Of a DNA stretch of 34,000 nt, positions 1 through 34,000 are shown piece by piece. Under the pieces are notes generated by a model. The model was not told where the DNA came from. It did not search any database and was given only the letters and a program-made list of their open reading frames with translations. The first letter of the stretch is position 1; the number at the start of each line of letters is the position of its first letter. Source of the DNA: Kangiella sp. (GTDB lineage: Bacteria; Pseudomonadota; Gammaproteobacteria; Enterobacterales; Kangiellaceae); assembly GCF_014762745.1 (NCBI RefSeq), contig NZ_JABURJ010000116.1, positions 1 to 34,000 of the forward strand, written 5' to 3'. The position numbers and the translations under genes are program-made.

Positions 1-23
1 AAACAGATACCCAGTTAAACAAT

Positions 24-53
24 ATGCCGCTCACTCGCTTAAGTGAACGGCAT
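24..53 (-). terminator. Possible terminator of prc
   Basis: A 12-bp stem with one mismatch (ATGCCGCTCACT at 24-35 against AGTGAACGGCAT at 42-53, 6-nt loop) lies about 37 bp beyond the prc stop codon. On the minus strand it is followed by the short T-rich stretch ATTGTTTAA rather than a clean T run, so its efficiency is uncertain. Confidence 0.5.
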
Positions 54-89
54 TAAGCGGAATGCTGGCTCTTTGCTTAAAATGTCGAA

Positions 90-2285
90 TCAATTATTGG
101 AAGCTTTTTTCTCTTCTAAGAAATTGGCTGCCAGTTCTGGTTTTTCCTGAATCATTATTAAATCTGATAAGATGTTAGCCGCTTCTTTCAGGAATAAGTC
201 TTTCTGATCTTCCTCAACAATATCCGCGTCTTCACTCTCATTATCGGCTACATCTTCTTCATCATCAGCCAGCTCATTAAGAGGTTCCAACCCTTCCATT
301 TTACGACGGAAGTTTTCACGCTTTAAGCGAAGCTCATCATTTTGCTTACGCTCAGCCAGTCGCTCATCATAGTTTAAAGAAACGACTTTATTATCTCTTT
401 TTTCGGTTGCGCGACTGATATCTTCTTCAAGGAAAGCAAACTCCTGATTAGAGTCCTTGCGCTGCTTATGTTGATAGCGCAGGTAAGGAATCGCGTCAGT
501 TAAAGAGTCAACAGACTTAAAGTTAGCCGATTTAATAGTATCCCACGGTAGCGCGTTGTCGTAAGAACTCTCGCCATACTCATTAACATCAAAGATGGTT
601 GGGAACTCGATGTCTGGAGTGACCCCTTTGTTTTGAGTACTTTCACCGGTTACACGATAATACTTTTCAACGGTTAACTTTAAAGCGCCAACCTGTGTTT
701 CAGGGTTGCGGATATATTGGTTAAGGTCAGCAACACTCTGAACCGTACCTTTACCAAATGTGTTTTCACCTAACACAATGCCTCGCCCATAATCCTGGAT
801 TGCTCCAGCAAAGATTTCACTGGCACTGGCAGAACCGCCATTTACCAATACGGCCATCGGCCCTTCATACTCAACACCCGACTCCGTATCTTTCAATACA
901 CGCAGGCGACCGCGGCTATCGCGTCCCTGCACGACTGGACCTTTATCAATAAATAGGCCGACAAGATTCACGACTTCACTTAAAGAGCCACCGCCATTAT
1001 TGCGAAGATCGATAACCAGTCCTTCAATATCCTGCTTCTTGAGCTCTTTAATCAAGCGACGAACATCTTTAGTAGTACTGGTAATTTCGCCACCATTACT
1101 GTTGGAAGCCACCGTTTCTGAGTAGAAAGATGGTAGCTCAATAACGCCCATCTTGAATTGCTTGTCATATTGCTCTACCTCAATGAGCTTGGACTTGGCA
1201 GCCTGATCTTCTAGCTTGATTTCTTCACGCACCAGGCTAACAACTTTAGGCATGCCATCACCGGCTTTGGTATAAGGAATAATTTGTAGACGTACGATAC
1301 TGCCGGCTTCACCACGGATCAGGTCAACGACGTCATCATTGCGCCAGCCGATAACATCAACCATCTCGCCTTTTTCACCCTGCCCAACCCCAATAATCTT
1401 GTCATTTGGGTGAACCTGACCAGACTTGTCAGCTGGGCCTTTGTTAACGATTGAAACGATTTTTGTGAATTCATTTTCCTGAGTGAGAACGGCACCAATA
1501 CCTTGCAACTTCAAACTCATATTGATGGTGAAGTTCTCAAACTGGCGAGGGGTGTAATAGGTTGTGTGAGGATCAATGGCTGCTGCCACTGAGTTCATAA
1601 AATAGCCAAATACATCTTCGCTTTTGGTTTGTGATAAGCGACGAATTGAAGACTGATAGCGCTTGGTAAGTTTTTCCTTAATCTCTTCATCACTCTGATC
1701 GGCAAGCTTTAAGTTGAGAGCGTCATTTAAAACCCGTTGCTGCCAAATCTGATTCATTTCTTTCTTATCTTTTGGCCATGGTGCTTCACGACGGTCATAC
1801 ATAAACTCTGTTGAGCTGTCGAAATCCAGTGGTTTCTCAAGTAGCTCCAGGGCATATAAATAGCGTTCACGGAAACGCTCTTCGAATAAGGCAAAAAAGT
1901 CATAAGCTAACTCGATACGGCCTGTTCTTAGCGCATCATCAAATAAGGTTTCATAATCATCCAGCTGCTCAATGTCTGCTGCATAAAAGTAGCTACGGTT
2001 TGGATCAAGCGACTTTAAAAATTGTTTAAAGGCTTCTTTGGAAAGTTCATCGTCAAAGTCCGGGTGTTCATAGTGACTTTGCATTAACAGAAATGAAACG
2101 ACTCTACCCGTTTCACGAAATTTATTGTCTGGTTTTAAATTTAAGCTAGCCGGCTCAGGTACGACAAATACCTCTTTCTGTTTAGGAGCCTTATTAATTA
2201 CAGGTTCCTTGTTAACCTCTTCTGCCTGAATCGTCAGCGGAAGGGCTAAGGCTAGCAAACTAATTAACCATTTATTTTTGCTCAT
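90..2285 (-). CDS. prc: Tail-specific periplasmic protease (S41A family, C-terminal processing peptidase)
   Basis: The 731-residue product begins with a signal peptide (positive SKNK, then a leucine-rich core ending near QAEE, residue 22), so it should act in the periplasm. Domains in order: N-terminal Tsp-type helical region (about 40-240), a PDZ domain that binds substrate C-termini (about 256-345, starting LKLQGIGAVL), the S41 protease core (about 370-560) and a charged helical tail of the DUF3340 type. The Ser-Lys dyad is visible: S487 in GGSASASEIF and K512 in TFGKGTVQ, 25 residues apart as in E. coli Prc, with D498 between them. It is somewhat longer than the 682-residue E. coli enzyme, mainly in an acidic stretch near the end. 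Known roles of the family are lipoprotein and penicillin-binding protein processing and degradation of tagged proteins. AAAGG lies about 8 bp before the ATG. It appears to be a single-gene transcript. Confidence 0.96.
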   Translation of the reverse strand: MSKNKWLISLLALALPLTIQAEEVNKEPVINKAPKQKEVFVVPEPASLNLKPDNKFRETGRVVSFLLMQSHYEHPDFDDELSKEAFKQFLKSLDPNRSYFYAADIEQLDDYETLFDDALRTGRIELAYDFFALFEERFRERYLYALELLEKPLDFDSSTEFMYDRREAPWPKDKKEMNQIWQQRVLNDALNLKLADQSDEEIKEKLTKRYQSSIRRLSQTKSEDVFGYFMNSVAAAIDPHTTYYTPRQFENFTINMSLKLQGIGAVLTQENEFTKIVSIVNKGPADKSGQVHPNDKIIGVGQGEKGEMVDVIGWRNDDVVDLIRGEAGSIVRLQIIPYTKAGDGMPKVVSLVREEIKLEDQAAKSKLIEVEQYDKQFKMGVIELPSFYSETVASNSNGGEITSTTKDVRRLIKELKKQDIEGLVIDLRNNGGGSLSEVVNLVGLFIDKGPVVQGRDSRGRLRVLKDTESGVEYEGPMAVLVNGGSASASEIFAGAIQDYGRGIVLGENTFGKGTVQSVADLNQYIRNPETQVGALKLTVEKYYRVTGESTQNKGVTPDIEFPTIFDVNEYGESSYDNALPWDTIKSANFKSVDSLTDAIPYLRYQHKQRKDSNQEFAFLEEDISRATEKRDNKVVSLNYDERLAERKQNDELRLKRENFRRKMEGLEPLNELADDEEDVADNESEDADIVEEDQKDLFLKEAANILSDLIMIQEKPELAANFLEEKKASNN

Positions 2286-2413
2286 CTAAATACCTTTAAT
2301 GGGAAAGCTTTCCAATAATGACACAACTCTAGCCTAAAGGTTGCGTATATTTACGTAAATTACAAGCCGTAGAGTGTGTGAAAGTATGTCTTCAACTAAA
2401 AAATCTTTTAATA

Positions 2414-2710
2414 TCAATGTCTAATGGCTCTATGTAGAACCAGCCCATTGGGCCCTGCTGCTATTTCAGCATCTTTTTGATTGCCATAAGCCCCTTCAAA
2501 AAACTGAATATCCCTGGCTGCGTCATAATTGGAAGCAGTAAATACTTCATCAGGATTCTCCTGAAACCCTCGCACAGGAACCTCAACGACTTCAGGTTTA
2601 CCGTGCAGCTCATGACTCTCAATATAACGCTGTGCCTTGGGTTTCTGGTCAAATATTGCAATATCCTGATCACCGTCAAGTAAATGCGTTTCTACCACAT
2701 AAACCTTCAT
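2414..2710 (-). CDS. Hypothetical protein, 98 residues
   Basis: I do not recognise this family. The product is a small soluble protein without signal peptide or membrane segment. It opens with a beta-strand-like MKVYVVETH and has a mixed alpha/beta pattern with several acidic patches; it reads like a single compact domain. Evidence that it is real: AGGGAGG (2715-2721) just before the ATG, a plausible promoter with 17-bp spacing upstream, and a position between two intact single-gene units (gcdH with its own terminator on one side, prc on the other). Two other-frame ORFs across the same bases lack such signals. Confidence 0.75.
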   Translation of the reverse strand: MKVYVVETHLLDGDQDIAIFDQKPKAQRYIESHELHGKPEVVEVPVRGFQENPDEVFTASNYDAARDIQFFEGAYGNQKDAEIAAGPNGLVLHRAIRH

Positions 2711-2750
2711 AAGACCTCCCTTTGCAGTAAATTAAAAGGCTGACAGTTTC

Positions 2751-2779
2751 AGTGTAGCGCCTGATTTTCTATCTAACAA
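2751..2779 (-). promoter_or_regulatory. Candidate sigma-70 promoter for the 98-residue protein
   Basis: On the minus strand TTGTTA (-35, 2774-2779) is separated by exactly 17 bp from TACACT (-10, 2751-2756). Each hexamer matches consensus at four of six positions. It would give a leader of about 35 nt containing the strong AGGGAGG site. Judged by eye only. Confidence 0.45.
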
Positions 2780-2864
2780 GTAGTGGCTTTATAAGTCTGG
2801 GAATTATCACATTATCTGCATGAATTTTGCGCAGATGCTTGTGGTTTGCTGAAAAAATGACACG

Positions 2865-2888
2865 AAAAAAGGGCCAGAAGGCCCTTTT
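2865..2888 (-). terminator. Rho-independent terminator of gcdH
   Basis: GGGCC (2871-2875), loop AGAA, GGCCC (2880-2884), flanked by A and T runs that extend the stem. Reading the minus strand the stem ends in CCCTTTTTTCG, a canonical U-tract, 19 bp after the gcdH stop. The opposite strand also has TTTT, so it may work in both directions. Confidence 0.88.
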
Positions 2889-2906
2889 AAATAGAATCAC
2901 TCTTGA

Positions 2907-4085
2907 TTACATAAATGCCTGCAATCCAGTCTGAGCTCGACCCAATATCAAGGCATGGATATCATGAGTACCTTCGTAGGTGTTCACTGCTTCGAGGTTC
3001 ATGACATGACGAATCACATGGAATTCATCAGCGATACCGTTACCACCGTGCATATCGCGAGCCATACGTGCAATATCCAGTGCTTTACCACAAGAGTTGC
3101 GTTTAACCAGTGAAATCATTTCTGGTTTAAAACGCTTCTCATCAATCAGACGCCCTACTCTTAAGGCGCCTTGCAAACCAAGGGTAATTTCGGTTTGCAT
3201 GTCTGCCAACTTCTTCTGGAACAGCTGCATGGAAGCCAGCGGCTTATTGAATTGCTTACGGTCTAAACCGTACTGACGCGCCGCATGCCAGCAGAACTCT
3301 GCTGCGCCCAATGCGCCCCAGGAAATACCATAGCGGGCAACGTTCAAGCAACCGAACGGGCCTTTAAGACCTTTAATCTCAGGGAACTTGTTCTCTTCTG
3401 GAACAAACACGTTATCCATCACGATTTCGCCAGTGATAGAAGCGCGTAACGCAAACTTGCCTTCAATCTTAGGTGCTGACAGGCCTTCCATGCCTTTTTC
3501 GAGGATAAAGCCACGAATCTCGCCTTCATCATCTTTCGCCCAGACAATAAAGACATCAGCGATCGGAGAGTTGGTAATCCACATCTTATTACCGGTTAAG
3601 TGGTAACCGCCATCAACCTTTTTGGCGCGGGTTTTCATGCTGGCAGGATCTGAACCTGAATCCGGCTCAGTTAACCCAAAACAACCCACCCATTCGCCAG
3701 TCGCTAGCTTTGGCAAGAACTTTTCTTTTTGTGCTTCTGTGCCATAAGCATTGATTGGGTGCATCACCAGACTGGACTGAACTGATAAAGCAGAACGATA
3801 ACCAGAATCTACACGCTCAACTTCACGCGCGACCAAGCCGTAAGCCACATAAGAAGCGCCGGCACAGCCGTAGCCGTCAATGGTGGAGCCCAGTAAGCCT
3901 AACTCGCCTAATTCGGTCATGATGTCACGATCGAAAATTTCATGGCGATTAGCCTCCAATACGCGAGGCATCAGTCTTTCCTGGCAGTAGTCACGCGCAG
4001 CATCACGGATCATACGTTCTTCTTCCGTTAACTGCTCATCGAGTAAAAGGATATCGTCCCAGTGGTCAAGTAATGCTTTAGACAT
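2907..4085 (-). CDS. gcdH: Glutaryl-CoA dehydrogenase (acyl-CoA dehydrogenase family)
   Basis: This FAD enzyme oxidatively decarboxylates glutaryl-CoA to crotonyl-CoA, a late step in lysine and tryptophan degradation, in the cytoplasm. The 392 residues cover the whole acyl-CoA dehydrogenase fold. Features separating it from other family members are present: [16 protein letters not shown] (substrate-binding Arg region) and the C-terminal [18 protein letters not shown], whose Glu (residue 371) is the expected catalytic base. FAD-contact motifs [13 protein letters not shown] and WITNSPIAD are also visible. I start it at the ATG at 4085 ([11 protein letters not shown]), which matches the usual N-terminus; an in-frame GTG at 4124 adds 13 unlikely hydrophobic residues. 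Neither start has a clear Shine-Dalgarno. It stands alone with its own promoter and terminator. No electron-transfer flavoprotein or CoA-transferase partner lies in this window. Confidence 0.93.
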
Positions 4086-4149
4086 GATAAAAATCTGTAT
4101 GGTTATAGGTAAAAATTGAAGCACCGAATATACGCAATCTGGCCATAAT

Positions 4150-4186
4150 TAACCAGTGGTTATATACAGATCTGACCAGAATTCAA
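4150..4186 (-). promoter_or_regulatory. Candidate gcdH promoter with overlapping palindrome
   Basis: On the minus strand TTGAAT (4181-4186), a 16-bp spacer and TATAAC (4159-4164) form a plausible promoter. A perfect 13-bp palindrome TAACCAGTGGTTA (4150-4162) overlaps the -10 and the expected start point. The spacer itself holds the imperfect palindrome TCTGGTCAGA. The arrangement suits a repressor operator, but no regulator can be named from this. Confidence 0.4.
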
Positions 4187-4215
4187 AAGAAAAGTGCCCA
4201 TTCCTTGGGCTGGAT
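4187..4215 (-). terminator. Probable terminator of the first S8 protease gene
   Basis: On the minus strand GCCCA-AGGAA-TGGGC is followed by ACTTTTCTTTTG, 30 bp after the stop of the protease gene. The stem is only 5-6 bp, so termination may be partial. A second weaker hairpin (ATCCCTTCTGAAAAGGAT) precedes it. Confidence 0.6.
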
Positions 4216-4240
4216 CAATCCTTTTCAGAAGGGATAGAAA

Positions 4241-6703
4241 TTACAGAGTGCTGTAAAAGCGTGTGATGGCAACGGCGAAGCCGCCACGGGTCATTTGATC
4301 ATACGGATTAAAGTGAGCTTTGATAGTTGGCTCTAACTCAAACATACCCTGCTCTACCGAAAACTGAACATTCAAAATGCCTAAATCAAGTGCCAGCTGG
4401 ACATAGCCCTTGAGTTCAGCAGGAATCATATCCTGATCTTCAAGCACCACACGATCAGCGCCGAAGATGGCGGTAATATCGCCAGAGAAGCTATTGGCAA
4501 GTTCCTCCAGACCAAGCGACTGTACCAATGAATACGCAACATCTATCTTGTTTACACCAGCATTAGGATTAAACATATTGCCATTGGCGCTCATCACTGG
4601 CTCGGTAACCTGTGCTCTGTCGCGTAAAGGAGAGCCGCTTTGGGTCACTGCATTGATAGCAGAAACATCTTCGGTTACGTCTATATACTGCTGACTGTCA
4701 GCAGCATTGGATTGACGAATACCAGCGCCAAGCGTCAGATAATCAGCCATTTGCGAACGAGTAATTGCTTCATCAGGAGCAAAACCATCAGATAACGCAT
4801 CAACCAGCTGTTCACTGACTGCTGTTTCAATGAAGGCTTGCGCTGGATGGCCAACCACATCATTCAAGCCCACAAAGCCATCGGTGCGGGTAATTTTAAC
4901 CACAGCATCAATCTCACCCGGTAATGCATAGCCATTAGTTACATTGGCAGGATCCACATCAACGCCTGAAATACCGCCAATACCATTGGCACGTAAAGTC
5001 CAGGTACCGGCTTCTGCAGGAGCAGTTACAGCAATATTCTGGCCTAAGACAGGCAGAGCAATACTGGAGCCATAGCGTTTACCACTTGGGCTGGTTAATG
5101 ACATGCCTACCGTGTTATCAGCCACGTTAGCACGAACCATTAGCAATGAAGCTTCATCATTAACCTCAAAAGTCACGCCTTCATTTTCACCCACCGGACT
5201 AAATGGAACTGTTATCTCGAACTCGCCGGCGATTGAAGTCTGAGCCGCTGCGTTAAATTTACGCTGGATCTTGGTGGTTTCGCCGAAGCTTTTAGTTTCA
5301 TCAAGAACCGCCTTTACCGCAGCGTAAGCATTCACATAGCCAGCACCACTTTCCCATGGTTCAAGACCTGGCATATTGGTTGCGGTTTCCTGAAGGATAC
5401 GCTTAACTTCACGCCAGGTAAGATTAGGGTTGGCTTCCAACATCAAGGCAACCACACCTGAAGCATGTGGAGCAGCCATAGAAGTTCCGCTCATGACGGT
5501 ATAGTAAGGAACATGATCAGCATCCATTACTTCACTGTCTGAAGTGACGCTCAAAGCACTTAAGCTTGAAAGAGAAGCACGCGCAGAAATGACATCCACA
5601 CCAGGCGCGGTAATTGTCGGGCGATCTTCCCAGGTGAAAGTTTCGCCATCGACAACTGCTTGGCCTGATTTACCTTTTACGCCACGAGAACTGAAATCTG
5701 CCAGATTACCCTGCTTGTCACCTGCAGCTACCGTAATAACCCAAGGCGCTTTTTTGAAGTTGCCGGTAATTGTCGCTTCGCCTGAGCCTGAGTTACCCGC
5801 AGAGAAAACAACAATAACGCCGTTATCGCTCAAGGCCTTAGTGGCAACATTAGTTGGATCGTCAGGATTAAAATCAGTTCCTGTATCGCCTGTGTTGCCG
5901 AATGAGTTTGAAATGACGCGAATGTTGTAATCAAACTGATGTGTAAGGGCATAATCAAAACCACCCAATGTATCCAGAATAAACAAACCTGCACCTGATC
6001 CATAACCAATCAGTTTTGCTCCTGGAGCAACGCCCTGATAGAGGCCGCTAGACATTGCACCATTACCACCAATAATACCGGCAACATGGGAGCCATGGCC
6101 GCCACCGATATCCGTGTTAGCAACATCCTCCTGATAGGTAATTGGTAAAATGCCTGATAGAGAATTCAGGTTGACCTGAGCTAAAACGTTTTGCGTTACA
6201 TGGTTCGGATATTTGATATCGCTATGCGTACCATCAACACCTGAGTCATTGATAACAACACCAATACCACGGCCCGAATATGGCATACCCATATTGCGCA
6301 TAGACTGATCATCGCGTAAACGATCAACACCAGTCAGTTCTGTTGAACCATCATTTTCAAGCGTTAAAGGCGCGTTGTACCAGACTGAGCGTACATCATC
6401 GCGTGCATAGATGGCATCTATCTGCTGCTTGGTTGCAGTGATACCCACCATTGGTAACCTGTTGAAGCTCACACCACTATTAACACCTAAACTTTCTAAC
6501 GCCTGCAGTTGTGATAAAGAAGCCGGCTCATTGCCTTCAAAGGTTACAATAACCTCGAAAACCTCTTGCTCAGTTGCATCAGACAAAAGATCAGAAAGTT
6601 GTGGCCCAATTGATTTGGCATGACCTGCCATCGCTGACAAACCTAAACCAGCTGCCAGAATGGCACCGTAAATAGGTTTTGTTTTTAAATTGAATTTACT
6701 CAT
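4241..6703 (-). CDS. Secreted subtilisin-like serine protease with SLH-like tail (paralog 1)
   Basis: The 820-residue product is an exported S8-family protease. The ATG at 6703 gives a typical signal peptide (MSKFNLKTKP then a hydrophobic stretch ending at AGHAKS), with GGGGG about 9 bp upstream; the ORF runs 12 codons further, but those residues would spoil the signal. Order: signal peptide, I9-like propeptide (about 35-115), catalytic domain with D153 (INDSGVD), H203 (GGHGSHVAG), oxyanion Asn in SAGNSG, and S408 (SGTSMAAP), then a beta-sandwich region (about 500-600), then three repeats resembling S-layer homology (SLH) domains (about 615-820; for example GHPAQAF, FAPDEAITRSQM, FNPYDQMTRGG). 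All catalytic residues are intact. It is clearly paralogous to the gene at 13923-16388 in all regions, including the tail. It lies 111 bp downstream of the signalling operon with no terminator between, so read-through is possible in addition to its own promoter. Confidence 0.93.
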   Translation of the reverse strand: MSKFNLKTKPIYGAILAAGLGLSAMAGHAKSIGPQLSDLLSDATEQEVFEVIVTFEGNEPASLSQLQALESLGVNSGVSFNRLPMVGITATKQQIDAIYARDDVRSVWYNAPLTLENDGSTELTGVDRLRDDQSMRNMGMPYSGRGIGVVINDSGVDGTHSDIKYPNHVTQNVLAQVNLNSLSGILPITYQEDVANTDIGGGHGSHVAGIIGGNGAMSSGLYQGVAPGAKLIGYGSGAGLFILDTLGGFDYALTHQFDYNIRVISNSFGNTGDTGTDFNPDDPTNVATKALSDNGVIVVFSAGNSGSGEATITGNFKKAPWVITVAAGDKQGNLADFSSRGVKGKSGQAVVDGETFTWEDRPTITAPGVDVISARASLSSLSALSVTSDSEVMDADHVPYYTVMSGTSMAAPHASGVVALMLEANPNLTWREVKRILQETATNMPGLEPWESGAGYVNAYAAVKAVLDETKSFGETTKIQRKFNAAAQTSIAGEFEITVPFSPVGENEGVTFEVNDEASLLMVRANVADNTVGMSLTSPSGKRYGSSIALPVLGQNIAVTAPAEAGTWTLRANGIGGISGVDVDPANVTNGYALPGEIDAVVKITRTDGFVGLNDVVGHPAQAFIETAVSEQLVDALSDGFAPDEAITRSQMADYLTLGAGIRQSNAADSQQYIDVTEDVSAINAVTQSGSPLRDRAQVTEPVMSANGNMFNPNAGVNKIDVAYSLVQSLGLEELANSFSGDITAIFGADRVVLEDQDMIPAELKGYVQLALDLGILNVQFSVEQGMFELEPTIKAHFNPYDQMTRGGFAVAITRFYSTL

Positions 6704-6763
6704 GTTAGAAAACCCCCATTGGATTGAGGGCTTGAGCATCGCATGAACTCAAGGAAAGAATAA

Positions 6764-6779
6764 TTAGGGAAATCCCCTA
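6764..6779 (-). promoter_or_regulatory. Palindromic site upstream of S8 protease 1
   Basis: On the minus strand TAGGGGATTTCCCTAA, about 60 bp before the protease ATG. It shares TAGGGG-(A/T)4-CCC with sites before the other two S8 genes. Extra half-site-like copies of TAGGGA follow on the plus strand (6780-6792), so several protein units might bind. The dyad centre lies 28 bp from a weak -10-like TGCGAT, placing it near -41. Confidence 0.6.
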
Positions 6780-6814
6780 GTAGGGATTAGGGAGGATACC
6801 TGTAGCTTTATAGA

Positions 6815-7213
6815 TTATATTCCTCGATAACCAGCAATCAAGCCAAATATTACAGAAGTAATAAAGGCAATAATCGAACCATATACACCAAAAGGCATTA
6901 AGGCGCTTGTATTCCCAGAAAATAAAAAAAGGACTGTGATTATGGAAATAAAAAAACCTGAGATTATTGCTATAAATACTAGCGTTACTACATTTAGCAC
7001 ATACTTTTTTTTCAAAGGCTTTATTATCATAAAATATAAAAGCAAAGTTGATGCGTAAGTAATGGCTAATGTAAAAGCGACAAAAATATCAACCACCCAG
7101 CTACGAGATTCCAAAAATATAAGGAGAAGGTAAACAATGATACTAGTAGCCAAAGGTGACATGGCCAAAGCAAGTTTTTCTCGCTGACTTGTAGTGTTTG
7201 AATTAAAAGTCAT
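6815..7213 (-). CDS. Small four-helix membrane protein of unknown function
   Basis: The 132-residue product has a short hydrophilic start and four predicted membrane helices (about residues 17-37, 41-62, 75-98 and 108-128), with a KKK cluster between helices two and three. I do not recognise the family. It begins 3 bp after the response-regulator stop, which argues for co-transcription and possibly translational coupling, although no strong Shine-Dalgarno is visible. It is more A+T-rich than its neighbours, as expected for membrane helices rich in Ile and Phe. Its place at the end of a signalling operon suggests a membrane accessory to the sensor or an output protein; this is inference. Confidence 0.8.
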   Translation of the reverse strand: MTFNSNTTSQREKLALAMSPLATSIIVYLLLIFLESRSWVVDIFVAFTLAITYASTLLLYFMIIKPLKKKYVLNVVTLVFIAIISGFFISIITVLFLFSGNTSALMPFGVYGSIIAFITSVIFGLIAGYRGI

Positions 7214-7216
7214 AAA

Positions 7217-7855
7217 TTAAACCAGTAAATTATGCTTTGCTGCATAGCGAACCAACTCGGCAGTATTGGAAACACCCAGTTTTTCCAACACTTTGCCGCG
7301 GTGGTTTTCCGCGGTTTTGACACTGATGTCGAGTGCCCGGGCAATATCTTTGGTAGTTTTGCCATCGACCACCAGATGAAAAACTTCGCGCTCCCGCTGG
7401 GTTAAATTTTTGTAAGGGTCCTGCCACTCTTTGTCTGGCTGAGAGTACTGGGTCGCCAGTACACTGGCAGCGTATTGGCTGTAATAAGTTTTACCGCTGG
7501 CCAACGCTTTCACCGCGTCAATTAGCTCTTCACTGGCGCTGTCCTTTAATAAATAGCCAGAAGCACCAGCTCGTACCATATGAATCACATATTCCTGTTC
7601 TTCATGCATGGTCAGAACCAGAATCTTACACTCAGGCAATTTGTCATGTATGCGCTTTACAACCTCCATACCATTCAGTTCGGGCATCGAAATATCAATA
7701 ACCGCCACCTGGGGTCTGGTTTCCAGGGCTTTTTCCACTGCCTCAATGCCATTGGAAGCTTCGGCAACAACAGTACAATCGGCATCTTTGCTTAACAGGC
7801 TGACCAGGCCCTGTCTTAGGATGGTGTGGTCATCCGCCAGCATCACACGAATCAT
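7217..7855 (-). CDS. NarL/LuxR-type response regulator
   Basis: The 212 residues form a receiver domain (1-120) with the acidic pair D8/D9, phospho-acceptor D54 (VAVIDISMPELNG), T82 and K104, followed by a LuxR-type helix-turn-helix (about 150-207; LTQREREVFHLVVDGKTTKDIA). It should be a DNA-binding transcription factor activated by phosphorylation. Its ATG overlaps the TGA of the histidine kinase gene by four bases (ATGA at 7852-7855), so the two are almost certainly a cognate pair. NarL-family regulators bind short inverted repeats, and the TAGGGG-(A/T)4-CCC palindromes before the three nearby S8 protease genes are the obvious candidate targets (inference). I do not assign a specific gene name. 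Confidence 0.95.
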   Translation of the reverse strand: MIRVMLADDHTILRQGLVSLLSKDADCTVVAEASNGIEAVEKALETRPQVAVIDISMPELNGMEVVKRIHDKLPECKILVLTMHEEQEYVIHMVRAGASGYLLKDSASEELIDAVKALASGKTYYSQYAASVLATQYSQPDKEWQDPYKNLTQREREVFHLVVDGKTTKDIARALDISVKTAENHRGKVLEKLGVSNTAELVRYAAKHNLLV

Positions 7856-8595
7856 GTTAGAGCGCCTCCTTCACCTATGGAGCCAGTTATAACCACTTTG
7901 ATTTCACAGCCCTCTCCTGGTTGAGATTCAACCATTAATTGACCGCCAAATGCTGCAACCCGATCTCGCATCGCTGATAACCCAAATCCTTCAGCCGATT
8001 CAGATGTTTCTTTGGTCATTCCCACACCATTATCCTTAATCTTAAGCACTAGCATTCGCTCAGTTGCAATTACGGTAATGTCTATATGAGTGGCATGTGC
8101 ATGTTTAATCGCATTGGTAATCGCCTCTTGCACCACTCTAAAAACCAGGGTTTGAGTTTCGTCATCAAGATTGACTGATAACTGTTCATGCAAATCAATC
8201 TTGATCGAGTTCTTTTCACCCATCACCCGCGATAACCATTGCAACGCCGGAATTAGCCCCAGATCGTCGAGTATCCGCGGTCGCATCAGCCGTGAGATTT
8301 CACGAGTATCGCTAAGCGCCTGTCTTGCCAGATTTAAAGCTTCATCAAGTTCTTTCGGATCCGGCTGGCCCTCCTTGTACATTTGTTGCAATTGGTTGAT
8401 TAAGGCGGTTAATAGCTGGCCTACTCCATCATGCAATTCACGAGCAATATACTTTCTTTCATCTTCTTGAACTCGCCACACGCGTTTAGCCAGAGTACGC
8501 ATTTGTTGATTGCCGGTGAGTAGCTCCTGGGCAATTTTCTGCTGCTTCTGGCTAAGTTCATTGACCAGATCAGAAATATCTTTTTCGCTATTCAT
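7852..8595 (-). CDS. Soluble NarX/UhpB-type histidine kinase without sensor domain
   Basis: The 247-residue product starts with a likely coiled coil (about 5-45), then a HisKA_3 dimerisation domain with phospho-acceptor H55 (RELHDGVGQ) and a HATPase domain with N box (N161 in AITNAIKHA), G1 box (DNGVGM, 188-193) and GFGLSAM (203-209). There is no transmembrane helix and no PAS, GAF or HAMP sensor domain, so it is a cytoplasmic catalytic module that must take its input from another protein. Its ATG lies inside the end of the Ser/Thr kinase gene (8-bp overlap) and its stop overlaps the response-regulator start. Both physical overlaps suggest that the Ser/Thr kinase or FHA-GAF protein supplies the sensory input. 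Confidence 0.94.
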   Translation of the reverse strand: MNSEKDISDLVNELSQKQQKIAQELLTGNQQMRTLAKRVWRVQEDERKYIARELHDGVGQLLTALINQLQQMYKEGQPDPKELDEALNLARQALSDTREISRLMRPRILDDLGLIPALQWLSRVMGEKNSIKIDLHEQLSVNLDDETQTLVFRVVQEAITNAIKHAHATHIDITVIATERMLVLKIKDNGVGMTKETSESAEGFGLSAMRDRVAAFGGQLMVESQPGEGCEIKVVITGSIGEGGALT

Positions 8596-11500
8596 TATTC
8601 ACACTGAGCTCCATTAAGTCATCATCAAAAGCAACAATGTTTTGTTGTTCTATAAATGCCGAATGAGAACCTTCCGGCAGTTGCTTTAACAGATGATTAA
8701 GTTGTTGTTGTGCTCGTTGGCGATATAGTGATGGTGATTCACCTGACTGTTCTACCAGTAAAGCGCGCAGGCGATTCAGTTGGAAGCTTCTCCAATAGTC
8801 GCCCATTCTGCGCATGAGTTGATCAGCCTGATTTAGTGTCTGTTCCATTTGTTGCCAGTCGTTATTGATAAAATAATAGGACGACTCCAGTTCAAGCAAA
8901 TAGATGTGCTCGTATTGATGAAGTGTCAAATCATACTGTCGAATTTTCTGGGCCAGCCCCGGAAACTCCTCAGTATTGAATTTGAGAACTCTCCTCGCCT
9001 GATCCAGAAAGTATCGAAGCTTGGTGGCTTCAGGAATATTGGTCGTATCAGACATTTCAGCCAGATACTGTTCAGAATCCGTAACCTCGTTCGAGCGCAA
9101 AAGCAAAGTTTGATAATAAAACTGCTGTTCGGCACTAGCTTTTTCTATGACCAGTTCATGAATAGACTCAAGCTGTTTCTGAAGTGCATCAAGGCTACCG
9201 GTTAACGAATGCCAGTCTGCTAGCCAGAGTCCAAACTCGATAACGCCTCGAATATCATTACGCTGCTGCAATTGTTGATATAAAGATTCAAGCTTGGGTA
9301 TGCTCTGTTCAAAATTACCCTGTAAAAAACTCAACTTTGCCAAATATGCTTCTGCAACCAGAGCCTCTTCAAATAGGCCTAAATCCTTAGAGTCCTGTAA
9401 CGCTTTTTCAAAAATAAAATAGGCGCTGCGCCAGTTGCCCATTGCCAGCTCCATCTGTCCGAGATTTTCACGAACCCGGATGACTCCAACTGGATCCTGG
9501 ACTTTTTGATAGGCCTGTTCTGCCTGCTGCCAGTAGACTAGTGCATTTTCAGGGTTCGACAGCAAATAGTAGATAAAGCCGATATTGTTCATACTTTCAG
9601 CTTTAAGCCACTCATCACCGAGATTGATACGCAAAGATAATGCCTGACGATAATTGTCAAGAGCCGTTTCATACAAGCCCTGCTCTTCGGCTAAAACGCC
9701 CAGTTCGTTGTAGGCATTAGCTTTGCCTTCGTTGTCGTTGAGAGTCTCATAAACGGCTAGACTCTGCTCCAGATATTGCGTTGCTTCAGCATGCTGGCCC
9801 TGGATTGAGTGCACACTGGCAAGGTTAGACATGCTGGTAGCCATACCATTTTGATCATCGGCTTCGTTTCGTTTAAACAAGCCCTGCTGATAATAATCTT
9901 GTGCCAGTTCCAGATTGCCCAGACGTTGATAAGCAACTCCCATGGCATTTAGCACATCACCTTCTAAACTGACGTCTTTCAACTTTTTAGCAATAACCAG
10001 TGCTTTAACCAAATAGTCGTCCACTGCCGTTTGTGCATCACCAGACCAGATTGACACTTTCGCAAGCTCAAACCAGGCGCTGGGATGATTAGGATCCAGC
10101 GCGACGATTTGTTGCAAAGCCTCCTCAGCTTTAGGGAACTGCTGCGTTGTAATATAAAGTTCCGCCAATGAGAATTTAATATCAATATTTAAGGGGTATT
10201 GTTCAACCAGCTCTGCATAAACTGCTTCTGCCTGGTCAAACTTTTCAGCAAGTTCATTTAAAATTGCGGTTGAACTTAAATGAATAAAACTTTGTGCAGG
10301 ACTTAAAGATTGAGATTGTGCAAAGGCACTCTCCGCCTGCTGAATGTCACCGGTATTTAAATAGACCTGACCCAGCTCAAACCATAAATATTCAGAATCC
10401 GGTTGAGAATTAATTAGTTCTGTAAGTTGGGTCGCTGCCTGTTGCCACTCGCCCTGCTTAATTAACTCTTGCACGCCACTCTGTAAAATAAAACCGGTAC
10501 TGCTCTCAGTAGGGACTTCCTGTTCAATTCTGAGCTGTTGATTGAGCTCTAAAGCCAATTGTCTTACCAATGAGTCTGCAGAATCACGCTGCATAGCTAC
10601 GTCAGAAAGCTGCTGTCGGTTAATCGTATTGCCCGCGATAGATAAGACTTCTACGATCAAAGTATTTTCGTTACTGCCAGAGGCAATCACCTTAGCACTT
10701 ATGACTTTATCGACTTTTAACAGGTCGGCGATCAACAACAACTGATTGTCGGTCAGCGTAGATTGATAACCTAGCAGATCAAGTGTTTCAAGCACGCGCT
10801 CATTATTGACCAGTCTTAGCCTGGGGTTCTGAGCTAATTGATAATTAAGATAATCAGGTATTCCATATTTGACCCAGTTGTCAATTGACTGACCTCGCGT
10901 TTCACTCTGTATCGGCAGTATAGCCAAGGATGTGTATTGAGTTGCAGGTAAAGGTTGCGCCTGATAACGCCACCAGAAAACAAACCCCAGAATCATCAGA
11001 GCAACAGCGGCAACTAAACCAAAGGTCTTGTTTGACCTTATTTTGGGAGCTTGTTTAATAAGCACATAATCGATGGCTAGTTGCAAGTCTTCCGCTGACG
11101 AATAGCGTGTTTGGGTGTAAGGAGATATCAGTTTTAGCACCACTGGCTTGAACTTCTTAAACGCCTTACGAGTTACGGGAAAGTCGTTGGTGCCTTTTTG
11201 TTTTTGCTTAATCAGCTCCTCAAGAGTATTGGCATCATAGGGTAAACAATTGCACAAAATTTGATAAAGAATGACACCAACCGCATAAAGATCGATGCTA
11301 CTACTGATCTCATTCTTCTGTAGATATTCTGGGGGTAGGTATTGCGGTGTACCACTGATGATGCCTTGCTCTTTTGACTCGGATAAAACGGCCAGTCCGA
11401 AATCTGCCAGATACAACTGGTCATCGTTATCTATAAGAATATTTTCAGGCTTAATGTCACGATGATAAATGTTATGACTTTCTGCAAAGCTTAGGGCGCC

Positions 11501-11950
11501 CGTGATCTGAGAGATATAGAGTTCGACCTTGCTTTCTGAAAATGACTCTCCGGAATCACTGTTGCGCTGTAACTTTTGCTCAAGGCTTTCTCCTTCAATC
11601 CAGTCCATGGTGAAAAAATGCAGACCCTGATCAGAATAGTACTCATGCACGCGAACGATATTAGGATGAGAAAGCTGCCTGAGAAGGAGAATTTCTTTTT
11701 TAAAGTCAGCAAGAGCCTGCTGATTTTTGGATATGAAAGAATGCAGGACTTTTAGCGCAACGGTCACATCTAGCTGCAAGTCTTTTACTTTGTAGACGGC
11801 TCCAAATCGACCTACACCCTGTAACTTTTCAACTTGGAAACGTCCAGCCAGAAGGGTTCCAGTTTCAAGAATGTCAAAGTCTTCAATTACTTGAGTCTTT
11901 GATAAGTCCCCAGAATCATTTTGGCTTTGCTTCGGGTCATCATTCACCAT
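8588..11950 (-). CDS. Transmembrane Ser/Thr protein kinase with extracytoplasmic TPR sensor region
   Basis: The 1120-residue protein has an N-terminal Hanks-type kinase domain (about 35-295) with an intact active site: glycine loop GVGRFGAV (45-52), K67 (VALKVL), catalytic D165 in HRDIKPEN, D183 of DFG, and PPEYL in place of APE. One membrane helix follows (about 309-328), so the rest should lie in the periplasm. Residues about 340-450 (SLAILPIQSETRG onward) resemble the FlgO/CadC-like domain often placed after such helices. From about 475 to 880 there are tandem tetratricopeptide repeats, then a less regular helical region to the end. This is the PknB-like topology of cytoplasmic kinase plus external sensor, but with protein-binding TPRs. 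It follows the FHA-GAF gene by 20 bp and overlaps the histidine kinase gene. AAGG lies about 10 bp before the ATG. No PP2C phosphatase gene is nearby. Confidence 0.95.
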   Translation of the reverse strand: MVNDDPKQSQNDSGDLSKTQVIEDFDILETGTLLAGRFQVEKLQGVGRFGAVYKVKDLQLDVTVALKVLHSFISKNQQALADFKKEILLLRQLSHPNIVRVHEYYSDQGLHFFTMDWIEGESLEQKLQRNSDSGESFSESKVELYISQITGALSFAESHNIYHRDIKPENILIDNDDQLYLADFGLAVLSESKEQGIISGTPQYLPPEYLQKNEISSSIDLYAVGVILYQILCNCLPYDANTLEELIKQKQKGTNDFPVTRKAFKKFKPVVLKLISPYTQTRYSSAEDLQLAIDYVLIKQAPKIRSNKTFGLVAAVALMILGFVFWWRYQAQPLPATQYTSLAILPIQSETRGQSIDNWVKYGIPDYLNYQLAQNPRLRLVNNERVLETLDLLGYQSTLTDNQLLLIADLLKVDKVISAKVIASGSNENTLIVEVLSIAGNTINRQQLSDVAMQRDSADSLVRQLALELNQQLRIEQEVPTESSTGFILQSGVQELIKQGEWQQAATQLTELINSQPDSEYLWFELGQVYLNTGDIQQAESAFAQSQSLSPAQSFIHLSSTAILNELAEKFDQAEAVYAELVEQYPLNIDIKFSLAELYITTQQFPKAEEALQQIVALDPNHPSAWFELAKVSIWSGDAQTAVDDYLVKALVIAKKLKDVSLEGDVLNAMGVAYQRLGNLELAQDYYQQGLFKRNEADDQNGMATSMSNLASVHSIQGQHAEATQYLEQSLAVYETLNDNEGKANAYNELGVLAEEQGLYETALDNYRQALSLRINLGDEWLKAESMNNIGFIYYLLSNPENALVYWQQAEQAYQKVQDPVGVIRVRENLGQMELAMGNWRSAYFIFEKALQDSKDLGLFEEALVAEAYLAKLSFLQGNFEQSIPKLESLYQQLQQRNDIRGVIEFGLWLADWHSLTGSLDALQKQLESIHELVIEKASAEQQFYYQTLLLRSNEVTDSEQYLAEMSDTTNIPEATKLRYFLDQARRVLKFNTEEFPGLAQKIRQYDLTLHQYEHIYLLELESSYYFINNDWQQMEQTLNQADQLMRRMGDYWRSFQLNRLRALLVEQSGESPSLYRQRAQQQLNHLLKQLPEGSHSAFIEQQNIVAFDDDLMELSVNNE

Positions 11951-11970
11951 TGAAGCTTAACCTTATAGAG

Positions 11971-12867
11971 TTAATGCACGAGTTGTAATATCGGTTTATT
12001 TAACAGGCTATCATAACTTCTTGATTCTGGCACCCGATTCATGAGTTTGGTTATTTGATTCTGTAAAACTATGGCTTCAGAACTGAGTGTGATTTGCTGA
12101 CTGATAATCGACAAAATATCCATGTCCAGTTCAGTTAATACTTTGCTAGATTCCTTACTGTCGGTATAAACCACTCCCACTAGTTGGTTATCAGAAAATA
12201 GTGGAACACAGGCAAGTGCTGCAATCTGTTTGCGTTGAACACTCTCACGCTTAGCCAACATAGCATCCTGACTGACATCCATTGCTACCACAGGATTAGC
12301 GCTATTAATCGCTTTCATCATAGCGCCAACACTGCCTTCGAAAGAGCGGTTATCAAAGTCAGCTGGCGACATACCTAATACTGCACCTACTTTTAGACTT
12401 TGAAAGTCATGGCCAAGCATCACAAGACCGCGCTGAGTTCCCATCAGACTGATCACTGAATTAAGCTGCTCCTGCAGTGTATCTGCAAGCATATCGTCAG
12501 CTAGATGATTAATAGATTTACTCTGTTCCAGCCGCCAGTGATTATGTGACTCAATGGCTTTAAGCTGTTGCAATGTCTTGGCTTCAAATAGGCAATCTAC
12601 ATCGCCTACAGAGATCAGCTCATTGCCATTCAATAAACTGGCTTCGACTTTGACGCCATTGACTTTAGTGCCATTTTGACTGGCCTGATCATTAAGATGC
12701 CACCCATCAGCGAGATGCGACATTAGCGCATGCTGCCTGGAAACGGTTGGATGCTTTAAAACTAGATCGCAGGAGCTAGCCCGACCAATACGATAGTTGG
12801 ACTGCTCATAGAGAAATGCTTCTGTTGCAGGTTTGTCTGAATAACAGACTGTAATCTTAGCTGGCAT
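11971..12867 (-). CDS. FHA-GAF domain protein
   Basis: The 298-residue cytoplasmic protein has an N-terminal forkhead-associated domain (about 1-95) with the phosphothreonine-binding residues in place: G28-R29 (YRIGRASS), S43-R44-H46 (TVSRQHA) and N65-G66-T67 followed by N70-G71. A GAF domain (about 125-270; GLVMLGHD, ALACVPLFSDNQLVGVVYTDS) and a short helical tail follow. FHA domains read phosphothreonine, so the natural ligand is the autophosphorylated Ser/Thr kinase encoded 20 bp downstream; the GAF domain could bind a small ligand or mediate dimerisation. It sits 16 bp after the secreted-protein gene, within the same operon. Function beyond domain level is inference. Confidence 0.92.
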   Translation of the reverse strand: MPAKITVCYSDKPATEAFLYEQSNYRIGRASSCDLVLKHPTVSRQHALMSHLADGWHLNDQASQNGTKVNGVKVEASLLNGNELISVGDVDCLFEAKTLQQLKAIESHNHWRLEQSKSINHLADDMLADTLQEQLNSVISLMGTQRGLVMLGHDFQSLKVGAVLGMSPADFDNRSFEGSVGAMMKAINSANPVVAMDVSQDAMLAKRESVQRKQIAALACVPLFSDNQLVGVVYTDSKESSKVLTELDMDILSIISQQITLSSEAIVLQNQITKLMNRVPESRSYDSLLNKPILQLVH

Positions 12868-12883
12868 AGTCGGCTAGTTATGG

Positions 12884-13720
12884 TTAGTTAACAAGACGCA
12901 AGCTGAACCTTAACGTATTTGCATACGCAATCAGCTCACCAGCGACATTATCAATATCACGACTGGAGCGCCAGACATCTGGAATATCGTCAGGATCAGC
13001 CAGCTCAATAATTCTGCTAAACTCATCCACCTTATTACTGGCAAGTGTATAGTTTTGCGCCGTAATTAGTTGTTGCACCTCATTCAGTTTACTACTCAAC
13101 TGATTATAAAGAATCGGCTCAATTTGGGTTGAGAACCCGGCAAGACTGTTGCTCAGACGGTTGTACTTGGTATTCACTACGGTAAGAACCGGTCTTAAAT
13201 CCGCAACAATCAAAAACTGAGAAAACTTACCGGTAGTACCGCGAGCACGGTAACTGCCTGAGCCCATGGTTGCGGTAATATCTTCAAACTGACCATTTAG
13301 AGGTGCCTTAAAGAATCGCAATGGTGTACCCGGCAAATACTCCAAGTTATGGGTGTGAATATCTACCGTAGCCAAGCCCGAAAAGGCAAAGCCCTGATTT
13401 GAGGGTGGCTCAATGGTGATCAACATTGGAAAAGCTGCCAATAAATTGACATCCAATAAATTTGGTAAACGGTTTAGAATGCTCAAATCAGTAATATCGA
13501 TTATTTCGGCTGAAATACCGATATTGTCTGCGGTTAAGCCAACGGAGTTTTCGAAAGTCAAAGTTAAATCAGCTGATACGTTCCCTGTAAGATTGATTAC
13601 TGCTTCAACTTTATTGCCTTGAACCGTCAGTTCCACAGGATCTGCCTTGCTGGCAATTGATCCCACACTCAAAAATAAAACGGTTACGCTTAAGGCTAGA
13701 GCTTTAAAAGCTGTCATCAT
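12884..13720 (-). CDS. Secreted protein of unknown function, first gene of the signalling operon
   Basis: I do not recognise a family. From the ATG pair at 13720/13717 the product (278 or 277 residues) has a clear signal peptide (MMTAFKALALSVTVLFLSVGSIASKA, cut near ADP). The ORF extends 30 codons further upstream, but those residues precede the signal, and AGG sits 5-8 bp before the ATG pair, so the shorter start is chosen. The mature part is beta-strand-rich to about residue 205 (for example VEAVINLTGNVSADLTLTF), then helical with a heptad-like stretch (LNEVQQLITAQNYTLASNKVDEFSRIIELA). No cysteines or catalytic motif stand out. As a periplasmic or exported protein co-transcribed with a kinase that has an external TPR region, it is a candidate ligand or regulator of that kinase (inference). 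Confidence 0.85.
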   Translation of the reverse strand: MMTAFKALALSVTVLFLSVGSIASKADPVELTVQGNKVEAVINLTGNVSADLTLTFENSVGLTADNIGISAEIIDITDLSILNRLPNLLDVNLLAAFPMLITIEPPSNQGFAFSGLATVDIHTHNLEYLPGTPLRFFKAPLNGQFEDITATMGSGSYRARGTTGKFSQFLIVADLRPVLTVVNTKYNRLSNSLAGFSTQIEPILYNQLSSKLNEVQQLITAQNYTLASNKVDEFSRIIELADPDDIPDVWRSSRDIDNVAGELIAYANTLRFSLRLVN

Positions 13721-13754
13721 CACTACCTCGCAACGTGAGAGAAATATTTCATTA

Positions 13755-13783
13755 GATATAACTAATGGAATATACAAGTTCAA
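13755..13783 (-). promoter_or_regulatory. Candidate promoter of the signalling operon
   Basis: On the minus strand TTGAAC (13778-13783), 17 bp, then TATATC (13755-13760); each hexamer matches consensus at four of six positions. The expected leader is about 30 nt. No TAGGGG palindrome is present here, so the operon does not appear to share the protease regulatory site. Judged by eye. Confidence 0.4.
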
Positions 13784-13833
13784 AATACTTAAATTTATGC
13801 ATTTAAGCAAGAATGCTTTGCGATAAATTGAAT

Positions 13834-13859
13834 AAAAAGTAGGCTTCCCTGCCTACTTT
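13834..13859 (-). terminator. Rho-independent terminator of S8 protease 2
   Basis: GTAGGC (13839-13844), 6-nt loop, GCCTAC (13851-13856), extended by three A-T pairs, ending in TTTTT on the minus strand. It lies about 65 bp beyond the protease stop and isolates that gene from the signalling operon promoter that follows. Confidence 0.85.
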
Positions 13860-13922
13860 GCTCGTATTATCAATAAACGTTAACATCTAGGTTAAAGTAA
13901 ATTATCCGTACAACTTGCTAAC

Positions 13923-16388
13923 TTATTGATAGTACGAATCGTAAAAACGTCCGATCAGAACCGCATACTCGGCACGACTCACTGTACTATCGGGCTCAAA
14001 GTAAGCTACTAATGTAGGCTGCAGATCAAACGGGCCCTGCTCCACTTTGAAGCTCACGCCAATAATGGATAAGTCTAAAGCCAACTGAACATAGCCTCGC
14101 AAATGTGCTGGAATCTGATCCTGGTCTAATACAGGTACGCTTTGACCATTGTAGTCGACCGTAATGTCACCACTAAAGGCTTCTGCCTGCTCCTGCAAGC
14201 CAAGGCTTTGCACTAAAGAGTATGCCAGCTCTACTCTGCCCACTTCATCGTTAGGACGGAATTTAGCACCATCAGTTAACATAACAGCCCCCTGCTCCTG
14301 AACTCGGTCTTTTAACGCACCGCCAGTAGCACTAACTGATTCGGCAAATGCTGCCATCTCACCACTGACGTCACTAAAACTAACCTGCTCCTGATTCAAT
14401 AAATCACGGTATTGACGTACTGCTGCGCCCATCACCAGATACTGGGCCAATTCTTTACGCTTCAAAGCGCGATCAGGACGGAAGAACTTATCATTAAAGC
14501 TGTCCACTAAACGCTCACTGGTCGCAAACTGGATGGCGTTCTCTGCTGGATGACCTGCGATGTCATCAAGACCTTGATAACCACCTGAGGTGAAGATGCC
14601 GATCTCTCCGCTCACAATTTCAGGAACACCGGGGCCGTTCGTTGTGCCTGTAGGGTCAGCCTCGACACCTGACAACGAAGTCAAACCATAGGCTGATAGC
14701 TTCCATGTACCTTCCTGTGCTGGAGCCGATACACGCATAGAGGTGGTTAACACTGGTAAAGTAAGATTACCGAAATACTCAGTACCATCAGGAGCTTCCA
14801 GCTTTAACTTAATGGTATTTGCCAAAGACTCAGCAGAAGCAGAAATCCATACCGCATCAGGCCCTACGGTAAACTCATGAACTTCAGGCTCGCCCACAGG
14901 CGAGTAAAGCACTTCGAACGCTTCAGGCGCGGCTGGCGGAAGCACAATGGCATTGCCATTGAAAGTATTCAGGTTATTGACCGTTACCTTATGCTGAGGG
15001 TCATAATTGAGCGCTGCAGCAACCGCCGCATAGGCATTCACATATCCTGCACCAACTTCCCACTTTTCGTAGCCAGGCATGTTGGTTGCGGTTTCCTGAA
15101 TCAAACGTTTGGTTTCAAGCGGAGTCAGATTAGGGTTTGCCTCAAGCATCAGAGCAATAACGCCGGCCACGTGCGGTGTAGCCATTGAAGTACCTGATAT
15201 CATGGTGTAGTAAGGCACATACTCGGTTTCAATCGCTTCAAGATCGGCCTCGCCACCATTTGAGACCAGGTTAGTAGTGGCGCGAGTTGAAATAATATCA
15301 ACACCCGGAGCAACAATGCTTACTTCATTGTTGTAGGTCCACTCAGTTCCGTCAGGCATGGTAAAAGTGCCGGTTTCATCACGCTTGCCGCGAGAAGAGA
15401 AATCGATCAAAGTACCTTGTTTAGTACCTGCGCCAACAGACATGCCCCAAGGGATCTGCGCGTATGGGTTATGGGTATCTTCGCCAGGACCACTGTTGCC
15501 AGCAGCGAAAACTGAAATCATGCCCAGCTTATAGGCTTTATAAGAGGCCACAGAAATTGGACCCTCTGGCTCATACTTGCCACTGGAACCCCAGGAATTA
15601 CTCATCACGCGAATCGGTGAATTGAAATCGTAGATATGAGTAATGGCATAATCATATCCACCCAGAGCATCCAAAATAGATAAGCCAGCACCAGATCCGT
15701 AACCGACCAGTTCTGCATCTGGAGCTGCGCCTTTGTACTTACCATCTGAGTTAGTACCCCAGCCAGCAACCGTTCCCGCACAGTGAGTACCGTGGCCAAC
15801 ATTCAAGTCGGTATTTAATTGACCCTCGATCCAGACTCCATCTACCGGCGTTAATGACAAGGCCTGAGCATGAGCAATGGCCTGAACGTTCTCGACTACT
15901 TTTGACCCGTATTCAAGATCAGCCAGAGTCGCATCAATACCTGAATCGTTGACCATAACGGTAACGCCTTTACCGGTAAAACCAATACCGTTTTGCTGCA
16001 CGAATTCATCACTTTGCAACTTTTCAGCACCAGTAAGCTCGCGAGCTTCAGCATTGAAATATTTAAGACTGCGATTGGCAAACACAGAACGGACACCATC
16101 CATTTTGCTGATTTGTTCAATCTGTAGTGGCGTTGCTACAACACCAATAATTGGCAAAGATTTAAACTGAACGCCGTCAGTGATGCCTAAATCCATAAGT
16201 GCCTGGATTTGCTCAGGTGCCAATTGATCAAGCTGGTCAAATGTTACCACTGCCATTGTGCTGTCAGTGATAGACATGGTTTGTAAGCTCTGCTGCAGTT
16301 CCGAACCGATGACCGCCTCTGCTGCGGCATTCAGGCTAAAGCCAGCCAATGTCGCAGCCAGCGCTAGTCGCTTGATTTTTGTGTTCAT
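13923..16388 (-). CDS. Secreted subtilisin-like serine protease with SLH-like tail (paralog 2)
   Basis: The 821-residue exported S8 protease has the same architecture as the gene at 4241-6703. The ATG at 16388 gives the signal peptide MNTKIKRLALAATLAGFSLN ending near AAAEA, with AAAGGGG about 10 bp upstream; a start 15 codons earlier would put charged residues before it. Propeptide about 35-115; catalytic D148 (VNDSGID), H199 (GHGTHCAG), oxyanion Asn in AAGNSGPG and S401 (SGTSMATP); a beta-sandwich region; then three SLH-like repeats (about 603-821; GHPAENAIQFATSERLVDSF, FRPDRALKRKELAQYL, FRPNDEVGRVELAYSL). All catalytic residues are intact. The partner with which its tail would associate in a Gram-negative envelope is unknown. 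It has its own terminator and its own copy of the palindromic site. Confidence 0.93.
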   Translation of the reverse strand: MNTKIKRLALAATLAGFSLNAAAEAVIGSELQQSLQTMSITDSTMAVVTFDQLDQLAPEQIQALMDLGITDGVQFKSLPIIGVVATPLQIEQISKMDGVRSVFANRSLKYFNAEARELTGAEKLQSDEFVQQNGIGFTGKGVTVMVNDSGIDATLADLEYGSKVVENVQAIAHAQALSLTPVDGVWIEGQLNTDLNVGHGTHCAGTVAGWGTNSDGKYKGAAPDAELVGYGSGAGLSILDALGGYDYAITHIYDFNSPIRVMSNSWGSSGKYEPEGPISVASYKAYKLGMISVFAAGNSGPGEDTHNPYAQIPWGMSVGAGTKQGTLIDFSSRGKRDETGTFTMPDGTEWTYNNEVSIVAPGVDIISTRATTNLVSNGGEADLEAIETEYVPYYTMISGTSMATPHVAGVIALMLEANPNLTPLETKRLIQETATNMPGYEKWEVGAGYVNAYAAVAAALNYDPQHKVTVNNLNTFNGNAIVLPPAAPEAFEVLYSPVGEPEVHEFTVGPDAVWISASAESLANTIKLKLEAPDGTEYFGNLTLPVLTTSMRVSAPAQEGTWKLSAYGLTSLSGVEADPTGTTNGPGVPEIVSGEIGIFTSGGYQGLDDIAGHPAENAIQFATSERLVDSFNDKFFRPDRALKRKELAQYLVMGAAVRQYRDLLNQEQVSFSDVSGEMAAFAESVSATGGALKDRVQEQGAVMLTDGAKFRPNDEVGRVELAYSLVQSLGLQEQAEAFSGDITVDYNGQSVPVLDQDQIPAHLRGYVQLALDLSIIGVSFKVEQGPFDLQPTLVAYFEPDSTVSRAEYAVLIGRFYDSYYQ

Positions 16389-16440
16389 TAATACACTACC
16401 CCTTTGGTTTAAAATAAAGTTACGCCTTACCATTCATTGC

Positions 16441-16456
16441 AAGTCATTTTTGACTT
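16441..16456 (-). promoter_or_regulatory. Small hairpin in the presumed leader of S8 protease 2
   Basis: A perfect 6-bp inverted repeat, AAGTCA-TTTT-TGACTT, lies between the palindromic site and the ribosome binding site. On the minus strand no T run follows, so it is not a terminator. It could be a second operator or an mRNA-stabilising stem. Confidence 0.35.
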
Positions 16457-16487
16457 ATTAACTATCGGTGCAATTACTCAGATTGCA

Positions 16488-16504
16488 TCAGGGAAAACCC
16501 CTAA
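16488..16504 (-). promoter_or_regulatory. Palindromic site upstream of S8 protease 2
   Basis: On the minus strand TTAGGGGTTTTCCCTGA, about 100 bp before the protease ATG, matching TAGGGG-(A/T)4-CCC. The dyad centre is 28-29 bp from the -10-like CGATAG/GATAGT, the same geometry as at S8 protease 3. Confidence 0.62.
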
Positions 16505-16544
16505 CCATGAATTGAAACTATTTGTAATTATTTTTGTGGGAATA

Positions 16545-16569
16545 TAAAAAAGAGGGCCCGAAGGCCCCC
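16545..16569 (-). terminator. Rho-independent terminator of S8 protease 3
   Basis: On the minus strand GGGGGCC-TTCG-GGCCCTC-TTTTTT: a G+C-rich stem closed by the stable UUCG tetraloop and followed by six Ts, about 20 bp after the stop codon. Confidence 0.93.
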
Positions 16570-16587
16570 AACGCCTCTCACGAGCAG

Positions 16588-18648
16588 TTACTGGATCAGG
16601 TTCGACACCTCTACATCAATTGTGTAGTCAGTCGAAACGCTGATATATCCATTGACTCTCAGGGTATAGTCACCACCCTGTTCAGGTCGGAATGAAATTA
16701 CTTCGGGGTTATCTAGGGAAGCACTGCTGGCTACAACAGTACCGCTTGAGTCCAGAAGCTGGAAGTCGAGGTCAGCTACACCACCCCAGCTAAGCACTGC
16801 GTCAATAGCTACAGCATTGTCGCTGACGGTGATGACATGGTCATTGAACTGAATATTTTCCGCAGAAGGGCCAATATTACCCTCTATGAGCTGCTGCTCA
16901 GTCGTAATTGAAGTACCATTATCAACCAGCTGACCATCCAGTTTCAGGCCGTCAAAACTGATAGTACCTTCAACGTTTTTGATAGAAAGGCTGTGTACCT
17001 GCGACGTATTTAAGTCGCGTAACACAAAAGCCTTTGTTGCGGACTCCGGGGAATAGAAATCGATAACCCCTTTACTTTGGCCATTCAGGAAAACCTCGCC
17101 ATGGCCACCTTTTTTGTTAGCGGTATAGAGAACTTGAATACTGTCACCAATGAAGTTGAACATGACTTCAGCATTGTTACGACGACTTTCCAGGTAAGTT
17201 CCATCAGTGCTCTCAGTATCTGACTTAGTGCTCCAGCGAGATACATAGTCAATCATAGAGTCGTTCTCAGAAACCACTTTCCAGTTGCCTTGGGATGACC
17301 ATTTTGTTTCACCAGCCAGGAACTCAGCACGTTTACCTTCAGTAACACGAGCAAGCTCTACAGCTGCTTTAACATTGATATAGCCGCCTCCGACTTGATG
17401 GAACTCATAGCCTTCCATGGGATCAGCAGTATCACGAATAATTTCTTCAATCTGGTCAGGAGATAAATCGGGATTAACTTCAAGTAACAAGCCTGCAACA
17501 CCAGCAACAAATGGCGTGGCCATTGAAGTACCACTCATACCGGCGTAATAGACGTCATATTCAGGGTATTCTGGGTCAAGAACTGGTCCTAATAAAGGTA
17601 AGGCTGTATTCAAAGCTTTAGTAGAAATGATGTTACTGCCAGGCGCTGTTACATCAGGAGCTTTGAACTCGTCACCAGCAACACCACGACTTGAGAAGCT
17701 CGCTAAATCACGGTCTTCAGTTCCTGCTGCAACGTTAATGGTCCAAGGAGCAACACCATAAGGATTCAGCGTGTTATCGCCCGGGCCATCATTGCCCGCC
17801 GCAAAAGTAACTATGATGCCTTGCTTATAAGCTTCATAAGATGCCTGATTCGTAGGATTGTTTGGATCAAACTCTGCGCCACCGGCACTCCCCCAACTGT
17901 TGGTGATAACATCGATGCCATATTTCTCTTTATTGCCTATGGCATAATCAAAACCAGCCAAGGCATAAAGAATCGAAATAGCATCACCAGCACCGATACC
18001 AACCATGGTTGCATCAGGCGCGATACCGTCATGATAATTAGCGCGGCGAGCATCATCGGCAGAAGCTGCACCAGTACCGGCAACTGTGCCAGCCACATGA
18101 GTACCATGACCGGAGCTGGTATCACTGTTAGGAACTCCTTCAAGGAAGAGATTTAAGCCGCCAGCAAGATCCAGATCGCCAACAATTTTAACGTTCTGTA
18201 CCACTTTTGAACCCAGCTGCAAATCAGGATGTGTCGCATCAACACCGGAATCAAGTACAGCGATGGTTGCACCGCGGCCTGTGACATTTTCAACATCATG
18301 CACATAATGGCCGCCAGTGATTTCACCAGAGTTGTAGTTGTAATACTTTAATGGCGCATCGTAGTAAATACTTTTCACGCGCTCATCTTTGGCAAGCGAA
18401 TTAATTTGTGCTTTAGTGAGAGTTGCTCCAGCCATTGGAAGCGTTTTCATCGCTAGGTATGGCTGACCAAGGTTAGCCATGACATCATTCAATTGTGATT
18501 GGTCATGGGTAGTTACAATAACTTTGGTTGGCGTCAACGCTGTAGGTAACATTTCTGTTAACTCAGGTCCAATAATTGCGTCTGCGTGAGCGGTCCCTGC
18601 TACGGCTGCCAAAACACTGGCTGTGATAATCGATACAGTTGGTTTCAT
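16588..18648 (-). CDS. Secreted subtilisin-like serine protease with PPC-like tail (paralog 3)
   Basis: The 686-residue exported S8 protease begins at the ATG at 18648 (MKPTVSIITASVLAAVAGTA, cut after HADA), with GAGG 8 bp upstream; the ORF extends 33 codons further, through the regulatory site, which cannot be coding if the promoter is where it appears. After an I9-like propeptide come D133 (LDSGVD), H181 (GHGTHVAG), oxyanion Asn in AAGNDGPG and S375 (SGTSMATP). The C-terminal half differs from the other two paralogs: a beta-sandwich domain (about 470-590) reminiscent of carbohydrate-binding folds, then a prepeptidase-C-terminal-like domain (about 605-686; DLDFQLLDSSGTVV, GDYTLRVNGYIS). There is no SLH-like region. 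Own promoter site and strong terminator indicate a single-gene transcript. Confidence 0.93.
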   Translation of the reverse strand: MKPTVSIITASVLAAVAGTAHADAIIGPELTEMLPTALTPTKVIVTTHDQSQLNDVMANLGQPYLAMKTLPMAGATLTKAQINSLAKDERVKSIYYDAPLKYYNYNSGEITGGHYVHDVENVTGRGATIAVLDSGVDATHPDLQLGSKVVQNVKIVGDLDLAGGLNLFLEGVPNSDTSSGHGTHVAGTVAGTGAASADDARRANYHDGIAPDATMVGIGAGDAISILYALAGFDYAIGNKEKYGIDVITNSWGSAGGAEFDPNNPTNQASYEAYKQGIIVTFAAGNDGPGDNTLNPYGVAPWTINVAAGTEDRDLASFSSRGVAGDEFKAPDVTAPGSNIISTKALNTALPLLGPVLDPEYPEYDVYYAGMSGTSMATPFVAGVAGLLLEVNPDLSPDQIEEIIRDTADPMEGYEFHQVGGGYINVKAAVELARVTEGKRAEFLAGETKWSSQGNWKVVSENDSMIDYVSRWSTKSDTESTDGTYLESRRNNAEVMFNFIGDSIQVLYTANKKGGHGEVFLNGQSKGVIDFYSPESATKAFVLRDLNTSQVHSLSIKNVEGTISFDGLKLDGQLVDNGTSITTEQQLIEGNIGPSAENIQFNDHVITVSDNAVAIDAVLSWGGVADLDFQLLDSSGTVVASSASLDNPEVISFRPEQGGDYTLRVNGYISVSTDYTIDVEVSNLIQ

Positions 18649-18749
18649 GGTTTGGTCCTCGTAGTCAAAAATAATAATTATTTGGTTTCGACTACGACTA
18701 TGCACAAATCCAACGAGATCAGATATTAGGTAAAGCCCCCAGATCATGC

Positions 18750-18763
18750 AGGGGTTTTCCCCT
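18750..18763 (-). promoter_or_regulatory. Palindromic site upstream of S8 protease 3
   Basis: On the minus strand GTAGGGGAAAACCCCTGC, containing the perfect palindrome AGGGGAAAACCCCT, about 100 bp before the protease ATG. The dyad centre is 28 bp upstream of TAATAT, a good -10, which places it near -41, the usual position for an activator that replaces the -35 element. This is the most symmetrical of the three sites. Confidence 0.65.
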
Positions 18764-18781
18764 ACTTAAATAATGCACAAT

Positions 18782-18810
18782 GAAAAGAGCCACCTACATA
18801 AGGTGGCTTT
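18782..18810 (-). terminator. Rho-independent terminator of the M16 peptidase gene
   Basis: AGCCACCT (18788-18795), 5-nt loop, AGGTGGCT (18801-18808): an 8-bp perfect stem followed on the minus strand by CTTTTCATT, about 20 bp after the stop. It closes the long housekeeping run. Confidence 0.87.
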
Positions 18811-18828
18811 ACAGGCTTTAATTGTTAA

Positions 18829-21681
18829 TTATAAAGGATTTCCTTTCCTATCTAACATGATTGGGTCACCGTAACCAAAGGCTTTCACTCTTTCCAGCTG
18901 AGTCGCGGCATCGCCAACAATAACGTAGATCATTTCCTGTTCATCAGCATACTTCTGATAAATCTGCTTAGCCTGCTCAACGGTTATTGCTTCAAGTTGG
19001 GCCTGCTCTTTTTCAATAAAGTCAAATGGCAAATCAAACTTGCTGACTTCATTAAGCATAGTCAAAAGATTTTCAATCGTTTCATACTCACGAGTACTAC
19101 GCTTAATCAATAGGTTCTTTGTAGTATTCAAATCCTGCTGAGTAAAAGTTTCATCGTAATTTGCAATCAGCTCTTTGAAAATCTCCAAGGATTCTAACGT
19201 GACGTTTGCACGGACCTGTGAATAGGCCATGAAAGGCGCTATATAACGAGCTTTAGCAATATTGGTATAAGCACCGTAAGTGTAACCCTTTTCAATACGC
19301 AGGGTCTGGAACAATCGTGCACTACCACCTGCTCCTAGGCGGTTTTGCGCAACTGTGAATGGGTAATAATCAGGGTCATCACCGCTTAAGCCACGCTTAC
19401 CCACGATAATGACGGATTGCTTAGCATCGGGGATATCAACGAAAAAGACTTTTGGCGAATCAAACGACTTAGGTTCTTCGTATTCTGGCAACACAATAGC
19501 ATCTCCTGCCCATGACTCCGACAGCTTCCTTATGCCAGCTTTTGCCTGCTGATGATTGATTTGGCCGACCACATGAATAGCAGCATTCTTTGGTGATACG
19601 GCTTTATCATAAAAAGCTTTCACATCTTCCAGGTTGATAACTTCAACAGATTCAGAAGTACCACCTACTGGAATACCGGCACGATGCTGGTTACCATAAA
19701 TCTGGCTATAGAAGGCTCTACTAGCAACCGCAAAAGGACTCGCTTCACTTTGCTTAATGCTATTTAACTGTTTAGCCTTCAGGCGCTCAAATTCCTTAGG
19801 ATCAAAGCGAGGTTCAAGTAACATCTCACTTAATAAATCCATCGTCGGCTCATAGTTTCTAGCTAAAGTTGTACCTATAGCAAATATCGAGTCATTATTC
19901 GCATCGAAACGAATACTTGCACCTAGTAATCCAATAGCATCTTCCAACTCTTCAGGTGTTTTGGTAGCTGTCCCTTCGTTCATCAACGCTGCTAATAAAT
20001 TTGCTACGCCGTATTGTCCATCCGTTTCCAGCCAGGCTCCACCATCAATACGCAAAGCGAAACTCACAATAGGCAACTCATTGTGCTCCATGCTATAGAT
20101 TTCCAGGCCATTAGAAGCTACTGACTTTGAAATTTCTGGAATAGAAACTTTCGGAGTATCACCTAAAGGAGGTTCGGAGCGATCATGTTTAGTTGGTGTT
20201 TTTTCGTAATCAGCTGTCGCATCAGAATCAAATTCTTTTTCTGCTCCCTGAACGATTTTCTCTTCAACAACGTCAGCTTTTGTTGAGCCTTCAACAATCA
20301 GGCTTGGTTGATTTTCAGGAACAAAACTGGTCATGATGAAGTTCTTATCTTTGATATATTGCTCATACACACGATTGATATCTTCACGCGTTACACTTTT
20401 TATATTTTCAATATCTTTTGCAATATAAGCCGGGTCACCAGCGTACTCATTATAGATGCCTAATTGGAATGCCTTACTAAGGACACTTGAAATACCGTTA
20501 TAAAAAGAGGTTTCCTGTCTGGCTTTAATGCGCATTAAGTCAGTGTCACTGAAGCCTTCTTTTTCAAAGTTGCTCAGAGCCTCCTGAATGCCTTTATAGA
20601 CCTCGTCTAAATCGACACCTTCATTTGCTCTGACACGAATCGTGAAAGTCCCTGCGATTTCATTTGAGCCATTGTAGGCTGCAACTGATGGAGCCAGTTT
20701 TTGCTCTTCGACCAGCACCTTGTATAAATGCGCTCTTTTACCACGACTGAGAATTTCACCCAAAGCATCTAATGCATAAGAATCTTCATGGTACTGTTCT
20801 ACCGTAGGAAAGGTTAAACGAATTTCTGGAACCTTAGCAAAGTTATCAAGATGATAAAGCTTTTTAGTTTCGTTCAACTCAACCGGCATTGGCTCAGGAT
20901 CTTCTACTGGCTCTGATGACTTAATTTCACCAAACCATTGCTCAACCATCTTTTTGGTTTCATCAAAATCAATATCACCTGCAATCACCAAAGTAGCATT
21001 CGCTGGGCCATAGTATTCGCTATAAAACTCTTTAACATCTGCAAGAGTCGCTGCCTGCAAATCATCCAGATCACCGATTACAGTCCAGTTGTAAGGATGG
21101 CCTTCTGGGTAGAGGTTTTTGAGAATGACATGCTGGGTGTGTCCATAAGCCTGATTATCAACGCGCTGTCTTTTCTCGTTTTTGACAACCTGCTTTTCTC
21201 TTTCCAAAGCGCCTTCAGTTACTGTATTGATCATAAAGCCAAGACGGTCCGAGTCGATCCACATTAATTTCTCTAGAGCATCCTTTGGAACAACTTCATA
21301 ATACATAGTGCCATCTGTCCAGGTACCACCATTACGGGTGCCGCCAAGCTCTTCGATCAGTTTGCGGTTAGCGCCTTGAGGGACATTTTCTGAATCATTA
21401 AATGCCATATGTTCAAAGAAATGAGCAAAACCAGTACGCCCTGGTTTTTCGCGATTTGAACCCACATGCACTATTGTAGCCATGGCAACAATCGGATCAG
21501 ACTTATCCTGATGCAGAATAACGGTTAAACCATTATCTAATTGATATTTTTCAAACGGAATTTTAAATTCAGTTTCTTGGTTAGGCTGTGCCTTGTCAGA
21601 GGATTGTTGTTTATCGCTAGCTCCGTTATGCTGGCAGGCGACAACTAAAAAAAGGGGTAATAGAAACAATAGCTTTTTCAT
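18829..21681 (-). CDS. M16-family zinc metallopeptidase, predicted lipoprotein
   Basis: The 950-residue product carries a lipoprotein signal (FLVVAC, lipidated C16), so it is anchored in the cell envelope. The first M16 half (about 40-480) has the inverted zinc motif HFFEH (H87, E90, H91) and the downstream ligand E169 in EREKQVVKNEKRQ. The second half (about 515-940) keeps the fold but lacks the zinc motif (NLLAALMNEG at the equivalent place), the normal pattern of an active plus an inactive half in this family. Such enzymes degrade peptides, fitting a protein-based diet. AGGA lies 7 bp before the ATG. It starts 51 bp after tatD with no visible terminator between them, so it may be read from the upstream cluster. 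Confidence 0.93.
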   Translation of the reverse strand: MKKLLFLLPLFLVVACQHNGASDKQQSSDKAQPNQETEFKIPFEKYQLDNGLTVILHQDKSDPIVAMATIVHVGSNREKPGRTGFAHFFEHMAFNDSENVPQGANRKLIEELGGTRNGGTWTDGTMYYEVVPKDALEKLMWIDSDRLGFMINTVTEGALEREKQVVKNEKRQRVDNQAYGHTQHVILKNLYPEGHPYNWTVIGDLDDLQAATLADVKEFYSEYYGPANATLVIAGDIDFDETKKMVEQWFGEIKSSEPVEDPEPMPVELNETKKLYHLDNFAKVPEIRLTFPTVEQYHEDSYALDALGEILSRGKRAHLYKVLVEEQKLAPSVAAYNGSNEIAGTFTIRVRANEGVDLDEVYKGIQEALSNFEKEGFSDTDLMRIKARQETSFYNGISSVLSKAFQLGIYNEYAGDPAYIAKDIENIKSVTREDINRVYEQYIKDKNFIMTSFVPENQPSLIVEGSTKADVVEEKIVQGAEKEFDSDATADYEKTPTKHDRSEPPLGDTPKVSIPEISKSVASNGLEIYSMEHNELPIVSFALRIDGGAWLETDGQYGVANLLAALMNEGTATKTPEELEDAIGLLGASIRFDANNDSIFAIGTTLARNYEPTMDLLSEMLLEPRFDPKEFERLKAKQLNSIKQSEASPFAVASRAFYSQIYGNQHRAGIPVGGTSESVEVINLEDVKAFYDKAVSPKNAAIHVVGQINHQQAKAGIRKLSESWAGDAIVLPEYEEPKSFDSPKVFFVDIPDAKQSVIIVGKRGLSGDDPDYYPFTVAQNRLGAGGSARLFQTLRIEKGYTYGAYTNIAKARYIAPFMAYSQVRANVTLESLEIFKELIANYDETFTQQDLNTTKNLLIKRSTREYETIENLLTMLNEVSKFDLPFDFIEKEQAQLEAITVEQAKQIYQKYADEQEMIYVIVGDAATQLERVKAFGYGDPIMLDRKGNPL

Positions 21682-21732
21682 TGGTACATCCTGATTGTCT
21701 GACTAAAACTTAAATACGCTAGGTTTTCAGCA

Positions 21733-22527
21733 TTAGGCTATTGTAACCACGCTTTTATCAAATAGCATTTTGTAATTGTTAGCAGTTATTTCACACAACT
21801 GTTCATAACTAATATGGTGCAGATCAGCAACAAACTGCCCCACTTCTTTGACGTAAGCGGGTTGATTGGTTTTGCCACGATATGGAACTGGTGCCAAGTA
21901 TGGCGAATCGGTTTCGATCAGCAATCTGTCCAATGGAATCTGGCGACAAACTTCTCTTAACTCTTCAGCATTTCTGAAAGTCACAATTCCTGAGAATGAA
22001 ATATAAAAACCAAGCTCTAACGCTGCCTGTGCCATTTCCAGGCTTTCAGTAAAGCAATGCAAAACTCCGCCACACTCTTCTGCCTTTTCTTCGCGCAGAA
22101 TCTCAATCGTATCCTGACGGGCATCTCTTGTATGAACAATGACTGGCAAGTTAGCCTCACGCGCTGCTCGAATATGCTTACGGAAACTTTCCTGCTGCAA
22201 CTTATGGTTCTCCGGATCTTTGTTATAGAAATAATCCAACCCTGTTTCTCCAATGGCAACCACTTTAGGGTGTTTGGACTTTTCCACTAACAAGTCAACA
22301 TCAGTCTCGGATACTGCATCGTAGAGAGGATGAATTCCGACTGAACATGAAATATCGTCGTGAGCTTCTGCAATAGCACGTACATCATCGAACTTATCAA
22401 TTGTGATGCCAACGCACAGCATATGTTTTACGCCACGTTCGCGGGCGTAATCCAAAGCTTTATTGAGGTCGTTATCGTATGCACCCAGATCAAGGCGATC
22501 CAGGTGGCAGTGTGAATCTATCAGCAT
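21733..22527 (-). CDS. TatD-family metal-dependent hydrolase / DNase
   Basis: The 264-residue cytoplasmic protein has the TatD TIM-barrel metal ligands: H6 and H8 (SHCHLD), E94 (GETGLD), H132 (VHTRDA), H157 (LHCFT) and D207 (ETDSPYLAP). Family members have 3'-5' exonuclease or D-aminoacyl-tRNA-related activities; the genomic position after tmk, holB and pilZ matches E. coli ycfH. It is 24 bp downstream of pilZ. No obvious Shine-Dalgarno precedes the ATG. Confidence 0.94.
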   Translation of the reverse strand: MLIDSHCHLDRLDLGAYDNDLNKALDYARERGVKHMLCVGITIDKFDDVRAIAEAHDDISCSVGIHPLYDAVSETDVDLLVEKSKHPKVVAIGETGLDYFYNKDPENHKLQQESFRKHIRAAREANLPVIVHTRDARQDTIEILREEKAEECGGVLHCFTESLEMAQAALELGFYISFSGIVTFRNAEELREVCRQIPLDRLLIETDSPYLAPVPYRGKTNQPAYVKEVGQFVADLHHISYEQLCEITANNYKMLFDKSVVTIA

Positions 22528-22551
22528 AAGAAATTAATTTGTGGGGATGGG

Positions 22552-22902
22552 TTACATCGTGTGAGTAGGTTTATCAGAATCAAGTCGACCGGCTAACAGG
22601 TTTTCAATTTTGTTTTTAGTTTGACCGTTATCCTGATCACTGAACTGAATACCAATACCTGCACGTTTGTTACCTTGCGAACCAATTGGAGTAATCCAGA
22701 CAACTTTACCGGCAATCGGTAGTTTTTCTGGCTCATCAATGATGGCAAGAAGCATAAAGACGTCGTCACCCAAGTTGTATTCTTTATTGGTTTGAATAAA
22801 AATACCGCCATTCTCCAGGAACGGCATGTAGGCTTTGTAGAGATCTTCTTTGTCTTCGACATGAATGGTTAATATGCCGGGACCAGTTCTTTCTATCCGC
22901 AT
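22552..22902 (-). CDS. pilZ: Type IV pilus assembly protein PilZ
   Basis: The 116-residue protein closely resembles Pseudomonas aeruginosa PilZ along its length (LYKAYMPFLENGGIFIQTNK, KVVWITP, AGIGIQFSD, and the identical ending PTHTM). Like that protein it lacks the RxxxR and DxSxxG residues that bind cyclic di-GMP, so it is expected to work through PilB/FimX-type partners in pilus extension rather than as a direct nucleotide receptor. It lies in the conserved order holB-pilZ-tatD. Other pilus genes are not in this window. Confidence 0.95.
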   Translation of the reverse strand: MRIERTGPGILTIHVEDKEDLYKAYMPFLENGGIFIQTNKEYNLGDDVFMLLAIIDEPEKLPIAGKVVWITPIGSQGNKRAGIGIQFSDQDNGQTKNKIENLLAGRLDSDKPTHTM

Positions 22903-22959
22903 CGGGTAACTGCCTTAATCGTGAAAGTCTTAATAACCATTAACCAGTTTCTAATATAA

Positions 22960-23958
22960 TTAATCTAACGGTTTGTATTTACTGGCAATTTGGGTGACAA
23001 AAATCAACAAGCTTTGCCACGATGCCATTAGATTAACGGGACTTTTTTGCTTAATCAACCGTTGGAGCTCATTTATTTTCTCCAACAACATCAACCAACC
23101 TTGCCCGTTAACGGCTTTAGCGAGCGCTTCAAGCTCCTGTTTTTGTTGCATAAAGAGCAAATCAGCCTCTTTACCAACTTGCTGAAGCAGTAGAATATCG
23201 CGCACCATCAGCTGCATCCAAAACACCGCATCTGCCACCTCTTCATGCCAGAACTGAGCCATTTGGATAGGGGTATTGCTTCCCTGGACCAAATCATCCA
23301 TCTGAACAATGAACTCGGCATATTTCAGTGTATCACCATTAACCCCAAAGTCTTCAGCTTTATAAGGTGCTTGCGGAAACAGGTTCACAGCGGCCTCTAG
23401 AGCTTGTGTCATATTACCCTGTCGCTCGACCAGCCATTGCTTAACAACCTCCAGATCATCTACGCTCAGTGATAACAACTGGGCACGACTACGAATGGTT
23501 GGCGGAACCCCTTGTAACTGTGAGGTTTGCAGGATAAGCAAGGTATTCTCTTGGGGTTCTTCCAGGGTTTTCAGCAAGGCATTAAAAGAGCTGGCATTCA
23601 TGGCCTGAACATTGGCAATATTGGCCACTTTCCAGCCGCCCTGATGCGATGATTCCTGCATCGAAACAATCAGTTCGCGCACCTGCCCCACTGAAATTTG
23701 CGTCTTGTCCTGCTCAATATCAAGTAAGTGATAATCTGGGTGATGACCTGCTTCAAATAGGAAGCAGCTTTTGCACTCGCCACAGGCTTCATCTTGCCGG
23801 TTTAGGCATAGCAGCCATTGCGCCAAACTTGTAGCAAAAGTCTCGCGACCAATCCCGTCCGGCCCCATCAGCAAAATGGCGTGTGGCAATGAGCCTTGCT
23901 GGAATTGATCCTGCACACGCTGAAAGCGGCTTTGATTCCAAACTTCGACGGATGTCAT
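22960..23958 (-). CDS. holB: DNA polymerase III subunit delta-prime
   Basis: The 332-residue clamp-loader subunit has the delta-prime signs: a degenerate Walker A (GPDGIGRET, no conserved Lys), the zinc-binding cysteines C51, C59, C62 and C65 at the same spacing as in E. coli, the ALLKTLEEP motif and a RSRAQ arginine segment. It forms the stator of the clamp-loading complex with delta and tau/gamma. Its ATG overlaps the tmk stop by four bases, indicating translational coupling. Confidence 0.95.
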   Translation of the reverse strand: MTSVEVWNQSRFQRVQDQFQQGSLPHAILLMGPDGIGRETFATSLAQWLLCLNRQDEACGECKSCFLFEAGHHPDYHLLDIEQDKTQISVGQVRELIVSMQESSHQGGWKVANIANVQAMNASSFNALLKTLEEPQENTLLILQTSQLQGVPPTIRSRAQLLSLSVDDLEVVKQWLVERQGNMTQALEAAVNLFPQAPYKAEDFGVNGDTLKYAEFIVQMDDLVQGSNTPIQMAQFWHEEVADAVFWMQLMVRDILLLQQVGKEADLLFMQQKQELEALAKAVNGQGWLMLLEKINELQRLIKQKSPVNLMASWQSLLIFVTQIASKYKPLD

Positions 23959-24605
23959 GAGCTGGAAACCTGCTGCTGATAAAAATTCATAAGCACCTGC
24001 TCAATCTGTTGTTGAACCTCTTCTAAACTACCGCGCGCATCGACAATCTTGACGCGTTCAGGCTCTTGCTGAGCAATCTGCAAATAGCCATCACGCACTT
24101 GCTCAAAAAACTCGACTTTCTCTTCTTCGAAACGATCAATCGGCCCTCGTTCCTGCGCGCGCGACAAGCCAACTTCTACTGGCAGGTCCAATAATATCGT
24201 CAAATCAGGTTTAAAGCCTTCCAGCACCCATTGATCCAGTGCGACGAGCTTATCAAGACCAAGCGCTCTGCCCGCGCCCTGATAGGCAAAGCTGGCATCG
24301 CTAAAACGATCACACAGCACCCATTGGCCCTGTTCCAGTGCGGGTTTGATTTTTTGGCTGACATGTTGGGCTCTTGCGGCGTACATTAACAATAACTCAC
24401 TTTTGGCATCCACCTGTTCATCACGCTTTGATAAAAGCAGTTCGCGAATTTCTTCGGCCAATGGCGTTCCGCCTGGCTCGCGCGTATGCAGTAGTGAAAT
24501 GTTTTTGGCTTCGAACCACGCCTTTATGAACGCAATATTGGTGGACTTGCCGACACCTTCAGTGCCCTCAATGGTAATAAATTTGCCTGTTTGCTTATTA
24601 GTCAT
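23955..24605 (-). CDS. tmk: Thymidylate kinase
   Basis: The enzyme phosphorylates dTMP to dTDP for DNA synthesis. Visible motifs: P-loop GTEGVGKST near the N-terminus, TREPGGTPLAEE (DRX-region substrate site), DRFSDASFAYQGAGR and a LID segment RAQERGPIDRFEEE. I use the ATG at 24605 (216 residues) because GGA precedes it and the P-loop then begins at residue 14, closer to the family norm; the in-frame ATG at 24614 (219 residues) is equally possible. It follows mltG by 6-15 bp and overlaps holB. Confidence 0.95.
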   Translation of the reverse strand: MTNKQTGKFITIEGTEGVGKSTNIAFIKAWFEAKNISLLHTREPGGTPLAEEIRELLLSKRDEQVDAKSELLLMYAARAQHVSQKIKPALEQGQWVLCDRFSDASFAYQGAGRALGLDKLVALDQWVLEGFKPDLTILLDLPVEVGLSRAQERGPIDRFEEEKVEFFEQVRDGYLQIAQQEPERVKIVDARGSLEEVQQQIEQVLMNFYQQQVSSS

Positions 24606-24620
24606 AATATCCATTGGCCA

Positions 24621-25625
24621 CTATCGTTTTAATTGGTACTTGCGAACAGCGCGATTATGCTCTTCTAAGGTTTTGCTAAAATGATGGCTACCATCACCTT
24701 TTGCCACAAAATAGAGTGTATCACCGGGCTTTGGATTTAAGGCCGCCTGAATCGCCTCACGACCAACCATGGCAATGGGTGTAGGTGGCAACCCTCGGTG
24801 GACGTAAGTATTCCAGGGGTGAGGATTTCGAATATCCTTGTAACGGATGTTGCCATCAAATTCCGGCAACAGGCCATAAATAATAGTTGGGTCAGTCTGT
24901 AGCAACATGTTCTTTTCAATACGGCGAACGAACACACCTGAAATTTCAGGGCGCTCAGCGGGAACGGCAGTTTCCTTTTCAATGATAGAAGCCATTATCA
25001 GAGCTTGATAAGGTGTTTCATAAGGCAAACCATCAGCACGTTTAACCCACTCTTCGTCCAGCACGCTTTGCAGGCGAGCATAAGCACGCTTGAGAATATC
25101 CAGGTCAGAATCACCTTTTGTAAACTGGTAAGTATCCGCATAAAACATGCCTTCAGGATGTGACTGCTCAACAAAGTCCAATCGGTCAAAGATGGCCTTA
25201 TATTCCTGGCTGTAATCAAGCTCATGAGTTAAATCAGTGTTGAGTTCTAATGCAACCAATAACTCATAGATATTGGAACCTTCAATAACCGAAAACTGAT
25301 ACTTGATGACGTCTCCTGCGACCAGTTTCTGCAACACGTCCACCGCGGTCATATCAGGTGTTACCGCATAATTACCGGCCTTTATCGAACGCAGTTCAGG
25401 TTTTAGTTTAAGCAGCAGCTGATAGTAATAGAATTGCTGGATATTGCCCTCCTGTTGCCACTGGCGGCCCAGGCTATAGGCACTGGTACCCTTTTTAACA
25501 TCAAGCTCCTGCTCAATCCCCAGTGGCTGTTGCATAAAATCCTGGAAACCGTTCCATAAATACCAGGTGATACCTGAAAAAATAAGCACCAGCAAAATGA
25601 AGAAAGTTAGAATAGGTTTTTTCAT
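24621..25625 (-). CDS. mltG: Endolytic murein transglycosylase MltG (YceG-like)
   Basis: The 334-residue inner-membrane enzyme cleaves nascent glycan strands and is thought to set their length. An N-terminal anchor (about 6-26) is followed by a LysM-like region (TSAYSLGRQWQQEGNI) and the YceG catalytic domain with E216 in IMASIIEKET, plus the family stretches TDPTIIYGL, NTYVHRGLPPTPI and ALNPKPGDTLYFVA. The start is the ATG at 25625; the TTG one codon earlier is not needed. AAGAG is about 7 bp upstream. pabC-mltG-tmk-holB is a standard gammaproteobacterial order. Confidence 0.95.
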   Translation of the reverse strand: MKKPILTFFILLVLIFSGITWYLWNGFQDFMQQPLGIEQELDVKKGTSAYSLGRQWQQEGNIQQFYYYQLLLKLKPELRSIKAGNYAVTPDMTAVDVLQKLVAGDVIKYQFSVIEGSNIYELLVALELNTDLTHELDYSQEYKAIFDRLDFVEQSHPEGMFYADTYQFTKGDSDLDILKRAYARLQSVLDEEWVKRADGLPYETPYQALIMASIIEKETAVPAERPEISGVFVRRIEKNMLLQTDPTIIYGLLPEFDGNIRYKDIRNPHPWNTYVHRGLPPTPIAMVGREAIQAALNPKPGDTLYFVAKGDGSHHFSKTLEEHNRAVRKYQLKR

Positions 25626-25668
25626 CAATACTCTTTAAATCGTTTATTGTAATAAGAATGGTTGATTA

Positions 25669-26514
25669 TTAATCGACAAAAGCAGATTTGCGATACATCT
25701 GAGCCAGTTCCTGCCAAGCTGGATAGAGCCTAAAGCTCGTCGCCCCAATCGCACACACTGGAATAATACCGACTATTGCATTAGATACCAAGCAGTAGCG
25801 AGCCGAAGCCATATCTTTGTGAGTGATTTCTGCCTCTACAAAGTCAGGTTGGTTATTTAACAACCAACGCCGAACTGTGCCATTAACTCCTGCCAACTCT
25901 AACTTTGGCGTTTGCCACTGGTCATTAAGGTAAAAATAGATATTCGATTTAGTGCCACATATCACCTTGTCATTGAGGCTCATAATGCCGTCGAAGCAGT
26001 CCATCGGAACTTCCTCTGCCGCCAACACTTCAGCCAGTCGATTGCAGTGCTTAACGCCCGCTAAAGCAGGATGAATGATTGGTGGAGTTGAGCAAATGGC
26101 TAAACGGACCCCAGAATCAAAACTGGCCGAAGTGCTAATGGGTGACCAGCTCAAGATACGCTGCACCTCTGGAGAAGCAGGCGCTTTATAACCTCTTATC
26201 CCCGAACCTCGACTAATGGTCAATCGGACAACGCCATCGACCGCCCGCGAAATGTCCGGCTGTTCTTTAATGAAGGCCTGCAATTCCGCTTCAATAAGTG
26301 TTAACTCTAGAGACGGGAAACCAAGCCTTTTGGCACTAAACATCAAACGCTCAGAGTGCAAAGCCCAATGCTCAACTCGGCCGCCAGTGACTTTAATCGT
26401 CGTGAAAAATGCATCGCCATACAGCAAGCCACGATCCGAAATCGCAATCTCCTGGCTCGGCTGACCATTAAGCCATGTATGGCTGGATGAAATATTGGTG
26501 TCTTTCGAATTCAT
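25669..26514 (-). CDS. pabC: Aminodeoxychorismate lyase (4-amino-4-deoxychorismate lyase)
   Basis: This fold-IV PLP enzyme converts aminodeoxychorismate to p-aminobenzoate and pyruvate for folate synthesis. The 281-residue product has the family start (WLNGQP, SDRGLLYGDAFFTT) and the PLP-binding lysine K155 in ALAGVKHCNRLAEVLA. The ATG at 26514 is used rather than the TTG one codon earlier; no clear Shine-Dalgarno is visible. Branched-chain or D-amino-acid aminotransferases share the fold, but the position between fabF and mltG makes PabC the best call. It is 228 bp from fabF, across a REP-like repeat. Confidence 0.92.
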   Translation of the reverse strand: MNSKDTNISSSHTWLNGQPSQEIAISDRGLLYGDAFFTTIKVTGGRVEHWALHSERLMFSAKRLGFPSLELTLIEAELQAFIKEQPDISRAVDGVVRLTISRGSGIRGYKAPASPEVQRILSWSPISTSASFDSGVRLAICSTPPIIHPALAGVKHCNRLAEVLAAEEVPMDCFDGIMSLNDKVICGTKSNIYFYLNDQWQTPKLELAGVNGTVRRWLLNNQPDFVEAEITHKDMASARYCLVSNAIVGIIPVCAIGATSFRLYPAWQELAQMYRKSAFVD

Positions 26515-26640
26515 CAAAGCATTCTAATGCAAAAGCAAACAAGATACAGCGCAAATTTAAAAGCTCTTATTTGAAACCCGGGCAACAAAAAGGAACTCGC
26601 CGAGGGGTGAAAAACTGCATCTAGGAATGAGCCACTGGTT

Positions 26641-26668
26641 ATGGATCCCCGCTTTCGCGGGGATGACG
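26641..26668. repeat. REP-like palindrome between fabF and pabC
   Basis: ATCCCCGC (26645-26652), loop TTTC, GCGGGGAT (26657-26664), flanked by ATGG and GACGA. This type of short G+C-rich hairpin occurs in many copies in diverse bacterial genomes. No T run follows on either strand, so it is not a classic terminator, though it could stabilise the upstream mRNA end. Only one copy was seen here. Confidence 0.75.
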
Positions 26669-26742
26669 ACATGCGAGCCGATTATGAAAGTACCCAAACA
26701 ACGATTGGATTTATAATTGGAGTTAAATTACGAAAATAAAAG

Positions 26743-27984
26743 CTACTTTAATTTACTAAACACCAATGAACCATTAGTGCCACCAAAGCCAAATGAATTA
26801 CATATCGTGTTGTCGATTTTGGCTTCACGTGCGGTATGTGGCACATAATCCAAATCACAACCTTCACTTGGATGATCAAGATTGATGGTTGGTGGCGCTA
26901 CCTGATCACGAATGGCCAATACACTGAAAATAGCCTCAACTGCCCCGGCAGCACCAAGTAAGTGACCGGTCATCGACTTGGTTGAGCTGACTATAACTTT
27001 ACGTGCAGACTCGCCAAAAACGGTTTTAACTGCATTGGTTTCCGCTAAATCACCTGCTGGTGTTGAAGTACCGTGAGCATTTATGTACTGAATATCTTCA
27101 GGGTTAAGATTTGCATCCTGCAGTGCATTGTGCATGGCACTTGCTGCACCCTCACCATCTGCCGGCGGTGAAGTAATATGGAAAGCATCACCACTCATGC
27201 CAAAACCGGTCAGCTCGGCGTAAATTTTTGCACCACGGGCTTTGGCGTGCTCATATTCCTCAACCACCATAACACCAGCGCCATCACCCATTACAAAACC
27301 ATCACGATCTTTGTCCCAGGGGCGCGATGCTGCATGCGGATCATCGTTACGGGTAGAAAGCGCTTTTGCTGCAGCAAAACCACCTATTGAAACAGGCGTA
27401 GAGCCTTTTTCAGCGCCGCCAGCCAACATGGCATCAGCATCACCATAAGCGATCATACGCGCAGCGTGACCAATAGAATGAACGCCGGTTGTACAGGCAG
27501 TAACGATGGAAATATTAGGGCCTTTCAGGCCGTAGCGAATCGACAGGTGGCCTGAAATCATATTGATAATCGAACCCGGAATAAAGAAAGGAGAAATACG
27601 ACGCGGACCACGCTCATGATTCAGTATGGTCGTTTCTTCGATGGTCGTCATACCACCGATTCCAGCGCCAACGCACGCTCCGATTCGATGTGCATTCTGC
27701 TCGGTTACTTCAAGACCAGAATCTTCCCAGGCCTGGGCACCAGCCACAATGCCATACTGGATAAAGATATCCATTTTACGGGCATCTTTTTTCTCTAGAA
27801 TCGGCTCAGCATCAAAGTTTTTAACCGAACAGACAAATCGAGTGCTTAAATTGCTGGCATCAAAGTCTTCGATCATATTAGCACCGCTTCTTGATGCCAA
27901 AATGCCATCCCATGAATCTTTAATGTTGTTACCAAGCGGGCTTAACATGCCTAAACCGGTAACCACAACTCTACGTTTACTCAA
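26743..27984 (-). CDS. fabF: Beta-ketoacyl-ACP synthase II
   Basis: The 413-residue condensing enzyme elongates acyl-ACP with malonyl-ACP. The Cys-His-His triad is visible: C164 (TACTTGVHS), H304 ([11 protein letters not shown]) and H341 ([10 protein letters not shown]). Length and N-terminus ([19 protein letters not shown]) match the family exactly. The start codon is TTG, supported by AGAGG 8 bp upstream and by the conserved N-terminus; there is no ATG before the core. It follows acpP by 218 bp with a strong hairpin between, so it may be expressed at a lower level or from its own promoter. Confidence 0.96.
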
Positions 27985-28126
27985 GGAAATTACCTCTCGT
28001 TCAGTATTCAGTTATCAGCCCTGCGAGCAGTTTAAGTTTGAGTCAGCAGGACATTTCTTCAGCCACATGAAGGGCTTATTACGCCCAGAAATTTTTAAGC
28101 TCTATTTTTATAAGCTATAAAAACAC

Positions 28127-28160
28127 AAATGGGCAAAATACTTTCGTATTTTACCCATTT
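28127..28160 (-). terminator. Strong hairpin (terminator or attenuator) between acpP and fabF
   Basis: AAATGGGCAAAATAC (28127-28141), loop TTTC, GTATTTTACCCATTT (28146-28160): 14 of 15 pairs. On the minus strand the sequence after the stem is GTGTTTTTATAG, so it can act as a terminator about 45 bp beyond acpP. Partial read-through into fabF would explain a high acpP to fabF ratio. Confidence 0.75.
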
Positions 28161-28202
28161 TTGATTCGCTAAATATTACGAATAAATTGCAGACGAGTTA
28201 AA

Positions 28203-28442
28203 TTACGCGTCAACATTCGCCTTAATGTAGTCAATAGCGGCTTGAACTGTGTTGATTTTCTCAGCTTCTTCGTCTGGAATCTCAGTATCAAACTCTTCTT
28301 CAAGAGCCATTACCAATTCAACGGTATCCAATGAATCCGCACCTAAATCATCAACAAAAGAAGCTTCAGCAGTCACTTCTTCTTCTTTAACACCTAATTG
28401 CTCAACAACGATGTTCTTTACGCGTTCTTCGATAGTACTCAT
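28203..28442 (-). CDS. acpP: Acyl carrier protein
   Basis: The 79-residue acidic protein carries the acyl chain during fatty acid synthesis. S37 in [11 protein letters not shown] is the 4'-phosphopantetheine attachment site. Length and sequence ([18 protein letters not shown]) are almost identical to other gammaproteobacterial AcpP. AGGA lies about 10 bp upstream of the ATG. It has a candidate promoter of its own and a strong downstream hairpin, suiting a very abundant short mRNA. Confidence 0.98.
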
Positions 28443-28471
28443 CTGTTTTAAATCCTCTTGTATATCACAGT

Positions 28472-28477
28472 ATTATA
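28472..28477 (-). promoter_or_regulatory. Candidate -10 element for acpP
   Basis: A perfect TATAAT on the minus strand, about 30 bp before the acpP ATG. No good -35 hexamer stands at 16-18 bp (closest AGTTAA at 17), so the promoter may rely on other contacts. The 220-bp fabG-acpP gap leaves room for it. Confidence 0.5.
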
Positions 28478-28662
28478 CTGCGACGGTAGTTTAGTTAACT
28501 CCAGCAAACTTGCAAGTTTAAATTCACTTTTTTAGCAAAGGTCAGACCTGCATCAAGTTTTGCATAATAGCAGAATTGGCCGCTATTTTAATATGACAGT
28601 TGGTTAATTTAAAGCTGTTATATGGCCAATGGTCAGAACAGACTTTGGCCGTAATATCCGCT

Positions 28663-29409
28663 TTAAACCATGTGCATGCCGCCGTTGACGTTAATCGTTT
28701 CGCCAGTGATGTAACCCGCTTCGTCAGAAGCCAGGAAGTTCACAGCGCTGGCAATCTCTTCTGGCTGACCTAAACGAGCCATCGGAATCTGGTCAAACAT
28801 GGCCTGACGCTGTTCGTCGTTAAGTGCTTTGGTCATGTCGGTATCAATAAAGCCAGGGGCCACCACGTTAACCGTAATACCGCGCGAACCTACCTCGCGT
28901 GCCAATGATTTGGAGAAACCAATCAAACCGGCTTTAGCGGCTGAATAGTTAGCCTGACCAGCATTACCCATTGTGCCAACAACAGAACCGATAGTAATGA
29001 TACGACCCCACTTTGACTTCATCATGCTACGCAAACAGGCTTTTGACAGGCGGAAAATCGAAGTCAGGTTAGTATTCAGAATACTCTCCCACTCCTCGTC
29101 TTTCATACGCATAAGAAGGTTATCGCGCGTAATACCAGCATTATTCACCAGAATATCTGGCGTACGACCATATTCGCCTTTTATGGCGTCTAGAACACTT
29201 TCGATACTTTCAGGATCGGTCACATTAAGGGCCATTCCCACGCCATTTAAGCCAGCCGCTTTAAAGTTCTCGGTAATTTTTTCAGCACCGCTTTCAGAGG
29301 TTGCAGTACCAATAACCGTTGCACCTGACTGGGCTAAACGGTGAGCAATAGCCTGACCAATACCACGACTGGCGCCAGTCACTAATGCAATTTTGTCATT
29401 CAAACTCAT
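28663..29409 (-). CDS. fabG: 3-oxoacyl-ACP reductase
   Basis: This NADPH-dependent short-chain dehydrogenase performs the first reduction of the elongation cycle. In 248 residues it shows the cofactor motif TGASRGIG (11-18), NNAG (89-92), and the catalytic tetrad N114, S142, Y155 and K159 (YSAAKAG). The ending GGMHMV is typical of FabG. AAGGA lies 8 bp before the ATG, 52 bp after fabD, consistent with co-transcription. Confidence 0.97.
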   Translation of the reverse strand: MSLNDKIALVTGASRGIGQAIAHRLAQSGATVIGTATSESGAEKITENFKAAGLNGVGMALNVTDPESIESVLDAIKGEYGRTPDILVNNAGITRDNLLMRMKDEEWESILNTNLTSIFRLSKACLRSMMKSKWGRIITIGSVVGTMGNAGQANYSAAKAGLIGFSKSLAREVGSRGITVNVVAPGFIDTDMTKALNDEQRQAMFDQIPMARLGQPEEIASAVNFLASDEAGYITGETINVNGGMHMV

Positions 29410-29461
29410 GGTGTATTTCCTTTCAAATTATTCTGTTTATCAGCAAAACTTATTTCTGCGA

Positions 29462-30391
29462 TCAGTCAGAAAGCGCTGCTTCGAATTTGTCTAAAGTCCC
29501 CAAAGGTGCTGCATTAAGCTCACGATCAATACGCTTGGCCAAACCACACAACACATTACCCGGGCCACATTCAAATAAGTTCAGCGCACCTTCCGTCTTT
29601 AGTTTTTGCACTGTTTCTGTCCAGCGAACAGGATTGTACAGCTGACGAATCAAAGCATCTTTAATTGCTTTAGGATCTGACTCAACAGCCACATCCACAT
29701 TATTAATCACCGGGATTACAGGAGTGTTAATGTTGATACTTTCAAGCATGTGAGCAAGCTTATCGGCCGCAGGACGCATCAACGCGCAATGAGAAGGAAC
29801 GCTGACAGGAAGCGGCAAGGCACGCTTAGCACCGGCAGTTTTACAGGCTTCCATGGCACGCTCAACGGCAGCAGCACTACCAGCAATCACGACCTGGCCA
29901 GGCGAATTATAATTTACCGCCTCAACCACTTCATCCTGGGCGGCAAGCGCACAGGCATCACGAACCTTTTCATCATCCAGACCAATGATAGCCGCCATTT
30001 TGCCAGTACCTTCCGGTACGGCTAGCTGCATGAACTGACCACGAGCTTCCACCAATTTAACGGCATCGGCCAACTCAATAACTCCAGCAGCTACAAGCGC
30101 GCTATATTCACCCAGACTGTGGCCGGCCAGGAATGCAGGCTGTTCGCCACCTTCCTGTTGCCACAAACGCCACAAAGCGACACTGGCTGTTAACAAAGCT
30201 GGTTGAGTGAACTCAGTCTGGTTCAACTTGCCCTCTTCATCCTTTTGCACCAGCTGCCACAGGTCATAGCCCAAAGCTTCCGAAGCCTCAGCAAAGGTGT
30301 GTTCGATGATAGGATATTTTTCAGCGATATCGCTAAGCATACCAACCGCCTGCGAACCCTGACCTGGAAATATAAATGCTGTTTTACTCAT
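29462..30391 (-). CDS. fabD: Malonyl-CoA:ACP transacylase
   Basis: The 309-residue enzyme loads malonyl groups onto ACP. The nucleophile S92 lies in GHSLGEYSA and the partner H201 in VPSHCALM; the oxyanion segment FPGQGSQ is at 8-14. Length matches the family. It begins after a 573-bp repeat-filled gap from fabH, which is unusual because the two are normally adjacent, so fabD probably has its own promoter. The Shine-Dalgarno is weak (AAGA). Confidence 0.97.
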   Translation of the reverse strand: MSKTAFIFPGQGSQAVGMLSDIAEKYPIIEHTFAEASEALGYDLWQLVQKDEEGKLNQTEFTQPALLTASVALWRLWQQEGGEQPAFLAGHSLGEYSALVAAGVIELADAVKLVEARGQFMQLAVPEGTGKMAAIIGLDDEKVRDACALAAQDEVVEAVNYNSPGQVVIAGSAAAVERAMEACKTAGAKRALPLPVSVPSHCALMRPAADKLAHMLESININTPVIPVINNVDVAVESDPKAIKDALIRQLYNPVRWTETVQKLKTEGALNLFECGPGNVLCGLAKRIDRELNAAPLGTLDKFEAALSD

Positions 30392-30433
30392 AATTAAATC
30401 TTTTTATTCAATTGGTTATCGGATTTATTTAAA

Positions 30434-30456
30434 GCTGAATCTCATAAAGAATCAGC
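30434..30456 (-). promoter_or_regulatory. Hairpin in the fabD leader region
   Basis: GCTGAATCT (30434-30442) pairs with AGAATCAGC (30448-30456) with one mismatch and a 5-nt loop, about 45 bp before the fabD ATG. It lacks a T run. It may be a leader structure or an operator; evidence is limited to symmetry. Confidence 0.3.
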
Positions 30457-30503
30457 AGCGATTTATGTGTTTAGACGACTTAAATATTTATTTATAAGCC
30501 TTT

Positions 30504-30584
30504 GTAGGTTGGATAAGTAAAGTGCCATTCAACAAAAATCACCATTGTTCGAATGTCGGATGACCCTTTACTTATCCTACCTAC
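30504..30584. repeat. REP-like inverted repeat with 19-bp arms
   Basis: GTAGGTTGGATAAGTAAAG (30504-30522) is repeated in inverse at 30566-30584 with one mismatch (18 of 19), 43 bp apart. The GTAGG-type ends resemble REP/BIME arrangements in gammaproteobacteria, where paired inverted copies are spread by a RAYT transposase; no such gene is in the window. Confidence 0.75.
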
Positions 30585-30608
30585 CTTTATTCATTTAGCT
30601 TTTATAGC

Positions 30609-30626
30609 GGTGCGTCACGACGCACC
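30609..30626. repeat. Short REP-like hairpin
   Basis: GGTGCGTC (30609-30616), 2-nt centre, GACGCACC (30619-30626), followed by CTAC. The wording GGTGCGTC-GACGCACCCTAC is typical of interspersed REP-type sequences. It lies 24 bp from the larger inverted repeat and may belong to the same cluster. Confidence 0.65.
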
Positions 30627-30653
30627 CTACAAATGATTCTGAAACTCAGCGCA

Positions 30654-30744
30654 ACCGAAAAAGAGCTAGACAATGCTGAGGCGAGGCATCGATGTTTGAA
30701 AAGTGCGGCGTTGAGTCCACTCAATAACAAGCTTTTCAAACATT
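30654..30744. repeat. 91-bp direct repeat, copy 1 (half element)
   Basis: Identical to 30837-30927 at 89 of 91 positions (differences at C/A near 30705 and 30718). It contains the inner inverted repeat ATGTTTGAAAAG / CTTTTCAAACAT but lacks the right outer arm found at copy 2, so it looks like a truncated or diverged copy. Confidence 0.85.
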
Positions 30745-30836
30745 GCTACTACCGACACGTCCTCTTCTTTAAAGGGCGAGGCTAAGCTGAAACGCGGCAT
30801 AAAAATGTTCCAAATATCATTCTTCAGCTCAGCTCC

Positions 30837-30927
30837 ACCGAAAAAGAGCTAGACAATGCTGAGGCGAGGCATCGATGTTTGAAAAGTGAGGCGTTGAGTC
30901 AACTCAATAACAAGCTTTTCAAACATT
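30837..30927. repeat. 91-bp direct repeat, copy 2
   Basis: Second copy, 183 bp from the first. The similarity extends loosely to the left (ATTCT...CTCAGC...ACCG in both). This copy continues into a matching right half that completes a long palindrome. Confidence 0.85.
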
Positions 30928-30962
30928 CGATAACAAAGCCTCAGCGCAGTATTAGCTCTTTT
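30842..30962 (-). repeat. 121-bp nested palindrome beside the fabH stop codon
   Basis: Four nested pairs of arms share one centre: AAAAGAGCTA/TAGCTCTTTT (30842-30851, 30953-30962), GCTGAGGC/GCCTCAGC (30858-30865, 30938-30945), ATGTTTGAAAAG/CTTTTCAAACAT (30875-30886, 30915-30926) and TTGAGT/ACTCAA (30894-30899, 30902-30907). On the minus strand it ends in TAGCTCTTTTTCGG, so it could also serve as the fabH terminator. The structure resembles a MITE or a folded repeat element rather than a simple terminator. Confidence 0.8.
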
Positions 30963-30964
30963 GA

Positions 30965-31927
30965 TCAATATTTTATTAGGGCGGAACCCCACGTAAACCC
31001 ACCCCCAAAACTCTCCAACAAACACACATCACCGCGCTTAATGCGACCATCTTCAATCGCTTCACACATGGCTAAAGGAATTGATGCACTGGATGTGTTG
31101 CCATGACGATCAACCGCCACAACGACTTTATCCATAGACGCACCGAGTTTCTTGGCTGTTGCCTGGATAATTCGAATATTGGCCTGATGAGGAATTAGCC
31201 AGTCAATATCTTCTTTTTGCATATTGTTGGCTTCAAGGGTTTCATCGACGATTTGGCTCAGTGTTTTCACTGCAACCTTAAAGACTTCGTTGCCACGCAT
31301 AACAATTTGCGGCTCTGGGAACTCGCCTAACTGGCCTCTTAGACCATTATTACAGTACAGGAGGTCGCCATAACCACCATCTGCGTGAATATGGGTCGAT
31401 AGAATGCCTGGTTCTTCACTTGAAGTTACAACCGCTGCACCTGCGCCATCACCAAAAATCACACAAGTCGAACGGTCATCCCAATTCACCAGACGCGATA
31501 GCACTTCTGTGCCGACGACTAATACGTTTTTGCGATGGCCGGTTTTAATAAACTGGTCAGCGATACTTAAACCATAAACAAAGCCTGGGCAGGCGGTGGT
31601 GATATCAAATGCTGGTACGCCACCAATGCCTAATGCATGTCCGATATAACAGGCAACGCTCGGGAACATCTTATCCGGCGTAGCAGTACCGACAATAATC
31701 ATGTCGATGTCAGTGGCTTCAATGCCGGAATTCTCAATCGCCTTCTTGGCAGCTTCAACACCCAAGTCTGATGCTGACTGATCATCAGCAGCGATATGAC
31801 GCTTTTTAATACCGGTGCGCTCAGTAATCCACGCGTCGGTGGTATCGACCATTTTTTCAAGATCAGCGTTGGTTAAAACCTTTTCCGGCAAATAACTGCC
31901 CATACCAAGAATTTTAGAATATTTCAC
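30965..31927 (-). CDS. fabH: Beta-ketoacyl-ACP synthase III
   Basis: The enzyme starts fatty acid synthesis by condensing acetyl-CoA with malonyl-ACP. The 320-residue product has the Cys-His-Asn triad C113 ([12 protein letters not shown]), H247 (IPHQANIRI) and N277 ([11 protein letters not shown]). The ending [13 protein letters not shown] is the family norm. The start codon is GTG with AAAGGG 8 bp upstream, and the N-terminus ([14 protein letters not shown]) confirms it. It follows plsX by 117 bp. Confidence 0.97.
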
Positions 31928-32044
31928 ACTTACTACCCTTTAATCATTCACCGGATATTTATCTACAAACGACTCATCTACTGACTTTGTGAGAAAAAAT
32001 CCACATGAGTATCTACAAATCTTAATGGCCACTGGCTGAATAGA

Positions 32045-33082
32045 CTAGCGTTCTATTGGCAATACCAGATGGCTTACTTTATTTTGGATTTCTTGAGGAA
32101 CTTGGCGTTCAATCTCAGAAATCGCTTTATTTATCGCGCACAAAGTCGCTTTGATATCAGCAGAACCGTGACTCTTGATCACAATTTCGCGTAATCCTAA
32201 CAGACTTGCCCCGTTATACTGGTCGGGGTTGATGCGCTTTTGGAAACTTTTTAAGACGGGTTTGACCATCGCCGCAATCAATTTGCTGCGCCAATTGCGA
32301 GTAAACTCAACCTTCAGCTGATCATACAGGAAACGAGTAATTCCTTCACAGGCTTTAAGAACATTATTACCGGTAAAGCCATCACAAACTATGACATCCA
32401 CATCACCATTAAATATCTGATTTGCTTCGACATAACCTACATACTTGATTTCGGCCTGCTTGCTTAGGATATCACCTGCCAGCTTGATGCTATCCCTGCC
32501 CTTACTCTGCTCTTCACCAATGTTCAGCAACGCCACCCTGGGTTCATCCTTCCCATCAACGGCCTGACACATAACATGGCCCATCATGGCAAAACTGGTT
32601 AGCTGCTCAGCGCTGGCATCAATATTGGCGCCCAGATCGAGCATGTGAGTTACAGTGCCTTTTTTATTCGGCAATTCTGCAACAATCGCAGGACGCTCAA
32701 CACCGGGTAAGGTGCCAATCAGAATAGTCGCCAGCGCCATCAAAGCGCCGGTATTACCTGCGCTCACGCAAGCATCTGCAACATTATCACAAACAAGCTG
32801 CAAACTGACGCGCATACTGGAATCGGATTTATTGCGAATGGCCTGAGATGGCTTTTCGTCCATAGCGATGACTTCGGACGCATGCTGAATACGCAAACGC
32901 TCGCCGAATATGTCAAAAGCCTTGGGATTGATTCTAGAAACCTGCTTTTTGACCTCTTCTTGATGGCCAACCAGGTAAATAGTGATGTCAGAATGGATTT
33001 CCAGCGCCTTTAACGCGGCTGGAATAATAACTGAGGGGCCATAATCGCCCCCCATACAATCTATCGCTAGAGTTTTAGTCAC
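32045..33082 (-). CDS. plsX: Phosphate acyltransferase PlsX
   Basis: The enzyme makes acyl-phosphate from acyl-ACP for the PlsY step of phospholipid synthesis. The 345-residue product has the characteristic start LAIDCMGGDYGPSVIIPAAL and the conserved CVSAGNTGALMA, MLDLGAN, ALLNIGEE and CDGFTGNNVLK motifs. The start codon is GTG without an evident Shine-Dalgarno, but the conserved N-terminus leaves no alternative. It lies between rpmF (143 bp upstream) and fabH. Confidence 0.96.
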   Translation of the reverse strand: MTKTLAIDCMGGDYGPSVIIPAALKALEIHSDITIYLVGHQEEVKKQVSRINPKAFDIFGERLRIQHASEVIAMDEKPSQAIRNKSDSSMRVSLQLVCDNVADACVSAGNTGALMALATILIGTLPGVERPAIVAELPNKKGTVTHMLDLGANIDASAEQLTSFAMMGHVMCQAVDGKDEPRVALLNIGEEQSKGRDSIKLAGDILSKQAEIKYVGYVEANQIFNGDVDVIVCDGFTGNNVLKACEGITRFLYDQLKVEFTRNWRSKLIAAMVKPVLKSFQKRINPDQYNGASLLGLREIVIKSHGSADIKATLCAINKAISEIERQVPQEIQNKVSHLVLPIER

Positions 33083-33225
33083 GGGAACAGGTCAACATCA
33101 TTCGGTTGTTAACGGTAAACTTATCATTGTTTTAGCCAGCTTTGAAACTAGCAACCAATAATAAATCGTTTCGGACCAAACACTAATCTTTCGTAGAGAC
33201 TCAAAAAGAGCACTCTAAAAAAGAA

Positions 33226-33390
33226 TTAAACGACTTTACGACCTTTGTAGAAACCGTCTTTAGTCACGTGGTGACGACGATGGATTTCACCAGTTTCATT
33301 TTCAACTGATAAAGTTGGTGCGCTCAAAGAGTCGTGCGAGCGACGCATGCCACGCTTAGAGCGAGTTTTGCGATTCTGTTGTACAGCCAT
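33226..33390 (-). CDS. rpmF: 50S ribosomal protein L32
   Basis: A 54-residue basic protein of the large ribosomal subunit: it begins [20 protein letters not shown] and ends FYKGRKVV. Both the N-terminal [14 protein letters not shown] block and [17 protein letters not shown] are diagnostic. It lacks the four zinc-binding cysteines found in some L32 forms, as in other gammaproteobacteria. AGGAG stands 7 bp before the ATG. It follows yceD by 14 bp, the universal yceD-rpmF-plsX order. Confidence 0.98.
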
Positions 33391-33404
33391 TAGCGTTCTC
33401 CTGC

Positions 33405-33929
33405 TTAATCAAACTTTAAATCTTTTAAGGCATTAAAAGGATTATCCTTTTCTGCCTGCTCAATTGCTTCTTCTGGAAGCTCACCTGCCTGATAAGTTTC
33501 CAGTTCTTCACACTCACCGAATAAAGGAATGAGTGGTAGCGATAAAATCAGCTCATCTTCTACTGCTGATTTTATATCTAATCCGTCTTCTCCAACAAGC
33601 ACCGGCTCTACGTCATCAGGGACATTAGCCATTTGCTCTTCCGAATACACCGGACGCAAAGTTGCCTGTCGGTCAAGTTTGAACATAAAAGGTTCAGTAC
33701 AGCCCTGACATACTAATTCGACTTCACCAGTGAGAGCCACATGCAGTGAAGTTGTACGAGTATCTTTAACCCTTTCACCATTGATTTTACAGTGAATTTC
33801 GCCTTTTGATGAATTCAACAACTGGCGAAAACGCTCGAAATAATCAATCTCAAGGGTGGCATCTATTTCTTTGCCCTGGTCCACGAATTTATTGGGACTG
33901 AGCGATGCCGGGAACCTGCGACTTGACAT
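33405..33929 (-). CDS. yceD: YceD/DUF177 family protein (23S rRNA accumulation protein)
   Basis: The 174-residue acidic protein belongs to DUF177, whose members in E. coli support 23S rRNA accumulation. The CxxC motif is present (VCQGCTEPF), as are [15 protein letters not shown] and the conserved ending [13 protein letters not shown] choose the ATG at 33929: the in-frame ATG at 33947 lies inside the predicted promoter, between the -35 and -10, and would not be in a transcript made from it. No Shine-Dalgarno precedes either ATG; the predicted transcript would start about three bases before the chosen one. It leads the rpmF-plsX-fab run. Confidence 0.92.
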
Positions 33930-33938
33930 AGGCGCGCA

Positions 33939-33967
33939 ATAATACATATATCTTGTGGTCTAGTCAA
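33939..33967 (-). promoter_or_regulatory. Strong sigma-70 promoter for yceD-rpmF
   Basis: On the minus strand TTGACT (33962-33967), exactly 17 bp, then TATTAT (33939-33944): five of six matches in each hexamer. The predicted start point is near 33932, only about three bases before the yceD ATG at 33929. Confidence 0.72.
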
Positions 33968-34000
33968 AGCAAACCCGCTATTTTTAAGCAAATTTTGCCT

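What the first reader, a model, noticed from the sequence alone, without database searches (positions are those of the whole stretch)
6764..18763. Shared TAGGGG-(A/T)4-CCC palindrome before all three S8 protease genes
The sites at 6764-6779, 16488-16504 and 18750-18763 match at TAGGGG-W4-CCC in the same orientation, and lie about 60, 100 and 100 bp before the chosen ATGs. In the best case (18750) the centre is 28 bp from TAATAT, that is near -41, a classic activator position. I saw no fourth copy in 34 kb. The flanking sequences are otherwise unalike, so the motif is not just leftover from gene duplication. The nearby NarL-type regulator is the obvious binder; ACCCCTA/TAGGGGT also resembles the heptamers bound by NarL relatives.
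Basis: partly seen in the sequence, partly recalled or inferred. Interest (0 to 1): 0.75.

Follow-up and report, generated by a model that had tools for sequence, protein, structure and literature searches.

The report
Shared palindrome before three protease genes
The same short DNA palindrome stands in front of three secreted-protease genes, its exact core occurs nowhere else in this marine bacterium's genome, and its conserved placing marks it as the likely docking site of the response regulator encoded between those genes.

Summary
TAGGGG-(A/T)4-CCC occurs three times in the 2.79 Mb genome, once before each S8 protease gene; the reversed control occurs 0 times. The window is Kangiella-like. 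Its cassette (S8, DUF6689, FHA-GAF, Ser/Thr kinase-TPR, histidine kinase, NarL-type regulator, S8) recurs in six further genera, and without nearby S8 genes in Aliidiomarina. Of 77 S8 upstream regions, 77 match TAGGGGNNNNCCCCTA at 9 or more of 12 positions and 71 at 10 or more; medians of 29 permuted controls are 5 and 0. A -10-like hexamer starts best 32 nt after the palindrome centre, inside and outside Kangiella, placing it near -43.5. A second, mostly weaker copy lies about 23 bp away in Kangiella-type promoters. A promoter model gives three strong places in each of 12 regulator-bearing genomes, all at the cassette (pre-filtered). Most likely the cassette's regulator activates these proteases from these sites. 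Binding, activation and signal are inferred, not shown.

The parts
6764..6779 (-). S8A promoter: main palindrome TAGGGGATTTCCCTAA (10 of 12 to TAGGGGNNNNCCCCTA), predicted centre -43.5
   Evidence: relatives
6787..6802 (-). S8A promoter: weak distal partner CAGGTATCCTCCCTAA, 23 bp upstream
   Evidence: 7 of 12; offsets of 22-24 bp in relatives
6735..6740 (-). S8A predicted -10 element GATGCT, 32 nt after the palindrome centre
16488..16503 (-). S8B promoter: main (distal) palindrome TAGGGGTTTTCCCTGA
16465..16480 (-). S8B promoter: weak proximal partner TGAGTAATTGCACCGA, 23 bp downstream
   Evidence: 6 of 12; same offset in relatives, 6-9 of 12 in the Colwellia and Pseudoalteromonas regions printed
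16436..16441 (-). S8B predicted -10 element TGCAAT, 32 nt after the proximal partner's centre (less certain than the other two)
18749..18764 (-). S8C promoter: main (distal) palindrome TAGGGGAAAACCCCTG
   Evidence: 11 of 12
18726..18741 (-). S8C promoter: proximal partner TGGGGGCTTTACCTAA, 23 bp downstream, in the activator position
   Evidence: 8 of 12; TAGGGGCTTTACC in three clade relatives
18697..18702 (-). S8C predicted -10 element CATAGT
   Evidence: identical in all 12 Kangiella S8C promoters
4241..6703 (-). S8A, subtilase with a signal-like N-terminus (target gene)
   Evidence: PF00082; start chosen by N-terminus and relatives
13923..16388 (-). S8B, subtilase with a signal-like N-terminus (target gene)
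   Evidence: PF00082
16588..18648 (-). S8C, subtilase with a signal-like N-terminus and a C-terminal PPC domain (target gene)
   Evidence: PF00082, PF04151
7217..7855 (-). NarL/FixJ-type response regulator, presumed binder of the palindrome
   Evidence: PF00072 + PF00196; Asp54 and the KTAENHR stretch of the HTH invariant in 7 aligned orthologues
7852..8595 (-). HisKA_3 histidine kinase without a recognised sensor domain, presumed partner
   Evidence: PF07730 + PF02518; His55 invariant in 6 aligned
8588..11950 (-). Ser/Thr kinase, hydrophobic stretch (by eye), TPR domain; presumed upstream signalling protein
   Evidence: PF00069 + TPRs; Lys67, Asp165, Asp183 invariant in 6 aligned
11971..12867 (-). 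FHA-GAF protein, presumed phosphothreonine-reading adaptor
   Evidence: PF00498 + PF01590
12884..13810 (-). DUF6689 protein (likely start near 13720), the cassette's marker gene
   Evidence: PF20396

Best explanation
The palindrome is the operator of a small, nearly private regulon. A dimer of the phosphorylated NarL-type regulator (7217-7855) binds the 16-bp palindrome centred about 43 bp before the transcription start, just upstream of the -35 region, and recruits RNA polymerase to a promoter with a poor -10. In Kangiella-type promoters a second dimer probably binds a partner site about 23 bp away (roughly two helical turns); either copy may be the stronger. The regulator is presumably phosphorylated by the adjacent histidine kinase, which may in turn be steered by the membrane Ser/Thr kinase-TPR protein and the FHA-GAF adaptor. 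The output in Kangiella is the three secreted subtilases and, as far as these searches reach, little else. Shown: the sites, their conservation and fixed spacing, and their concentration at the cassette. Inferred: binding, activation, and the order of the signalling chain (the weakest step).
For: Three exact sites in 2.79 Mb, all before the three S8 genes, 0 control matches. 77 of 77 S8 upstream regions score 9 or more of 12 and 71 of 77 score 10 or more; medians of 29 permuted half-sites are 5 and 0, base-shuffled regions give 0-1 of 77 in 20 rounds, and a spacer of 4 is best of 0-10. A -10-like hexamer scores best at +32 from the centre in Kangiella plus one Pleionea promoter, and again in 42 promoters (12 gene-by-genus groups) outside them. 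A second site at 23 bp is best of 50 unsigned offsets over 19 groups. A promoter model gives 36 places with E of 2.6e-5 or better, three in each of 12 regulator-bearing genomes, all in the cassette; the best in the 8 genomes without the regulator is 0.067. The regulator is the only protein with a recognised DNA-binding domain among the cassette proteins scanned. The place agrees with two regulators of this family: NarL at ogt (centred -44.5) and CrbR at acs (-52 to -36).
Against: No binding, footprint, transcript start or expression datum exists here. Regulator and proteases are present together or absent together (12 and 8 of 20 genus genomes, one of the 8 only 55% complete), so no genome tests proteases without the regulator. 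The -10 elements are weak; 4 of 7 clade-2 Kangiella S8A promoters are off by one and the S8A of G110 does not fit. The 23-bp partner is missing in Alteromonas and Planctobacterium, is not among the ten best offsets of a one-sided half-site test outside Kangiella, and in the signed test offset -14 scores higher (4.43 against 4.00), though a shift of 14 matches two letters by self-overlap. The model search scored at most 150 of 263-790 first-look candidates per genome, so weaker targets may be missed. No palindrome was found before the DUF6689-to-regulator operon of the own genome; one Kangiella genome has a 10-of-12 match there, within a longer inverted repeat. Activation rather than repression rests on position and weak -10s.
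Confidence: 0.75

Rival explanations
1. The palindrome is a genuine operator for the protease genes, but of another DNA-binding protein encoded elsewhere; linkage to the regulator is coincidental.
For: No binding data. The own genome has a second NarL-type regulator (35% identical), and three clade-2 genomes carry an exact site before an unlinked lipoprotein gene (one of the three products matches CC0125).
Against: Sites accompany the cassette in seven genera with S8 genes, and where no S8 gene lies nearby, in Aliidiomarina, sites stand before the DUF6689 operon. Seven of the 8 genus genomes without the cassette regulator have other NarL-type regulators yet no strong match to the promoter model (best E 0.067).
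Confidence: 0.1
2. The same regulator binds the site, but represses the proteases until a signal releases it.
For: A palindrome abutting -35 can block polymerase; by the inferred start the site spans about -51 to -36.
Against: Regulators of this family activate from this position (NarL at ogt; CrbR at acs), and the -10 hexamers are far from consensus, as expected for activator-dependent promoters.
Confidence: 0.11
3. The palindrome works in RNA, as a hairpin (6-bp stem, 4-nt loop), for example a terminator or attenuator.
For: The complete form could fold into a stem of six pairs.
Against: It lies about 30 bp upstream of a conserved -10-like hexamer, outside the predicted transcript; departures from the consensus are one-sided and would break pairs. 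No fold was computed.
Confidence: 0.03
4. Chance resemblance, or leftover from duplication of one ancestral promoter.
For: The three proteases are paralogues (about 37-45% identical over aligned parts).
Against: The flanks of the three paralogues are unlike by eye, while the site and the -10 spacing persist over genera; permuted motifs and shuffles give far fewer.
Confidence: 0.01

Closest known systems
E. coli NarL 7-2-7 sites, especially the ogt promoter (PMC7419079, passages)
   Same: NarL-family regulator; 16-bp inverted repeat of two 7-mers with 2 bp between; site centred at -44.5 next to -35; two sites at one promoter.
   Different: Half-site letters differ (TAGGGGN here; TACYYMT for NarL, recalled). 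The two sites are about 23 bp apart here and 33 bp at ogt. Different kinase and targets.
Staphylococcal NreC of NreABC (PMC8139620 and PMC5694512, passages)
   Same: NarL-type regulator that binds a GC-rich palindrome; a GAF protein in the system. The NreC motif as I recall it, TAGGGN4CCCTA (from no call), is close.
   Different: Targets are nitrate and nitrite genes; NreB carries an iron-sulphur sensor, none recognised here; no Ser/Thr kinase or FHA protein described in the passages; the recalled motif is 14 bp, here 16.
CrbS/CrbR and the ACTU motif of Pseudomonas (PMC5715377, passages)
   Same: LuxR-family regulator; conserved imperfect inverted repeat at -52 to -36 found by comparing promoters; activation depends on it.
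   Different: Sequence such as TACTACCATCGTCGAAT; acetate genes; hybrid kinase with a symporter domain.
MctS/MctR (NCBIfam best match, below its cut-off)
   Same: Best-scoring NCBIfam family for both the regulator and the kinase core.
   Different: 203 of 300 and 152 of 700 bits needed; the kinase matches only profile positions 233-449 of 457, so MctS's N-terminal half is missing here.

Membership tests
NarL/FixJ response regulators | receiver domain plus LuxR-type (GerE) helix-turn-helix | tested here: met
   PF00072 and PF00196 above cut-off; VraR, NarL, DesR and DevR are the top solved full-length chains
NarL/FixJ response regulators | conserved phospho-acceptor aspartate and acidic pocket | tested here: met
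   Asp8, Asp9, Asp54, Lys104 invariant in 7 aligned orthologues
NarL/FixJ response regulators | binds the proposed DNA site when phosphorylated | not testable with these tools
   needs gel shift or DAP-seq
NarL 7-2-7 operators | two 7-mers in inverted repeat, 2 bp apart | tested here: met
   spacer of 4 between TAGGGG and CCCCTA is best of 0-10: 71 of 77, against 31, 23 and 32 for spacers 3, 5 and 6
NarL 7-2-7 operators | heptamer TACYYMT | tested here: not met
   half-sites are TAGGGGN; the NarL consensus is recalled
NreABC systems | histidine kinase with N-terminal PAS/iron-sulphur sensor | tested here: not met
   only HisKA_3 and HATPase families found, with about 45 residues before them
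NreABC systems | GC-rich palindromic operator | tested here: inconclusive
   TAGGGGNNNNCCCCTA is a GC-rich palindrome, but NreC's own site letters were read in no call
HisKA_3-type two-component pairs | HisKA_3 kinase with phospho-accepting His beside a NarL-type regulator | tested here: met
   PF07730, overlapping genes; His55 invariant in 6 aligned
MctS/MctR | score above the NCBIfam equivalog cut-off | tested here: not met

The most novel reading that the evidence does not exclude
A previously undescribed private signalling system of marine gammaproteobacteria: a membrane Ser/Thr kinase with TPRs and an FHA-GAF reader feed a sensor-less histidine kinase and its NarL-type regulator, which through one or two 16-bp palindromes at fixed places switches on a handful of secreted proteases (or, where these are missing, another secreted protein or the cassette itself). 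Two dimers about 23 bp apart, with strong and weak site exchangeable, set each Kangiella-type promoter's response.
Probability: 0.5. Interest if true: 0.65.

Novelty: new member of a known kind. Interest (0 to 1): 0.52.

Why it matters
It gives an exact, testable operator and promoter layout for a regulator for which my paper searches turned up no description, and ties a mixed Ser/Thr and His kinase cassette (its marker DUF6689 is named in no paper of the held library) to secreted proteases in several marine genera. With three promoters as the main predicted output in Kangiella, it offers a clean test of how Ser/Thr and His kinases might be coupled.

Tried and rejected
One-mismatch scan for further targets: no better than the reversed control in the own genome (27 against 29). 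Two further exact TAGGGGNNNNCCCYR matches in the own genome, 117 bp before a 444-aa protein with a signal-like start and 162 bp before a 129-aa protein, are not among the model's places and were dropped; their conservation was not tested. Looking for proteases without the regulator as a natural experiment failed: the 13 of 394 order genomes with an S8A/S8B relative at E up to 1e-90 are all among the 17 with a DUF6689 match (one search scored only the best 2 candidates per genome; one of the 17 is below the family's cut-off). Six written forms of the palindrome are in 0 papers of the library, DUF6689 in 0. Searches on Kangiella/subtilase, Pseudoalteromonas protease regulation and motif words listed nothing on this system, but only 10 of 115, 12 of 15, 10 of 18 and 10 of 25 papers were listed. 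The Bacillus licheniformis NreBC paper was searched for its site and gave none. CrbR was considered because its paper contains TAGGGG, but its motif differs. The RNA-hairpin reading was set aside by position; no fold and no structure prediction was run.

Counting notes. Of 95 S8 upstream regions, 18 from seven loci of genomes already held were dropped before the count of 77. The 77 are not independent (19 gene-by-genus groups; one Alteromonas group alone holds 10 loci). With 200 bp one region, L199 S8B, scored 6; with 220 bp it passes. The S8A gene of G003, cut by the contig end, is not in that count but has the site. The best permuted controls are ATGGGG 54 and 15, AGGGGT 35 and 4, TGAGGG 33 and 9, TGGGGA 25 and 10. 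In some searches I set clade-1 S8C in the proximal register, which by itself adds to the 23-bp signal there. In one search I set further S8B and S8A promoters in the shifted register. The -10 at +32 is also best in register 0 alone. The -10 score matrix was typed from general knowledge of sigma-70 promoters and is approximate. Model R1 has a shortened calibration, so its E-values are rough.

Full report
1. The observation. Within the window the pattern is exact at these three places only. In the whole own genome (2,788,120 bases, 146 contigs) it is exact at the same three places and nowhere else, and the reversed control is absent. With one mismatch the count is background, 27 against 29 for the control, so the signal is in the exact form.

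2. Surroundings. The sites stand before three S8 proteases with signal-like N-termini. Between them lie DUF6689, an FHA-GAF protein, a Ser/Thr kinase with TPRs, a HisKA_3 histidine kinase without a recognised sensor domain, a NarL-type response regulator and a small protein without a family match; fatty-acid and housekeeping genes lie on either side. The regulator is the only one of the cassette proteins scanned that has a recognised DNA-binding domain.

3. The genus. 12 of 20 genomes of the genus, the own one included, hold an orthologue of the regulator (82% identity or more), and the same 12 hold S8C-like proteases. The other 8 hold neither; one of these (G002) is only 55% complete. Exact pattern matches number 34 in the 12 and 4 in the 8, with reversed-pattern controls of 7 and 3. 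By place, 30 of the 34 lie at the cassette. Of the other four, three stand before an orthologous lipoprotein gene (one of the three products was scanned and matches CC0125), and one lies inside a gene. Five S8 promoters of the 12 genomes miss the exact form by a letter (G019 S8C, G014 S8C, G009 S8A, G005 S8A and S8C). Contig records of the same length name several of these genomes as Kangiella, for example K. aquimarina.

4. Other genera. A scan with a DUF6689 alignment found 30 loci: Kangiella 6, Pseudoalteromonas 2, Colwellia 4, Cognaticolwellia 1, Pleionea 1, Alteromonas 12, Planctobacterium 1, Aliidiomarina 3. Scanned for TAGGGGNNNNCCCCTA at 10 or more of 12, these loci of up to 21 kb show 72 hits, of which 56 are listed near an S8 start. 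Of the other 16, nine lie close to S8A in Alteromonas, three before DUF6689 and four elsewhere. In all, 95 S8 upstream regions were collected; after removing copies from the same genomes 77 remain, of which 77 reach 9 of 12 and 71 reach 10 of 12 within 220 bp. For the 29 other arrangements of the half-site letters the medians are 5 and 0; the highest, ATGGGG, shares the GGGG/CCCC core and reaches 54 and 15. Base-shuffled regions give 0 or 1 at 10 of 12. A spacer of 4 gives 71; spacers 3, 5 and 6 give 31, 23 and 32; the rest 0 or 1. A further cassette (G110, regulator 61% identical) has sites at 10 and 9 of 12 before its two S8 genes. Where no S8 gene is nearby, the site is elsewhere: before DUF6689 in three Aliidiomarina genomes (L206 and L207 at 10 of 12; L179 at 9 by my count), and 57 bp before a small protein gene with a signal-like start in Alteromonas indica (L209). 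In Alteromonas with S8 genes, a further site stands 61 bp before a similar small gene in L196 and L202 and 138 bp before one in L204; the other six such loci were not looked into.

5. Promoter layout. With sites aligned on the proximal copy, the Kangiella promoters and one Pleionea promoter (36 in 7 groups) score best for a -10-like hexamer whose first base is 32 nt after the palindrome centre. For this I had placed clade-1 S8C in the proximal register. Repeated on 42 promoters (12 groups) outside Kangiella and Pleionea, with no register choice, +32 is again best, about 3.6 standard deviations above the mean of offsets. Over all 19 groups it is best with register 0 alone and with two registers. 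Exceptions: 4 of 7 clade-2 S8A promoters fit at +33, and the S8A of G110 does not fit. Taking the first -10 base as -12, the palindrome is centred at -43.5 and spans -51 to -36. A second, usually poorer copy lies about 23 bp away: 23 is best of 50 unsigned offsets (5.57 against a mean of 3.48, sd 0.60). The partner scores 5-10 of 12 in the Kangiella, Pleionea, Pseudoalteromonas, Colwellia and G110 regions printed, but 1-5 in Alteromonas and Planctobacterium. Against it: in the signed test -14 scores higher than -23 (4.43 and 4.00), though a shift of 14 matches two letters by self-overlap; and in a one-sided half-site test outside Kangiella 23 is not among the ten best. In a gapped alignment of 29 promoters from four genera the last T of the -10 is invariant. 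These 29 were chosen from 77, and 10 put in the shifted register, by me.

6. For the third gene (S8C) the strong palindrome is the distal copy. The copy in the activator position is TGGGGGCTTTACCTAA (18726-18741), TAGGGGCTTTACC in three relatives. The conserved -10 is CATAGT (18697-18702), identical in all 12 Kangiella S8C promoters, while TAATAT is TAATAC or CAATAC in three of the five clade-1 genomes. The start would be near 18690.

7. Genome-wide specificity with the whole promoter. A sequence-only model of 74 positions built from the 29 promoters was searched in 20 genus genomes. It gave 36 places with E of 2.6e-5 or better, three in each of the 12 regulator-bearing genomes, all in the cassette. 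The next best anywhere is 0.004, and the best in the 8 genomes without the regulator is 0.067. The search scored 150 of 263-790 first-look candidates per genome, so weaker places may be missed. Promoters of 8 of the 12 genomes went into the model; the 4 held out (G003, G005, G007, G019) also give three each. In G005, which lacks S8B, the third place is an orphan promoter between S8C and DUF6689. The main predicted Kangiella regulon is therefore three promoters, plus possibly the lipoprotein gene in three clade-2 genomes.

8. Mechanism. The best account is a dedicated two-component output: phosphorylated regulator dimers bind the palindrome beside -35 and activate weak promoters, in Kangiella-type promoters probably with two dimers about 23 bp apart. 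Precedents for the position are NarL at ogt (-44.5, with a second site at -77.5; passages of PMC7419079) and CrbR at acs (-52 to -36; passages of PMC5715377). Shown: sites, spacing, conservation, concentration at the cassette, and invariance of the key catalytic residues of regulator, histidine kinase and Ser/Thr kinase in 6-7 aligned relatives. Inferred: binding, phosphorylation, activation, and any role of the Ser/Thr kinase and FHA-GAF protein in steering the histidine kinase; the last is the least certain.

9. Comparison. In layout the operator is NarL-like (7-2-7, 16 bp), in letters it is not. Staphylococcal NreC binds a GC-rich palindrome (passages) and I recall its motif as TAGGGN4CCCTA, but no call gave me its letters, and the kinase here lacks a recognised sensor part. 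Six literal spellings of the palindrome were not found in the held library, nor was DUF6689; most subscription papers are not in it. I rate it a new member of a known kind with an unusually clean, nearly private regulon.

Noticed in passing
window 16441-16456: A second inverted repeat with perfect arms, AAGTCA-N4-TGACTT, lies between the S8B operator pair and its ATG, overlapping the predicted -10 by one base; the arms are kept in all 5 clade-1 Kangiella genomes and in G010 and G018. Possibly the site of another regulator.
   Followed up: no
window about 13760-13800 (minus strand), before DUF6689: A separate conserved element, by eye roughly CTTGC-N8-TAAA...AGTATTTTGA, stands before the DUF6689-kinase-regulator operon in the Kangiella genomes; the own genome has no TAGGGG palindrome there, so the operon seems to be controlled differently.
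   Followed up: no
L104 2407, L107 3648, L108 3449: In three clade-2 Kangiella genomes an exact palindrome with conserved surroundings precedes an unlinked lipoprotein gene (L104's product matches CC0125): a lineage-specific candidate target.
   Followed up: partly
L099 11010 (G005): G005 lacks the S8B gene at the cassette but keeps an S8B-like promoter with the palindrome between S8C and DUF6689.
   Followed up: partly
L193 9547 (Pleionea mediterranea): Two palindromes 23 bp apart (TAGGTGAAAACCCCTA, then TAGGGGTTGATCC) lie about 440 bp before DUF6689 with no ORF start close by; perhaps an unannotated small gene or a relic.
   Followed up: no
L196 19492-20034, L202 19335-19892 (Alteromonas): A protein of about 180 aa with a signal-like start, next to S8A, has its own near-perfect (L196) or perfect (L202) palindrome 61 bp upstream; its position's counterpart in A. 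indica has no Pfam match.
   Followed up: partly
window 6815-7213: A 132-aa protein after the regulator has no family match, is only 44-47% identical in three close relatives and was not detected at the cassette in the others, much less conserved than its neighbours.
   Followed up: no
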